Positions 1 through 60,182 of a DNA stretch of 60,182 bases are shown here, in pieces; the first letter of the stretch is position 1, and each line of letters starts with the position of its first letter. The notes beneath the pieces are model-generated. The model made no database searches. It worked only from the letters and a program-made list of their open reading frames with translations, and had not been told where the DNA came from. This stretch comes from Fibrobacterota bacterium. Lineage in GTDB: Bacteria; Fibrobacterota; Chitinivibrionia; Chitinivibrionales; Chitinispirillaceae. The stretch covers positions 1-60,182 of the forward strand of contig PLTF01000029.1 in NCBI GenBank assembly GCA_003164335.1, given 5' to 3'. The position numbers and the translations under genes were made by a program.

Positions 1-22
1 AAAATGTACTGATTGTCCGTAA

Positions 23-232
23 AAAATATGGCACGAACCCAAAGCCAGTTCTGAAATAAATAAAATTCCTACCGCCATTACCAGCCGTACCTTCGCAATC
101 ATCAGCCAAAAACAGGCACGGGGAAGTTACAATGTTGCCCTGAAGAGCCTTCGGCTTGCCAGTGGTCTCTACCTCATGCAGTTCAAGGCTGGGGAAACTA
201 CACAACGAATTCCTGTGATATTAGGGAAGTAA
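23..232 (+). pseudogene. 3' end of a secreted protein with T9SS-type sorting domain
   Basis: The last 70 or so codons, ending TAA at 230-232, read as a Por/T9SS C-terminal sorting domain: a beta-rich segment with the pattern G-Y-x-V-A-L, then ASGLYLMQFKAGE and a short basic end (ILGK). In known systems this domain directs export across the outer membrane and is cleaved off. The same frame has a stop at 20-22, so either the gene is broken or a frameshift lies just inside the window. The passenger domain is not visible. A hairpin follows at 243-275. Confidence 0.6.
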
Positions 233-242
233 AAGATCGGTT

Positions 243-275
243 GCGGAGGTCGGTTTAATAATAATCGGCCTCCGC
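243..275. terminator. Hairpin, possible bidirectional terminator
   Basis: GCGGAGG at 243-249 pairs with CCTCCGC at 269-275 around an AT-rich loop. It lies 10 bases after the stop of the T9SS-tail fragment. There is no clear U-run after it, so termination is an inference from position. Confidence 0.4.
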
Positions 276-412
276 GATTCCGCATAGGTTTCAAGGACGC
301 TATGTTCGCTACAGGTTACCCTTCGCCTGTTGCAGGGACTGTTTCGTGACGGGTGGATCGAGGTCGAGAAGTTCCCTGAATCATCATGGGAGATCTCCCG
401 GTAGCGGGAGGA

Positions 413-926
413 TTAGCTGAGGTAAAAAGAAGATAAAGGTGAGCAGGTCGAATGAATCGAAAACGATGAGAGCAAGATAGCTACCATAGCGCTGTCTGAG
501 CCGTTGCAGTATTTGATGTCGCCCGGCTTGGTACCGATCCAGCCGGATTGCCTCCAGGTGCCGCTGTTCCAGTCGCCACGCTAATAACGGTTATTGTTGA
601 TGGAGAAGTAAGCGACGAAGCGCTAGCATTCAAGGTCGGAGGAACTTTCATGCTGGTCTGATCACCCATGCCGCCGTTGCAGGTAATGGTGAAGTTACTT
701 TGAGCAGAGGTAGCCAGTCCGCCGACAGCCCCCCGCCGTTCACGCATGCCGCACAAAAAGTAGCAATGCCTCCGGCAGCATTCGAGGCCACCTCATTTCG
801 AGAGGTGGTGATATAATTCAAATACAAAGGGATTGCCGTCGCTGCCAGAATCGAAACAATGACCGCAACAACGACGACTTCCACAAGAGTAAAACCATCG
901 CTCATTTTATGAAAATATCTTGCCAT
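413..926 (-). pseudogene. Type IV pilin-like protein, frameshifted
   Basis: Reading on the minus strand from ATG 926 (GGAGG seven bases upstream), the product has a prepilin leader, the G^FTLVEVVVVAVIVSILAAT cleavage/methylation site and hydrophobic helix, then a Cys-containing segment (FCAACVNGG). The reading frame then moves twice. A second frame carries SAQSNFTITCNGG and a third carries GTWRQSGWIGTKPGDIKY, which resembles late motifs of FCB pilins, and ends at 413-415. The first shift falls near a run of six G at about 730-735. Two shifts in one short gene suggest a pseudogene, although sequencing error at homopolymers cannot be excluded. Its role would have been a type IV pilus or type II secretion pseudopilus subunit. 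Confidence 0.7.
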
Positions 927-1008
927 CAAAACCTCCTTCATGATCTATAACATATCAAAATCGGATGGCAAATAATTTTACCCTAAGCTTTAGAATTATG
1001 CAACGGGA

Positions 1009-1215
1009 AAAAGTTTATGTAAAAGACTTCCGCCATGGACGGCGGGAGGCGGCCGCAGGCTACCACCTGTGTCTTTAGGACCGTTCCGGCGTCCAGGTGC
1101 GGCGGCGTGCAGGTATGCGGTGCCGTCCGCGCCGGTCGGCATGGTCAGCGTTGAGCCCAGCGGGTCGGGTCGGTCCGGACGATCCCTCAGAGATATCTGC
1201 CTGTATCGACGGTCC
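1009..1215 (-). repeat. Dispersed repeat family A, copy 1
   Basis: This GC-rich segment matches, in reverse complement, the sequence around 56620-56760: the parts around a GGACGGCACCGCAT-like block, a CACCTGGACGCCGGAAC block and a CCGCCGTCCATGGCGG block occur in the same order. Short open frames through it are not convincing genes. It lies between the pilin pseudogene and the first gene of the integrative element. Confidence 0.7.
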
Positions 1216-1310
1216 AAAGGCCTTTAAAGGTTATTTTCCAAACGAGGTGGTCTTTTTATATTTTATACTCTTGATTTTGATGAAATAACGGAACAGGCTA
1301 TCTTAAAACC

Positions 1311-2717
1311 ATGACCAATCCTGAACAAATAGACCTTTGGCGAAGCTCCCCGTCTGAACATCAAAGGCTGGAATTCAAGGAAGCGAAAAAGGGATTTGAC
1401 AACCGCAGGCTGTTTAAATATTGTGTGGCTTTAGCCAATGAGGGCGGGGGACAACTCATTCTCGGCATTGCCGACGCGCCCCCTCGACCGGTAGTGGGGA
1501 CTTCGGCGTTTAAGAATCCCATAGAAATGGCGGAGATACTTTTCCAGGCATTGGGTTTCCGCGTAGACATAGAGGAAGTTTACCACCCGGCCGGAAGGGT
1601 TGTGGTGTTCCATATCCCTTCCCGCCCACGGGGAACTGCCTATCATCTTGAAGGCGCGTATTTGATGCGGGCGGGCGAACAGCTTGTACCAATGAGCGAA
1701 GACCAGTTGCGCAGAATTTTTGCTGAAGGCGAGCCGAATTGGCTTGAAGAACCTTCTATTCATGGGATTGATGCCCAGAGAGTTATTGATCTTCTTGATA
1801 CGCAGTCGTTCTTCGAACTGATCAAACTTCCTTACCCGACTGAACGAACAGGTGTTATAGAACGCTTCATTCAGGAACGCCTTATCGACCGCGAGGGCGA
1901 CCTTTATTCCATACGCCGTTTGTGCGCCCTTCTTTTGGCAAAGCGACTGGAAGATTTTGCTGAACTCGCCCGTAAAGCTCCGCGTGTTGTGGTATATAGC
2001 GGCAATTCAAAGCTTGAAACCAAGCTCGATCAGGTAGGGGCCAAGGGATATGCGGTCGGCTTTCAGGGACTGATCAGGTTTATTATGAATCAGCTTCCGC
2101 AAAATGAGGTTATTGTGGATGCGCTCAGAAAAGAAGTCAAACTGGTCCCTGAAATCACGATACGCGAGCTTGTTGCCAATGCGCTTATCCACCAGGATTT
2201 AATGATGAGCGGCGTTTCGGTAATGATAGAAGTCTATTCGAACAGGATTGAGATTTCAAATCCGGGCGAACCGGTTGTTCCCGTTGAAAGATTTATTGAT
2301 GGATATCAATCCAGGAATGAGCGGCTTGCAAATCTCATGCGGAGAATGGGAATTTGTGAGGAAAAAAGCAGCGGTATCGACAAAGTCATAAATGCCGCCG
2401 AGGTTTTCCAACTGCCGGCGCCGTATTTTAACGCAGGCCATCAGAGGACCATAGCGATATTATACGGCCCCAAGAATTTCGATGATATGGACCGTGACGA
2501 CCGCATCCGTGCATGCTATCAGCATTGCGCCCTAAAATGGGTTATGTCCGAGCGAATGACGAACCAAAGCCTGCGAGAAAGATTCCGCTTACCCGAAAGA
2601 AAAAGTGCCATTATTTCGCAAATTATTTCGGCAACTATAGAATCCGGCTCAATAAAACAGGACGAGGCAGTCGGGCTTTCAAGGAAATTCGCCCGCTACC
2701 TGCCATTCTGGGCTTGA
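1311..2717 (+). CDS. AlbA_2/Schlafen-type ATP-binding transcriptional regulator
   Basis: A 468-residue protein. The N-terminus holds an AlbA_2 (divergent AAA_4, Schlafen-like) domain, seen as HQRLEFKEAKKG and then ALANEGGGQLILGIAD at about residues 18-55. The middle contains an HATPase_c_4-like segment (ITIRELVANALIHQD, then IEISNPGEP, about 283-325). The C-terminal 60 residues look like a winged helix. Members of this family are DNA- or RNA-binding regulators that are common in mobile elements and defence islands. It is the first intact gene at the left of the island and stands apart from the helicase operon. Its partner or operator is not visible. Confidence 0.85.
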   Translation: MTNPEQIDLWRSSPSEHQRLEFKEAKKGFDNRRLFKYCVALANEGGGQLILGIADAPPRPVVGTSAFKNPIEMAEILFQALGFRVDIEEVYHPAGRVVVFHIPSRPRGTAYHLEGAYLMRAGEQLVPMSEDQLRRIFAEGEPNWLEEPSIHGIDAQRVIDLLDTQSFFELIKLPYPTERTGVIERFIQERLIDREGDLYSIRRLCALLLAKRLEDFAELARKAPRVVVYSGNSKLETKLDQVGAKGYAVGFQGLIRFIMNQLPQNEVIVDALRKEVKLVPEITIRELVANALIHQDLMMSGVSVMIEVYSNRIEISNPGEPVVPVERFIDGYQSRNERLANLMRRMGICEEKSSGIDKVINAAEVFQLPAPYFNAGHQRTIAILYGPKNFDDMDRDDRIRACYQHCALKWVMSERMTNQSLRERFRLPERKSAIISQIISATIESGSIKQDEAVGLSRKFARYLPFWA

Positions 2718-2846
2718 TTTTTATTTAAGCCTATGGGCGCCCGGAAGATGACCGGTTATTATAACTCATTGATATTAATTGTGATGCTTATTTAAGCGTA
2801 TGCCTGCAAGGGATGTGGATGCAGAAATAATAGATCATCCAATATA

Positions 2847-3266
2847 TTGAACCTTATGGCTGAACAACCTTTGGAAGATATCCCGCAGCATAGCCGGATC
2901 AGGCGCACGCCCATCGAACGCGCCGAACTGGCCCGGATGATCGAGGCCCTATCCGCCAAGGGGTATAGCCAGGCAGAAATCGCCGAGGAGTTGAACGTCA
3001 GCATCGGAACCGTGAACCGGTATGTCCGCCCCCTCATCAAACGGATGGAAGATGAAACCTGCGCTATTATCGATAACGAGTTCAAAAAAATGCTGATCAA
3101 AATCGATCTGCTGGAGCGGAGATATTACGAAGGATGGGAAGCATCCCAAGAAACCAGTTCCGGAAACCCGCGGTTCTTAAGCGGCATGCTCAGGTGCATC
3201 AATTGGCGCTGCGAGATGCTCGGCCTCTATAAATCGAGAAGCAGGACCAAATTTTCGATATGCTGA
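2847..3266 (+). CDS. HTH protein resembling a phage small terminase, probably frameshifted
   Basis: A 139-residue protein with a resolvase/TerS-type helix-turn-helix (YSQAEIAEELNVSIGTVNRYV, about residues 50-70), then a helical region ending in RCEMLGLYKS, a pattern often seen at the end of the core of phage small-terminase-like proteins. The annotated stop is at 3264-3266, but in the -1 frame the next 120 bases stay open and look coding (EKQDQIFDMLKISS, then GPIAELNNACLN) to a stop at 3386-3388. A frameshift near 3232-3240 therefore probably truncated a 180-residue protein. It could be a TerS-like DNA binder or a plain regulator. Confidence 0.55.
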   Translation: MNLMAEQPLEDIPQHSRIRRTPIERAELARMIEALSAKGYSQAEIAEELNVSIGTVNRYVRPLIKRMEDETCAIIDNEFKKMLIKIDLLERRYYEGWEASQETSSGNPRFLSGMLRCINWRCEMLGLYKSRSRTKFSIC

Positions 3267-3443
3267 AAATCAGTTCCGTGAAGATGGGACCGATTGCGGA
3301 ACTCAATAACGCCTGCTTGAACAGAACCGGCGCACATGGACCTCTTTCCAGCCGCCCCTTTCTTGGTCTTTACAATCTAACCTACTGAAATTATATTGAT
3401 TACTCCTGATAGAATCACCACTATTTAGGAGAAATAGGCTGCC

Positions 3444-6400
3444 ATGCCCCGCATTTTCGATAATATCGAACTTGAGCTTTTACCTGCCCTTCAGGAAACA
3501 TTGCCCCTATCGAACAAATCCGATTTCTGCATCGGCTATTTCAATCTTCGCGGATGGAGGCTGATCGATGGTTACCTTGATCATTTCAAGGGTGGCGCGG
3601 ATAACATCTGCCGAGTGCTTATCGGCATGCAAAGGCTCTCGCAGGAAGATATCAATACTCTTTACAGCATCGTTGAAGGAGAGCCGGTAAGTCAGGGCAA
3701 GAGCGAACCGCTCAAGAAAAGGATTGCCGAGGCGTTCAGGGAACAGCTCGCCTCAGGTGCGCCGAATAATCAGGATGAAACGGGATTGCGTCGGCTTGCA
3801 GCGCAAATCAGGGCTAAAAAGGTCGCGGTCAAACTGTTTTTCAGGCATACGCTACATGCGAAACTCTATCTGCTTTATCGCCACGACCCGAATAATCCCA
3901 TAATCGGCTTCCTCGGCAGCAGCAATCTGACGCTTTCAGGCCTGAAAGATGGAGGCGAATTGAACATAGATGTTCTCGATCATGATGCCGCCCGAAAGCT
4001 TGAAAAATGGTTCAATGACCGCTGGAATGATCGATTCTGCGTGGATATTTCCGAAATGCTTGCGAGCATCATTGAAACCAGCTGGGCGCGTGAGCAGAAA
4101 ATACCCCCGTTTCATATCTATATGAAAATTGTTTATCACCTTTCGCAGGATGCCATTGCCGGGGTAAGCGAATTTAAGGTGCCGCGCGATTTTCTTGATA
4201 ATCCCGATCAAAAACTTTTTGCTTTCCAGACAATTGCTGTTCAGATCGCCGCCCGCTACCTCTATAAGAGGAATGGCGTGCTGATCGGTGATGTTGTCGG
4301 TCTTGGAAAAACGCTGATGGCCTCGGCGGTCTGCCGGATTTTTCAGGATGTTTATCATACGGAAACGCTGATACTCTGCCCGAAGAACCTGAAAAAGATG
4401 TGGAAGAATTACATGCGTACCTACCGGATGCTCGGCGATATAATTTCGACCAGCGAAATTAAAGCTGACTTTGCCAAAAAGACGCCCCGCTATCGGGTCG
4501 TTCTGGTTGATGAAAGCCATAACTTCAGGAATAGCGAGGGAAAGAGGTACAAGGCTATTCAGGAGTATATTGCCAAGAACGACAGCCGGTGCATTCTTCT
4601 CTCTGCAACGCCGTACAATAAGACCTATCTCGATCTTTCCGGGCAATTGCGACTATTTATACCGGAAGATAAAAATCTTGGGATCAGGCCGGAACGAAAA
4701 ATCAAGGAAGTCGGGGAGCTGCAATTCGAGGGTGAACATCAATGCAAGCCCCATTCAATCGCCGCGTTTGAAAAAAGCGGTTATGCCGATGATTGGCGGG
4801 ATTTGATGCGGCTTTATATGATTCGCAGAACTCGCAGTTTCATCCTGGAATACTATACGCTTACCGAAGAGGGGACAGGAAGGAAATACCTTCTTCTGGC
4901 CGATGGCGAAAAATCCTACTTCCCAACCCGCATTCCGAAAACCATAAAATTCAATATTGATGAAAAGGATCCAAATGATCCTTATGCCCGTCTTTTCTCT
5001 CCTGCTGTTGTGAATACCATCAACGGCCTCGAACTGCCGCGATATGGGTTAGGAAACTATGAAGAGCCTCGGGAAAAAACAAAACCGAATCATGCCGAAG
5101 AAAAACTGTTGAATGATTTATCGACTGCCGGCAAGAGGCTCATGGGCTATTGCAGGACAAATCTTTTCAAACGGCTAGAAAGCGGCGGCCCGACCTTCAT
5201 TCAATCCATCGAACGCCATGTTCTCAGGAATTTTGTCTTCGTCTATGCTATAGAAAACGGCAAGGAGGTTCCGCTTGGAACACAGGATGCCGAAATGCTC
5301 GACAGCAGGATCAATGATCAGGATGATAATTCGCTAAGCTCGGAATTGTTCGATCTTGAATCGGAAGGCGGCGATATATGCGCCGAAAAAAAGGAACAAC
5401 TCCTAACGGAGGACGATTTCCGTAAACGCGCAGAGATAGTTTACAAAGAATATAAGGGGCAATATAAGAACCGGTTTGAATGGCTTCGTGCCAACCTCTT
5501 CGAATCGAATCTGCTTCAGAGCCTTCTCACCGATGCCCGTGCACTTCTGAAACTTCATAAATCATTTGGCGTGTGGAAGCAGGAAAATGACGCAAAACTC
5601 AATGCCCTTCATGAATTGATCACGGTAACGCATAAAAACGATAAAATACTGATATTTACCCAGTTTGCCGATACGGTCGATTATCTTGTCTCTGCGCTCG
5701 AATTGCGCGGCGTAGCCGACCTCGAAGGAGTTACCGGACATTCGGAAGATCCGACTATGATGGCCTGGCGGTTCAGCCCGGTCAGCAACGAAAAAAAATC
5801 GATTGCATCGGATGATTATATTTCAGCGGATGATGAGCTGCGGGTACTCGTGACTACCGATGTCCTCAGCGAAGGACAGAATCTTCAGGATTGCAATATT
5901 GTCGTGAATTTTGATCTGCCCTGGGCGATAATCCGCCTCATCCAGCGGGCAGGGCGCGTCGATCGTATCGGGCAGCTATCCGAACAGATATGGTGCTATT
6001 CTTTCCTGCCTGCAACGGGCATAGAAAAACTCATCAATCTTCGCGGGCGAGTCCGCCAGCGGTTGCATGAAAATGCCCAGGTGGTAGGAGCCGACGAGTC
6101 CTTTTTCGAAGATTTCGAGGAGCAGAAAATTCTGGACCTTTACCATGAGAAATCCGGAATCCTTGATGAGGAAAAGGACGACGACAACGACCCGACCTCC
6201 ATGGCATTCCAGATATGGAAGAACGCGCTTGAAAAGGATAAATCTTTGCTTCGCATCGTACAGGATCTGCCGAATGTCGCATTCTCCGCCAAAGCGTATA
6301 AACAGGCTCCAACGAATCCCGAAGGTGTTATCGTTTACATGAAGACCGGCGAAGGCAACGACGCTCTCGTGCGGATAGGGAAAGATGGGTCTATAGCATC

Positions 6401-6866
6401 GGAATCGGCTTCGAATATCCTTGAAGCTGCAAAGTGTGCGCCGAATACCCCGGCATTGGAACGCGATGAAAAGCACCACGAGTTGGTATCTATTGCCGCC
6501 AAGCATGCCCTGTCAAGTGAAAAATCAGTCGGTGGTAACCTCGGCAGCCGGCGCGGAGCGCGTTACCGAACTTATGAGCAGCTCAAGGAGTATCTACGCA
6601 CCCTGGGCGATAAACGCGATCTTTTTATAAGCGAAGAATTTATGAATAAACTTGAACGCGTTATCGATGAAATACACCGAAACCGTTTAACCAACGAATC
6701 TATAGATATCCTGAATCAGGCATTGAAAACCAGTATTTCCGATAATGATCTTGCCACGCTCGTCATCCGGTTCAAGGATGAGGAACGACTTACCGAAAAG
6801 GCTGATGAAACCGGCTCCCATCAGGCACAAATCATCTGCTCCATGGGCTTGATTGCGAAACTGTAA
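3444..6866 (+). CDS. SNF2-family helicase with N-terminal phospholipase D-like domain
   Basis: A 1140-residue protein. The N-terminal part contains one PLD (HKD) motif, H138-x-K140, followed by GFLGSSNLTLSGL. An SNF2/superfamily 2 motor follows: Walker A GDVVGLGKT (K289), DESH box at 356-359, LLSATPYN (S387), FTQFADT in motif IV, and QRAGRVDRIGQ from residue 834 in motif VI. All core ATPase motifs are intact. PLD-SNF2 fusions accompany methylases in restriction-like phage defence systems, where the motor translocates on DNA and the PLD domain may act as a nuclease. The gene starts an operon; the methylase begins 12 bases after its stop. Confidence 0.9.
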   Translation: MPRIFDNIELELLPALQETLPLSNKSDFCIGYFNLRGWRLIDGYLDHFKGGADNICRVLIGMQRLSQEDINTLYSIVEGEPVSQGKSEPLKKRIAEAFREQLASGAPNNQDETGLRRLAAQIRAKKVAVKLFFRHTLHAKLYLLYRHDPNNPIIGFLGSSNLTLSGLKDGGELNIDVLDHDAARKLEKWFNDRWNDRFCVDISEMLASIIETSWAREQKIPPFHIYMKIVYHLSQDAIAGVSEFKVPRDFLDNPDQKLFAFQTIAVQIAARYLYKRNGVLIGDVVGLGKTLMASAVCRIFQDVYHTETLILCPKNLKKMWKNYMRTYRMLGDIISTSEIKADFAKKTPRYRVVLVDESHNFRNSEGKRYKAIQEYIAKNDSRCILLSATPYNKTYLDLSGQLRLFIPEDKNLGIRPERKIKEVGELQFEGEHQCKPHSIAAFEKSGYADDWRDLMRLYMIRRTRSFILEYYTLTEEGTGRKYLLLADGEKSYFPTRIPKTIKFNIDEKDPNDPYARLFSPAVVNTINGLELPRYGLGNYEEPREKTKPNHAEEKLLNDLSTAGKRLMGYCRTNLFKRLESGGPTFIQSIERHVLRNFVFVYAIENGKEVPLGTQDAEMLDSRINDQDDNSLSSELFDLESEGGDICAEKKEQLLTEDDFRKRAEIVYKEYKGQYKNRFEWLRANLFESNLLQSLLTDARALLKLHKSFGVWKQENDAKLNALHELITVTHKNDKILIFTQFADTVDYLVSALELRGVADLEGVTGHSEDPTMMAWRFSPVSNEKKSIASDDYISADDELRVLVTTDVLSEGQNLQDCNIVVNFDLPWAIIRLIQRAGRVDRIGQLSEQIWCYSFLPATGIEKLINLRGRVRQRLHENAQVVGADESFFEDFEEQKILDLYHEKSGILDEEKDDDNDPTSMAFQIWKNALEKDKSLLRIVQDLPNVAFSAKAYKQAPTNPEGVIVYMKTGEGNDALVRIGKDGSIASESASNILEAAKCAPNTPALERDEKHHELVSIAAKHALSSEKSVGGNLGSRRGARYRTYEQLKEYLRTLGDKRDLFISEEFMNKLERVIDEIHRNRLTNESIDILNQALKTSISDNDLATLVIRFKDEERLTEKADETGSHQAQIICSMGLIAKL

Positions 6867-6878
6867 GGAGATTGTTTT

Positions 6879-9800
6879 ATGGCTTTAAATAAGGAACGTG
6901 CGCGCAAATGTCTGAAAAATTTTGCATTCAAAGAGCTTTTTATCGAAGAACTCGGCTGGGACCCGTATGAAGCGCGGCCGCTTCATGTCTCTATCGACGG
7001 CTCAAATTATTCATTGACCGGCCTTGTCGAGAAGCGCGGCATGGTGGTATTTCAGTGCTCTCCTGACAAGCGGGGCGCAATTCCTGATTCGGCCGTCCGC
7101 CGAAAGATTGATAATCAGGTCAGGAAATCGTCGGTAGAGCATATCGTCATCTATGCCGATGCCGCAAAGACTCGCCAGAAGTGGCAATGGCTGAGGCGTG
7201 AAAAGGGGAAACCGCTTGCATCTCGCGAGCATGAGTTTACCCTCTCTCAATCCGGTGAAGCATTGTTGCAGAAACTTTCCCATCTCGAAATAGGCATCGA
7301 GGAAGAGAGCGATATCACCATCTTCGGGGTCGTTTCTCGGGCTAAAAGCGCCTTTGATGTCGATAGGGTTACAAAGAAATTCTATGAGCGGTTCAAAAAA
7401 GAGCATGCCGTTTTTCTCAAATTCATTAAAGGCATTACCGGGCAGGCCGACCGCGAATGGTATGCATCGCTCATGCTCAACAGGCTCATGTTCTGCTACT
7501 TCATCCAGAAAAAATGCTTTCTTGATGGGGACGATAACTATCTCCGAAACCGTCTTGAAATGGTACAGAAGAAAAAGGGAAAGGATAAATTCCTCAATTT
7601 CTACCGGCATTTTCTCCTCAGGCTCTTTCATGATGGGCTCGGAAACCGAGAACATTCTCGCGAGCTCGATGAGCTTATCGGCAGGGTGCCCTACCTCAAT
7701 GGCGGGTTTTTCGATGTCCATAAGCTGGAAGAGCAATACCCGGAGATTGAAATATCAGACAGCGCTTTCGAAAATGTTTTCGATTTCTTTGATGATTTTC
7801 ATTGGCATCTCGATGACCGCCCGTTGCATAAAGATAATGAGATCAACCCGGATGTTCTGGGGTATATCTTCGAGAAGTACATTAATCAGAAACAGATGGG
7901 CGCCTACTATACGAAGGAAGATATTACCGGCTACATAAGCAAAAACACGATTATCCCCTGGCTATTCGATGCAGCAAAGAAGAGGTGCGCGATAGCATTT
8001 CAACCGGCATCGAGCCTGTGGAGGTTGCTGAAAAACAATCCGGATCATTACCTTTATCCCGCAATGCGGAGAGGGGTTATTGCCGATACAGAAGACGTCA
8101 CTGCCGGTCGTGCATCAAGGCCCGGTGAAATAATCCCGCTTCCGAAGCAGATTGAGGCAGGTGTAAAAGAGGTTTCAAAACGGGGGAACTGGAACACGCC
8201 ATGCAGCGACGGCTATGGACTGCCGACCGAAATCTGGAGGGAACATGTCGCGCGGCGCGAACGCTGCCTGGAAATCCGGAATAAAATGCAGGGTGGCGAA
8301 ATCTCTGCGATCAACGATCTCATCACTTATAATCTCGACATAGTCCAATTCGCCGAGGATGCAATTCATAATTGCGAAGGTCCGGAGCTTTTACGGGCAT
8401 TCTATGACGGAATCACTTCGATTAGCATTCTCGACCCTACCTGCGGATCGGGCGCGTTCCTCTTTGCCGCGCTCAACATCCTTGAAGAGCTCTATGCTGC
8501 CTGTCTTCAGAGGATGAAGAATTTTGTTGAAGATGCAGACCAGCTTGACCCTGGTAATAAGAAATATCCTGATTTCCGAAAACATCTTGATGAAATGGCG
8601 AAACATCCGGGCGACTACTTCATTTATAAAACCATCATTATCAACAATCTGTTCGGTGTGGATATCATGGAGGAAGCCGTAGAAATCTGCAAACTTCGGC
8701 TCTTTCTCAAGCTCGTCGCTCAGGTCGATACTGCCGGGCAAATTGAACCGCTGCCGGATATCGACTTCAATATCAGAGCGGGGAATACACTGGTGGGATA
8801 CGCCTCTGTTGAGAACTTCAAAAACCAATCATTGTCAAACGCTTTCGTCTCGGAAAAAGAATATGATTCGATTATTGAAGAGGCAGAGAAAATCGGCATG
8901 GCGTTCGAGAACTTTAAATCCGACCAGCTTGAAGACCGGGGGCATGAAAGCCACCATAAGGCGAAGAAACGGCTCAATGAAGAACTTGAAAAGCTGAATA
9001 ACCGCCTTAATCGGTTTCTTGCGGTGTCATATCTTGGATCGGATTTTTCAGATACGAAATTCAGTGGCTGGGGAAAAACGCACCAGCCGTTCCATTGGTT
9101 TGTAGAGTTCTATGAGAAAATGCATCGAGGCGGTTTTGATGTGGTGATAGGGAATCCACCCTATGTTAAAACAGCTAAAATAGATTATTCATTTAACGAG
9201 CAAGGTTATAAGTCCCTTGCCGGTCGCAATATATATAGCCTCGTTATTGAGCGGTCATATTGTATCGGTTCAGGCAAATCTTATATGGGCATGATTACAC
9301 CGGTCAGCATTTGTTCAGGCTATGGTTTTACAGAAATAATGGATTTATTATTTACTAAAAAAGCCTGGTTATCTTCTTTTTCAAATCGTCCTGGAAAATT
9401 GTTTGATGGCGTTGAACAAAGATTAACTGTTTTTATATCTTCTCGAATTGAACAACCGTGCCTCACATCGCCATATCAGCATTGGTATTCCGAAGAAAGA
9501 AGTACATTATTTGATAGATTATCATTTGTAGAAGCTCCAAAATTGGGTTTGATTCCTTTGAAAACGGGTTTGCCGATAGCCAATAATATTCTTCTAAAGA
9601 TTATTGGGGCAAAAAGAAGCATTCAATTAATTCAGGGAAATAGTGGAGAATGTTGGTTCCATGATGGGCCAACATATTGGATAAGAAGCCTGCCATTTTA
9701 CCCTTCCGGGAATGCAAGTGCTAACTCATCACATTATCATTGCATAAAGGGAAATTGTTTGGATTCTGCATATCTTATTACTTCGATTATAGCGTCATCA

Positions 9801-10142
9801 ACTTTTTACCTATATTATAAAGCAATGAGTAATTGCAGGGATTTCGGCAATGAGAACATTAATGCTTTCCGAATAAATGACAATCCTCCGGACTTCTCTA
9901 CAATAGTTAAAGAGTATAAAAAGCGATTGAAATCAACATCTGTGAAATGCTCTCGTACGTATCCATCAGGCGATATCGAATATGATGAATATTACCCTGC
10001 AAAAGCAAAGGATATTATTGATCAGATCGATATGCTTCTCGCCAAGCATTACGGTTTCACCGCTGAAGAGCTCGATTTTATTATCAACTATGATATCAAG
10101 TATCGTATGGGGGATGAGCTGGAAGGGAGTGCTGAAGAATGA
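6879..10142 (+). CDS. Eco57I-type N6-adenine DNA methyltransferase
   Basis: A 1087-residue protein preceded by AAGGAGA. It has the hallmarks of a gamma-type adenine methylase: QMGAYYTKEDITGYI at about residue 338, SAM motif I DPTCGSG from residue 519, and catalytic motif IV NPPY at 759-762. The long N-terminal and C-terminal extensions resemble type IIG and BREX PglX-like enzymes, with the specificity domain after NPPY. The segment encoding the likely target-recognition domain (about 9170-9960) is clearly AT-richer than the rest of the gene, and the last 150 bases return to the GC-rich style. The stop overlaps the RT start (ATGA at 10139-10142). Inferred role: host DNA protection paired with the upstream helicase. 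Confidence 0.9.
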   Translation: MALNKERARKCLKNFAFKELFIEELGWDPYEARPLHVSIDGSNYSLTGLVEKRGMVVFQCSPDKRGAIPDSAVRRKIDNQVRKSSVEHIVIYADAAKTRQKWQWLRREKGKPLASREHEFTLSQSGEALLQKLSHLEIGIEEESDITIFGVVSRAKSAFDVDRVTKKFYERFKKEHAVFLKFIKGITGQADREWYASLMLNRLMFCYFIQKKCFLDGDDNYLRNRLEMVQKKKGKDKFLNFYRHFLLRLFHDGLGNREHSRELDELIGRVPYLNGGFFDVHKLEEQYPEIEISDSAFENVFDFFDDFHWHLDDRPLHKDNEINPDVLGYIFEKYINQKQMGAYYTKEDITGYISKNTIIPWLFDAAKKRCAIAFQPASSLWRLLKNNPDHYLYPAMRRGVIADTEDVTAGRASRPGEIIPLPKQIEAGVKEVSKRGNWNTPCSDGYGLPTEIWREHVARRERCLEIRNKMQGGEISAINDLITYNLDIVQFAEDAIHNCEGPELLRAFYDGITSISILDPTCGSGAFLFAALNILEELYAACLQRMKNFVEDADQLDPGNKKYPDFRKHLDEMAKHPGDYFIYKTIIINNLFGVDIMEEAVEICKLRLFLKLVAQVDTAGQIEPLPDIDFNIRAGNTLVGYASVENFKNQSLSNAFVSEKEYDSIIEEAEKIGMAFENFKSDQLEDRGHESHHKAKKRLNEELEKLNNRLNRFLAVSYLGSDFSDTKFSGWGKTHQPFHWFVEFYEKMHRGGFDVVIGNPPYVKTAKIDYSFNEQGYKSLAGRNIYSLVIERSYCIGSGKSYMGMITPVSICSGYGFTEIMDLLFTKKAWLSSFSNRPGKLFDGVEQRLTVFISSRIEQPCLTSPYQHWYSEERSTLFDRLSFVEAPKLGLIPLKTGLPIANNILLKIIGAKRSIQLIQGNSGECWFHDGPTYWIRSLPFYPSGNASANSSHYHCIKGNCLDSAYLITSIIASSTFYLYYKAMSNCRDFGNENINAFRINDNPPDFSTIVKEYKKRLKSTSVKCSRTYPSGDIEYDEYYPAKAKDIIDQIDMLLAKHYGFTAEELDFIINYDIKYRMGDELEGSAEE

Positions 10143-12955
10143 TCCATGCCAGTTCATCTATTGAAGACGACCTATCCAAGGCTATTGATTTTCTTCTCTC
10201 TGAAGCCTATTACGAGCAGGTTGACTTGTTTTTTCGATTTCAATGCTGTAATGATATTTTTAACAACCTAAATAAAAGAAATAATTTCAAGCTTCGCTGC
10301 CTGCAATTTCTTGATGATTTTTCAACCAACCCAGACTCCCAAAACATTTGGGATCTACTTGGCCAAATCCATTATAGAATAATTCCAAAATCTCTTAAAT
10401 CAGAATCCAATGAAGACAGCGGAGGCGGTAGGTGGATCTCGAATCACAGAACGCAAGATAAATACCACATTGATCAGATTGATCTATTTATTGATTTGCC
10501 ATTAGAGTTGCGGGTATTAGATGTACTTTGGTGTATGCATGTCGGTCGAAGAATTAATAAAAAACTAACAGATAATTGTTATGCTAACCGATTATCTCGA
10601 CCTACTCATACTAAGCTGTTTAGATTATATTTTGACCAATATAAAAAATGGAGAGATACGGGATTAAAATATGCAGAAATAAGCCTTGAAACTGGCAGTA
10701 GCGTTGTCCTGCTTTCAATGGACATTTCACGTTTTTTTTATAATGTTGACGTTAATTGGAATCAGATATTTAGAAATACTTATGATGATTATGAAAAATC
10801 ACTTTGCTATCTCCTATTAAGAATTCATGAATGTTACTTCAGGGCATGTTCTCCAATATTAGCAGCCAGCGGTATCGAAATCCCCGAGGATAGAGATGGA
10901 TTGCTGCCAATCGGGCTTCAAAGTTCAAAAATACTTGCCAATCTTTCGCTACATCAATGGGATCAATCGGTAGTTCGCAAGCTTAACCCCAGATATTATG
11001 GCAGATATGTTGATGATATGCTTTTTGTTTTTGATAACCCTCCCCGCAGAAGCGCTAAAAGCATAGGCAATATAATAGATAATTATTTTATTGAAACTGG
11101 AATCCTAAGGAAAGATGCTGATACTGCCAATACTTATATACTCACAGGAATGCCTTTTAAAATAAAATCTGAAAAGCTGGTTGGTACATTTTTCGATCGG
11201 GATCACAGTTGGGCGGGATTAAAATCATTCATTGGGGAACTCCGGCGGCACAATAGCGAATTTCGATTTCTACCGACCGATGAGCAAGGAAGAGAGCTCG
11301 AAACGGCCGCTTTCGATATTTTGATGGAGGGCTCGCTGAATAAATTCAGAAGTATTTTAGCTGTTCGCGAAAATGGGATGGAATTATCGAAATTTCTTTC
11401 AAGCGAGATTATAGCTCACAGGTTATCGGCGGGAAAATTATCTGAGACAATTCGGAAGCAACTATCTCGATTCTGGCAGGGAAGAAATCTGTTTGATTTT
11501 ATCAGGCTTTGGGAAAAGCAATTTACGCTTTTGTTCATTAAACATGAGAAAGAATACCTACAGCAATTTTGGAATCAAACGGAAGAACTCATATTGAATT
11601 TGATGCATAATGATAGGTCGATTTTAAAAGTGATACGAAAAGATGCAAAGGAACTAAGAAAGATAGCTTTCGCAAATATGCTTTCATTAGAAAATCAAGA
11701 AGAGCTAAACAATTGGGTGCTGGAGGTGGATGATTTTCCTGAGGATACTGTTCAATATGCCGCTAAAGTCCGGCAGGGCCATTTCTCTCGGGCGCAATAT
11801 ATTGTATGGCCATTTTTGCAGTTCTCAAGGTTCAACGGCAACTTGGCGCAACTTGGAATTTCTGCTGTTCTAGAATATTTGGCTCGCCGGCTAAGCAGGC
11901 CACTATCAAAATTTCGGTATATATATAAAGATGAGGAAGATTTATTTACCATTTTAAAGGCCGTTTCAAAATCTCAACCGATTCTAACGATGTTCGGTGA
12001 ACCTGACAGGTTAGAGTCAAAAATTAATCCTGAAGATAGCATTCCTATAAAGATAAGTATTCCCGATGAATATGATAAAGGTGAAAATGGAATTACGATA
12101 GGTGTTGCAAATTTGCGTGTTCTTAAAAAAGACATTGAAGCATCCTATGAACTCCCCCACGGAAATCCAAATTTGAGCGATACTCGTTGGAAAGAGCTTT
12201 CAAAATTGCTAAACCTTGCCAAGAAAGAGAATTGTGATTTATTGATTCTTCCTGAGGTCTGCATACCGTGGTCATGGTTTCCACTTATGATCTCATACGC
12301 CAGGAAGCAAAAGATCGGACTAATATTTGGGCTAGAACACATCGTTGTTCAAAAAGATAGCCAGCATTCGGTTAATAACGTTGTTGTAGCAGCTTTGCCT
12401 TATAAAGAGGATGGGATTAACCAATGTGCTGTTGTTGCCCGGACCAAGAATTATTATTCCCCACATGAAATCGATGCATTCAAAGAATTGGATATTTTCC
12501 CTGTCGTCCCGGAAGCCCCGAACTATCATTTAATTCATTGGAAAGGTGTTGTATTTACGATATTCAATTGTTACGAGCTCACAGATATCTTCCACCGGGG
12601 CGTCTTCCGTGGCAAAATTGATGCCCTTTTTGCTGTGGAATGGAACCAAGATATCCCATATTTTTCAAATATTGTCGAATCAGCAGCAATTGATATTCAT
12701 TGCACTATTATTCAGGCCAATACATCAGAATTTGGTGATTCCAGAGTTTTTTCTCCCGTCCACGGGGAGCATGATAGGAACATCATTCGTGTAAAGGGTG
12801 GTGACAACATTACGCTATTAAAAACGAGACTTCTTTTTGATGAACAGCGTGAGTTCCAGAAAGGGGCAATCTCCGTTAAGAAGAGCAAATTTAAACATAC
12901 TCCTGCTGGATTTAAATACCAGCGTGGCAATGAATACCTTAATATCAACAGATGA
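10139..12955 (+). CDS. Reverse transcriptase fused to nitrilase (DRT1/UG1-like defence RT)
   Basis: A 938-residue protein. The RT palm is intact: motif A SMDISRFFYNVD (D195), motif B LPIGLQSSKILANL, and catalytic YVDD at 290-293. There is no group II intron maturase or endonuclease domain. After a helical linker comes a complete carbon-nitrogen hydrolase (nitrilase) domain with a Glu-Lys-Cys triad: E706 in ILPEV, K770 in TKNYYSPHE and C811 in NCYEL. This RT-nitrilase arrangement is known from the UG1 group, the effector of type 1 defence-associated RT systems. Here the start codon overlaps the methylase stop by four bases, so the two are probably translationally coupled. The base composition is AT-rich like the methylase specificity region. 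The biochemical role of the nitrilase is unknown. Confidence 0.88.
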   Translation: MIHASSSIEDDLSKAIDFLLSEAYYEQVDLFFRFQCCNDIFNNLNKRNNFKLRCLQFLDDFSTNPDSQNIWDLLGQIHYRIIPKSLKSESNEDSGGGRWISNHRTQDKYHIDQIDLFIDLPLELRVLDVLWCMHVGRRINKKLTDNCYANRLSRPTHTKLFRLYFDQYKKWRDTGLKYAEISLETGSSVVLLSMDISRFFYNVDVNWNQIFRNTYDDYEKSLCYLLLRIHECYFRACSPILAASGIEIPEDRDGLLPIGLQSSKILANLSLHQWDQSVVRKLNPRYYGRYVDDMLFVFDNPPRRSAKSIGNIIDNYFIETGILRKDADTANTYILTGMPFKIKSEKLVGTFFDRDHSWAGLKSFIGELRRHNSEFRFLPTDEQGRELETAAFDILMEGSLNKFRSILAVRENGMELSKFLSSEIIAHRLSAGKLSETIRKQLSRFWQGRNLFDFIRLWEKQFTLLFIKHEKEYLQQFWNQTEELILNLMHNDRSILKVIRKDAKELRKIAFANMLSLENQEELNNWVLEVDDFPEDTVQYAAKVRQGHFSRAQYIVWPFLQFSRFNGNLAQLGISAVLEYLARRLSRPLSKFRYIYKDEEDLFTILKAVSKSQPILTMFGEPDRLESKINPEDSIPIKISIPDEYDKGENGITIGVANLRVLKKDIEASYELPHGNPNLSDTRWKELSKLLNLAKKENCDLLILPEVCIPWSWFPLMISYARKQKIGLIFGLEHIVVQKDSQHSVNNVVVAALPYKEDGINQCAVVARTKNYYSPHEIDAFKELDIFPVVPEAPNYHLIHWKGVVFTIFNCYELTDIFHRGVFRGKIDALFAVEWNQDIPYFSNIVESAAIDIHCTIIQANTSEFGDSRVFSPVHGEHDRNIIRVKGGDNITLLKTRLLFDEQREFQKGAISVKKSKFKHTPAGFKYQRGNEYLNINR

Positions 12956-13006
12956 TTTTAGGTCTGCTCTTTGCTCTGTATTGAGCTGCAGGCACTACGG
13001 CACGCT

Positions 13007-13480
13007 ATGAATTCACTTGGCAACCCTGGCATCCTTAAAAACCATAAGACCGCCTTCCTCTGCTCCAGGCGATATCCTGCAAGTATTGTCTCCAAAGCTT
13101 ACGATTGGGCTATAGCGCAGCGTGAAGCCGGTAACTGCATCATCTCCGGTTTCCATTCGCAGATTGAAAAGGATGTATTTCATTTCCTGCTTAAAGGAAC
13201 GCAGCCTATAATCATGGCACTTGCGCGAGGCCTGCCTCGGCGACTCGACCGGATTTTGAAAAAAGAAATAGATAACGAACGGCTGCTTCTGGTGACGCCA
13301 TTCGAAAAATATTTTACAAGAGTCACGGTGGAAACGGCCTTCCGGCGCAACAAATTCATGTTGGAGCTTGCGGATGAAATCGTTGTTGCTCATGCTTCAG
13401 CCGGCGGGCGGCTGGAAAAGCTGTTGCGGCAGGTGAAAAATAAAGAAATTCGAGGCCTTGTGGACGATTCCCGCCGATGA
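13007..13480 (+). CDS. DprA/SMF-like (Rossmann) protein of the defence operon
   Basis: About 157 residues from ATG 13007, or 169 from a TTG at 12971; the TTG is preceded by a weak TAGG and lies 15 bases after the RT stop. The visible core, TAFLCSRRYPASIV, then GNCIISGFHSQIEKDV and PIIMALARGLP, matches the Rossmann fold of DprA/SMF-like DNA-binding proteins. The family is much shorter than true DprA and is often found beside methylases and helicases in defence islands. The late segment keeps RNKFMLELADEIVVAHA, the nucleotide-binding-fold signature of the family. Its function in these systems is not established. It could sense or bind single-stranded DNA, which is inference. Confidence 0.7.
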   Translation: MNSLGNPGILKNHKTAFLCSRRYPASIVSKAYDWAIAQREAGNCIISGFHSQIEKDVFHFLLKGTQPIIMALARGLPRRLDRILKKEIDNERLLLVTPFEKYFTRVTVETAFRRNKFMLELADEIVVAHASAGGRLEKLLRQVKNKEIRGLVDDSRR

Positions 13481-13541
13481 GCGTTTTTGAATGACTGCCG
13501 AATGAGTGCTTGCACTGCGAACTTTTTTAGAGAGGGATACT

Positions 13542-16289
13542 ATGGAAGTTGATCTCTTGAAACTTAAGCTTAATCAATTTCAACAAGAAGATTCAATGCG
13601 CAGTGCCAGAACAATTAATGCGCTCCGGCAACAGCTATCGCAGAATCCAGGTTTTGGTTCAGAACAAAAATATTCGCAAATATTTAATAAGGGTTGTGAA
13701 TTAACGAAGGAAAGGTATTTTGGTAATACTGAACATAAAGGCATAATTGGAATATACACTGATTACTTTACGAAATATCCCGAAGAGCTTACGGAAGCCA
13801 AAATAAATGATATTTTGAAAGAAGAAATCAGTAAAATTGAAGGCGCAAATAAACAGGCGCTTCTTGCAGAAAGGCAAAAGGGGGCACAAAGAAAAGCAGA
13901 CGATAAAGTAACTGGGTTTTACTTGGGCCAGTTGCATGCATTTCAAGGCACATTATTAGTTAAGGTGAAAGAAGCATTAACGATAAATTTACAGCAAATA
14001 CTCAAAGATTACAATAAAAAAACAGCGGAGAATGCAGGGAATGTTTTAAATGAAGATCCTGAAAACAAAGACCACGACACCGTCCTTTCCGGCAAAATGC
14101 GAACTATCGAAGAAAGAATTGACGATTTTTGGGATCGGTTATCTGCTATTGATTTAATACATAGTCCGCTTGCGAAACACACCTGCTCTGTCGCTGAAAA
14201 TACGCCGATTGGAACAATTAACGAGAAAATAGTCGCTATAAGAGAATTACTGAATTTTCCTACAGATATAGGACCCTGTCCACCTTTAAAAGAAGTGGTG
14301 CTTGAATCTTGGCAAGTGATTTCATGGATTAACAGCTACCCTGATGCGGAATTAATGAACATTCTTAATGAATACCGTGAATATGACAAACTCGGAGAGA
14401 TGAAAGAGAATTATTTTGAAAAAAACAAGCCGCCGATGGCCGGTCAACTTGTTTATGAGAAAGATGATTTGTTCTCCTTTTTGAAATACCTGTATAATGA
14501 TACCAATGCAAAAAGCCGATTATTGGACTTCGCACAGAATAGATATCATTTGATAAACACGATGAAAAGCGACCAGATTACAAAGGCAGGCCCGGCGGTC
14601 GGGCAAGTATTATCAGCGGAAATCCGTAAAAATTATAATAGGTTTTTTGAGATTGTGCAAAGCCAATGGACTATTGTGAAGATAAACCTTGGGATAGGAG
14701 AATTACCTGCTATAAATTTTGCACTTAACGACCCTGACGGCAGTGACCGGACTATTTCGCCGGATGAGTTTAAGCCAATTCTCGACATTATAAGAAACGA
14801 TCTGGAGTTGTTAGATTGGCTGAAAAAACAAAGTCCCGCTATATTTTCGGATGAGTTGATTAAGTATCTATGGGACTGCGATAAAAGCGCAGAATGGCTT
14901 TTAAATAATGGAACAATTCCAATTCCATTCGCACACGTAAGAAATCAGGTTTTTAAATTTCTTTTAGAACTATCTGATACTGAATTAAACAAGGCAGAAT
15001 TGCAGGAACACTCCGGGAGAAAGCTTTTAACTGCACCAGCAGCCGGGAAGGAGTCGCCGGACAGCGAAGCGGCGGGACCAGAGCCAATAGCGGAAGAGCC
15101 CGGAAGGGGGAACGAATTGATACTGAACGAGGCAATAAACAAAGCAGCATTTCCGATTGCGAAGGCGCTGGTACCAGATGAATATGAAGAGGGACTATTT
15201 GAATACGATCCTGCCTATCAACATACGCCGCTTGATTTCGCTAGGGAAAGGCTCACACTACTTGAAAGCGCTCTATATGGCTTATGGGGATCGCCACTTG
15301 CCCGAAGCTTTTTCGGCGATCTTGTGCAATGGCAAGGCGATTTCCAAAACAAGGAGCTTTGGCTTGCCGTGGCAGATGGGGAGCTCCTAGACGGCTATTT
15401 TATGACATTTGGTGATACCGTAGCTCAAGCGCATATGAGATCCATTATTAAAGAAAGAAATCCTTGGATGGAAAGTAATGGCCGCAACGGCGGCGCGACT
15501 GGAATCCGTTTTGAGCCTGAAATAAACCATATAAAAATTATCGATTGTGCCACTATTCCAGAGCATAACATTGCGAAATTAGCACGCGCGAGAATTCCTT
15601 TGATAGATATGGTAGATACTGGGAATATTTCTTCGCTTGGATTCCCGAACCCTTTCTGCAGTATGTTTAAAGGCAAGGCCGATGAGAAGCTTTTTGAAAA
15701 TTGCAAGGCATGCATTAAGAGTTCTGCTTTTTGGAGGGCCTGGGCGGAAAAAAGGCATGCAAAAGAAATAAGAGCCTTGCCGCAAAAGCAGCCGCTTAAA
15801 GAAGATACGCCGCGAGAAGGAACGACGAACGAGGCAGGAGAAACGGGTAAAGAAAAAGAGGAGCCCTTCCAGAATAAATTCGAATTGCCGGCGGATATTC
15901 CAGCGTCCACAAAAGCACGATCAAAACCTTCTCAACGAAATAGAGACGACCATGGTAAGAAATGGATCACCTATAGTGAATCATCCCTCGGGGAAAAATA
16001 TTATTTCGCTAAAACGGTACATATCGCAAAGGCTATGGAAAATAGCAGAGTTCCTCACTATATAGAACCTTTTGGAGGAGATAAAAACGATGAATCGAAG
16101 ATGCGAATTTTTACTAAAAGAATTGCAGAAGGCGTTTATGATGGGCTTATCGTAACAGTTTATAAAAACCAAAAAGGCAGAAGCCAGGGGTACGCTATAA
16201 TCAAAAATAGCGATAACAACGAACTTCAAAAGCGTGCGACTGCTGCTATAGCCTTTATTGAATCTTTAAAAGCTTCTACCATATCATAG
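13542..16289 (+). CDS. Large protein of unknown function next to the defence genes
   Basis: A 915-residue protein, not recognised. ATG 13542 is preferred over a GTG at 13506 because GAGAGGGA precedes it. The N-terminal third is charged and helical, probably coiled coil. A middle acidic, low-complexity linker (about residues 490-530) separates it from a second folded region containing LYGLWGSPLARSFFGDLVQW and, further on, a cysteine cluster, C-SMFKGKADEKLFEN-C-KA-C, that could bind metal. A second charged linker leads to a compact C-terminal domain of about 110 residues. It begins 61 bases after the DprA-like gene on the same strand. Association with defence is inferred from position only. Confidence 0.75.
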   Translation: MEVDLLKLKLNQFQQEDSMRSARTINALRQQLSQNPGFGSEQKYSQIFNKGCELTKERYFGNTEHKGIIGIYTDYFTKYPEELTEAKINDILKEEISKIEGANKQALLAERQKGAQRKADDKVTGFYLGQLHAFQGTLLVKVKEALTINLQQILKDYNKKTAENAGNVLNEDPENKDHDTVLSGKMRTIEERIDDFWDRLSAIDLIHSPLAKHTCSVAENTPIGTINEKIVAIRELLNFPTDIGPCPPLKEVVLESWQVISWINSYPDAELMNILNEYREYDKLGEMKENYFEKNKPPMAGQLVYEKDDLFSFLKYLYNDTNAKSRLLDFAQNRYHLINTMKSDQITKAGPAVGQVLSAEIRKNYNRFFEIVQSQWTIVKINLGIGELPAINFALNDPDGSDRTISPDEFKPILDIIRNDLELLDWLKKQSPAIFSDELIKYLWDCDKSAEWLLNNGTIPIPFAHVRNQVFKFLLELSDTELNKAELQEHSGRKLLTAPAAGKESPDSEAAGPEPIAEEPGRGNELILNEAINKAAFPIAKALVPDEYEEGLFEYDPAYQHTPLDFARERLTLLESALYGLWGSPLARSFFGDLVQWQGDFQNKELWLAVADGELLDGYFMTFGDTVAQAHMRSIIKERNPWMESNGRNGGATGIRFEPEINHIKIIDCATIPEHNIAKLARARIPLIDMVDTGNISSLGFPNPFCSMFKGKADEKLFENCKACIKSSAFWRAWAEKRHAKEIRALPQKQPLKEDTPREGTTNEAGETGKEKEEPFQNKFELPADIPASTKARSKPSQRNRDDHGKKWITYSESSLGEKYYFAKTVHIAKAMENSRVPHYIEPFGGDKNDESKMRIFTKRIAEGVYDGLIVTVYKNQKGRSQGYAIIKNSDNNELQKRATAAIAFIESLKASTIS

Positions 16290-16358
16290 TGCAAATCCTC
16301 GAAACACCCTTCTGGAAAAGAATCAGCGTAGTTTTTCCCCTTCTAAAAGCACAATTGC

Positions 16359-16402
16359 GATAAGTTAGGATAAGTACGGATAACTTAGGATAAGTTGCGA
16401 TT
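16359..16402. promoter_or_regulatory. Four 10-bp phased repeats (operator or iterons)
   Basis: GATAAGTTAG, GATAAGTACG, GATAACTTAG and GATAAGTTGC follow one another with an exact 10-bp period, and a partial GATT ends the array. A 10-bp period puts each unit on the same face of the helix, as for a protein that binds cooperatively. The array is about 105 bases upstream of the small HTH gene at 16509, and an AT-rich TATATACT stretch lies between them. The rest of 16290-16508 shows no gene. Confidence 0.65.
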
Positions 16403-16508
16403 AAATCTGCCTATTGAGGTGCATTGCCTTTATTTATTGGGCCCAAAAATGATATATACTATTACGCAACAGGAAATTGGGCAATAATAAATTCTTCGTG
16501 GGGATGCT

Positions 16509-16715
16509 ATGGAACCGCTCTTCAGTATCAAGGCTGAGCTGGCCAAGCGAGGCCGAAAAATAAAGGACCTTGCAAAGGCCTTGGACTGGGATTATGGAAA
16601 ACTTTCCCGGATTTTAAATGGCTTTCAGCCTGCATCACAGGGCTTTGATCGGCAGGTGAACATGATACTTCAGGCGTGGGACGCTGATAATTGCCGGGAG
16701 CATCGACGGGGCTAA
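16509..16715 (+). CDS. Small Cro/CI-type HTH protein
   Basis: A 68-residue protein with one helix-turn-helix: IKDLAKALDWDYGKLSRILNG at about residues 18-38 fits the Cro/CI or XRE pattern. It lies directly before the replication gene, whose ATG follows its TAA by two bases, and downstream of the phased 10-bp repeats. It therefore probably regulates the replication and integration genes of this element, with the repeats as its likely binding site. That link is inferred. Confidence 0.7.
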   Translation: MEPLFSIKAELAKRGRKIKDLAKALDWDYGKLSRILNGFQPASQGFDRQVNMILQAWDADNCREHRRG

Positions 16716-16717
16716 AT

Positions 16718-18532
16718 ATGATCGACTTGCCTGAAGCTTTAAGGAACCTCGAAAAGATACACACTGCCGGTGAAAACAGCTGGCAAGCATGCTGCCCCTG
16801 CCATGAGGACAAAAGCCCGTCATTATCTATTACTTTAAGCTGCGATAAAATCCTGCTTTATTGCCATGCCGGTTGCGCCACCGAAAATATTGTTGCGGCG
16901 ATTGGGCTGGAAATGAAGAATTTGTTTCTCGGAGAATCGCTTCAAAAAGCATTGAGAAATGAGACCGAATACAAGTATACGGATGAAAAAGATGCATATC
17001 TATTTTCGGTTGTTCGCGTCGAAATCCCAGGGAACCCAAAAACCTTTTATGTGAAAACGGCTGCCGGTTATGGTCTTAATGGCGCCCGGCGGGTATTGTA
17101 TCACTTGCCCAAAATCGCCAAAGCTATTGCAGAGGAGGAATTGATCTTTATTGCAGAGGGCGAAAAAGATGTTGAAAACCTGGAAAAAATCGGATTATGT
17201 GCAACAACGAACAGCGGGGGGGCCGGAAAATGGCTTCCGGAATATTCGGAATCGCTAAGATGGGGTAAGATTGTTATTCTACCAGATAACGACCTGCCCG
17301 GACGGAAACACGGCTTACAAGTTGCCAATGCGCTTCAAGGCATTGCTCGGGAGGTAAAAATACTTGAACTTCCTGGCTTGCCGGCGAAGGGCGATGTTAC
17401 GGACTGGCTGCTGGCGGGCGGCACGAAAGAGGCGCTTATCGATCTGGCGGGAAAAACGCCGATTTATGACAGTGCTACGACGACTGATACAGACACAGTG
17501 GAAAATATTTCAAGTCCGGATGCTATCCTCTCGCTCGTCTACGCGCCCTCTTGGGATAACATACCCCCAGAAACGCCCCCAATATTAACTCTTTCTGACA
17601 CTCGTATTTGCAGCCCAGGAAATATGACGCTTTTGATAGCCCAGCACGGGTCCGGCAAATCAACATTGGGTGAAGTGACATGTGCAGCCAGAATAACACC
17701 ATCGGCGGACACCTTTGGTATCAAAGCCGATCAAAAGGGTTTGTTTTATTACGTCGATACCGAACAAAGCAAACAGGACCATGCAAAGTTATGGCTGCGA
17801 ACAATGAAACGGGCGAATGTGGAAAATGGAACCGTTCCGCAAAATTTACGCTTTGAGCTTATTAAAATGCTTCCGAATCTCGCAATGAGGAAGTGTTACC
17901 TTGAAAACATTGTCGCCACCCCTGACCTTGCCCTGTTGATCCTGGACGGTCTTGGTGACTTCGTAAGAGATGTAAATGACCCTGGTGAATGCAACGAATT
18001 CTTATTCTGGCTGCTATCGGAAGCGACGAAACGGGAATTCGGCATTTTAGCGACGATTCACCATAACCCTGCTGACCATACCGGAAAAAAAGCACGCGGT
18101 CACTTGGGCAGTGAAGCTATGAGGCGGTCAGAAAGTGTTTTCACCATAAAAAGAGTCCGAGAGAACGGCGATATCCGGACTCTTACTACAAATTTCGATT
18201 ACGGAAAAAACCGCAGCGCTTCAGATAGCCTTTCAACTTCATTTACGTGGGATGATGGAGCGGGCATGTTCATTTCTTGCGATACGCCGGAAAAGAAGCC
18301 TGCCGCGCAGAAAAAAAGAGATGTCCTTCTCGAACAATTACGAGAACTTCAACCGACCTATAACTATACCGCCCTTGCCGAAGCAATTATGGTAAAAACG
18401 GGCAAAAGCATAGCCGCCGCGAAATCTCAAATTACGCGTTTTAGCAATGCTGGAAAAATAATTCGCGATGGCGATTTATGGAAAATTGCCCCTAATGATG
18501 ATTTTTTTACAATGGATGGTGGAAATGAATGA
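16718..18532 (+). CDS. Primase-helicase replication protein (CHC2, TOPRIM, AAA)
   Basis: About 604 residues from ATG 16718 (GACGGGG upstream; a TTG at 16691 is also open). Order of domains: a CHC2-like zinc finger (CPCHEDKSPSL, then YCHAGC, first 55 residues); a TOPRIM domain (IFIAEGEKD, then VILPDNDLPGRKH); a RepA/AAA_25 ATPase with Walker A QHGSGKST near residues 309-316 and a Walker B-like ALLILDGLGDF; and a C-terminal helical, HTH-like end. This architecture is typical of the primase-helicases of plasmids, phages and phage satellites. It would start replication of the element, probably at the repeat-rich sequence directly downstream. Confidence 0.85.
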   Translation: MIDLPEALRNLEKIHTAGENSWQACCPCHEDKSPSLSITLSCDKILLYCHAGCATENIVAAIGLEMKNLFLGESLQKALRNETEYKYTDEKDAYLFSVVRVEIPGNPKTFYVKTAAGYGLNGARRVLYHLPKIAKAIAEEELIFIAEGEKDVENLEKIGLCATTNSGGAGKWLPEYSESLRWGKIVILPDNDLPGRKHGLQVANALQGIAREVKILELPGLPAKGDVTDWLLAGGTKEALIDLAGKTPIYDSATTTDTDTVENISSPDAILSLVYAPSWDNIPPETPPILTLSDTRICSPGNMTLLIAQHGSGKSTLGEVTCAARITPSADTFGIKADQKGLFYYVDTEQSKQDHAKLWLRTMKRANVENGTVPQNLRFELIKMLPNLAMRKCYLENIVATPDLALLILDGLGDFVRDVNDPGECNEFLFWLLSEATKREFGILATIHHNPADHTGKKARGHLGSEAMRRSESVFTIKRVRENGDIRTLTTNFDYGKNRSASDSLSTSFTWDDGAGMFISCDTPEKKPAAQKKRDVLLEQLRELQPTYNYTALAEAIMVKTGKSIAAAKSQITRFSNAGKIIRDGDLWKIAPNDDFFTMDGGNE

Positions 18533-18533
18533 T

Positions 18534-18676
18534 TGGTTTCGTTTGGTATCAAAATGGTTTCGAAATGGTTTTGTTTTGGAAATTGGGAATTGGTTTCGTT
18601 TTTTGGTATCGGGGGGTGTATATATGACACCCCGATACTAACGAAACCTGCGACCGAAAGCAAAATGATACCAGGC
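18534..18676. other. Origin-like cluster: short direct repeats and a long hairpin
   Basis: TTGGTTTCG or close variants occur four times between 18534 and 18600. The last copy opens a large inverted repeat: GGTTTCGT (18592-18599) pairs with ACGAAACC (18641-18648), and the inner GTATCGGGG-GG-TGT arm pairs with ACACCCCGATAC (18627-18638). TTTGGTATCA near 18542 recurs inverted as TGATACCA near 18665. This density of repeats directly after a primase-helicase gene suggests a replication origin. A terminator is the alternative, but there is no U-run. Confidence 0.55.
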
Positions 18677-18730
18677 GACACCGTACCATGTTTTTCAATA
18701 TTTTCGGAACTCTAAAAAAGGAGAATTACA

Positions 18731-19156
18731 ATGGCACCCACAAAAGATGAGCAGGAAAAATTCATCGAGCTTCGGGCTCGCGGTTACTCGTTTGATAAAA
18801 TCGCTGCGGAGATCGGAGTTTCAAAGCCGACCCTCCTCAAGTGGCAGGATGAATTTAAAAAGGAAATTGCAACCATTGAATTTACCGAATCCCAGGCGCT
18901 TCTTGAGAATCATCGGCTTAATCGACGAGCCAGGATTGAATCGACCGCTTCGCAGCTTGAGAAGGTCATCAAGGCCATTGAGGCCAAAGACCTGAGCACA
19001 GAGAGTCTTAAAGACCTTTTAAAGATGAAAGACGGACTGGAGGAGTCCCTTGAGAAGCTGAAAACGGGGAGCATTGCTTATACGGGCATTATTGAACATA
19101 CAAACATCCTGAAATGCTTTGATGAGGCTACGGAGAAAACGCTGAAACTTGACTGA
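18731..19156 (+). CDS. HTH and coiled-coil protein, small-terminase-like
   Basis: A 141-residue protein with AAGGAGAA upstream. Its N-terminus is a helix-turn-helix (GYSFDKIAAEIGVSKPTLLKW, about residues 16-36). The rest is predicted to be mostly charged helix, with many Glu, Lys and Leu, consistent with a coiled coil. The layout resembles small terminase subunits or terminase-like DNA binders of phages and satellites, but no diagnostic motif fixes this. It lies between the putative origin and the zinc-finger genes. Confidence 0.6.
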   Translation: MAPTKDEQEKFIELRARGYSFDKIAAEIGVSKPTLLKWQDEFKKEIATIEFTESQALLENHRLNRRARIESTASQLEKVIKAIEAKDLSTESLKDLLKMKDGLEESLEKLKTGSIAYTGIIEHTNILKCFDEATEKTLKLD

Positions 19157-19234
19157 TTTTTTACCGAATTTTTACCGGGGAACTGAATATTCACCACTAT
19201 TTAGGTAAATCCTTCGGCGGAAAGAAAAATTATT

Positions 19235-19732
19235 ATGGGCGGATACGGCAGCGGAAGAAAATTTTACGGTGGAACAAGGCATGTAAAAGAAGATGGTCTG
19301 AACATCGATGGCAGAATTATAGCCGAGGCAATACAACGGAAGGGTAGTGGATATGAATATGTGGGAAAAATTACATGGAGCTGGAACGATGAGCCTTTCG
19401 CAAGTATAGGGTATAGCCTTATTGGGCATACCTTCACACTGGATTATACCAGCAATGGCGTGCCTCTGAAATATCCGGTTTCACTGACTACCACGAATCA
19501 GCCGAAGGGCGGGCTTCGGTATTGGTTTATCTGCCCTCTTCAGGGCTGCGGCGGGAGGCGCACCGCGAAGCTGTACCTCCCGAACGGCGCGAAATATTTC
19601 GGCTGCCGGAAATGTTACAACCTGACCTATAAAAGCTCCAATGAATCCCATAAAAACGACGGAATGTATCGACATTTGGCAATGGATTGCGGGATGAGTT
19701 TTGAAATGGTGAAAAATATTATGAAGAAGTAG
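19235..19732 (+). CDS. Zinc-ribbon protein of mobile elements
   Basis: A 165-residue protein. It begins MGGYGSGR, a start shared by a family of uncharacterised phage and plasmid proteins. Its second half carries paired cysteines, FICPLQGCGGR and FGCRKCYNLTY, that could form one zinc ribbon. The function is unknown; a nucleic-acid-binding role is likely from the ribbon. A GGCGGAAAG lies upstream of the start. Confidence 0.65.
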   Translation: MGGYGSGRKFYGGTRHVKEDGLNIDGRIIAEAIQRKGSGYEYVGKITWSWNDEPFASIGYSLIGHTFTLDYTSNGVPLKYPVSLTTTNQPKGGLRYWFICPLQGCGGRRTAKLYLPNGAKYFGCRKCYNLTYKSSNESHKNDGMYRHLAMDCGMSFEMVKNIMKK

Positions 19733-19773
19733 ACACCACCGGGCCTTGTTAAGTAGGCATGGAAGGCGAAAAT

Positions 19774-20190
19774 ATGGAAAATTCACAAGCTGATAAAAAA
19801 AAATGCAAGGGCGCGAAGCCGGACGGATCGTGCTGTACCGTCGCGGCGCTTCCGGGGTCGGATTTCTGCTTTTTCCATGACCCGGCAAGGGCGGGCGAAC
19901 GGCAGGAGGCGCAAGCCTTGGGAGGTCGCCGTCACTGCATGAAAACGCTCAATGCCGACGCGCCGGACGTGAAGGTCGAAGATTGCCAGGACGTGCGCCT
20001 GCTTATCGCCGAAACGATCAACCAGGTCAGGAAAGGGGCAATCGATCCGCGTGTCGCTAACGCGGTCGGATACCTTGCGAACGTGTTTATTAAGGCGGTC
20101 GAACAAGGGGACCTTGAAAGCCGCCTGAAGGAAATTGAGGCAATCGTTAAAAACCAAAGGTCATCTTCCGAATTAAAGGTGGAAATTTAA
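19774..20190 (+). CDS. Small Cys/His protein of phage type, unknown function
   Basis: About 138 residues from ATG 19774, chosen because GGAAGGCG lies before it; an ATG at 19759 is also in frame. The N-terminus contains C-K-GAKPDGSCC and then LPGSDFCFFHDP, a Cys-His motif found in small phage-borne proteins that often sit near terminase or replication genes. The C-terminal half is helical. The start of the next gene is 2 bases after its stop. The role is not known. Confidence 0.6.
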   Translation: MENSQADKKKCKGAKPDGSCCTVAALPGSDFCFFHDPARAGERQEAQALGGRRHCMKTLNADAPDVKVEDCQDVRLLIAETINQVRKGAIDPRVANAVGYLANVFIKAVEQGDLESRLKEIEAIVKNQRSSSELKVEI

Positions 20191-20191
20191 A

Positions 20192-21127
20192 ATGACAACC
20201 TCAACAAACATGAAGCGTTTTGAAAATATCGAATGCAATTTAACGCCGAAGGAATGGGCCATCCGAATAGTGGATGAAATAAGGAGTCACGCCTCCGAGT
20301 ATGGATTTTATATAGCCATAAGTAATTATCCCGATAAATACGAGATACCTACCGTTAAACCTTATTCCATGATGAGAAGACAAGTCGAAAAACAGCATCC
20401 AGGCAATAGACCGGAAGTCATCCGGGAAAGAGACCGAGTTGGACGGAAGCTATTTGGAGAATTTCATGCGCTCAAGCTATTACTCTTTAATACCAACCAG
20501 GATATGAAAAACAAGGCTGAAATTTTCAAATTAAAGGAGAGAATTTTATTCTGGATGCTTTATACGTTGGTTTTAAAGCTGAAATCGATACTGAACTGTG
20601 AAGCCATCGACGATATCGATTCTAATGAAGGCGATCCCAATTCCCAATTGCAATCACTGGTGGAAATCTTCCTAAATTATGCGACCGACCTCATTGTTGA
20701 ATCCTTCGCTTATGAGGAGGCAACGAAACTCATTCAGGAAAAATATTTTGACGGGCATCCTTTCCTTTATCGGGACATCGAAGCTATTCTAATGGCAACG
20801 AGTAAGCTAATTAAAGAAACAGTGAGCACGTTTAACCACTGTTTCAGGGAGAGCGAATCGACATCCACCGGGAAGGGCGACGGAGGCAAAAATGGAGCGG
20901 CCCTACAGGGCGAAAATGGAAGCTTGTTGCCTGTTGATATCGAGAAAATTAAAGAATCACTTGACCGCCAATTAATTTCCGAGATTGCGGAAAGATGGGC
21001 TAAAAATGCTATGGACAGGGCAACCTATGCAGCCCTTGAAAACATTGATCAAACTAAAGCGGATGAGTTTCTTTGGAACCTGGAAAAAGAAGAAGCCAAG
21101 ATGCTCAAAACCCTCGATAAACCATAA
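20192..21127 (+). CDS. Hypothetical helical protein of the integrative element
   Basis: A 311-residue protein, not recognised. It appears mostly helical and charged, with a Gly/Ser-rich linker (GKGDGGKNGAALQG) near residue 230 that splits it into two parts. There is no signal peptide or clear membrane segment. It follows the Cys/His protein by one base and precedes the excisionase gene by 27 bases, so it is probably in the same transcript. Confidence 0.6.
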   Translation: MTTSTNMKRFENIECNLTPKEWAIRIVDEIRSHASEYGFYIAISNYPDKYEIPTVKPYSMMRRQVEKQHPGNRPEVIRERDRVGRKLFGEFHALKLLLFNTNQDMKNKAEIFKLKERILFWMLYTLVLKLKSILNCEAIDDIDSNEGDPNSQLQSLVEIFLNYATDLIVESFAYEEATKLIQEKYFDGHPFLYRDIEAILMATSKLIKETVSTFNHCFRESESTSTGKGDGGKNGAALQGENGSLLPVDIEKIKESLDRQLISEIAERWAKNAMDRATYAALENIDQTKADEFLWNLEKEEAKMLKTLDKP

Positions 21128-21154
21128 ACACTATTCGCGGAAAGGAAAGATAAA

Positions 21155-21403
21155 ATGAGTACACAAGATTTAGGGGAAAACGGATCGCCGGGGCACGGCA
21201 GAGAACAGGACAGCCGCCTGATATCCGGCGCTGAAGCAGCGCGATACTGCGGAGTATCGAAAAAATTCATTTCGAAGCACACAGCAGCCGGCCGGTTTCC
21301 GGGCGTGGTAAGGGTAGGGCGGCTGCTTCACTATGACCGGCATATTATCGACCGACGAATAGCGGCGGGCAGGCTGTTACTGGAAAAACAGGAAGCAATT
21401 TAG
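21155..21403 (+). CDS. AlpA/excisionase-like HTH protein
   Basis: An 82-residue protein. Residues 24-75 have the MerR-like excisionase fold: ISGAEAARYCGVSKKFISKH, followed by GRFPGVVRVGRLLHYDRHIID. This pattern is typical of AlpA/Xis factors that bend DNA at attachment sites. It lies 74 bases upstream of the integrase, as expected for a recombination directionality factor. Confidence 0.75.
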   Translation: MSTQDLGENGSPGHGREQDSRLISGAEAARYCGVSKKFISKHTAAGRFPGVVRVGRLLHYDRHIIDRRIAAGRLLLEKQEAI

Positions 21404-21477
21404 AGCACAAGAGGGTACAAGGTGGTATATTATCTACAAGCCGTATCTGTTCCCATAGCCTGGAAGGAATTGAGCTT

Positions 21478-22539
21478 ATGGGAATAGAACGAATGCATAA
21501 CACATACAAGGTGAAGGCACGGCTCCGCATAAACGGAAAGATCGTGCAAAAGCAATGCACCTTGATCGGCGGGACCCGTGAAGAAGCAAAAGCCCTTTTC
21601 GAAAAGATGAAGGCCGGGCTTCGGGCGGAAGATGCCGGGCGCTCTTTGACAATCAAAAGTTTTGGCGAAATACTTGCGATTTTTAGGGAAAAGCGAAACA
21701 AGGTTTCAGCATCGGATGTATCGCGGTGCAACATGCTCGCCGCCGAACTTGGCGATATACCCTTAAATGGCTTCGCGGATTCTTTTGAAGGATACTTAAA
21801 AGTATTTAGAAACAGTCCAACGAGGAAAACAGGGGAACCGCCATGCAATGCCTCGGTAAACCGGATTATTGAGATTGTCCGGGCAGCGTTCAACCTATGC
21901 CTTGAATTAAACCTTGTTAAAGAGAATCCTATCACAAAAGCGCGTTTCCCGAAGGCGAAAGAGCGACCAAGAGACCGCTATTTGAATATAGAGGAGCGGC
22001 AGCGTCTTTTTAATGCAATCGAGAAGCATTTCCCGTATCTATTGCCCTTCATTCGGTACTCAATTCTTGTGCCCTCGCGGAAAAGCGAATTAACGCAACT
22101 GTCACGGGAAGCGTATAATGCATTCACGAATACGGTCTACATCCCGACCAGCAAAGCCGGAATACCGATTTATAAGCCGGTGCCTGATGAAATGAGGCCA
22201 TACTTTCTGAATGGTATTCCGAAGGAATGTCCATGGCTATTCTTCCGGCAAGATAAGAGCGGCAAATTCCACTCTCTCGGCGATTTTAGAAAAGCCTTCC
22301 GGACGTGCCTGAAGATGGCGGGACTATCCAATGTTCGGGTCCATGATTTGCGCCATGTTGCTGCGAGCGATCTTTGCGCTCTTGGGAATAGTGAAAGGGA
22401 AATCATGGACATCGCCGGCTGGAAAACTCCAATGCTTTCGACTTACTGGCATAAAAACAGTTTGCGGAGCGCTCAAGCTATACGGTTTCAAGGTCACTGT
22501 GAAAACAGGTGTGAAAACATTCAGGTCGCAGTGGTGTAA
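21478..22539 (+). CDS. int: Tyrosine integrase of the defence-carrying element
   Basis: A 353-residue protein with TGGAAGGA before the ATG. The N-terminal arm-binding segment (YKVKARLRINGKI) is followed by a SAM-like core-binding domain and a catalytic domain. Visible catalytic residues are Arg I in LVPSRKSELTQL, HDLRH for the His-x-x-Arg box and the nucleophile Tyr in STYWHKNS. The usual second His appears as Trp (IAGWKT), a substitution seen in some active integrases. The gene ends 51 bases before a tRNA(CAU) 3' fragment in the same direction, so this tRNA is its probable attachment site. Confidence 0.9.
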   Translation: MGIERMHNTYKVKARLRINGKIVQKQCTLIGGTREEAKALFEKMKAGLRAEDAGRSLTIKSFGEILAIFREKRNKVSASDVSRCNMLAAELGDIPLNGFADSFEGYLKVFRNSPTRKTGEPPCNASVNRIIEIVRAAFNLCLELNLVKENPITKARFPKAKERPRDRYLNIEERQRLFNAIEKHFPYLLPFIRYSILVPSRKSELTQLSREAYNAFTNTVYIPTSKAGIPIYKPVPDEMRPYFLNGIPKECPWLFFRQDKSGKFHSLGDFRKAFRTCLKMAGLSNVRVHDLRHVAASDLCALGNSEREIMDIAGWKTPMLSTYWHKNSLRSAQAIRFQGHCENRCENIQVAVV

Positions 22540-22589
22540 AAACGCCGAAATTCTTTGAAAAACAGCGATTTTACGGGGAGCCCTTTGTA

Positions 22590-22634
22590 CTCATAACCCA
22601 AAGGTCTCAGGTTCAAATCCTGACCCCGCTACCA
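22590..22634 (+). other. tRNA(CAU) 3' half, probable attachment-site core
   Basis: The 45 bases read as the 3' part of a tRNA with anticodon CAU (Met or Ile2 type): anticodon loop CTCATAA, stem arm CCCAA, variable loop AGGTC, T-arm TCAGG-TTCAAAT-CCTGA, acceptor CCCCGCT, discriminator A and encoded CCA. The 5' half is missing: the bases upstream cannot pair as anticodon stem or acceptor. This is the expected footprint of integration with crossover in the anticodon loop. No second copy and no complete tRNA was found in the window. Confidence 0.8.
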
Positions 22635-22664
22635 ATACAACTCCTATGTTTTCAGGGGGTTATA

Positions 22665-22700
22665 GGCGGTGGAAGAGATCATCTTCTGCCGCCTTTTTTA
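22665..22700. terminator. Intrinsic terminator between convergent integrases
   Basis: GGCGG-tg-GAAGA pairs with TCTTC-tg-CCGCC around GATCA, followed by TTTTTT on the + strand. It lies just after the tRNA fragment and overlaps the end of the minus-strand integrase gene. It would stop read-through from the left element and perhaps served the original tRNA. Confidence 0.8.
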
Positions 22701-23821
22701 TTTTGGCCATTATCCCGGCCATGGTCGAGGTACGTTGAAGCTACCGCTGCCTCCAGGTCACGGCGCTGATAATGAGTGTAATAATCATCCATGGCATCGG
22801 TACGATGACCAAGCATCTCCTTTGCGATCTCCTTGCCGGCTGCTGCCCGGAATACGAGTTTTGCCTTTTTCCGGGAGTCATGGAACCAGCGGTGCTCCCA
22901 CCCCGCCGCCTCCCGCAGGCCCGAATTCCGCAGAAGTTTATACGGGGGCGCTTTGACGGACCACAGCTGCCCGGCGGTTCTTTCACCGATTTGAGCTGCA
23001 AGGGCTGCAGCGCACCGGGCTGAAAGCGGCCGCGGCTTGCGCATAACCCGCTTTTGTTTGCTTACCGTCACCATGAGGTAAGGCAGACCTTCTCCGGGGT
23101 GGAGGACTATGTCTTCAATCTGTAAACCCATGACCTCGCCGACCCGCAGGCCGCTTTCCCAGACGACAACGAAGAGTCGGCGGATCCAGTCCGGCAGGCC
23201 CAGTTCAAACGAGGCGATAATGATCTTTTCAAGGTCGTTTTCGGTTGGGACGTAATCCATGACCCTGATTCCCCGATCGATACGAACCAGCTGGCATGGA
23301 TTATGCAGCGAAAGGCGGCGGAACCGGATCCAGTGATTGATTGCCGCGCGAACAATGATGAAGTAGTTGTACCGGTATTTCGGAGACCACCCGTCGAGAG
23401 GAAAATTCCGGAAATGGTTGACGATAAGGGATGGATTCCGATCGATCGTTTCCAGCCGCCAGTTCCCGATGAGCTTTTTTGCATGAGCGCCCATGCACCG
23501 CGCCGATGCTTCGCCGCGTCTCCCCACCATGACCTCTGACAAATAGGCATCGATAATCGCTGCCATGGTCGCCCTGCGTACGTGGCGATCGTCATAGACA
23601 CCTCGCTCAATTTCCGAGAGGCGCATGGCTTCGAACCGTCGGGCTCCATTTTTTGTCTGATAGTCGGGCGGACATTTCTCGCAACGCAGCCGGCCGTTGA
23701 CGTAATATTGGATAAACCAATCCGGCTTTCGTGTGGAAAGCTTTCGGATACGATTCAGGAGTGGACCTCCGGCGGCAAGCATGCACTCGCGGATGCGTTT
23801 CCTGGTGTTATCGTAGATCAT
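22679..23821 (-). CDS. int: Tyrosine integrase of the second element
   Basis: A 380-residue protein from ATG 23821, chosen because AGGAG lies six bases before it and it then overlaps the excisionase-like gene by only 14 bases. The full catalytic set is visible: Arg in VWESGLRVGEVMGL, HDSR for the His-x-x-Arg box, LGH for the second His, and Tyr in DDYYTHY. An N-terminal two-cysteine segment (RCEKCPPDY) is present. It converges on the other integrase, with the tRNA fragment between them, which suggests both elements use the same tRNA. Confidence 0.88.
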   Translation of the reverse strand: MIYDNTRKRIRECMLAAGGPLLNRIRKLSTRKPDWFIQYYVNGRLRCEKCPPDYQTKNGARRFEAMRLSEIERGVYDDRHVRRATMAAIIDAYLSEVMVGRRGEASARCMGAHAKKLIGNWRLETIDRNPSLIVNHFRNFPLDGWSPKYRYNYFIIVRAAINHWIRFRRLSLHNPCQLVRIDRGIRVMDYVPTENDLEKIIIASFELGLPDWIRRLFVVVWESGLRVGEVMGLQIEDIVLHPGEGLPYLMVTVSKQKRVMRKPRPLSARCAAALAAQIGERTAGQLWSVKAPPYKLLRNSGLREAAGWEHRWFHDSRKKAKLVFRAAAGKEIAKEMLGHRTDAMDDYYTHYQRRDLEAAVASTYLDHGRDNGQNKKGGRR

Positions 23822-24086
23822 CGGGCGCTCCTGTCTTGAGGAAAAGTTCCCCCGACCGAGCCTGCCGATCGCAACAAAAAACAGCTTCGGACGGGACCCC
23901 TGCTTCAACCTGGGCAAGTCGTGCGCGAAGATCGTCGCCATTAATCAGAATAATGCTTCCGATTTTCGCCCCTTTCAGAATTCCGGCATGGAAATAATAC
24001 CGCGCCGTAACTGCCGGAATACCGAAGGCCTGCTCGATCTCCGCCGGCCGGTAATACTCTTTTTTCATCGCATTCATAACCGCCAC
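23808..24086 (-). CDS. Excisionase-like HTH protein
   Basis: A 92-residue protein with a MerR/AlpA-type N-terminus: YYRPAEIEQAFGIPAVTARY, then GILKGAKIGSIILINGDDLR. Its stop overlaps the integrase start by 14 bases on the same strand, consistent with an excisionase-integrase pair. The C-terminal 35 residues look unstructured. Confidence 0.65.
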   Translation of the reverse strand: MAVMNAMKKEYYRPAEIEQAFGIPAVTARYYFHAGILKGAKIGSIILINGDDLRARLAQVEAGVPSEAVFCCDRQARSGELFLKTGAPDDLR

Positions 24087-24100
24087 CGTTTTGCGTTCGA

Positions 24101-24436
24101 TTAAAGGACCAGTGAAATCGGGCTGTAATGTCTGGTATCAGGGATCTCCCCCCGCTGCAAATCTATCTTCTTCATTCGCCGCGGCGTACCGGTCTGGCGC
24201 CGCGGTGGTGCCAGAGGGGCATGTTCGAGATGGGTACTATCGATCGACAGGTCGTTATACCATAATAAAAGCTCATTGTTATAGACGGAAAAACACTCTT
24301 CGAGCGTTGCGCAGCCCGCACAGGGCTTGATTTTGCCATGCTTCCTGCGAGCCCGCTCAATGAGGGCCGATTTCAGCAACACCAGCGAAGGGCGATTGCT
24401 CTTTGCTGCATAAGCGACGACCGCGACGGGTTTCAT
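24101..24436 (-). CDS. Small Cys-containing protein upstream of the excisionase
   Basis: A 111-residue protein with AAGGGGG before its ATG. It contains KPCAGCATLEECFSVYNNE and LLLWYNDLSIDSTH, a pattern seen in small phage-borne proteins, but no function is recognised. It is the first gene of the minus-strand group that leads into the excisionase and integrase. Confidence 0.5.
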   Translation of the reverse strand: MKPVAVVAYAAKSNRPSLVLLKSALIERARRKHGKIKPCAGCATLEECFSVYNNELLLWYNDLSIDSTHLEHAPLAPPRRQTGTPRRMKKIDLQRGEIPDTRHYSPISLVL

Positions 24437-24461
24437 GGGACCCCCTTAATGAAAAAAAATA

Positions 24462-24490
24462 TTGACTTAGAATTTCTATTGACATAAAAT
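24462..24490 (+). promoter_or_regulatory. Sigma70-type promoter
   Basis: TTGACT (24462-24467) and TAAAAT (24485-24490) are separated by exactly 17 bases. It faces right, toward the tandem 19-bp repeats and, 600 bases further, the repressor gene. Confidence 0.6.
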
Positions 24491-24513
24491 CACGGAATCA
24501 TCTATGTTTATAC

Positions 24514-24551
24514 GCCGATCAGTTGTGTATCTGCCGATCAGTTGTGTATCT
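24514..24551. repeat. Perfect 19-bp tandem duplication after the promoter
   Basis: GCCGATCAGTTGTGTATCT occurs twice head to tail with no mismatch. The first copy starts about 17 bases after the predicted transcription start, a place where a repressor would block transcription. The C-terminal neighbour at 25099 is a good candidate binder. Two copies are too few for a CRISPR array. Confidence 0.7.
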
Positions 24552-25098
24552 ATAGTACGCGCGAGTATCTTTTTTGTGAGCAATCCGTAGGTCGGGAGAT
24601 TTCCGGCAGCATCGCCTTATGGTTTCGCTGCTATAATCCACCCGATCGAAGCCCATCCCGGTGCGGAAGCCAGAGTGCAGGAAAAATTGTACAGAGTATG
24701 CCGCCGGGGACACTGCAGGCAAAGCCGATCGACCTTTATGTACGGATATTGCGGATTTTCGGGGCGCATTACCGGGCTCCGACCGAAGCTGAAAAAGAAA
24801 AAACTGTAATATAGAATAGAGTAGAGAGATTATAATTGGGGTGGGGCGAAGGCGGATACCGAAGTGTGGGCCAGATCCCTCGAAATCCCGGAAACGAGGA
24901 AAAACCGATTTCGTCTGATGCATGAGTGAGTTCATGATGACTATTGTACTCCATGGCGAACCGGTGCCGGTGATTGCAATGCCGGGATCGTCGAAGGTGA
25001 ACTGTTTTATTTCAAACATTCAAAGAGCACTGTACCCTTAATATAATACCAATTATTATCTTGTGCAAGATTTATTTTATCATGTGGGGAAAAGAACT
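24552..25098. other. Long leader or intergenic region without a convincing gene
   Basis: Open frames exist on both strands here but have no start signal, no family resemblance and unlikely composition. The region probably belongs to the control region of the second element. Confidence 0.5.
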
Positions 25099-25767
25099 AT
25101 GAACACCATGCACATCCGGCTCAAATCCTTCAGGGAAAATGTACTGCACCTCTCCCAGGAAAAGACGGCCTCGGCGATCGGCATTACTCAGCGCGCGTAT
25201 GCCTATTATGAGCTGGGGAAAAGCGAACCATCCATCAGGACGCTCGCAACCCTCTCCGAACTTGGATGCGACCTCATCTGGCTCATTACCGGCAGGGATC
25301 CCAACCGGCTCAAGGAGGGCACCTTACAGGAAAAACTCGAACTCGCGCACGCTGAGCTTGTCAAAGTGGCCGAAGAGCGGGACAAGTCAAGGGCGCAGGT
25401 CGATATCCTGAAGGAAGTTCTTAACAAGACCCTCACCAATGAAGTTGATTCGAAGTCAAAAACGCCGGATCGTCGTTATGCGGAGCTCCGTGCGGACATC
25501 GAAATGCTCAATTCCGTCATGCTGCAGATCAAGAAGAACTTCGAGATCCACGAGATTGAATGCAAAATTGTCAAACAGGCGGTCGGCGCTTCCGGCCTCC
25601 CGAAGGAAGAGCTCATCATTCCCGAGGAGGAGATGGAATCCGCCTCGCCGAAAATGCGGGAGGCGCTCTCGCGCTACCGTGGCCAGGTGGACGCGCTGAT
25701 GGAGTTCGGCGCACGAATGGCGCAGGAGTGGGCAGGGATTGATAAGAAGGAACCAGCGAAAGAATAA
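25099..25767 (+). CDS. Phage-type HTH repressor with coiled coil
   Basis: About 222 residues from ATG 25099 (GGGGAAAAG upstream; a GTG at 25063 is possible). The first 60 residues are an XRE/CI HTH: LKSFRENVLHLSQEKTASAI, then ITQRAYAYYELGKSEPSI. A long charged helical region follows (LQEKLELAHAELVKVAEER), probably a coiled-coil dimerisation part. No LexA/S24 peptidase domain is visible, so release by self-cleavage is unlikely. It is the likely repressor of the second element. Confidence 0.8.
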   Translation: MNTMHIRLKSFRENVLHLSQEKTASAIGITQRAYAYYELGKSEPSIRTLATLSELGCDLIWLITGRDPNRLKEGTLQEKLELAHAELVKVAEERDKSRAQVDILKEVLNKTLTNEVDSKSKTPDRRYAELRADIEMLNSVMLQIKKNFEIHEIECKIVKQAVGASGLPKEELIIPEEEMESASPKMREALSRYRGQVDALMEFGARMAQEWAGIDKKEPAKE

Positions 25768-25785
25768 TTACAAATACAAAGGCTT

Positions 25786-25945
25786 TTGATGGGGGAACCA
25801 TTAAAAAATGGTTCCCCCTGGTCGGAGCAGCGCAAAGCCGCGTCTCCGACACACCCCTTCCTGCGGAAGCACGAGGCAATGCCTGCCTCACTTAAGCTCA
25901 GCAGGTGCCTCGTACCTCCGCAACGCCTCCATTAGGTAGAAAGAA
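25786..25945 (-). repeat. Dispersed structured repeat family B, copy 1
   Basis: On the minus strand this copy starts with the CTACCTAATGG-type head and ends in a hairpin. Paired arms seen: GTACGAG with CTCGTGC (with one G-U), GTCGGAG with CTCCGAC (25821-25850 on the + strand), and a 12-bp perfect hairpin GGGGGAACCATT with AATGGTTCCCCC (25791-25818). Copies at 49092 and 51296 have different bases in the arms but still pair. Confidence 0.8.
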
Positions 25946-26875
25946 CATAAAACATTTCGTACGGACGGGCTATAAACCCCCCTTATCATTTTCATTCCAA
26001 GTGGATTATCAGGGGGATTCACGAATTCCTTTCCTGCCTGTCTACAAATACTGATGTTTTTGAAATCATTCATTATCCTTATTATATTGCAACAACCCCA
26101 TCAGCGAATTTCCCGCAATCCCTGCATCGTTTGCCTGCCATCCAATAAATTATCCCGCTTTAACTAATGTCAACAATCCGCTTTGCCGCAATACCGTAAG
26201 GATTTGCACGATCTTTGGGGCCGCTTGACCGAAAATACCTGTGAAACCGCCTTGGATTATTATCGGAAAGGCATTGCACATCGCCTGTCGCTCGTCGTAT
26301 GCCGGAACCATAAGGCTGGAAAAGGATCTTCTGTCCTCCGGAAAAAGGAGTCGAATATTGACAGATCATAAAAAAGGCGCCATTTACACGATCATCCCGG
26401 TCCATTGATTACCGGATTCAGGAAGCGCGCATCCGACGAAAAAAAAAGTGCGCATGAGGAGTATTTAAGAAAAAGGGGCAGGCAGGAAAAAGCAAAAAAT
26501 GGTTAGAGAGCCGGAGGGTTGGAGAGTTACTAATCAGTTCATAAGTATAGTCTCATAGGAGGACCGTTCGCCCTGAGCTTGTTGAAGGGCGAGCATCAAT
26601 TCCGCACCGTTCATGGTTCGACAGGCTCACCACGAACGGCTGGAGGTAACCCCACTGATGAACTGCTTAGTAATGCAAAATCAATATCAGGCAACCGGGA
26701 AGGGTTCATAAGTTCCGTCACCTGAAACCATGAGCGGTGAGCCAATCGAACCAAGATCATCTGCATTTCAGGTACTCGCTTTTCGAAAGGCTCAGGAGCA
26801 ACGGCGTCTGTGGAATCCTTACTAATATTCTGATTGGTAACCCTCAAACCCCCTAACTTTTTCAAAGGAGCTATT
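25946..26875. other. Gene-poor region before the portal gene
   Basis: No convincing gene was found in these 930 bases. This is where a terminase would be expected in a tailed phage, and none is readable on either strand. It contains a common inverted-repeat element at 26563-26640. Confidence 0.5.
26563..26640. repeat. Dispersed inverted-repeat element (GTTCGACAGGCTCACCACGAAC type)
   Basis: CGTTCGCCCTGAGCTTGTTGAAGGGCGA is followed by a GTTCATGGTTCGACAGGCTCACCACGAACGG unit, given here only in outline. Each half is a near-palindrome. Repeats of this style are frequent in intergenic DNA of many bacteria. They mark chromosomal-type spacer DNA inside the prophage region. Confidence 0.55.
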
Positions 26876-28384
26876 ATGGCAATCGGACCGCAGGGCGGCG
26901 CAACTTCGGATATCGACATTGTAACTACGCGACGGTACGGCGGGCAGAACGGCGAACCGCCGAAGCCCGACCGGCTCATGGTGCAGTCGCAGACTGCATG
27001 GCGGGATGTACGGAAACTCAATATTTACGAATTTATCGAACAGACATACTTCGGCTCGCGCGGGTATCGGGATGCGTACTACCTTATCCCGCATCCCCGC
27101 GAGGCATATTATGAGAACCGTCGTGCCTCCTCCTGCTACAACAACATTTTCCGGCCCGTGATAAATGCGCAGGTCGATGATGTCTTTGCGGATGCTATAG
27201 GCCGCGATTGCGATAATCAGGAGTTCCGGAAATTCATTACTAATTGCGATAACTGCGGCACGCCGCTCCAGAACATGGTTGAGGATGCCATGCACTATGG
27301 CCGCATGCACGATGTCGTTTTCGTAGTCATGGATAACTATCGCACCGAGGAACAGCCGGCAACCGCGGGCGAGGCGATTACGGAGAGGGTCCTGCCGTAT
27401 ATCTATCTCAAGCGGGCGCAGGATGTGAAGGAATGGAACACCGACAAATTCGGCAGTCTGCTCTCGATAGACTTCCGGGATGAAATGATTACCGAGACGG
27501 TTCCGGGCGGCGACAACGACGAACAGCTTCCCTGCCAGACCTACCGGCACTGGGAGGCGGGAAAATGGAACGTTTACAAAATCAAAACCGGCGAAGACGG
27601 AAAGGAAATCAAGGTTCCGCTCGAAGCCGGTACCATCGGCATCGACGAACTGCCGGTGATCCCCATGCTTGACTTTGCGCGAACGGACAACCTGAAAACC
27701 ATGCCCGAACCGTCAAGCTACGACCTCGCATTCCTGTGTTTTGCACTTTTCAACAAGGAGTCGGAGGCGCGGACCCTCGAGCAGTACCAGGCGTTCAGCA
27801 TTTTTTATGCACAGGGAATCGACCAGCAGTCCATGACGGTTTCTCCCAACAATCTCTGGGTGCTCCCGGCCGATGCAAAAATTCCCCCGGGAATGATCAG
27901 CCCCAACCCGGAGCACCTGAAAAACCACTACGACTCGTGCGACCGGATCGTCCAGCTCATCCGTGCCAACGCCGGGCAGCGCGGCGTGCTTGCAACCGAG
28001 CCGAAATATTCGGCAAGCGGCGTTGCGAAACAGTGGGATTTCAGGGGCGAAGAGAAGATACTCCGGCGAACGAGTTTAGCGGCGAAAAACCTTGAAATCC
28101 GCATTGCAAAGCTGTTCCAGCGATATACCGGGACCAGCTTCGATTATGCACCCGACTACCCGGAGAAATTCGACCCCGCTGTAAAGGACAACAAGGTTGC
28201 CCAGCTTACGCAGCTCATCGGGTCCATGCCGCCTAAGCCGTTTGCCAGGGCGGCATGGGAGTGGCTGGGCGAGCACTATTTCGGATCCGACGAAGACACC
28301 GGCAACACCCTTATCGCGGACATCGGCCTCAGTCCTATGTTCGCCGGAGAGGGGGCAATGCCTTCCGATCCGGTCGGAAAATGA
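26876..28384 (+). CDS. Phage portal protein
   Basis: About 502 residues from ATG 26876, which has AAAGGAG at the right spacing. The fold indicators fit portal proteins: an N-terminal segment NIFRPVINAQVDDVFADAIG, a stem/clip-like middle (YGRMHDVVFVVMD, then DELPVIPMLDF), then a long helical wing with RTSLAAKNLEIRIAKLF near residue 425. Portals form the dodecameric ring at one capsid vertex through which DNA is packaged. It is the first late gene. No terminase precedes it, which is unusual. Confidence 0.8.
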   Translation: MAIGPQGGATSDIDIVTTRRYGGQNGEPPKPDRLMVQSQTAWRDVRKLNIYEFIEQTYFGSRGYRDAYYLIPHPREAYYENRRASSCYNNIFRPVINAQVDDVFADAIGRDCDNQEFRKFITNCDNCGTPLQNMVEDAMHYGRMHDVVFVVMDNYRTEEQPATAGEAITERVLPYIYLKRAQDVKEWNTDKFGSLLSIDFRDEMITETVPGGDNDEQLPCQTYRHWEAGKWNVYKIKTGEDGKEIKVPLEAGTIGIDELPVIPMLDFARTDNLKTMPEPSSYDLAFLCFALFNKESEARTLEQYQAFSIFYAQGIDQQSMTVSPNNLWVLPADAKIPPGMISPNPEHLKNHYDSCDRIVQLIRANAGQRGVLATEPKYSASGVAKQWDFRGEEKILRRTSLAAKNLEIRIAKLFQRYTGTSFDYAPDYPEKFDPAVKDNKVAQLTQLIGSMPPKPFARAAWEWLGEHYFGSDEDTGNTLIADIGLSPMFAGEGAMPSDPVGK

Positions 28385-28481
28385 GCCGGCGGCGGCAATG
28401 GCTCCCGAAATCATTTTTAAACCTGCGAACCGTACTATAATGAGGAGTTGGGGTTTTATTCACAAAGGGGACTGAAGAAAC

Positions 28482-28667
28482 ATGAATGAGCTGATTCCCG
28501 TGACGTTGCAGTGTCCCTACTGCGGAGAGACGATTGAAATTCTGGTAGATACTTCGGGGGACGAGGAGTACAGCGAAGATTGTTCCGTGTGCTGCGAACC
28601 CATGGCGATTTCGGTAATATTCAACGGAGATGACCTGCCGCGCGTTGAGGCGCGGCAGGAGGGATAA
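28482..28667 (+). CDS. CPXCG-motif cysteine-rich small protein
   Basis: A 61-residue protein. VTLQCPYCGETIEILVD and then CSVCCEPM give two Cys-x-x-Cys pairs, the signature of the CPXCG family of small zinc-binding proteins usually found on bacterial chromosomes. It lies between portal and scaffold genes, so it is either a moron or host DNA left in the prophage. Confidence 0.75.
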   Translation: MNELIPVTLQCPYCGETIEILVDTSGDEEYSEDCSVCCEPMAISVIFNGDDLPRVEARQEG

Positions 28668-28699
28668 AAAATCCTTTAAAATACGTCTGCTGGAATCGC

Positions 28700-28987
28700 T
28701 TACGGATTAGGATTGTCGTGATGCGCGCGGTAGGCGAGACATTTTTTGAGCTCAGCGATAGCTCTTTTGCACTCCATGATCGCCTTTGCCTTATGGCCGC
28801 CGAAATTGTGCGGCGCAGCCTGCATGTAATCGATCGCATCCTGAAGGTTGTTGATCGCAGCAGAGATACGCGGATGCATAGCCGCTTCTTCATGCATTCC
28901 TCCACCTTCCATCGGCTGGGCAAAGACCGGGGACATGGGCACAAAGCAGAAGGAAAGGAGCACGGCGGATAGCACAAGCTTCTTCAT
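28700..28987 (-). CDS. Small secreted helical protein
   Basis: A 95-residue protein from ATG 28987 (GGAGG five bases before). MKKLVLSAVLLSFCFVPMSPVFAQ is a classic Sec signal peptide, of which the first 20 residues form the basic and hydrophobic core. The mature part is His-rich and helical. It is on the opposite strand to the phage late genes and convergent with the CPXCG gene, so it is likely a moron acting in the periplasm. Its function is unknown. Confidence 0.7.
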   Translation of the reverse strand: MKKLVLSAVLLSFCFVPMSPVFAQPMEGGGMHEEAAMHPRISAAINNLQDAIDYMQAAPHNFGGHKAKAIMECKRAIAELKKCLAYRAHHDNPNP

Positions 28988-28999
28988 ACAGGCCTCCAT

Positions 29000-29591
29000 G
29001 TAAAGGGGTTTATTTCACCCGGCGCATACTTCCGGGTGCAGATGCCAGGTGAGAGAGCAAAATACATTGCTCCCACGGGACAGCATTAAGACGATCAATT
29101 ATCATGCCATACTATAATTAAGTTTGAGTTATTCATATTTCTTTAAGTAATCATCAGAAAACTATTAATTAAAGCGAAAATCATACTTCCGAATAGTCCC
29201 CATCGCGAGGCAGGAAAATGCCAACCAAATGGAAATACCACTATCAAAACGGTAAATATATCACTATTACTGCCTGCCGATGGTTGAGTGCTTGGGGAAG
29301 TGCGCATCGATTTTCACCTGCCCGATGGATTGAAGCTCCCCGAAGCAGAGCTCCGGGGACCGCGAAAGCAGCCTGCCATGCGCTCGCTGTGCCTGTTCAA
29401 AGCCTCATCGCAGAAAAAAAACGCTGAAAACCTTAAGGAATATCGCATTTTAATGCCATTTGAAAAGCAATAGAGCTATTTATAATCGTTATATCTGTTG
29501 TTTATTCAGTATATTACACAATTTATATCTATATTTTCGTAGTTCTTAGTCAAATTAGGGTGCAAAATAGTACTTTTATTAAGAGGCTCCG
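29000..29591. other. AT-rich intergenic region
   Basis: No convincing gene. Two short overlapping open frames near 29218-29473 lack ribosome-binding sites and family resemblance. Confidence 0.45.
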
Positions 29592-29703
29592 CAAGGGGTC
29601 GCGCAGTGACATGATCGGGGCGGATAAGCGGATGGCCATCCGCGAATCCTCAGGGACCTTCAGGGGGCATGGTAGTGCTACCACACTATCGTGCCCCTTT
29701 TTA
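29592..29703 (+). promoter_or_regulatory. Structured leader with terminator before the capsid genes
   Basis: A perfect hairpin GCGGATGG/CCATCCGC spans 29628-29643. A strong intrinsic terminator follows: GGGGCA-t-GGTAGTG (29664-29677) pairs with CACTATCGTGCCCC (29684-29697) and is followed by five T. It stands 90 bases before the scaffold gene on the same strand, so it could be an attenuator controlling late gene expression. No known riboswitch consensus was recognised. Confidence 0.6.
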
Positions 29704-29791
29704 TTCGCCCCGGATTTTTAACCCCGGCCCGTCGGGCTGGGTCCGGACCGCCGTTGGCGGCACAGAGGCCATAGGCCAAAGGAGCGTAGCA

Positions 29792-30523
29792 ATGCCTAAG
29801 ACAGTTGAGGAAGTTCTCGGAAGCTTGCCGGAAGAAGATCGCGGAGTCGTTGGCGCTGCGATTGATGCCGTGAAAGCCGATGGGTCGAAAAAGTACAGCG
29901 AGGCGCGCGGTGAAGTTACCAGGCTTCTCGATAAGTACAAGCCCCTCGAAAAGGCATTTCAGGAGGCCGGGATCGATCCGGCGAACGCTGAAAATCTGAT
30001 TGACTCCTTAAAGGGAGTCAAGGAAGCAACCGCAAAGGCGGGCAAAACCAGCGAACTCGAACGGACCGTCGCTCAACTCCAAAAGGACCGAGAGGCCGAC
30101 AGGGCCGAACTCGCAGCAACACGAGAGCGGGTTCGGTTGAAAACTCTTTCGGAAATGCTCAATATCGCCATAGGCGACGACCTGATTGACGGAACCAAAC
30201 AATACATCATCCCACAGCTTATTACTGCGGGGGTTGCTGTTCTGGATGCCGATGGAGAAACATTGACATTCAAAATCAATGGAGAACAGCTCGACGCAAA
30301 CGCAGGCATTGAGGCATGGAAAAAGGCAAATAAAGCCTGCCTGAAAAGCAATCAAGCCGGAGGCAGCGGAACCAGTGGCGGTACAACGGGACCGCGCAAG
30401 TCCGGCGACGGGAAGCTACATGTTTCCCAACGTGAATATGACGCCATGAGCGCTAAGGATAAGTCCCGGTTCTTGGTTTATGCGGACGGAAAATCAACGG
30501 GAAATGTTATTGATCCAAATTAA
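29792..30523 (+). CDS. Phage scaffolding protein
   Basis: About 243 residues from ATG 29792 (GGAG nine bases before). It is highly charged and helical, with a long coiled-coil centre (SELERTVAQLQKDREADRAE) and a Gly/Ser/Thr-rich hinge (GGSGTSGGTTG) near residue 195 before a short C-terminal domain, the usual design of capsid assembly scaffolds. It directly precedes the coat gene, the canonical position. Confidence 0.75.
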   Translation: MPKTVEEVLGSLPEEDRGVVGAAIDAVKADGSKKYSEARGEVTRLLDKYKPLEKAFQEAGIDPANAENLIDSLKGVKEATAKAGKTSELERTVAQLQKDREADRAELAATRERVRLKTLSEMLNIAIGDDLIDGTKQYIIPQLITAGVAVLDADGETLTFKINGEQLDANAGIEAWKKANKACLKSNQAGGSGTSGGTTGPRKSGDGKLHVSQREYDAMSAKDKSRFLVYADGKSTGNVIDPN

Positions 30524-30558
30524 TCTCGGCCTCACTGAGGCCGGAAAGGAAGTAGCTT

Positions 30559-31731
30559 ATGTCTAACGACCTCAGTAAGCTCCAACCGCTGCTCTTCAGC
30601 GCGGCGCAGACCATCGCCAACGAACCCACGGCGGTGCTTGAAGCCATTTCCAATACGTTTGACGACAAAGGTGTTGCAGTCGGAGATAAGGTCATTATCC
30701 CGGTCGCTCCGCCTGCGCAGCTGGACGCCTTTGTTCCGTCCAACATTCCCCCCAGCGGCGACAATGCGGTGGCCACCAATGTATCGGTAACCATCACCAA
30801 CTCCAGCAAGGTTTGTTGGAACCTCACCGGTGAGCAACAGCGCTCTCTCGAAAACGCGACCATCGATACCGAATGGATACGGCAGATGATCGAACAGGGT
30901 ATGCGAACGCTGCGGAATGATGCCGAAGCCAAAGCCTGGGCGGCTGCTCTCAATGGCGCATCCCGCGCGGTTGGAACGGCTGGACAAACGCCTTTCCAGA
31001 ATACCACCGGCACCTCGGTTTACTACCAGCTCAATGCCCTCGCAGCTGCCAAAAAGGTGATGCTGGATCAGGGTTGCCCGGATGCGGGTCTGACGGCGAT
31101 CATCGATACCAATGCCGGACTGAACCTCCGGCAGCTCGGTGTTTACCAGAACTTCTACCAGGCCGGAACCGACAAGCAGCTCCGCCAGGGCATGTTCCTG
31201 CCTGCCTTCGGAATTTCCATAGCGGAATCGGCACAGGTGGGTTATCATACGGCGGGAACCGCGACGAGCGTCACGACCAACGATACCGTTGATGCGCTCA
31301 ATGCTCAGACCATCGGTATCACCGGAACCGGGATAAGCCTGAGCCAAAATGATTTCGTGAGCTTCGGTACGACACCGGCAACCGCGGCGTATCAGGTGAC
31401 GAATGCCACGGCCCTGACGGGTGCGGGCAATATTCTCCTGAACCGTCCGGGAATAGCGAAGGTTCCGCTTGCCACCGGCATGGCGGTAACATGCGCGGGT
31501 TCCTACACCGGAAATATCGTGCTCGAAAAGAGTTCCGTTGTCGGCTGCATCCGGCCCCCGATCATCCCGGACAACCCCACCATCCAGCAGCTCAAGATCG
31601 GCGATCAAAAAACCGGCCTGACCTTCCTCATGTTGGACATTGCTCAGTACGGACAGCGAACCTGGGAGTTGCATCTCGCCTATGGATTCGCGGCGGTCCA
31701 ACCGGCTTTCATCTGTGCGCTGTTGGGGTAA
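30559..31731 (+). CDS. Major capsid protein, P22 coat-like
   Basis: A 390-residue protein with GGAAAGGAAG upstream. The N-terminus (FSAAQTIANEPTAVLEAISN), a region with WNLTGEQQ followed by ENATIDTEWI, and the helix NDAEAKAWAAALNGA match the P22 gp5-type variant of the HK97 fold. The middle part (residues 220-320) is rich in Thr, Gly and beta strands, as expected for an inserted domain. It forms the capsid shell. P22-like coat in a long-tailed phage is uncommon but known. Confidence 0.8.
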   Translation: MSNDLSKLQPLLFSAAQTIANEPTAVLEAISNTFDDKGVAVGDKVIIPVAPPAQLDAFVPSNIPPSGDNAVATNVSVTITNSSKVCWNLTGEQQRSLENATIDTEWIRQMIEQGMRTLRNDAEAKAWAAALNGASRAVGTAGQTPFQNTTGTSVYYQLNALAAAKKVMLDQGCPDAGLTAIIDTNAGLNLRQLGVYQNFYQAGTDKQLRQGMFLPAFGISIAESAQVGYHTAGTATSVTTNDTVDALNAQTIGITGTGISLSQNDFVSFGTTPATAAYQVTNATALTGAGNILLNRPGIAKVPLATGMAVTCAGSYTGNIVLEKSSVVGCIRPPIIPDNPTIQQLKIGDQKTGLTFLMLDIAQYGQRTWELHLAYGFAAVQPAFICALLG

Positions 31732-31796
31732 TTAAGCCTGTTGCGGAAGGGGCTCTCTTCGGAGAGCCCTGTCACCGAGCGGTTCCGGGGGTGGGA

Positions 31797-32306
31797 GTGG
31801 CGGATCTGTTCAATATCAAGTTTACCTATGACCTGAGCGCTTTCAATGCCGCCTGCAGCGGGGCATCGGCAGCAGTTCAGACCGCGCTCCATACCGGAAT
31901 CGAAGACGCCTGCACCGAAATTCAGGGAATGGCACAAGAACGGCATAAATTCCAGACCCAAACAGGAGCTGCGGAACATGCGATCCAGGTTAAGCCTGTT
32001 GTCGATAATGGTGTAACCGTAACCGGGGAAGTTTTTCTTAACAGTAGGGATTGCCCTCATGTTATCTATCAGCATGAGGGGACTGGGCTTTATGGGCCAA
32101 TGAATCGCCAGTACCCCATTTCCCCCAAGAATGCCAAAGCCCTTCATTTTGTAAGCGGAGGTCAGGGCTTTTTTGCAAAGCATGTTCTCGCAAATGGTAT
32201 CCTTCCCGATCCATTCTTGATCAATGCCGCAAAGAAGCTCGCTCCTGAGATTACGCAAAAATTGACACGGGCGCTTGCCAATGCCCTGAGATCGGCGGGC
32301 TTCTAA
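31797..32306 (+). CDS. Head-tail joining or minor structural protein (HK97 gp10-like)
   Basis: About 169 residues from a GTG at 31797; the open frame continues upstream, overlapping the coat gene, without a start signal. The length, the N-terminal helices and the late basic helix (KKLAPEITQKLTRALANAL) fit the HK97 gp10/tail-completion type. Its stop overlaps the next start (TAATG). Function is inferred mostly from position between coat and tail tube. Confidence 0.55.
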   Translation: MADLFNIKFTYDLSAFNAACSGASAAVQTALHTGIEDACTEIQGMAQERHKFQTQTGAAEHAIQVKPVVDNGVTVTGEVFLNSRDCPHVIYQHEGTGLYGPMNRQYPISPKNAKALHFVSGGQGFFAKHVLANGILPDPFLINAAKKLAPEITQKLTRALANALRSAGF

Positions 32307-33106
32307 TGCTCTCAGTAAAGTTTCGAGGACCGACAATCGATTTTATCGACGGCAACCAGGCACAGAACCCGGCAACGCTGACCTATCCCTGGGTATCGAA
32401 TCAATGCGGCATCCTGCATTACCTCACCACGGGGCAAGCAAAATTTGACGGCAGCATGTACCCACTCGCCCTCGCGGCTGGGACCAATGCGACCACGCTT
32501 ATTTGCTGCGATGACACTACTTTTGCCGATGCCTTTTCCGGCGGTCGCGGCATGGTTTCAATAAGCGGACGCCCAGGTTTCGCGGCTGTTAATCAGTTCG
32601 GGGCAACTTTGAGCGGGGATATGGCCATCGGTGTCGGGGATCAGATAAAAATATCGCTTACTCAGGCCCTATCATGGGCGACACCGCTTTTCTATGTTAC
32701 TGCCGGGCCTTCGGGCTATTCCTGCGAGTTCCGGGATGCTCTTGTTCAAAATTTCATTATCGCTAATGATTCGCGGGTCGGCCAATGGCTTGATGACCTG
32801 GACGAGGACATAAATTACAAGGCGATGGAATATGGCCTACTGACCTCACAAATTCTCATGCCCCTGCATCCGCGCATCAAAGAATACGCCCGCTCCTATT
32901 TACAGATGATGATTATGAGGGATAACATCGGTGTCAATAATGCGAGCGTAGGAGCTGAAGAAAAGTACCAAATCAAATATCTCCTTTATAAATCTGAAAC
33001 CGAGCGCACGCGCAAACTCTTGACGCGAGATATCTTCTGGCTCCAGGATATGGCGATAAGGGGCGTGAATCGCAGTGGTGGAACCATTGATTTGGTGCGG
33101 GGATGA
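32306..33106 (+). CDS. Putative neck protein, unknown family
   Basis: A 266-residue protein. The N-terminal half is beta-rich with repeated Gly/Ser/Thr strands, the C-terminal half is helical and basic (HPRIKEYARSYLQMMIMRDN). No family is recognised. Its position between the gp10-like gene and a tail-completion-like gene suggests a head-tail connector. Confidence 0.5.
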   Translation: MLSVKFRGPTIDFIDGNQAQNPATLTYPWVSNQCGILHYLTTGQAKFDGSMYPLALAAGTNATTLICCDDTTFADAFSGGRGMVSISGRPGFAAVNQFGATLSGDMAIGVGDQIKISLTQALSWATPLFYVTAGPSGYSCEFRDALVQNFIIANDSRVGQWLDDLDEDINYKAMEYGLLTSQILMPLHPRIKEYARSYLQMMIMRDNIGVNNASVGAEEKYQIKYLLYKSETERTRKLLTRDIFWLQDMAIRGVNRSGGTIDLVRG

Positions 33107-33107
33107 T

Positions 33108-33680
33108 ATGGCACGACTGACCGACATAGCCGCAGAAATCGCGAACCTGCTTCAAAGCATTACCGTTGCGAACGGGTTCTCTTTCAATTTCGGAACCATA
33201 AACCAGCCCGATGCGGCACTATGCAGCTATCCCGCTGCCGATATCACGTATTCAAGCGACGCGCCGGAGAGCGCCGCGCAAGCTGCCTATGGCTACGATG
33301 TCGCGCAATTCGTGATTAAGCTCATACCGGCAAACCCGAATTCCAACGCAGTGAGCAACCCCGCAGCAGGCGTCCCGACGCCTGTGCATGCCATCGATGC
33401 GATTATCGATGTTGTCGTGGCTGCGATCAAGCAGCGGGTGCGTTTCCAGCAGGGTGTTTTGCCTATTTCGGGCAATGCTTACATGATTTACAAGGGATTC
33501 AAGAAAACCATTGAGAAGTCTGGCGATATTTTCCGGCCCGACAGCGTGCTGTTCAATCTCGAAGTGCATTACCAGAGTACCGAGCTTGAGGACTTTACTG
33601 CCGTTGCGCCATTCGTCACAACAGGGGCAGGCGATGTCGAGTTCGAAGCGCCTCTCGTTGAAACCTTAACATCTGGATAA
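33108..33680 (+). CDS. Putative tail terminator or completion protein
   Basis: 190 residues from ATG 33108, right after the previous stop. It starts with an amphipathic helix (RLTDIAAEIANLLQSITV) and contains strands and a central helix (AIDAIIDVVVAAIKQ), the mixed alpha/beta size class of siphovirus tail terminators. It lies directly before the tail tube gene. Assignment by position and size. Confidence 0.5.
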   Translation: MARLTDIAAEIANLLQSITVANGFSFNFGTINQPDAALCSYPAADITYSSDAPESAAQAAYGYDVAQFVIKLIPANPNSNAVSNPAAGVPTPVHAIDAIIDVVVAAIKQRVRFQQGVLPISGNAYMIYKGFKKTIEKSGDIFRPDSVLFNLEVHYQSTELEDFTAVAPFVTTGAGDVEFEAPLVETLTSG

Positions 33681-33712
33681 ATTGATCTTTCACAAAGGAA
33701 GGATGGTGCCGT

Positions 33713-34783
33713 ATGGCATATAAACAGTTAGATATTCTCTTCGGAGCGGCGGAAACGGGCCTCACGGGTGGGCCGATGGACATTTCCCTTGCAACTCCAA
33801 CGGCATTATCATCGCCGTTTACTCCGGCTTCAACCTCAGCGAATAAGGCAAATTTCCTTCAGGTTTCCGACGGCTTCAGTCTGGACATCCAAAACGAGAT
33901 GACAGCCCAGAAGTTCGCAACCGGAGCCTTCGACCAGCACGGAAGCGTACCGGGCACGATCAGCGCGGAAGCGAAGATAACGACCTATTTGAAATCGGCG
34001 GGACGCGGAACAGCCGACGCCTTTGCAGCATACCTCGCAGCATGCGGCATGGCTATTACGGAGAGTGCTGCGGGCGGCGAGGGAGGGTCAGGCAACCCGG
34101 CCATTTATGTTCCTTCCTCCGATTACGCTACCGCATGGAACCCGATGACGCTTTGGAAATACACCGGGGAAACCACAGCCAGTGGCAGCTATCTCTACCA
34201 GGCGAATGGAGTGCTGTTCAATGGCGTGCTGAAGGGCGAAATCGGCAAGCGCTTCCAGCTCGATCTTACGGGTAAGGGTGCGGTGAATAATCTTCCGGAC
34301 CTTGCGACGTATCCGACCGGACCCTTTACGCAGCTTTCCGACGTCAACCCCTCAGTCATGAAGGCCTCGGCCACAACGATTCTGGGAGCGACTTACCGGA
34401 TGCTTTCCTTTGAATTCGACTTCGGCAACAAGGTCGAATTGATAAAGGATATGACGGCGACCTACGGATTCGCGCGAGCGGATATTACGGACCGTGCGGC
34501 AAAATGGAAATGCAAGATTTTCGAGTCTCCCTATACCGGAGAAGGCAACACGAATTTGTATACGGCAATGCAGGAGCAAACCACCTTCGACATTTCCTTT
34601 GCATTTGCGCTGACTGCCGGGTTCGGAATCACCATTTCCACCGGGTACAGCACCACGGCCCCGCTGGCGGCAAATGCTGCGCAGCTCACCAAGGTCGTAC
34701 CGGGCAACGAAAACGCCCTGAACACCTGGGAGCTTGAGGGCATCATCGTCGGCAACAACTGGGCGCTGCAAACCAGCGTATAA
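33713..34783 (+). CDS. Major tail tube protein
   Basis: A 356-residue protein with AAAGGAAGG upstream. It is beta-rich and low in charged helices, with the Gly/Thr-rich character of phage tube subunits (e.g. GVLKGEIGKRFQLDLTGKGA). It is the highest-expression style gene, followed by the chaperone pair and the tape measure, which is the canonical tube-chaperone-tape order. It stacks as rings around the DNA channel of the tail. Confidence 0.65.
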   Translation: MAYKQLDILFGAAETGLTGGPMDISLATPTALSSPFTPASTSANKANFLQVSDGFSLDIQNEMTAQKFATGAFDQHGSVPGTISAEAKITTYLKSAGRGTADAFAAYLAACGMAITESAAGGEGGSGNPAIYVPSSDYATAWNPMTLWKYTGETTASGSYLYQANGVLFNGVLKGEIGKRFQLDLTGKGAVNNLPDLATYPTGPFTQLSDVNPSVMKASATTILGATYRMLSFEFDFGNKVELIKDMTATYGFARADITDRAAKWKCKIFESPYTGEGNTNLYTAMQEQTTFDISFAFALTAGFGITISTGYSTTAPLAANAAQLTKVVPGNENALNTWELEGIIVGNNWALQTSV

Positions 34784-34819
34784 TCAACAGCATTTTAACG
34801 ACCTTGAAAGGGGAAAATC

Positions 34820-35011
34820 ATGGCAACAACGAAGTATGAAGTCGGGCAACAGGTCAAGACTCCGGAAGGCACGGGGACGGTGGAATCGGTAAGCATCACC
34901 TCCGCCGGTATTATCTACACGGTAAAAGAGCCGGTTCCGACACAGTATCGGAGTTACACACATCCGGAGTCGGCAGTTTCCGCCGTTACGACAGCGGCAG
35001 CGGCAGCATAA
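34820..35011 (+). CDS. Small protein between tail tube and chaperone
   Basis: A 63-residue protein with GAAAGGGG upstream. It looks like a small SH3-like beta barrel (VGQQVKTPEGTGTVESVSIT) followed by an Ala tail. No function is recognised. Confidence 0.55.
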   Translation: MATTKYEVGQQVKTPEGTGTVESVSITSAGIIYTVKEPVPTQYRSYTHPESAVSAVTTAAAAA

Positions 35012-35080
35012 CCACGCGAGACCACCTTGGGGGCGGCAGCTGTCGCCCCCGAATTCTACAGAGCCGGGGAGGGCTTTAAA

Positions 35081-35410
35081 ATGATTCCATTGAGCATGAG
35101 ACAGAAGACGGTTATCTTTACCGATGACGACGGTATTGTCTGGAGATTCGCCGTGAAGACGGGCGACAGTGAACTCCGGCTCATCCAGAGTTATGAGGCG
35201 GCAAAGGGCGACACCGGGGAATGGATCAGGAAGCAGATTGACCTGTTTAACGAGATCGTTCAGGGCTGGGCAGCGCCGTCAGGTTCGGCCATGGCAGCAT
35301 TCCCGGGAGATGGCAACCCCGCCGCTTTGTTCACGTCGATGGAGCGCGCGGAAGTGTTTTCGCTCTGGCACAAGGCCAATAGCCTCTCCGTCGAGCAAAA
35401 AAAAAGCTGA
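35081..35410 (+). CDS. Tail assembly chaperone, short form (gpG-like)
   Basis: 109 residues from ATG 35081 (GGGGAGGG before it). The gene ends in GAG-CAA-AAA-AAA-AGC-TGA. Its place between tail tube and tape measure, its small acidic/helical product and the slippery A-run at its end all match the gpG-type tail assembly chaperone. Ribosomes that slip -1 at the A-run continue to 35802 and make the long form of about 240 residues. Confidence 0.75.
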   Translation: MIPLSMRQKTVIFTDDDGIVWRFAVKTGDSELRLIQSYEAAKGDTGEWIRKQIDLFNEIVQGWAAPSGSAMAAFPGDGNPAALFTSMERAEVFSLWHKANSLSVEQKKS

Positions 35411-35438
35411 TTGTCGCCGTCGGGCTCATGTATGAGCC
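35398..35438 (+). promoter_or_regulatory. Programmed -1 frameshift site
   Basis: Nine A at 35397-35405 supply a slippery A-AAA-AAA in the zero frame, four bases before the TGA at 35408-35410. A hairpin, GGCTCA-TGTA-TGAGCC at 35423-35438, lies downstream and could stimulate slipping. In the -1 frame the next codons (LIVAVGLMYEPHS) read straight into the downstream frame. Confidence 0.75.
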
Positions 35439-35802
35439 GCACTCGAAGATTTTCGATTGCAGCTTTTGCGCGGCAAGCGACAAAAAGGAGTATGGGTGCA
35501 AGCGTAATCGGCGTATAGCCATCCATAAATTCAACTGCTCATGTGGCGGGCAAAAGGGATGCGATATATGCAAGGGGCATGGGTTCTTCAAGCTGAAGCG
35601 TTGTCCGGTGAAGTATTCGGAGGACTCCCAAACGAGAACGATCCTGCCCTATTTTTTCGCCTGGAAAAATGGCAATGAGTTCCCGGACGGCCGGGCGCGG
35701 CTCGACCAGCCGGTGACGCTCTTGCAGGCGTTTAACATTCTTAATGCGATATGCAACAAGCTCGACTCCGAGGCAATGGAGCGGGCGAGGAATAAAAAAT
35801 GA
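35404..35802 (+). CDS. Tail assembly chaperone, frameshift extension (gpT-like)
   Basis: About 132 residues in the -1 frame, read only as the C-terminal part of the long chaperone. An ATG at 35428 has no ribosome-binding site, supporting expression through the frameshift. The extension carries several cysteines (CSFCAAS, then CSCGGQKGCDICKGHG), a zinc-ribbon-like cluster uncommon in known gpT parts. In lambda the long form binds the tape measure and tube subunits. Its stop overlaps the tape measure start (ATGA). Confidence 0.7.
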   Translation, partial: KLIVAVGLMYEPHSKIFDCSFCAASDKKEYGCKRNRRIAIHKFNCSCGGQKGCDICKGHGFFKLKRCPVKYSEDSQTRTILPYFFAWKNGNEFPDGRARLDQPVTLLQAFNILNAICNKLDSEAMERARNKK

Positions 35803-37949
35803 GCGACGAAAACAAAATTGAAGTACCCATAGGCGCAAAAAACGATTTAAGCTCGGTGTTTGCACAGCTGAAAAAGGAAGCACAGGAAGCTTTTCAGCAA
35901 ATGGGGAACGATGCGAAATCCGGTGCTGCTCAGGTTGTCGGCGCTACCGGCGATATAGAGGGTGCGACCAAGAAGGCAACGGCAGCGGTAAAAGAATCGC
36001 AGCTTTCAATAGCCAACATAGCGACGGAGATTAAGAGCAATTTCACCAACGCGATCAAGGGCGGCATCGTCGGCATGGTTGGCTTTGCGGCCGCTATGAA
36101 AATAAAGGACAAAATAATAGCTCTACATGATGCCAATCAAAAGCACAATACTATCGTTATGCAACTCACGGCTTCACTCGGATATTATTCAAGGGCACTA
36201 AACGAACAGGCTGAGGGATTAGAAAAATCAAAATTCGTTGAAAAGGATGAGATTCTTCAAGCGGATCAGCGGTTATCGAATTACTTTAAGGAAGAATCGC
36301 AAATAAAGGCGCTCATACCCGCTGTCCTTGATCTTTCCAAAGCTAAGGGCATTGATCTTGCCTCGGCTGCTAACCTTGTTGCTGTAGCATGGCAAAAAGG
36401 AGAAAACGCGGCAGATAAAGATGAAGCCGGGGTCGGAAGGTTAGGCATCCAATTTGAAAAGACCGGGCATGATGCGGAAGACCTCACAAATCTTGTTGAC
36501 GCACTTAATAAAAAATTCGGGGCACAATCACAGGCAGTAGCAGATTCCCTTGATGGATGGAGTAAACTATCCTTTTGGTGGAAGGCTGAGAACAAGAATT
36601 TAGGAGAACAGATTTTCGGGTATAGCAAAGCAGAGCAAGCGGCAAAGGTTTACGAGGCCCAGGTTCGTGCCCTTGCACAAGCAGAGCAGACATGGGGAGA
36701 AAAGCTTACCGATAATATCAGCACCATGTATCACGTTCATGGACAGGAATCAGTAGATATTACTGTGGGGGGGATTAAGCAGGCCATAAAGGCTTATGAT
36801 GATGAGGAATTTGCTTTGAGTCATGTGGCCCTCGCGGCGGCAGCGGCAGATAAGGCACTTGCAAATTATAATTCATCAATTTCTATAGCCGGGACGTCTA
36901 CCTCAGCATTCAATATGCTTTCCAATCCTAACGGACCAGGTGGCGCAATATCTCCGGGAACACAAGAGCAGATAGATAAAACTAATAAGTTGCAAGAAGA
37001 ACAAGGGAAAAATGCCGCCGAACAGGCGCGCAAAGCCGCCGAAGAAATCCGCACCGTTCAAAAGGAGCTTATCACCGCGCAGGAGATCGACGGGCAAACC
37101 GGCTATGCAAAGCAGCGGGCGGAACTCGAAGCGCATTATATCGAGGAACAGCAGGAATATGCGGGCAACGCAAAGGCCTTGGAGATAATCAACACAAAAC
37201 ATTATTACGATGAAGCGAATTTAGAGGCTGCGCATGATGCTGAGACATTGAAAAATCAGCAGGAAACCAATAAGAAGGCCGAGGAAGAGGCGAGCCGAAC
37301 CAAAAAGGAGCAAATCAGCACGCTCGAAGAACAGATCAGAGAAATTGACAGACAAACGAGGGAAGCGGATCGCACCATAAAGGAATATTGGGATGCGCTC
37401 AAAAGGGATAATCAGGAAAAAGTAAAAGACTGGACCAAGATGGGTGATGAGGTCGGGGCCGCATTGGCGAAGGGAATCTCCGGCGGTAAGGGCGGCATGA
37501 AGGCTGCTTTCAAAGAAGTGCTGAATATCGAACTCGACTTTCTTGAAAAGAAACTGCAATCGACGATCATTGCTCTTACCTTGGGAGATATCACAAAACT
37601 CGGATGGTTCGGGCTCGCTGAGGCAGCGGTTGAGGGGGCGGCGATCACGGGGATATTTGATGTCGCCAAATCAAAAATCTCCGCCTTCGCCCTCGGTACT
37701 GACTACGCTCCGGGCGGCCCGGCCATTATTAACGAGCGCGGGCCGGAAATGGTGAATCTTCCCCGCGGCACGCAGGTTTACAACCACACACGGACGTCGA
37801 ATATGACGGCGAACTCCGGGCATACCTTCAATATCCACGTTCACGACGCCCAGGGAAACATTCTGGAAAGCGCGACCGCGGCAATCCGCAGCGGTGGCGC
37901 GGAGCGGTTCGTATCGACCCTGAACGAGCACCTGCAGGGGCTGAACTGA
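35799..37949 (+). CDS. Tape measure protein
   Basis: A 716-residue protein that starts inside the last codon of the chaperone. It has long charged helical stretches, a hydrophobic segment (GIVGMVGFAAAMKIKD, about residues 88-104), a coiled coil from residue 400 to 545, and a C-terminal region with a second hydrophobic patch and FALGTDYAPGGPAIINERG, a motif common at tape measure C-termini. It is short, so the tail should be short for a siphovirus. Tape measures set tail length and pass through the tube on DNA entry. Confidence 0.8.
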   Translation: MSDENKIEVPIGAKNDLSSVFAQLKKEAQEAFQQMGNDAKSGAAQVVGATGDIEGATKKATAAVKESQLSIANIATEIKSNFTNAIKGGIVGMVGFAAAMKIKDKIIALHDANQKHNTIVMQLTASLGYYSRALNEQAEGLEKSKFVEKDEILQADQRLSNYFKEESQIKALIPAVLDLSKAKGIDLASAANLVAVAWQKGENAADKDEAGVGRLGIQFEKTGHDAEDLTNLVDALNKKFGAQSQAVADSLDGWSKLSFWWKAENKNLGEQIFGYSKAEQAAKVYEAQVRALAQAEQTWGEKLTDNISTMYHVHGQESVDITVGGIKQAIKAYDDEEFALSHVALAAAAADKALANYNSSISIAGTSTSAFNMLSNPNGPGGAISPGTQEQIDKTNKLQEEQGKNAAEQARKAAEEIRTVQKELITAQEIDGQTGYAKQRAELEAHYIEEQQEYAGNAKALEIINTKHYYDEANLEAAHDAETLKNQQETNKKAEEEASRTKKEQISTLEEQIREIDRQTREADRTIKEYWDALKRDNQEKVKDWTKMGDEVGAALAKGISGGKGGMKAAFKEVLNIELDFLEKKLQSTIIALTLGDITKLGWFGLAEAAVEGAAITGIFDVAKSKISAFALGTDYAPGGPAIINERGPEMVNLPRGTQVYNHTRTSNMTANSGHTFNIHVHDAQGNILESATAAIRSGGAERFVSTLNEHLQGLN

Positions 37950-38173
37950 TGATGTACCTTTGCGACAGGTCGAACACTTGCAAATTCGCACTTCTGGATT
38001 GCCATGGCTTTTGCCAGCAACTTCAGGAAAAATGCCCGATAATGATGATGTGCCCTTTGTCAGTTTCATGCAATCGCATGTGCTACCACAACGACACGCC
38101 GCACCCATTCGCAAGCGATTGCACAGGGCTTGAGGAAAACGGTTGCCCGGCATGCGTGAAGGTGGGCCCATGA
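37949..38173 (+). CDS. Cys-rich small protein of the tail module
   Basis: A 74-residue protein starting on the tape measure stop (TGATG) and ending on the next start (ATGA). It has about eleven cysteines in 74 residues, with no signal peptide. It may bind metal. Tight coupling with both neighbours suggests a tail assembly role. Confidence 0.55.
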   Translation: MMYLCDRSNTCKFALLDCHGFCQQLQEKCPIMMMCPLSVSCNRMCYHNDTPHPFASDCTGLEENGCPACVKVGP

Positions 38174-39183
38174 GCGGCGACACCATGACCTTCAGCTCCG
38201 GTTCCTGGGACCCGACCACCAACACGTGGACGGACGCGGTATGGTCTGATGGCACTGGGGCCCCAACATCCCTCACCATCAACCGGCCCCTGCATGAGTA
38301 TACTGCCGAAATCCACATGCCCATCGAGACCATTAAAAGCCAGATCGGCGACTGGCACTTTTTCGACAACGACGCCTCCGGCAGTAGCGACTACCGGCTC
38401 TGTACCATGAATCTTGAGTTACCTGTAATCCAAAAGCAGGACTTGAATGACTGGATCAGGCTGGATAACCAGGGCCGCGCATTGCCCTTCAAAATGTACA
38501 TCGACTCCGGGCTCTCGGGAGCTGTTGCAGGTGATGCCTCGGACGGCTTCTACCCCTTCGGCCCGGACCTTTACGCAGTCGGTAATTCCGGCGATACCTC
38601 ATACTCCTGCATAGTCCAGCCGGTTCAGCATGAACAGGGCGGGGCGCTGTGGCAGCCATTTCGGTGGTTCGAAGACAAGCTCACCCTCCTCCTTGTCTCG
38701 CCTGTCAGCGCCCTTCCTGTTTCGTCCCTGTGCTCAACCGGCGGGCAGGCTCAGGGGCCGCTGTCTTTTGGCATGGTATCCGGCCTCATGTTCCCGCAAG
38801 ACGGGTTCAAACCGAAGCCCGCTTACAATTACGATATCGGGGTATCGCTTGCTGGGGTACCGGGAGTGGTGGACGCCGTAACCGATTACTACGAGACCTC
38901 TTTCGAGGTTGCTGCGAACCTCGGTAACGCCGCGGCGCTTATATCAATGCTCACGGGGATCACGGGAACGAGCGGTCGCGCCAATTCAATGACCTTCTAC
39001 GCCGTCAGCAATGGCTCGCAGCCGGACCCTTACCCATTTGGAATAGATAACCCATCCGGAGAAGAAGGCTTTTCCGTGCATCTCCTGGGGGCCGAAAAAA
39101 AGGATAATGAGATCGTCCTGAAAATTACCCATGAGAGCTACAACAGGTTCAGGATTCCTTTGACACTTTCCAAGGCGGCTTAG
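38170..39183 (+). CDS. Putative distal tail protein
   Basis: 337 residues from ATG 38170, overlapping the previous gene by four bases. It is beta-rich throughout, and sits directly after the tape measure pair and before the fibre genes, the place of distal tail proteins (Dit). No sequence motif confirms the family. Confidence 0.5.
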   Translation: MSGDTMTFSSGSWDPTTNTWTDAVWSDGTGAPTSLTINRPLHEYTAEIHMPIETIKSQIGDWHFFDNDASGSSDYRLCTMNLELPVIQKQDLNDWIRLDNQGRALPFKMYIDSGLSGAVAGDASDGFYPFGPDLYAVGNSGDTSYSCIVQPVQHEQGGALWQPFRWFEDKLTLLLVSPVSALPVSSLCSTGGQAQGPLSFGMVSGLMFPQDGFKPKPAYNYDIGVSLAGVPGVVDAVTDYYETSFEVAANLGNAAALISMLTGITGTSGRANSMTFYAVSNGSQPDPYPFGIDNPSGEEGFSVHLLGAEKKDNEIVLKITHESYNRFRIPLTLSKAA

Positions 39184-41484
39184 ATGAGCTATAAACAGAT
39201 ATCCCTTGCTTATGATCCCGCGACCCTTGAAATAAACGGCAGCCGGCAGCTTGCCGTCAAGAGCGGCGGTGGAAGCGTTGCTTCTGTGAACGGAAAAACC
39301 GGTACGGTTGTGCTTACGGCTGCGGATGTAGGAGCCGATACCGCAGACGCGGCAGCGACGGAAACAACGCGGGCCGAAGGCGCTGAATCAGCCATTGCGG
39401 GCGACCTCTCGACCCATGCTGATCTTACCACAACCGCGCATGGGGGAATCGTAGCCTCATCCGCAATAGGGGCCGACTCCGGGGTATGCGGGCTTGACAT
39501 AAACGGCAAGGTTTCGACGACGAACCTCCCTGCCGCGATACTTGGGGCCTTGGAATATCAGGGCACATGGGATTGCAGTACGGCAGTGTATCCAACGGGA
39601 GCCACAACCGGCCAATATTGGATATGCTCAGTCGCGGGAACCATCAGCGGGACCGCCTATGCCGTACATGATTGGATGGTGTACAATGGCACGGCGTGGA
39701 ATATTGTAAACAACCAAACCCCGGTTTTATCGGTGAACGAAAAAACGGGAACAGTGGAACTATCGGCAAGCGATGTCAATGCGCTTTCACTTGACCAGAC
39801 CACACCGCAGATGGTGCAGAATGGCTCTCCGGATTTTCAGGGGGGAATTGCCACCGGAACCATGCAGGATGACGGGAGCGGGCTTATTATCAATAATAAC
39901 AATAAGTCACTTGTTATCAATCTCAACCAAGGTGATGATGGCAATGCTTGCTTGCGCATTTTCGGACAAGCTACAAACCAGGCTTTTGAAATTGACAATA
40001 ACAATAACACACTAATAGGCAGCTCAAACGGTGAGCTATTGGTCTTGGTGCCCCAGAGCCGACCCAGCTACCCCCCAACCGGGGGAATGTATTACGATTC
40101 CGGTACAAACCTCCTCTATATCTGGAATGGCACAGCGTGGGTGGCGTTTTTGGCAAGCAGTGCATTTACGGCGGATGCGATTGAGGCGCTGCTTGGTATT
40201 TCGTCAACAAACGTGACCGCACTTGCCAACCTTACCGGATCAAATACCGGCGACCAGACATTGCCAACCCTTACCAGTCTTGGCGCTGTACCTACGTCAA
40301 GGCAGGTAAACGGCAAGGCATTATCTGCGAATATCACCCTCGACTGTGACGACCTTTCCGATGGCACGAATACCCATCTGGTAACCACTGCGCAGAAAAC
40401 GGTTATCGGAAATACGAGCGGAACCAATACCGGAGACCAAACGCTGCCCATAGATTCAACACTTGCCGTTACCGATAATACGACAAATAACGTCAGTACA
40501 TCGGCTCACGGGTTCGCCCCGAAAGCTGTTGCTCCTGCTGCAAATTGCCTCAATGTGGACGGCATTGCGAACGGTGAAACGGTAATCAGTAATAAGACTA
40601 TTCTCGACCAGACTACCAGTCCCTCCACACAGGCTTTCGGGGATACCGCAGCAAAGGGGACTTCCCTTGTTGCCGCCCATGCAGACCACAAGCACGCGAT
40701 GCCGTCTAATCCTTCCGATGCATCTTTAAGCGTCACCGATATTACGACAAACAACGCCAGTACAACAGCCCACGGATTTGAAATAAAAGCGACTGCTCCA
40801 TCTTCGGGAAACCTGAATGTCCTTGGTATAGCTAATGCGGAAACAGGGCATACAGATAAACTCCTATTAGATACAACTTCCCCGTCAACTCAAGCCTTCG
40901 GGGATTCCGCAACGGCAGGGATCTCGGTAAAAGCGGCAAGGATTGACCACAAGCACGCGATGCCCGCGACTCCAACGTCGGTATCGGGTAACGCCGGGAC
41001 GGTTACCAATGCCTCCCTGGCGACAGCCCTGACAGTAGATACCGGAACCGTGACCATTCACGGAGCCGCTGCTAATACCTCGGCTTTGACGCTTGGAGCA
41101 GGAGCCTCTTCGGTATCGGGTGCAAACACCGGGGACTATAATAATATTTACAACTCCACAGCCAACGGGACCACGGGGTCCATAACCCCGGTTGTAAGCA
41201 GTAGCACAGCTGGAAAACCACTGACAAGCACTTATGAGGTGACAGCAGCGGCGAACGCTCTGACGATCAATGTACCTTCGGGAACGCCGAATGCCGGGGA
41301 TCAACTGCTATTAACATTTCTGGACAATGGAACGGCTCGCACGATTACATGGACGCTTACCGCGGGCGGCTATGCTGCGAATCCGGGCTTTGCACTTCCA
41401 ACGACGACCGTCATAAGCACCTTGCTTATGGCAAAGTTCCTCTACCGTGCCGATGGCCTCTGGCACTGCGTGGCGGTGGCATAA
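39184..41484 (+). CDS. Tail fibre protein with internal repeats
   Basis: A 766-residue protein beginning right after the previous stop. Its N-terminus has VNGKTGTVVLTAADVGADT and LSVNEKTGTVELSASDV, the ubiquitous phage fibre repeat. The middle holds two tandem units of about 90 residues, each ending in the pattern SPSTQAFGD ... DHKHAMP, and several SGTNTGDQTLP-type repeats. Fibres of this kind trimerise and bind the host surface. A Gly-rich adhesin-like gene follows with overlapping TAATG. Confidence 0.8.
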   Translation: MSYKQISLAYDPATLEINGSRQLAVKSGGGSVASVNGKTGTVVLTAADVGADTADAAATETTRAEGAESAIAGDLSTHADLTTTAHGGIVASSAIGADSGVCGLDINGKVSTTNLPAAILGALEYQGTWDCSTAVYPTGATTGQYWICSVAGTISGTAYAVHDWMVYNGTAWNIVNNQTPVLSVNEKTGTVELSASDVNALSLDQTTPQMVQNGSPDFQGGIATGTMQDDGSGLIINNNNKSLVINLNQGDDGNACLRIFGQATNQAFEIDNNNNTLIGSSNGELLVLVPQSRPSYPPTGGMYYDSGTNLLYIWNGTAWVAFLASSAFTADAIEALLGISSTNVTALANLTGSNTGDQTLPTLTSLGAVPTSRQVNGKALSANITLDCDDLSDGTNTHLVTTAQKTVIGNTSGTNTGDQTLPIDSTLAVTDNTTNNVSTSAHGFAPKAVAPAANCLNVDGIANGETVISNKTILDQTTSPSTQAFGDTAAKGTSLVAAHADHKHAMPSNPSDASLSVTDITTNNASTTAHGFEIKATAPSSGNLNVLGIANAETGHTDKLLLDTTSPSTQAFGDSATAGISVKAARIDHKHAMPATPTSVSGNAGTVTNASLATALTVDTGTVTIHGAAANTSALTLGAGASSVSGANTGDYNNIYNSTANGTTGSITPVVSSSTAGKPLTSTYEVTAAANALTINVPSGTPNAGDQLLLTFLDNGTARTITWTLTAGGYAANPGFALPTTTVISTLLMAKFLYRADGLWHCVAVA

Positions 41485-42293
41485 TGAGCACAGCTGCGGT
41501 ATTGATAGTCGCAGGAGGCGGCGGTGGAGGCCGAGGAGGTGGAGGCGGGGGCGGGGGCGTTATTGACAACCCTTCGATCACCGTTTCAATTACGTCTTAC
41601 CCTGTTACTGTCGGCGGGGGCGGGAGCGCCCATACCGCAGGTGTAAATTCATCCGCATTGGGATTGACTGCAATTGGCGGTGGTCCAGGCGGCGAGGTCA
41701 ATGTTTTGACTGCTCCGGCAACTGGTGGCAGCGGCGGTGGAGGCGGAGCGAGTAGCATAGGGACAACTATCGGCGGTTCTGGAACGTCTGGACAAGGGAA
41801 CAGTGGCAGCGGAAATAACGGTTATAAAACCTCACCCTACCCTTCAGGCGCAGGCGGTGGTGCTGGTGCAGGCGGCGCTGTACCAGCCGATGGCACGCAC
41901 GGTGGAATTGGTGGTGTAGGTCATTCGTCGTCAATAACGGGAACGGCTAAATATTATGCAGGCGGTGGTGGTGGTGGTGGAGGAGATGTTGGCGGTGGGA
42001 CGGGTGGAAGCGGTGGAAACGGGGGAGGTGGTGCAGGTGCATCGTCCGCTGGTGCAGGGGTCGCAGGGACTGCAAATACAGGTGGCGGGGGTGGGGGCGG
42101 CGTTGGTGGTGAGGGTTCGGCAGGTGGTTCGGGGATTGTAATAATATCTTACCCGACGGGTAGCTTAATAGCAACTGGAGGAACGATAACAACAAGTGGA
42201 TCAAACACGATCCACACATTTACAAGCAGTGGAACATGGACTGTAACGAGCGCCGGCATGACTGCCCAGCAAATGGCGCGGGGGATGTTTTGA
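41484..42293 (+). CDS. Polyglycine-rich tail tip adhesin-like protein
   Basis: 269 residues from ATG 41484 (overlap TAATG). Runs of five to eight Gly alternate with short variable loops (e.g. AGGGGGGRGGGGGGGG near residue 10). It ends in a GIVIISYPTGS segment and a THTFTSSGTWTV-like strand. Glycine-rich sandwiches with variable loops are known from gp38-type phage adhesins, where the loops bind the receptor. The position after the fibre gene supports this role. Confidence 0.7.
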   Translation: MSTAAVLIVAGGGGGGRGGGGGGGGVIDNPSITVSITSYPVTVGGGGSAHTAGVNSSALGLTAIGGGPGGEVNVLTAPATGGSGGGGGASSIGTTIGGSGTSGQGNSGSGNNGYKTSPYPSGAGGGAGAGGAVPADGTHGGIGGVGHSSSITGTAKYYAGGGGGGGGDVGGGTGGSGGNGGGGAGASSAGAGVAGTANTGGGGGGGVGGEGSAGGSGIVIISYPTGSLIATGGTITTSGSNTIHTFTSSGTWTVTSAGMTAQQMARGMF

Positions 42294-42313
42294 TGGGAAC
42301 GGCGGGATAAATC

Positions 42314-43606
42314 ATGGCCACTAAAACAATACAGGCAATCCGCATAATCTGGACTGGGACTCCTACCGGGACGCTGCCGACCGGGGCGTATTCGGCAACC
42401 GCAGGCGTGGAAATCCGCCTCTCCGAAGACGACCTTACCGGCTCGACCATCGGCGGCTCTGCGGCCCCTGCCTATACCTCAAACCTCATCGCCCAAAAGG
42501 GCATTGCCAATACCAGCGCCTCCGCCGACCTCAGGCGGGGCGGGGACATGGCCTCGTACGAAGGCGTGAACATTGCCTTGGTAAACGCCGAACAGCTCTT
42601 CCTTGCGCTCCAGGGCTGCGGGATCAACCTTCAGGGATGCCCCATGCAGCTTTGGGAGTTCGCGGGGCAGGCGGGGGCTCTGGCGGGCGCACAGATCTTC
42701 ACCGGCATCTGTGATGACGTGTCCTGGACCGCGACCGGGCTCACGGTGAAGTGCAAGAACTCCCGGATGCGGCGGAACGCGCCGATGTTCACGCAAATCA
42801 ATAACGGGCAGTATTCGAGCGTTGCCGACCTCGTGACGGCGGTGAACAACAACGAGGTCACGTGCAATTACCCCTATGCGAATGATGACGACGACGGGAA
42901 GATGGTGCCGTGTACGTTCGGGGCCTTGGATTATGCGAAAATGATCCGGACGGCAGATATGGTGATCCCGACGGTGATAAACGGCGGGGGGGCGAGCGGG
43001 AGCCTGGCGACCGTTCTCAGCCTGCCAACTGATACCACACAGTACCGGTATGTTTACCCCTCAGCTCCTGATTTTGGCGACCTGACTGATGCTCCTATTT
43101 ATGGACCGCCTCCGCAATCCGGAATTATGACCATTGGCGGAGTAATTTACTACGCAAATCAGGTTCCGATATATTGGCTTAAAATAGGTGATTCAACGCA
43201 AGGCGGGAAGTGGCAAAAATCAACAGATTCCGGGGAGACATGGGCGGATTATACTACATCGGGAGCGATTGCGCTCACCGCGCTTGCGGGGCAATATATC
43301 ACATGTATTGACGGGACGGGCAAGGGTAGCGGGCGCTTGATTGCGGCGGCTTACTTTGATCCATCCGGTACGGTCTGGCATACTGGATATCCAACTGGAC
43401 ACGGGGGATCGGCGGATACGGCATTGATAATGATAGTTCTTGCGTCAACTAATTTTTTTACCGATGATTCGGGGAACGCGGTGCAATTGATTGTTGCTGA
43501 TCCTGAGGCCGATCCGGTAGCAAATACTAACGATTCCTGGTGTCAGATTCAAGCGGCGTATCAGGGCTACGCCGCCGATGAATGGCCTCTAGAAGGGTGG
43601 AATTAA
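42314..43606 (+). CDS. Tail tip or hub component, unknown family
   Basis: A 430-residue protein. The N-terminal 160 residues contain AGAQIFTGICDDVSWTATG followed by VKCKNSRMRRNAPM, a pattern of phage tail hub-like proteins that begin with beta domains. The last 40 residues are acidic. The gene ends convergent with the lipoprotein cassette, overlapping it by four bases. Confidence 0.5.
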   Translation: MATKTIQAIRIIWTGTPTGTLPTGAYSATAGVEIRLSEDDLTGSTIGGSAAPAYTSNLIAQKGIANTSASADLRRGGDMASYEGVNIALVNAEQLFLALQGCGINLQGCPMQLWEFAGQAGALAGAQIFTGICDDVSWTATGLTVKCKNSRMRRNAPMFTQINNGQYSSVADLVTAVNNNEVTCNYPYANDDDDGKMVPCTFGALDYAKMIRTADMVIPTVINGGGASGSLATVLSLPTDTTQYRYVYPSAPDFGDLTDAPIYGPPPQSGIMTIGGVIYYANQVPIYWLKIGDSTQGGKWQKSTDSGETWADYTTSGAIALTALAGQYITCIDGTGKGSGRLIAAAYFDPSGTVWHTGYPTGHGGSADTALIMIVLASTNFFTDDSGNAVQLIVADPEADPVANTNDSWCQIQAAYQGYAADEWPLEGWN

Positions 43607-43917
43607 TTGATTATCCAAACAAGATTTTTTGTAGCGATGGTATCTTTTCCGCGTTGCCCTTGAATATAGGCAGTCAAACGGCTGGAATCGGGGACATAAA
43701 AAGTATCGGATGGATACCAATCAATCGCAGTTAACACAAATTGACTATCGGCGTATACTACCAGGTTTACAGAGGTTGAATAAACAATCTGGACCGGAAT
43801 AAGCGTCGTATGAACCTTGACGGTATCATAAACGTAAGTGGTCGGATAGGTTTTATCCGTCGTGCAATTTGAAAGGGAAACAGCGGTGAGAAACAGAACG
43901 GCAAGCAGCTTTTTCAT
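43603..43917 (-). CDS. Small lipoprotein, prophage moron
   Basis: A 104-residue protein. MKKLLAVLFLTAVSLSNC is a lipoprotein signal with the lipobox LSNC (Cys18). The mature part is beta-rich. It is encoded against the tail genes, overlaps the upstream tail gene by four bases and is coupled to a 50-residue gene. Small lipoproteins in prophages often block superinfection by hiding the receptor; that role is inference here. Confidence 0.7.
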   Translation of the reverse strand: MKKLLAVLFLTAVSLSNCTTDKTYPTTYVYDTVKVHTTLIPVQIVYSTSVNLVVYADSQFVLTAIDWYPSDTFYVPDSSRLTAYIQGQRGKDTIATKNLVWIIN

Positions 43918-44066
43918 AATGAATCCTTTCGAGGACGTTTCCTCTTTAAAGCAAGATTTTTATAATATGCTGAGTCGCCCCGGCTTTTGGCCTTTCCTGT
44001 TCCAGCGGCTCCGCCTTTTTTACCTATTTCTGAGAGGGCTTCCTTCAATGAGTATTTCTTCTTCAT
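43914..44066 (-). CDS. 50-residue basic protein coupled to the lipoprotein
   Basis: Starts at ATG 44066 and its stop overlaps the lipoprotein start (ATGA). The product is basic and Gly/Lys/Arg-rich: KKYSLKEALSEIGKKGG, then SAYYKNLALKRKRPRK. Short Gly-Gly and A-x-Y-Y-x-x-x-A-x-x-R patterns of this type occur in small phage-borne proteins. The coupling suggests the two form a unit, perhaps regulator and effector. Confidence 0.5.
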   Translation of the reverse strand: MKKKYSLKEALSEIGKKGGAAGTGKAKSRGDSAYYKNLALKRKRPRKDSL

Positions 44067-44113
44067 GCCTTAAATATAATTCAGCGCAAGCGGTAGCGCA
44101 AGGAAAATAAATC

Positions 44114-46723
44114 ATGTCAAATCCTAATCTTTTTACGTATTCGAGCGCGAAAGCGACGCAGCAACAAACGATTGATGCTACTGCCGGCGCGAACACTATT
44201 GTCCCCCCCCTCACCGTCATCGAGCCCGATAACGCCTATCACCTGCTTCCCCAGGCATCATTCCTTGACACGGCCTCGAATAATAATTCTGTTTCGCTGG
44301 CCGCGAAATCCATCAAAACAGGCAGCGACGAATTCGCCTCGTTCACCGCGCTTCCGGTTATTTTGCCCGCCGACGCGCTCATGACCGAAGTGCTGTCGAA
44401 TTGGGATAATGGCAACTATGGCTCCTATGTAGCGTCTTCGGTTGCTGGTATTTACAAACAACACTCTACAGATACTTCCGCTATCCAGGGTAGCCCCTCG
44501 GGATATGATGTCAGCAAGATAATCGATAGCGATTTCAACACCAGCCTGCGACTGAGTTTTATCGATACGTCTCCGTCTGGCATTGGAGCAACGGAAAGCA
44601 AACTGCTCGGCATCAAATTTCTTTTTCCTACCATAAACACCACGGCAGAGAATGCCGTGGATTTCGACCAGGTCAGTATCGGCATACGGTGCCGGATCAC
44701 CTCACCCAACAACGGTACCGTCTGCAACATCAGGGGCTACGCAAGGCAATACGGCCGCACCGCTGCTAAGATGTTCGAAATTGCGGATGCTATCGCACTT
44801 GGTATTGATGCAACAACCGGTCCAACCGATTTTTATTTCGATTCTATCATGGATGCCTATTATCAATCCAACAAGCCGTCGACGAATGATTACAATTTCG
44901 GAAATAAGGGCCAAAATTCGCTTCGCACCTCGGGGATGGTTGATTATACCACTGCGCCTCCGGCAAATGCCGCTACGGCCCCCGCAACATGGGAAACGAC
45001 AGGCTATCAATTTTTTCCCTTGACAACCCTCACTAAGGACAACTATCGCACCTATGGCCAGGGAGCAGTGCTTATTGAGATAAAGCCACCCTATACAGGA
45101 TCTGTCGCCACTCCTCTTTATGCAACGATAACCAGATTGAGCGCATACGTGGTGCAGCTCGGTACTACCGGGACCTTTGCCACTGGCGATACTGTTTTTA
45201 TAACCAATTCGGCGGGTGACACAGTCGGGCCGATGACTATTTCGTCTTTTGATTCCGGGAGCAAACAAGCAACGCTTTCACAGGATGTAAGCGGTTTCAG
45301 TTTCGGGGGGACGGTTTACATATTCAAAAATTTGATTCAAATAGATATTTATGAGCTGTGTGTGGTTTATCACAGCTCGGCATCGGTCAAAGATGCGGTC
45401 TACGCGCCCATGAGCGGCCGCACCTTCGCCGGTCCCGGCGATACCGGAGCCCCCGCTTACCCAGGCGTCTCCGGTGAATACCTATCGGACATATTTAGCG
45501 CAATATCTGGCGTCAAGGGTGCTGATGTCGCGATCGGCGATACCTTCAGCTCATCCGGAGATACAGCAGGAGGCGACCTGGTTGCGGCAAAGAATGCGGC
45601 ACTCGGGAGCGGGCAAACATTCCTCACCACCGATATTTACGTTGTGACTGGAATCGGGAGCGATACCGTTGCCTACGTCGGGCAGTCGGGCGTTGTCTGG
45701 GGCGGGCGCCGTACCGCCTCCGCCATGATCGCCGATCCCGTGGACATGCTCGAACACGTGAAGCGGCTGCAAAACTGGAGCGAGGTCGCGGTTCCCTCGG
45801 TCACGGTGGGCAAGAGCTATGACGCAAATGCGCTCATCAAGACCGGCACCGGCGTTGAAGGGAGCTTTGACAATACCGCTCTGAACATTGTTGGCGGTAC
45901 GACGTTCGGGAAAATCCGATCCTGCCGCCCGGCCTTCCAAGTGCTCGATGACTCCAAGGGCTGGACCGAGGCGCTGGGTAAGCAGCTCTGCAAAACCTTC
46001 GGGATTCTCTCTTACATTGGCCCGGACGGGTACGAGTGCGTTGAAAGCTTTGCACCCTATGGAACCTCCTCCCCTCCCCTCGCCGCAGGCGCTACGATAG
46101 CCTTTGCCGACCTCGCGGAACGGGCTGGTGAGGTGACGGAGCCGCAGATTCAAGACGTTTTCTGCGAACCCTCGGTAGAGTACGGGTACGATTACGGCGC
46201 CGGGAAGTATCAACAGTATCTCATCGTCTCGAATACCAACATGCCGACATGGCAGGCGGCTTATACGCCAGGGTATTCGAACACTACCACCGGGACTTGC
46301 AATTTCTCCGGCGTCGAGTATGGATATGATCCCTTCAGCCTCTTTTCCTACAACGGCGGCGCTCTTACCGGGGCAATCAGCGACGGCGAATATATCTGGA
46401 CTATCTGCCGGCAGCTCTACCTGAAATACGGTCAGGTGGAAAAGTGCCCTTCCGACTTCAGCGAGTGCCCGTTGATTTCGACTTATGCTGATGCGCTCTA
46501 CTACGCGATGTACAAGTTACAGTGCATGCGCTACCGCCGGATAAGCCTATCGGTTTTTTACGGCAAGGGCAGCGGTTGGCATTTCGGGCAGCACCTCGCG
46601 GTAAGTCTGCCGGTCCTGACTCCTCCGGGATCGTCGTATACGGTTTGGAACGAGTGCGTGATTGAGAAAATCCAGAAGTGCAAGAATCAGAATCGGGTGA
46701 AGGTGAATTTGGTATTGCTTTGA
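44114..46723 (+). CDS. Large tail tip (host specificity) protein
   Basis: An 869-residue protein. It is beta-rich with Thr, Ser and Gly, lacks a signal peptide and has no transmembrane part. The region after residue 500 looks like a tail-hub segment (RTASAMIADPVDMLEHVKRL, residues 535-555). It is the last large gene before the lysis genes, the usual place of the J-like tip protein. No catalytic motif was recognised. Confidence 0.55.
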   Translation: MSNPNLFTYSSAKATQQQTIDATAGANTIVPPLTVIEPDNAYHLLPQASFLDTASNNNSVSLAAKSIKTGSDEFASFTALPVILPADALMTEVLSNWDNGNYGSYVASSVAGIYKQHSTDTSAIQGSPSGYDVSKIIDSDFNTSLRLSFIDTSPSGIGATESKLLGIKFLFPTINTTAENAVDFDQVSIGIRCRITSPNNGTVCNIRGYARQYGRTAAKMFEIADAIALGIDATTGPTDFYFDSIMDAYYQSNKPSTNDYNFGNKGQNSLRTSGMVDYTTAPPANAATAPATWETTGYQFFPLTTLTKDNYRTYGQGAVLIEIKPPYTGSVATPLYATITRLSAYVVQLGTTGTFATGDTVFITNSAGDTVGPMTISSFDSGSKQATLSQDVSGFSFGGTVYIFKNLIQIDIYELCVVYHSSASVKDAVYAPMSGRTFAGPGDTGAPAYPGVSGEYLSDIFSAISGVKGADVAIGDTFSSSGDTAGGDLVAAKNAALGSGQTFLTTDIYVVTGIGSDTVAYVGQSGVVWGGRRTASAMIADPVDMLEHVKRLQNWSEVAVPSVTVGKSYDANALIKTGTGVEGSFDNTALNIVGGTTFGKIRSCRPAFQVLDDSKGWTEALGKQLCKTFGILSYIGPDGYECVESFAPYGTSSPPLAAGATIAFADLAERAGEVTEPQIQDVFCEPSVEYGYDYGAGKYQQYLIVSNTNMPTWQAAYTPGYSNTTTGTCNFSGVEYGYDPFSLFSYNGGALTGAISDGEYIWTICRQLYLKYGQVEKCPSDFSECPLISTYADALYYAMYKLQCMRYRRISLSVFYGKGSGWHFGQHLAVSLPVLTPPGSSYTVWNECVIEKIQKCKNQNRVKVNLVLL

Positions 46724-46870
46724 TCTGGTGTAAAAATGTCAATTTTCACCCGCTCGCCTCATCCCGTTCGCCGATACGGCGTCAGCCCCTCCCACTTGTG
46801 GCAAGGGGCCAGGGGGTAAGGCGGGCGGCCGGGGGCGAGGCAAGCCGGATCAGGCTGGAGAGGAGGAACC

Positions 46871-47176
46871 ATGGCCATACCGCTGCAGGAAATCGGTGAA
46901 ATAGCGACGGCGGGGATTGCAGTCGGCGCCGGGGCGATGAAGGCGATCCATGAGATTTTCGGGCAGGGAAGTGTCACGAAGAAGGATCTCGCCGACATAC
47001 TCGACAAATTGCAGCCGGTAAACGGGTCGACGCCGCTAACCAAAGACGCCCATGCGGTGCTCTGTGCGGCCAACGCAAAGGAACTCGGCGCAACGCTCGA
47101 AATGAAGTTCAGGGACGTGTACAAGAAAATCGACGATCGTTTTGATATGATGATCGAAATAATCACCAACAAGTAA
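46871..47176 (+). CDS. Small protein before the lysis genes
   Basis: A 101-residue protein with GAGAGGAGGA upstream. An N-terminal hydrophobic segment (EIATAGIAVGAGAMKAI) and an amphipathic helical C-terminus suggest a small membrane-associated protein. It starts the lysis cluster, so a holin-related part is possible. Confidence 0.45.
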   Translation: MAIPLQEIGEIATAGIAVGAGAMKAIHEIFGQGSVTKKDLADILDKLQPVNGSTPLTKDAHAVLCAANAKELGATLEMKFRDVYKKIDDRFDMMIEIITNK

Positions 47177-47185
47177 GGAGGAAGT

Positions 47186-47572
47186 ATGCTGTCAGTCATC
47201 GTTTGCATCCTGCTGTACCAGGTTTTCACCGGCGTCGTGGAGGGGTTGAAAAACCGGCCGACCTCGATGGCTCTGTCCTGGTGGACCAGTGACGCCTATT
47301 ATCATGTATGGCGCCTGACGCAGGGAGTTTTCATTGTCCTTGCGGTCATGTTCTGGCCCGGTTGCACGTTCCTGCACGTTGCCGCGCTGCTTCTAACCTG
47401 GACAGGGGGTGATGCGCTCTACAACAGGATAATCTGCCTGGTGTCGCAGGGAAACATAAACGACGCGAACGGCGACGTCTTCCGGATTGCAAGATGGGAG
47501 TTCCCGTACCCGCCCGTCTGGACCGACTGGGCGAGATTCGCCGGATGCGCGGCGGCGGCAATTTTATTGTAA
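47186..47572 (+). CDS. Membrane protein, putative holin or antiholin
   Basis: A 128-residue protein, with AAGGAGGAAG in front. It has an N-terminal hydrophobic segment (SVIVCILLYQVFTGVV), a second one (GVFIVLAVMFWPGCTFLHVA) and a short hydrophobic end. It lies just before the lysozyme gene, so a holin-like function is likely. Confidence 0.5.
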   Translation: MLSVIVCILLYQVFTGVVEGLKNRPTSMALSWWTSDAYYHVWRLTQGVFIVLAVMFWPGCTFLHVAALLLTWTGGDALYNRIICLVSQGNINDANGDVFRIARWEFPYPPVWTDWARFAGCAAAAILL

Positions 47573-47621
47573 GCAGTTCTCTTGAGTTCGATCGTACCGT
47601 AATGACCAGGGAGGTAAGGAG

Positions 47622-48095
47622 ATGAATATCGCAGAAGTCTACCGGCAGATCGAGGCTGATGAGGGGAAGCGTCTCGTCGTGTATCTCGATACCGAGGGCA
47701 ATCCGACCGCCGGCATAGGGCATGAACTGACGCAGGAGGAGATTTCGGAATATCCGGTCGGCAGCGCAATAACCCCGGACCAGTGCGAGTCGTGGTACCA
47801 GGCCGATGTCGCAGCGGCGATTACCGGCTGCGAGCAGGCGCCGTCCATACCGTTCTACGGCCAGCCGGATGCGGTGCAGGACAGCCTTGTCAATATGTGC
47901 TTCAACATGGGGCCGGAGCGGCTTTCCGGATTCACCGATTTTCTCGCCTATATCGGCGAGCATAACTATGCGGCAGCGGCCGCCGATCTCCTGAACAACA
48001 CGCTCTGGGCGAAGCAGCTCCCGGCGCGGGCGTCAAGAATCGCGGCGGCAATCGGCAGCGCGGCGGCGTCAATAAACCTGAAGGGAGGAGTATGA
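47622..48095 (+). CDS. Endolysin, GH24 lysozyme
   Basis: A 157-residue protein with GGAGGTAAGGAG directly before ATG. The GH24 (T4-type) catalytic triad is visible with canonical spacing: E14 in EADEGKR, D23 in YLDTEGN and T29 in PTAGIGH. The late MCFNMGPERLSGF motif is also typical. It cleaves peptidoglycan glycan strands during lysis. No signal peptide is present, so it needs a holin. Confidence 0.9.
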   Translation: MNIAEVYRQIEADEGKRLVVYLDTEGNPTAGIGHELTQEEISEYPVGSAITPDQCESWYQADVAAAITGCEQAPSIPFYGQPDAVQDSLVNMCFNMGPERLSGFTDFLAYIGEHNYAAAAADLLNNTLWAKQLPARASRIAAAIGSAAASINLKGGV

Positions 48096-48379
48096 AAAAC
48101 ACCATCGGTAACATTGTCGGCTGGATAAAGGCGGCGGTGCCGCTTTTCAGCAGGGAACTTCACGCCCTTGCCTGTTTGTACTGGAGCCTCTGGTTCCCCA
48201 TGGTTGGGCTCCTGGGCGTATCGGTCACAAGCCCGCTCGGGAAGATATCCGGGATTGTCGGCATCGTCCTCACCTATCTCGGGCTTGGGCATGCAATGGT
48301 CAATGCAGCGGTTTCCTCGTGCCCGGCACCGCAGGTTGAGTCGAGTAAAAAGAAGGAGGCCGGATATGGCGATGCTTGA
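48092..48379 (+). CDS. Holin-like membrane protein
   Basis: A 95-residue protein overlapping the lysozyme stop (ATGA). Two hydrophobic segments (ALACLYWSLWFPMVGLLGV and IVGIVLTYLGLGHAMVNAA) and a charged Lys-rich C-terminus fit a class II holin. It completes the lysis cluster. Confidence 0.6.
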   Translation: MKNTIGNIVGWIKAAVPLFSRELHALACLYWSLWFPMVGLLGVSVTSPLGKISGIVGIVLTYLGLGHAMVNAAVSSCPAPQVESSKKKEAGYGDA

Positions 48380-48914
48380 TGCTCTGTGGAAACTGATGCA
48401 GAAAATTCCGGCAAAGGTCTGGCTTATGATAGTCCTCGGTATTTTCCTGTTTTGCCTGGGAATTTCGGTGGGCCATGGCTGCGCATCGCCGGGGAAAACT
48501 CCGTTGCAGAAAGAAACGACGGTTACCCGGTACGAGACCCTGCCGCCTCCCCCGCCCATCGTGGATACCTTTTACAAACCGGCGGTTAAATGGTTCCACG
48601 ATACCGCATGGGTTGCCGCGGCCGGCAAAGAGGTTAAGACACCGACCGTTTCGACCTGCGACTCGTTCGACACGACAACGCCGCTCGGGACCCATTGCAG
48701 CTTTTGCCAGTGTTTTCTGCTGCCGGACAGCGTGATCAGGCAGGCAGCTGAGCCGCCGGTATTTTCGATCCGGGAGCCGTCGCCTGTTGTGAAGGAGGTA
48801 ACCAGTACGGTGGTTGAAACCCGCTACAAGCCCAGGCCGGTCAACTGGACCGTCGAGCTGCTCAAGGACGGCATTATTGCGGCGGGGGGGGTACTCATGG
48901 GAAGTAAACTGTAA
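48366..48914 (+). CDS. Spanin-like protein
   Basis: 182 residues from ATG 48366, overlapping the holin-like gene. One N-terminal membrane helix (VWLMIVLGIFLFCLGISVG) precedes a Pro-rich stretch (LPPPPPIV) and a Cys-containing periplasmic part. This layout resembles inner membrane spanin proteins that help disrupt the outer membrane. The assignment rests on topology and position. Confidence 0.5.
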   Translation: MAMLDALWKLMQKIPAKVWLMIVLGIFLFCLGISVGHGCASPGKTPLQKETTVTRYETLPPPPPIVDTFYKPAVKWFHDTAWVAAAGKEVKTPTVSTCDSFDTTTPLGTHCSFCQCFLLPDSVIRQAAEPPVFSIREPSPVVKEVTSTVVETRYKPRPVNWTVELLKDGIIAAGGVLMGSKL

Positions 48915-49091
48915 GATGGGTACCAGATGAAAGGTCAAATTCTTTTGGATGGCTGAGCCGGGTCACCCGCACGTGGTGGGAGTGCTTCATAAGAGGCCTC
49001 TGCGAAAAAAGAATCGGAAAAAGGATATTTGTGAAATGGTGATTACGGGGCTAAATTTATTGAGCCTCTACAGATTTACAAAATCCTTTAT

Positions 49092-49371
49092 GTGTTTTCT
49101 ACCTAATGGGAGCGTTGCGGGGGTGCGCGAGCGTCTGCCGAGCCGAAGCACAGGATGTGCGAAGACCACTCCGAAGGAGCCCGAAGGGCGCGAGGCTGGA
49201 CGCCGAGCGTGAACGCAGACATCGCCGCAAGCTTTGGACTTTTTTGCTTTGATGACACCTCTCCGGGCGGAGAGGTCCGGCCGCCTTGGGCCGGGGTGAG
49301 GCAAGGGGTGAGTCGGAGACGCGGCTTTGCGCGGCTCCGACCAGGGGAAACCCGCGAAGCGAGGTTTCCCC
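49092..49371 (+). repeat. Dispersed structured repeat family B, copy 2
   Basis: It starts with TGTGTTTTCTACCTAATGGG, nearly identical to copy 4 at 51296, and ends in two stems: GTCGGAG/CTCCGAC (49312-49341) and GGGGAAACC/GGTTTCCCC (49344-49371). The central 170 bases differ from the other copies. The final hairpin sits just before the DUF5675 frame. Confidence 0.75.
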
Positions 49372-49401
49372 ACCATGGGCCTTAGCATTAATCAAAACAA
49401 G

Positions 49402-49998
49402 ATGGACACCCCGCGAATCGATGCTCTCATCGGGCAATGCCGGAGAAATCTCGCCATGTATCCGCATGGAGAGGAAGACCGGCGGAAGGTTGAACGGTAC
49501 ATTGCGGAACTGGAAACAAAAAGGGAAATGCAGAACCCGAAAGGAACCGGCATGAAAACCATCTCCTTTCTCCGCCGAACCGTTCCCCATGGGGCGCAAA
49601 CCTACGGCGACCTCGTGACGACCGGGCAAAACGGGAAGCTGCTTGCTGAATTTTCCGGCCGAACCTGGCCGAATCCGTTCCGGCCATCCGACGCCGCGCC
49701 GTTTGACCTGTGCTATGGCGGGCTCGCGCCCGGGACCTGTTGCGGCCGATTTGTGGCGACTCACCCGCACTTCGGGCGCTGCATCGAACTCGCGGAGGGC
49801 AACGAATTACCGGGGCTCTGGCCGAACCGGAACGAGGGCATGCGGTCGGTAGTGAGCGGGGTTTTCGTGCACCGGGGAAACGAGCCCGACTGGAGCGGAT
49901 CGGCCGGGGAGCCGACCATCGATCCGGCTGAGGCGGACCGGTTTTTCGAGCAATTTTCGGAAGGGGAGGATGTGATGGTTGAGATAAAGACGTTATGA
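49402..49998 (+). CDS. DUF5675 phage protein
   Basis: 198 residues from ATG 49402; an ATG at 49552, with AAAGGA before it, may be the true start and gives 148 residues covering the domain. The domain shows TYGDLVTTGQNGKL and, late, VFVHRGNEPDWSGSAGEPTI, the pattern of DUF5675, a family encoded in phage lysis regions. It marks the right end of the prophage genes; its stop overlaps the convergent chromosomal gene. Confidence 0.75.
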   Translation: MDTPRIDALIGQCRRNLAMYPHGEEDRRKVERYIAELETKREMQNPKGTGMKTISFLRRTVPHGAQTYGDLVTTGQNGKLLAEFSGRTWPNPFRPSDAAPFDLCYGGLAPGTCCGRFVATHPHFGRCIELAEGNELPGLWPNRNEGMRSVVSGVFVHRGNEPDWSGSAGEPTIDPAEADRFFEQFSEGEDVMVEIKTL

Positions 49999-51057
49999 AA
50001 TCAAAAATCTCCTGAACTCTTCCGGCAGCCTCTCCCTTCCTTCAGCTAACATTGCCTCCGGAAACGGCTGCGAGTTTTTGGTATTCCAGAAGAGGAGCGG
50101 CCCCAGGTTGCCATGGCTCGCCTCGTCAAGGAGAGCGGCAAAAGCCTTGCCGGTGTACGTATGGTCAAGGGTGACATTGTCCGATTCCCGGAGAAGGTCG
50201 ACCGCTGCATTTACCGACGCTGAAGCAAGGCCGTATCCCGGTTCAAAGTGATCCGCGCAAAGGGAAAAGCCGGCTGCATCGCCCAGATCCGGGAAGCCGG
50301 GGTCGAGCGTCCTGAGGAGATCGTTGATCCTGCGGCAGAGCAGGCGGAATTTCTCAGGATCGGCAAGCGCTGTCGGCGTAACGCGCACACCGATCAGGCG
50401 GGTTGCAAGACCGGCTGCACGGAGGCCGAGCAGGAGGCCGGCTGCCGTACCCATGGTGCCGAGCGGTACCACGACGGCAAAGGGCTCCAGCAGGTCGCCG
50501 GCGTCGACCTGCACCTTCAGCTCGAATCCTGCATTCACAAAGCCGAGTGCACCAACCGGCGAGGATCCGCCTGCAGGAATGAGGTAGGGATCGACGCCAT
50601 CTCTTCTATTATAAAGGGCAACAAGGTCGGCAACGGTCCTGCCATACTCTTCGTACCGGTCACGGTACACCATTTCCGCTCCGGCGGCGGCATCCGTCAG
50701 GAGATTCGCCGCCACCTCAGCCGATGGGGGCTGATCGAAAAGAATAAGCGTCGCTGCAAGCCCGCATTTTTTTGCATAGAGCGCGGTGGCCAGGGCGTGA
50801 TTCGATCCAGCCGCTCCGGAGGTGATTACCCGGACTGCCTTTTTAGCCTTCGCATCGGCAAGAAGAAATTCGAGCTTGCGAACCTTATTTCCTCCATAGG
50901 GCAAAGCGCTGACGTCGTCGCATTTAGTATAGAGGTTCTCACGGTGAAGCCGAATGTTCATGCCCTGCAGCGGCTTGACCGGGGTCGGGAAATCGCCAAG
51001 CGGAACATGCGGAAGGCATTGTTCGAGATTCGGGAAAAAGCGGAAGAGCGGAAGCAT
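49993..51057 (-). CDS. ACC deaminase / D-cysteine desulfhydrase family enzyme
   Basis: A 354-residue PLP enzyme of tryptophan synthase beta fold type II. The PLP lysine motif YGGNKVRKLEFLL, SGAAGSNHALATALYA and the phosphate-binding VPLGTMGTAAGL loop identify the family. Members cleave D-cysteine or 1-aminocyclopropane-1-carboxylate; which one is not decided from sequence alone. The final ADHFEPGYGLAS and DHTYTGKAFAAL are also conserved. It is chromosomal, beyond the prophage end. Confidence 0.85.
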   Translation of the reverse strand: MLPLFRFFPNLEQCLPHVPLGDFPTPVKPLQGMNIRLHRENLYTKCDDVSALPYGGNKVRKLEFLLADAKAKKAVRVITSGAAGSNHALATALYAKKCGLAATLILFDQPPSAEVAANLLTDAAAGAEMVYRDRYEEYGRTVADLVALYNRRDGVDPYLIPAGGSSPVGALGFVNAGFELKVQVDAGDLLEPFAVVVPLGTMGTAAGLLLGLRAAGLATRLIGVRVTPTALADPEKFRLLCRRINDLLRTLDPGFPDLGDAAGFSLCADHFEPGYGLASASVNAAVDLLRESDNVTLDHTYTGKAFAALLDEASHGNLGPLLFWNTKNSQPFPEAMLAEGRERLPEEFRRFLIS

Positions 51058-51135
51058 GGCACTCCGATCCGGGGTTATGGAATTGGGTATCCATTAAAAT
51101 ACTGCCTGCCTCGCTAACGCAAAGTCAAAATCCGC

Positions 51136-51183
51136 CTCACCCCTCGGCCCCTCTCCACAAGTGGAGAGGGGCCGAGGGGTGAG
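51136..51183. other. Perfect 23-bp palindrome with 2-nt loop
   Basis: CTCACCCCTCGGCCCCTCTC (plus three more bases, CAC) at 51136-51158 is followed by AA and its exact reverse complement to 51183. A T-run follows five bases later. It could terminate transcription toward the right or be an interspersed palindrome; it stands alone here. Confidence 0.7.
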
Positions 51184-51204
51184 CATGTTTTTTAAAGCGT
51201 TGAT

Positions 51205-51240
51205 GGGTTTTCTACCTAATGTGAGCGTTGCGGGAGGGGG
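51205..51240 (+). repeat. Family B repeat, partial copy 3
   Basis: GGGTTTTCTACCTAATGTGA and GCGTTGCGGGAGG match the head of family B and then stop. Confidence 0.6.
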
Positions 51241-51295
51241 AAAGGCAGGCTTCAGTAAAAAAAACAAACCACTCCTTTTTTTAATAGTCTTTTAA

Positions 51296-51454
51296 TGTGT
51301 TTTCTACCTAATGGGAGCGTTGCGGGGGTGCGAGAGCGCCTGCTGAGCGAAGCGAGGCAGGCATCGCCTCGCACTTCCGCAGGAAAGGGTGTGCCTAAAG
51401 ACGCGCGCCTTTCGCGGCTTTAGGCCAGGGGGAACCATTGTAAATGGTTCCCCC
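51296..51454 (+). repeat. Dispersed structured repeat family B, copy 4
   Basis: The head is TGTGTTTTCTACCTAATGGG. It folds into GTGCGAG/CTCGCAC (51328-51374), GCCTAAAG/CTTTAGGC (51393-51425) and a 12-bp hairpin GGGGGAACCATT/AATGGTTCCCCC (51428-51454). Its second stem has different bases from copies 1 and 2 but pairs fully, i.e. compensating changes. It lies upstream of the sigma factor. Confidence 0.8.
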
Positions 51455-51806
51455 ACCAAGAGCTTTGAGAATGGTTCCCGGACCTGAAAATCCGATTCCA
51501 CTTTTGCGAATGACCGATTGGCGCAGGGGGAACGAAGTAACAATTAAAATTTGAGGCGCGGAAATTCTTGAACAGCCATAGCAAGCATCTCCCCAGAGCT
51601 TGCTTCGGGACGACCTATTCAGGTTTAAGTAATTATGGATGTGGAAGTTATAGGAGACTTTCAGAATTTTGGGCAGGGAATCTCCAATTGGTCCGGAATT
51701 TGCTAATATTTAGGCCCGTGCGCAAAACGCATCGAGGCGATGGGTCTCGAGACGAATATCGGGCTTGCATGGATGTAACCACACTTCTAAACGGGGAATG
51801 CAGATC

Positions 51807-52652
51807 ATGAAAGTGAAAACCGACCACGATCCGGTAAAAACCTACTTCCGGGACATCTCCCGCTATCGGCTGCTGAAGGCATCGGAGGAGGTAGCTCTCG
51901 TTACCCGCATTAAAAAAGGCGACGAAAAAGCCAGGGAAGAATTGATTAATGCCAACCTCCGGATTGTCATCAGCGTTGCCCGCAACTACCGTGGGCAGGG
52001 CATGGATCTCGCGGACCTCATCAACGAGGGAAACAGCGGTCTCATCAGGGCCGTCGAGCGCTTCGATGAAAGGAAGAATTTCAGGTTCGTATCGTATGCG
52101 ATCTGGTGGATCAGGGAAGCGATCCTGAAGGCACTGGCCGACCAGTCTCGTCATGTCCGACTTCCGGTCAATGTCGTGGGCTCCATCTACCGCATGTCGC
52201 GAAAGCAGGAGCAGCTTATGCAGCGACTCAAGCGCGAACCACGCTGGGAAGAGGTCATCGACGCCTGTCGCTATAGTGAGGAGCTTGCCCAGCGTCTCGC
52301 CAGTACCGACCAGCGGCCCCTGTCGATCGACAGCCCGTGTGGCGAAAACAGCGATACCAGCTTCGGTGAAACGATTTCCGATTCCGATGGCGAGGGGACC
52401 GATCACGGGACCTCCTTCGCCGATTTCGAGCAGGAGGTCCGGCGCGTACTGGAACTCCTTGACTCAAGAGAACTCGAAATCGTGGTGAACTATTACGGCA
52501 TCGGCCGCGAGGCGCGCAACACGCTGGAGGAGATCGCCCAGAAGATGAATCTTACCAGGGAACGTGTTCGCCAGATAAAATATCTTGCCCTGAAAAGGCT
52601 GCGCAGTGAGGTAAACCGCGATCTCCTGAAAGAGTGCATTCCCGTTTACTGA
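51807..52652 (+). CDS. RNA polymerase sigma factor, RpoD/sigma70 family
   Basis: 281 residues from ATG 51807 (GGGGA nine bases before; ATG 51798 also in frame). Region 1.2/2.1 begins DPVKTYFRDISRYRLL; region 2 contains NLRIVISVARNY, DLINEGNSGLIRAVERFD and FRFVSYAIWWIREAI; region 4.2 has TLEEIAQKMNLTRERVRQI. Without a region 1.1 it is a group 2 or small primary-type sigma. Length and motifs are complete. It recruits RNA polymerase to a subset of promoters. Confidence 0.9.
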   Translation: MKVKTDHDPVKTYFRDISRYRLLKASEEVALVTRIKKGDEKAREELINANLRIVISVARNYRGQGMDLADLINEGNSGLIRAVERFDERKNFRFVSYAIWWIREAILKALADQSRHVRLPVNVVGSIYRMSRKQEQLMQRLKREPRWEEVIDACRYSEELAQRLASTDQRPLSIDSPCGENSDTSFGETISDSDGEGTDHGTSFADFEQEVRRVLELLDSRELEIVVNYYGIGREARNTLEEIAQKMNLTRERVRQIKYLALKRLRSEVNRDLLKECIPVY

Positions 52653-52703
52653 TAAGGAAGACCGCGCAAGCCGGAGGCATGGACCGGTCACAAGGCGGGG
52701 CAG

Positions 52704-53233
52704 CTACCGCATTTCGATAAGCTTCAGCCGCTTCTCAAAATTCGTCGCCTGCATTCTGACAAGGTAGAGGCTCGGTCCGGATGCGGAGGAACCGCTGTTT
52801 TTCCCGTGCCAGGAAACGTGTAGTGACCCGGAAGATAAGTGCCCTTTGCCAACCTGTCGATGAGGCTGCCATGCAAGTCGTAGACTGAAACGGCAACCTC
52901 CTGCCGGTCCATTCTGGCAACCGAAGGTACATCGAAGGAGATCGTTACGCTTCCCCGGAACGGATTAGGATAAATCCGCGAGAGATCGAAGGTCGCAGGC
53001 GTCGCTTCCGCCGGTACTACGAGCGCTGCGACGAGAATCTTATTGACACCATAGGTCAGGTCGCCGCCCGATACATCCATTGGACACTCCTTGGAACCAT
53101 CCCATAACCGGAAGCTGATTTTTTCGGAGGGGCTGCACCCGCTCCCTTTGCCGATCGACCGATCTGCGCCCCAGATTGCAAAGGCGGTCCGGCCTGCTGT
53201 TACGATTCCGGCCCCGACCAGGGCACCCTGCGG
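52704..53233 (-). pseudogene. Secreted protein C-terminus with T9SS-type sorting domain, frameshifted
   Basis: The minus strand reads GALVGAGIVTAGRTAFAIWG, later SRIYPNPFRGSVTISFDVP and VAVSVYDLHGSLIDRLAKG, the classic T9SS sorting domain start. Near 52820 the frame shifts, after which SLYLVRMQATNFEKRLKLIE continues to the stop at 52704-52706. The upstream end joins the restriction gene fragment at about 53234. The passenger part is missing, so this is a remnant. Confidence 0.7.
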
Positions 53234-53234
53234 C

Positions 53235-53887
53235 TGGTCGACACTCCTTGGCTATAAGTTTTAAAAATTGCCGCGCCTGTGCCAGCTTTAGCTTCTTTTG
53301 AGCCGATTGCTAATAAGTCATCAAAGTCATTCGCCATACCGGAGTCAAGCCAAATCTGCTTCAAGAGCCGCCGCCCGATCTCCGGAATGCGGTCCTTGAA
53401 TTCATCCGCTGCCTTCTCCCATTGCAGGAATTCCTTAGGCTGGTATTCCTCAAAGAAAATCTTTAGTGCGCGGATGAGGAATTGCGGGTTGGTGATCGGG
53501 TCGTTGAAGACTTCGCGCCCGTTCTGGACGATGATAATCCGCTCCGGTGCCTGGAAGAGGATGTTTTCTGAAGGATACCCGGCCTCAAATTTATTCCTAA
53601 CCTCCCGCTCCAGATCGTCGGTACCGTCCTTTGCATCCCAGATGCCGTGAAGGAGGTTGAACTTGTCGATCAGGCCGCCATCGGCACGCAGGTTTTTTCC
53701 GTTGCGCTTCAAGGGGGTATTGCTCGATAAGGTTCCACTCGCACTGCCGGGCGCAGTGCTTGAGGAGTTCGGCAAACAGCGGAGCCAGCCCGCCTTCGTT
53801 AGCCACGTTCAGCTCCTTGAACTTATGGAGCTGGGCGTAGTACGAGAGAATCTGCTTGTGGGAAGACTTTAGGGTCAGTGTCGTCAT
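53235..53887 (-). pseudogene. Truncated type ISP restriction enzyme N-terminus
   Basis: From ATG 53887 the minus strand reads SYYAQLHKFKELNVANEGGL and then NLIEQYP; after a shift near 53710 it continues LKRNGKNLRADGGLIDKFN, IWDAKDGTDDLEREV and QAPERIIIVQNGREV. This is the nuclease-like N-terminus of type ISP/N6 methylase restriction proteins, whose full length is around 1000 residues. Only 200 remain. It ends fused to a T9SS tail, so the gene is dead. Confidence 0.75.
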
Positions 53888-54409
53888 CGATGTCCGGATT
53901 TTGATGGTTTTGTAATTCAGATAAAATAGGCATTGGCCAGGGGGCAGGTAAAGAGAAGCGTGGAAAGTGGATAAAAATGCTCAAGGGGAAAAAAGCAATG
54001 CGTTCAAGGCTACGGGTATTTCAATTAAGCCAAGCAATGCAAAGGCTTTACTGCCAGTTGGGCGGTAAGTTAAAGTACCATTTCTTTCATTTTGCTTTTG
54101 ATTTCCCACAAGTCTCTGAACGTTTGGTACGACGTAATAAGGGCCCTTGCCGGTAGCCTGTGCATAGAAAAGTGACGTTTTGGTCGAAGATTGTAACCAT
54201 ATGGTCGTCCCGCGCTCCTTTTACCCCATGCTAAAAAAATCCATTATATTTATGCTGCCGTTATTTCATCCAATTTCAATTAATATTGAAAATCGTATTA
54301 TGTCATCTCGATTATCCAAATGGCATGGTTATTGTGTTAATACCAAGGCACAAAGAAAAGCCCGTATGGCTTATCATCGTTTTACTCTATCATTTTCCAG
54401 GAGGTTTGT
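53888..54409. other. Intergenic region without a gene
   Basis: Nothing convincing on either strand. It is AT-rich near 54220-54380 and contains AGGAGG eight bases before the start of the next gene. Confidence 0.45.
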
Positions 54410-54853
54410 ATGAAGCTTTACCAGGCCCTTGTCGCCGGTCTTGTTGCCTGCAGCTTTGCCGTTGCGCAGGATGCCGCCACCACAGCAGCTCCTGCAGCAA
54501 CCGAGAAGGCCGCTCCGGCACCCAAGGCAAAGAAGGCCGAAGTGACCAAGTCAGTCACGGGCACCGTTTTGTCCGTTGATGCAATCGCTAGCAGCGTTAT
54601 TATTGAAAAGACGGTTAAGGGCAAGAAATCGGAAGATACTCTTACCACTACCGAGAAAACCGTCATTAAGGATTCAAAAGGCAAAGTCGTTGCCCTCGCC
54701 GATCTCGCATCAGGTGTTAAAGTAAGTGCATCGTACAAAGTGGAAGATGGCAAAATGGTTGCCACCAAGATTATGGAAAAGGCTATTCCACAAACGAAGG
54801 CAGTGAAAGCCAAAAAAGAAGAAGCAGCACCGGCAGCTCCTGAAGCGAAGTAA
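54410..54853 (+). CDS. Small secreted Ala/Lys-rich protein (DUF5666-like)
   Basis: A 147-residue protein with CAGGAGG before ATG. MKLYQALVAGLVACSFAVAQ is a signal peptide. A low-complexity Ala/Pro/Lys segment is followed by a small beta domain (VTGTVLSVDAIASSVIIEK, then GVKVSASYKVEDGKMVA) typical of DUF5666-like OB-fold proteins. The end is again Ala/Glu/Lys-rich. A strong terminator follows. The function is unknown. Confidence 0.7.
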   Translation: MKLYQALVAGLVACSFAVAQDAATTAAPAATEKAAPAPKAKKAEVTKSVTGTVLSVDAIASSVIIEKTVKGKKSEDTLTTTEKTVIKDSKGKVVALADLASGVKVSASYKVEDGKMVATKIMEKAIPQTKAVKAKKEEAAPAAPEAK

Positions 54854-54880
54854 TTCAGTAGGTATTCAATGTTCAGAAAA

Positions 54881-54920
54881 AGGCCTGCCCCGCGTTAATT
54901 TGCGGCCGGGCCTTTTTTTT
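54881..54920 (+). terminator. Rho-independent terminator
   Basis: AGGCCTG-CCCCGC pairs with GCGG-CCGGGCCT around GTTAATTT and is followed by eight T. It terminates the secreted-protein gene. Confidence 0.85.
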
Positions 54921-54984
54921 GGAATCCAGCCTCAATCGGCCATCGGCTTCCGACCAAGCCGGAAGTTAGACATCTGTAAAGCCC

Positions 54985-55117
54985 TCAGGTCTTGGAAGGC
55001 AGATCCTTCTGCCGGGTTGCCGTAACGCCATGCACGATAGCCATGCCGATTAAACAGATCACGCCGACCCAAATCCATGAGGATGGTATATCCTGCGAGG
55101 TAGATACCAAATGACAT
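54985..55117 (-). pseudogene. Small two-helix membrane protein with internal deletion
   Basis: The minus strand starts MSFGIYLAGYTIL, the N-terminal helix of a short membrane protein family. In the next frame it continues SSWIWVGVICLIGMAIVHGV and TATRQKDLPSKT to a stop at 54985-54987. Related proteins have about 18 more residues in between, so a deletion joined the two parts out of frame. Confidence 0.55.
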
Positions 55118-55296
55118 GGTTTTTTCTCCTGACTGCGGTTAATAAGTGATTATTGATAAATGCAGCAATTATAAGCTGCTGGACAATGGTATGCTTTCTA
55201 TTGCCGCTGTGTTAGGGCAAGATATTCCGGAAAGCTTCTATTACAAAACAGGGGCATGCTGAAAACAAAAAAGGAGGGCCGACCCTGGCATCCACT

Positions 55297-55977
55297 TTAA
55301 TAAAGCGTGCAAAGGATCGCCTTCTTCTTTATCTCGCCGAGCAGAGTTTCTTTTTCCAGCTTTGCCTTCTTCTTGAAACTTCTTTTCTGCGAATGGCGGA
55401 CGATCATCAGTATAAAGCCCGCCGCAATCCCGGCGAAGGCTACGCTTACTTCCGGGCCTTGCTTATCCGTATCCAATGTCGCCAGAACAAAAAAGGCGAT
55501 AATGGAAAGAAGCATGATGAGCCATCCGAAGGAACAGAAGTTGATCTTAATTTTTTCCGATCGCGCGTTGTATTGATCGAGCATGCCCTTTATGGGATGG
55601 ACCGGGCTGATCCCCTTTACCGCTCCTTCAATTGCATAGATATCTTCGAGAAGCGCGTCTTTCCGCTTTGGCGTCAGGGATTTGCCATCGACGGCGAGCT
55701 TGTACTGCAAAAGGAAATTCTTTACCGGCTCCCTGATTGCGGCAATTGCCGGCAAATCCTGCTCAGCATACTCTTCGATCGGCATGGCATAGCCCAGCGA
55801 AAGCATGTGATCGCTGACCGCCGTTTCGAACCGAGTAAGCATCTCGCTCTCGAACGCCTCGCGCTCTTCTGCCCGCCGCTCCGCAGCGGTCGTGCCGTCC
55901 GAGCTGCCGCCGCTTACCCGCGTGTAAGCGCCGATGCGAAAACCGCTGCCGAGGCTTTTGCTGCCGCCGAGGTACAT
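55297..55977 (-). CDS. Hypothetical membrane protein
   Basis: A 226-residue protein. The Gly-rich start MYLGGSKSLGSGFRIGAY is followed by a helical cytoplasmic part and two membrane segments near the C-terminus (GWLIMLLSIIAFFVLATL and VSVAFAGIAAGFILMIV), ending in a Lys-rich tail. No function is recognised. Confidence 0.65.
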   Translation of the reverse strand: MYLGGSKSLGSGFRIGAYTRVSGGSSDGTTAAERRAEEREAFESEMLTRFETAVSDHMLSLGYAMPIEEYAEQDLPAIAAIREPVKNFLLQYKLAVDGKSLTPKRKDALLEDIYAIEGAVKGISPVHPIKGMLDQYNARSEKIKINFCSFGWLIMLLSIIAFFVLATLDTDKQGPEVSVAFAGIAAGFILMIVRHSQKRSFKKKAKLEKETLLGEIKKKAILCTLY

Positions 55978-56152
55978 GGGAGGTCCTTTCTACTACGGTT
56001 TCGCCGGTATCTGCCTTAAAAAGGCTTAAGGCAACCGGCCTCGCTATGCCCGAAAATCCGGATAGATAAAATAGGCGATGGAAAGGAAATTGTAAAGGTT
56101 AACCTTTGGTGGGGCTTTCTGGTCTCTGATTGCGATCCGGATTGTTTGCAAT

Positions 56153-56353
56153 TTATCGGAAGAAAACTTTAAGATTTATTGGCGGCTTCAATTTTTCAAA
56201 AATAGCACTTATTATTTTGATGTCTTTAGCTTCAATGACAAAGCTAAAGCAACTCCTATCGGTATAAGGGATGTTAAAGACTGGCTTCAGCACCACTAAA
56301 ATCCTATCAAATTCAGCTTCGTTTTCGGCGGTAATTTCCCATACGGTTTTCAT
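56153..56353 (-). CDS. Small hypothetical protein
   Basis: A 66-residue protein, alternating helix and strand (e.g. FDRILVVLKPVFNIPYTDR). It is not recognised. The start has no strong ribosome-binding site (GGAAT only). Confidence 0.4.
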   Translation of the reverse strand: MKTVWEITAENEAEFDRILVVLKPVFNIPYTDRSCFSFVIEAKDIKIISAIFEKLKPPINLKVFFR

Positions 56354-56619
56354 TCCTAATTGGATTGCCTGAGTCAGTTTTCTCTCCTATTTTGAAATGC
56401 AGCAAGGAATCAAATTAATTTCCGCCAATTCATGAAAGAATTTTTAATCTGTAAAATTTTAAGCCTGCCGGTCATTTTACAATAATTTTAAAGAGGATTG
56501 ACCATTATGAGGGGAATTTGCATTCCAAGTCACCAAAAAGGAACTGGCGAACTCTCTAAGGATCCCTGCCCCGACCCCTCGACCCCGACCCAGCCCGCGC
56601 CGGCGCAGGGCTCTTCTCG

Positions 56620-57190
56620 ACCTCGATCCTCCCGGCGCGGACGGCACCGCATGCCTGCGCAGCCGCCGCACCTGGACGCCGGAACAGTCCTAAGGACGGT
56701 AGCCTGTGGCCGCCTTCCGCCGTCCATGGCGGGAGCCTTTTACATAAACGCCGTTATGCGGAAAGCCTTCTGCATCGTGCAGCGGCACACCCTCGGCCCT
56801 GACGGGCCTCTGCAGGTGTCGGCATAACGCCTTTATGTAAACTCCCAGTATTACGGAGATCCCCCTGCCCCCAGGGGTTTTCACGTCAAAACAAGTTACA
56901 AAACGCCAATGCCCTAAAGAGCATGCGCTTTTATGCCCGATGGGCCCCGGTTGCGCGGATTCCTCGCTACCCCGGAGCCACGGGAAAAGAACGCTATGGA
57001 GGGGGCGCTGCGTGGACTTCGCCTTGCCCTTGAATGCCTGGTCCTTCAGGCGATGCGCCATGAAGGGGTCACACGGGGGGCGGCTCGCGCACTCCGCGCC
57101 AATGCAACGGCTTATTAGGCGCTGCTTCCTGGCAGGGGCAGTGCCACCTCGGGACAAGCCCGCGATCGGCATCCCCTGACAGGGTCAGCG
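56620..57190 (+). repeat. Dispersed repeat family A, copy 2 (longest)
   Basis: It contains the block seen inverted at 1009-1150 and the block seen at 59450-59610. An inverted repeat, TTTACATAAACGCCGTTATGC near 56738 and GCATAACGCC-TTTATGTAAA near 56822, flanks a variable part. Further hairpins (CCCCCTGCCCCCAGGGG) follow. Apparent open frames are not genes. Confidence 0.75.
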
Positions 57191-57501
57191 CCTAAGATCA
57201 CCCAGCCCCGCCCTTCCCGTGTAGCCCTCAAGGGCTTCCTCAGTTTAAAAAAAATGCGTGGCTTAGGTTCGGGCAGTTTCCGTCTCGCATTAAATTGCTT
57301 TTGATCAGTCCGCTTCTTATTTCGGCTTGACATCGTATGCTTTTTCAGAATTTACCTTAAGCCTTTCCAAGCAGGCATGGCTTCATTGCAGTACAATGGT
57401 TCTGGTTTTCCATGCTGAGGCGAACGCAATTTTGATATTGCTATAACAAGCCCGGTGCATCTATATTCACCTTATTCATTTAGGGGCTTATATGATGGTC
57501 C
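57191..57501. other. Spacer before the lipase gene
   Basis: No gene seen. It follows the end of the family A copy and becomes AT-rich toward the lipase start. Confidence 0.4.
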
Positions 57502-59271
57502 ATGCTGAACCATGGGAGGCTTCTTACGAAGAAGAAAATAGTTTGCTTTACCGCTGCGACCATTGCCCTCTTGAGTTTTTTATTCATAGTATGTTCAAAG
57601 AATAGCCCTACCGCTTCTTCGAAAACCGGACCCGCTGCAATTGAGACCTCCTCGCTGAGCATTTCCGCCACGTCAGGCGGAACCATTACCCTCCCCGGCG
57701 GCAGCGGTGTCACCATTCCTGCCGGTTTTTTCACCGCCGATACGATGGCAACGCTCTCTCTTCTCTCATCGATGCCGCAACAACCTGCCGGCGGAGTCAT
57801 CCAGGGCGTCGGCACTTGTTTGAAAATTTCATTCGGTCCCGATAGCGGTTCCCAAAGCGCCCACAAATTGAGCGCGCTTGCAACGGCGTCGGGTTCGGGA
57901 GAAGCCGACTTTACCATAAATTACGGCGCCGGTACCGTAACAAATTTAACCGGTTCCGTTCCTGTGATCGATATCATCGATTCCTCAGGGAATCACAATT
58001 TCGCCGGCATTTCCGGCGCGTTAGAAACCCTTTCCGGCAGCGTAACTGCAATCTTCCAGGTTCAGGCAGCACGTATTGCCCATGCGCAGAGCATGGTCCT
58101 GGGTATGGTGAATATGGTCCCCGGCGCAGCAGTGCCGTTAACTCCTGAAATCTGGAACGGCTCGGGCTGGGTCCAGTATCCGCAGGGTTTCGACAAAACA
58201 AAAAAAACCCTGCTTCTGGTCCATGGGATATTCAGTAACGTGAACTCGGCCTATCCTTGTGCTGCAGATATCATGGCTGCGGGAGGGTACAAACAGGTTC
58301 TTGGATTCAACTACGACTGGACTCAGGCCATGGACGCTACCGGGTCGAGCTTCGCCAATTTTCTCAACACGCTCAAAACTGCCGGACTTTCACAGCTCGA
58401 CATCGAGGCGCACAGCTACGGCGGCCTGACCGTGATGACGGGAGCAGTCCAGTCCACTCTGAAGATCAACAATATTATTTTGGAGGGCTCGCCCATTTCG
58501 GGGACGCCCGCGGCATCCATGGCTCAGGGGGACATCGTTCCCTGGGTATCGACCGTCCTCTTACTGTGCGGAGAGGGAAGCGCTTTCCCCTCTGCAGACA
58601 TGACCTTCGAGGACATTTGCAATGGCGGTTATGTGACCAGCCTGCAAATAGGCGTTACCGCGCTGATACCGCAGCTCCTCGCGGCTCATCCGGAAACTCA
58701 ATTCATCAGGGTCGCCGGCATCGATAACTCCCTGGGACCCCTATTTTCAAACGGTCTGATTTTCCAAGGTGCCCTGAATGACGGGGTTGTCGACATAAAA
58801 AGTCTTTCAGCACCCAGCCTGCCCGGTCCCGCTACCATGTCCTTCCCGCTTACGCATATCGAGCTTGAGTGTGATACGAATGTGATTAAGGCGGTCGGTG
58901 CGTTAGTAAAAACGAATGATACCAGCGGAAAATTCGACGGCGGATGGATTGGCACCGATACCGGAACCGAAGTGATTTCAGGCCAAAATGGAGACGAGAC
59001 ATATATCTATTCGCAGATGAATTCCCTATTGATCAAAGGCTTAGTGATCCAAGACATTGAGGTGAACGGTGCCGGGAGCATAGACGGATCTGGAAACGGT
59101 ACATGGACGGACTCCTCCTCAGGCGCCGACTATTCAATTTTGATGATCCACTCGGGAAAATTCCTCCCTTCCGGTACGGCAAGCGGGACTTGGACAGAGT
59201 CCGCCACCCAGGGATCTGAAATCATAACCGGAAGCGGCACATGGAGCTACACGAGAGAAGCAACCCAATAG
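57502..59271 (+). CDS. Lipoprotein with alpha/beta hydrolase (lipase-like) domain
   Basis: 589 residues from ATG 57502. The signal LLSFLFIVCSKNS has a lipobox Cys near residue 31. A beta-rich N-terminal domain (residues 50-200) is followed by the hydrolase: oxyanion HGIFSN (H241), nucleophile elbow AHSYGG (S305), likely acid D427 or nearby in NDGVVD and H452 in THIEL, so the catalytic triad is present. The C-terminal 130 residues form beta-rich repeats (GSGNGTWTDSSSG, SGTWTES). It probably cleaves esters or lipids at the cell surface. Confidence 0.8.
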   Translation: MLNHGRLLTKKKIVCFTAATIALLSFLFIVCSKNSPTASSKTGPAAIETSSLSISATSGGTITLPGGSGVTIPAGFFTADTMATLSLLSSMPQQPAGGVIQGVGTCLKISFGPDSGSQSAHKLSALATASGSGEADFTINYGAGTVTNLTGSVPVIDIIDSSGNHNFAGISGALETLSGSVTAIFQVQAARIAHAQSMVLGMVNMVPGAAVPLTPEIWNGSGWVQYPQGFDKTKKTLLLVHGIFSNVNSAYPCAADIMAAGGYKQVLGFNYDWTQAMDATGSSFANFLNTLKTAGLSQLDIEAHSYGGLTVMTGAVQSTLKINNIILEGSPISGTPAASMAQGDIVPWVSTVLLLCGEGSAFPSADMTFEDICNGGYVTSLQIGVTALIPQLLAAHPETQFIRVAGIDNSLGPLFSNGLIFQGALNDGVVDIKSLSAPSLPGPATMSFPLTHIELECDTNVIKAVGALVKTNDTSGKFDGGWIGTDTGTEVISGQNGDETYIYSQMNSLLIKGLVIQDIEVNGAGSIDGSGNGTWTDSSSGADYSILMIHSGKFLPSGTASGTWTESATQGSEIITGSGTWSYTREATQ

Positions 59272-59298
59272 AATCTGAGGAGCGCCGGGAGGGTGCGT

Positions 59299-59620
59299 TT
59301 TCTAAGCCATAGACTTTTCTTCCATAACCATTTCGGCTTCCGCACGCAGGGTGCCCGTTCATCCATGGCGGGATCGCTTTTGCACAATAGGCTTTAAGCG
59401 CTTGGGCCTTCAGCGTGATGCAGAGGTACACCCTTGGCGCATCGCGCCTCCACGGGTGTCGGCATAACGCCTTTATGTAAACTCTCAGTATTATGGAAAA
59501 CCCCCTGCCCCCGGGGGTTTTAAGTCAAAACAAATTACAAAGCGCCAATGCCCTGAAGGGCATGCGCTTTTATGCCCGATGGGCCCCGGTTGCGCGGATT
59601 CCTCGTAAGCCCCCTGCCAA
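59299..59620 (+). repeat. Dispersed repeat family A, copy 3
   Basis: 59455-59610 matches 56816-56965 nearly base for base: GGTGTCGGCATAACGCCTTT, CCCCCTGCCCCC-GGGGG and CGCTTTTATGCCCGATGGGC blocks in the same order. The upstream block around CCATGGCGGGA is also shared but diverged. Confidence 0.75.
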
Positions 59621-59654
59621 CGGTGTATTGCCTACCCAATTTGCGGGAATAATA

Positions 59655-60182
59655 TTATAGCTGGGGATTCCAGTTCCACGGCAGCAGGTCATCGATGTCG
59701 CGATCCAATCGCTTGGGCATCTCCGAGAGAACATGCGACAGATACTGGAAAGAATTAATGCCGAGGAGCTTGCACGTTCCAATGACGGTGAGAATGACTC
59801 CCGCTCTGCGAGCGGCTTCAGGGCTTCCGGCGAACATCCAGTTTTTTCTGCCGATGGCGAGGGGCCGGATGCAATTTTCGACAAGGTTATTGCTTACTTC
59901 GATCCTGCCGTCTTCGAGAAATCGGGTCAGTTCATGCCACCGGTTCAGACAGTAAAGGATTGCCTTACCGATGGGACTTTTCGGTTGGACGTTCCGAATC
60001 TCGGTATCCAGCCATAGTTTAAAATCTGCGGTAATCGGCGCTGCTTTTTCCTGGCGCAGTTTGAAACGATCTCCTGGCGGCATAGCAACCGATTTTGCTT
60101 CCATCTCGATAGCGAAGAGCTTTTGATAGAAGCCGAGGGCATAGGTTGCCCGAGTATGATCGGAAGATTTGCTTTCATCGAA
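59655..60182 (-). mobile_element. IS66-family transposase, C-terminal part
   Basis: The minus-strand frame runs off the right edge of the window; at least 175 residues are visible. It contains SSDHTRATYALGFYQKLFAIE, PKSPIGKAILYCLNRWHELT and VSNNLVENCIRPLAIGRKNW with the final catalytic Glu of the DDE transposase, then NWMFAGSPEAARRAGVIL. These are diagnostic for IS66 TnpC. The rest of the element is outside the window. Confidence 0.85.

Follow-up and report, generated by a model that had tools for sequence, protein, structure and literature searches.

In the lambda model, as described in PMC5009743, the tape measure protein is coated by G, and tail tube subunits are brought in by GT, the less abundant of the two. 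For the Rhodobacter phage RcZahn, a frameshift of this kind was reported to lack clear evidence (PMC8601537). Here we analysed a 60,182-nucleotide stretch of a Fibrobacterota bacterium (contig PLTF01000029.1; hereafter the window), in which a prophage very probably encodes a gpG/gpGT-type chaperone, with −1 slippage at A_AAA_AAA giving a GT protein whose Cys-rich T part probably binds zinc. Frameshifting of this kind is well established, and the novelty lies in the Cys-rich T family. The elements of the locus are as follows:

35066–35073, forward strand: Shine-Dalgarno-like ggggaggg of G, read directly and of good quality
35081–35410, forward strand: G, short form of the tail assembly chaperone, 109 aa (ATG 35081, TGA 35408–35410)
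35397–35405, forward strand: run of nine A
35398–35404, forward strand: slippery heptamer A_AAA_AAA, in phase with G and with equivalents in all relatives
35404–35802, forward strand: T extension, the −1 frame part of GT, 132 aa from the shifted codon AAG (35404)

The G open reading frame ends in GAG CAA AAA AAA AGC TGA, so the stop begins 4 nt past the heptamer, as a sequence-only reading of this DNA had stated. The −1 frame is free of stops across 35383–35802, overlaps G by 28 nt and, counted from AAG at 35404, bears out the 132 codons and the 240-residue length claimed in that reading: the predicted GT fusion comprises 108+132 = 240 aa, with the junction peptide ...SVEQKKKLIVAVG.... By chance, 132 stop-free codons are expected with P ~0.008 (first-order model) and a heptamer in the 28-nt overlap with P ~0.013. 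However, in-phase XXXYYYZ heptamers are fairly common across the window (51 in 11,776 codons), so a single site means little by itself and the weight comes from relatives. A second nine-A run with an in-phase A_AAA_AAA lies at 19795–19803, near the start of the open reading frame 19759–20190.

The genes around the locus were assigned as follows:

21478–22539, forward strand: tyrosine integrase at the left end of the prophage
22679–23941, reverse strand: second tyrosine integrase, convergent with the first
26834: portal
29669: scaffold
30559–31731: major capsid protein (phrog_283; P22-coat-like)
31620: neck
33713–34783, forward strand: probable tail tube protein, 356 aa, called by position (17–21% identity to the same-position genes of relatives)
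35799–37949, forward strand: tape measure protein (phrog_19914, tail length tape measure, E 2.3e-11)

The resulting order is tail tube, small open reading frame, G, GT and tape measure, with the TGA of T overlapping the tape measure ATG (35799), and the predicted neighbouring genes fit a long-tailed prophage. The tail tube call follows the same-position genes of JP1 and RcTiptonus, which are annotated as tail tube. The small open reading frame preceding G shares its position with relatives, and no convincing sequence similarity was found there. The major capsid protein is 46% identical to that of Synechococcus phage Ssp-JY42. Relatives of the chaperone, in contrast, come from phages of Alphaproteobacteria, a combination that indicates a mosaic genome. 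A 74-aa open reading frame with 11 Cys and no Pfam match (37949–38173), whose start overlaps the tape measure stop, would be another protein rich in Cys close to the chaperone. Adjoining the prophage is a defence island, which contains an RT_UG5-nitrilase defence reverse transcriptase (10139–12955; a very strong match, E 3e-198), a type IIG restriction-methylase adjoining it (6879–10142; E 7e-304), an SNF2/PLD-type helicase (3444–6866) and a PsyrA-like gene (12971–13480).

The series of relatives was opened via the Agrobacterium phage JP1, a weak match (E=1) in the right genomic place. It comprises the annotated phages JP1, L338C, RHph_I4, RcTiptonus (with three near copies), RcZahn and RHph_TM16, together with five IMG/VR sequences, three more distant (L014, L016 and L019) and two closest to the window (L020 and L022). 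L020 was reached via its tape measure protein (33% over 716 aa), and the pair with L020 then yielded L022. Scanning viral and genome contigs with single window proteins yielded no close relatives, or spurious ones, and two candidates (L003 and L004) were rejected as chance matches. When 168 genomes from the host phylum were searched with a profile, only the window itself matched, and a second genome scan with the A10 pair found nothing.

Every relative combines a frame resembling G with a −1 frame rich in Cys. The T frame lies directly before the tape measure gene in the window, L020, L022 and most relatives, including the annotated phages; in L338C it lies one open reading frame earlier, and the TM16 locus is cut by the end of the record. 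Exactly one in-phase canonical heptamer occurs per overlap in 10/10 distinct loci including the window: A_AAA_AAA in the window, L020 and L022; A_AAA_AAC in JP1, RcZahn, RHph_TM16 and L016; A_AAA_AAG in RcTiptonus; and G_GGA_AAC in L338C and L019, as also in I4. The chance of such a heptamer is 0.002–0.05 per locus, the loci being not fully independent of each other. As a positive control, the same rule returned the known GGGAAAG of lambda in the same phase. Applied to HK97 it showed no canonical site in the right place, and thus the rule misses some real sites.

Between the window and L020, 26 nt are identical across the slip site. L020 is 64% identical to the window in G and 59% in T, and L022 35% and 49%, respectively. 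The run stays at exactly nine A in all three while its flanks vary. In L022 the second frame opens just 3 nt ahead of the heptamer and is therefore hardly reachable other than at this site. Comparison of T between the window and L020 gave a dN/dS of ~0.33, a rough value with dS near saturation, and third positions vary most in both frames; this pattern fits purifying selection on the second frame. A break at an error-prone nine-A run could also arise from a sequencing or assembly indel that split one 240-aa gene. The same break, however, occurs in two separate metagenome contigs, and other relatives break likewise at GGGAAAC or A6C/A6G sites, which in practice refutes a sequencing error and leaves this explanation with a very small probability.

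We also considered whether the second frame is a separate gene, started at an ATG or by coupled reinitiation after the TGA ending at 35410. An in-frame ATG is present at 35428, 18 nt beyond the G stop, coupled reinitiation occurs across such distances, and most relatives are annotated as two genes. Against this, the ATG has no Shine-Dalgarno sequence upstream and is absent as a start codon in L020 and L022. Moreover, no ATG, GTG or TTG lies in the second frame ahead of the first CxxC in L020, L022, L014 or RcTiptonus, and the conserved KLIVAVG/KLILAAL segment directly follows the slip site, upstream of ATG 35428. An independent start is thus largely refuted by the start codons of the relatives and the position of this segment, and we regard it as very unlikely. 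The sequence-only reading had described the second frame as having no start signal of its own; this stands for the Shine-Dalgarno sequence and for any conserved start, but not for the ATG, which exists. That reading had also named conserved independent starts in relatives, in the absence of a slippery site, as the pattern that would speak against it, and the relatives display the opposite. The gpG/gpGT mechanism it proposed is upheld by the gene order, the heptamer at ten loci, the purifying selection and the lack of a conserved second-frame start, and on these grounds we favour −1 frameshifting.

The shift could in principle take place during transcription, with RNA polymerase slipping on the nine-A run so that the mRNA gains one A. 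At exactly nine A in the window and in both L020 and L022, the run exceeds what a heptamer requires, and its flanks vary. Transcriptional slippage is documented elsewhere, for example in IS elements and Thermus dnaX (PMC5009743). On the other hand, relatives use A6C, A6G or GGGAAAC, which are ribosomal-type sites devoid of a long run, and the tandem in-phase AAA codons with a stable structure at 6 nt fit the ribosome. Transcriptional slippage in place of ribosomal slippage is accordingly an unlikely source of GT; it is conceivable in the window clade, and the A6C, A6G and G3A3C sites of the family, as read from their sequences, point to the ribosome.

The sequence downstream of the heptamer was predicted to form one larger structure:

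35411–35483, forward strand: predicted branched RNA fold, starting 6 nt after the heptamer and including the hairpin 35423–35438

Its closing helix pairs UUGUCGC (35411–35417) with GCGACAA (35477–35483), and the 86-nt stretch 35405–35490 has a folding energy of −33.8 kcal/mol (z −3.13 versus shuffles). The downstream hairpin invoked in the sequence-only reading does exist, as GGCTCA-TGTA-TGAGCC at 35423–35438, but the 41-nt stretch that holds it folds no more stably than shuffled sequences (z −0.27) and GGCTCA/TGAGCC is not kept in L020, where the fold differs in detail. The z-score of the downstream fold is −2.84 in L020 and −1.2 to −2.9 in the other relatives, and the structures differ between loci. 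A structure downstream of the slip site is therefore likely, while its form, as modelled, appears not to be conserved; stimulatory structures at this place are frequent, though not universal, in gpG/gpGT-type systems.

Homology of the T frames was supported from both directions. A profile of six phage relatives, built with the window left out, found the window T as the best of 818 frames (E=1.7e-9; next E=1.2), and hhalign gave a probability of 96.6%. In the reverse search from the window clade, the T frames of seven relatives took the top places out of 998 frames, and five passed the inclusion threshold (reciprocal 7e-8). Neither T nor G had a meaningful match in Pfam, PHROGs or NCBIfam, and a sequence search of the PDB likewise gave nothing meaningful. 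The structure model of G (pLDDT 58, low confidence) contains helices in addition to a beta hairpin; the top-ranked PDB entry was 2ob9, the HK97 tail assembly chaperone, a match that was not significant (E 1.2, TM 0.38). A BFVD search with the same model returned several matches named tail assembly chaperone, none significant.

The Cys residues of T fall into two elements:

35458–35604, forward strand: Cys domain with a putative zinc site (C19, C22, C32 and C67 of T conserved family-wide)
35536–35583, forward strand: insert of the window clade, CxC...CxxCxGxG, a DnaJ-like motif (C45, C47, C53 and C56)

C19, C22, C32 and C67 are invariant, as counted in the window and six phages, although the T domains are otherwise only ~20–35% identical. 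In the MAFFT alignment, L014 and L016 are out of register, but L016 still has four Cys in the order CxxC...C...C. All eight domain Cys are kept in L020 and L022. Spacings such as CxxC and CxxCxGxG typify structural zinc sites, and the cytoplasm, where an assembly chaperone works, is reducing. From the spacing and conservation of its Cys we infer that T binds zinc, the four-Cys constellation being probably a structural zinc site; the CxC...CxxCxGxG module of the window clade would, judged from its motif, be a second one of zinc type. The "zinc ribbon" of the sequence-only reading is one of its weaker parts: there is a Cys pattern and no Pfam zinc-ribbon match, nor did T match any zinc-binding family model in Pfam or NCBIfam. 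As for the two zinc-knuckle Cys pairs on beta hairpins that such a ribbon would have, a CxxC plus GC and C are conserved in the sequence. The insert does not qualify as a DnaJ-type zinc domain, whose mark is four CxxCxGxG repeats: it has one CxxCxGxG and one CxC only, and no Pfam match. Together with an AlphaFold model of T that is unusable (pLDDT 46), the missing family match leaves room for a fusion that is made as proposed but whose Cys form disulfides or bind another metal. The invariance of the four Cys in otherwise diverged domains, their zinc-typical spacing and the reducing cytoplasm speak against this, and we consider it fairly unlikely. Among open-access papers, judged mostly by title and abstract, few mention these terms and none appeared to describe zinc or cysteine in GT chaperones.

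Both frames, the in-phase site, its conservation, the gene order, the selection and the homology are observed; the slippage itself, its rate and the partner proteins belong to the following proposal. Most ribosomes would stop at TGA 35408 and release G (109 aa), the presumed coat of the tape measure protein. On A_AAA_AAA, a smaller share would move back by one base, aided by the nine-A run and the predicted RNA structure starting 6 nt downstream, and continue to the end of GT (240 aa); its C-terminal T domain is expected to bring in the tail tube protein. A bolder version, to which we give little credence, is that the Cys-rich T domains are a so far overlooked family of tail-assembly initiators that depend on zinc, and that, in the window clade, the nine-A run sets the G:GT ratio by combined polymerase and ribosome slippage, one site using both routes.

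To a well-studied case of programmed frameshifting, the locus contributes a GT extension of a Cys-rich type absent from the catalogues, and with it the prediction that a tail assembly initiator contains zinc. The Cys-rich T occurs in the window prophage and in phages that infect Agrobacterium, Rhizobium and Rhodobacter, with no other carrier found in the host class or phylum. It also corrects annotations: in JP1, L338C, I4, RcTiptonus, RcZahn and TM16, two separate proteins would instead be G and a GT fusion. Compared with gpG/gpGT of lambda, the window shares the order tail tube, G, GT and tape measure, the in-phase heptamer near the G stop and the overlap of the T stop with the tape measure start. 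It differs in the site (G_GGA_AAG in lambda versus A_AAA_AAA within nine A) and in the T part, which has 9 Cys in the window, 0 in lambda and 1 in the TP901-1 counterpart; no sequence similarity to the lambda system was found. The Cys-rich extension, called unusual in the sequence-only reading, is thus unusual against lambda but typical of the window phage's own group. HK97 gp13 (2ob9) is linked to G as the best, non-significant PDB match of its model, and the HK97 annotation includes a −1 frameshift product. The closest relatives, L020 and L022, share the nine-A run and the eight domain Cys; they differ in having no ATG in the second frame ahead of the CxxC. JP1 (JP1_031/JP1_032) shares the order before the tape measure gene, an A_AAA_AAC site and a Cys-rich −1 frame with 32% identity in T, but has four Cys only, a longer G and an A6C site; both its genes are annotated as hypothetical, and the annotation misses the frameshift and places the start of JP1_032 ~160 nt late. 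The Rhodobacter phages RcTiptonus and RcZahn share the arrangement and the Cys domain, with A_AAA_AAG and A_AAA_AAC in phase, and differ in carrying the four-Cys core only. In RcZahn, the A_AAA_AAC (MW677529.1 23927–23933; 2956–2962 in our extracted locus L008) lies in phase near the end of gene 27 and leads into the Cys frame annotated as gene 28; at the sequence level, this heptamer and the Cys frame are the frameshift evidence that was reported missing.
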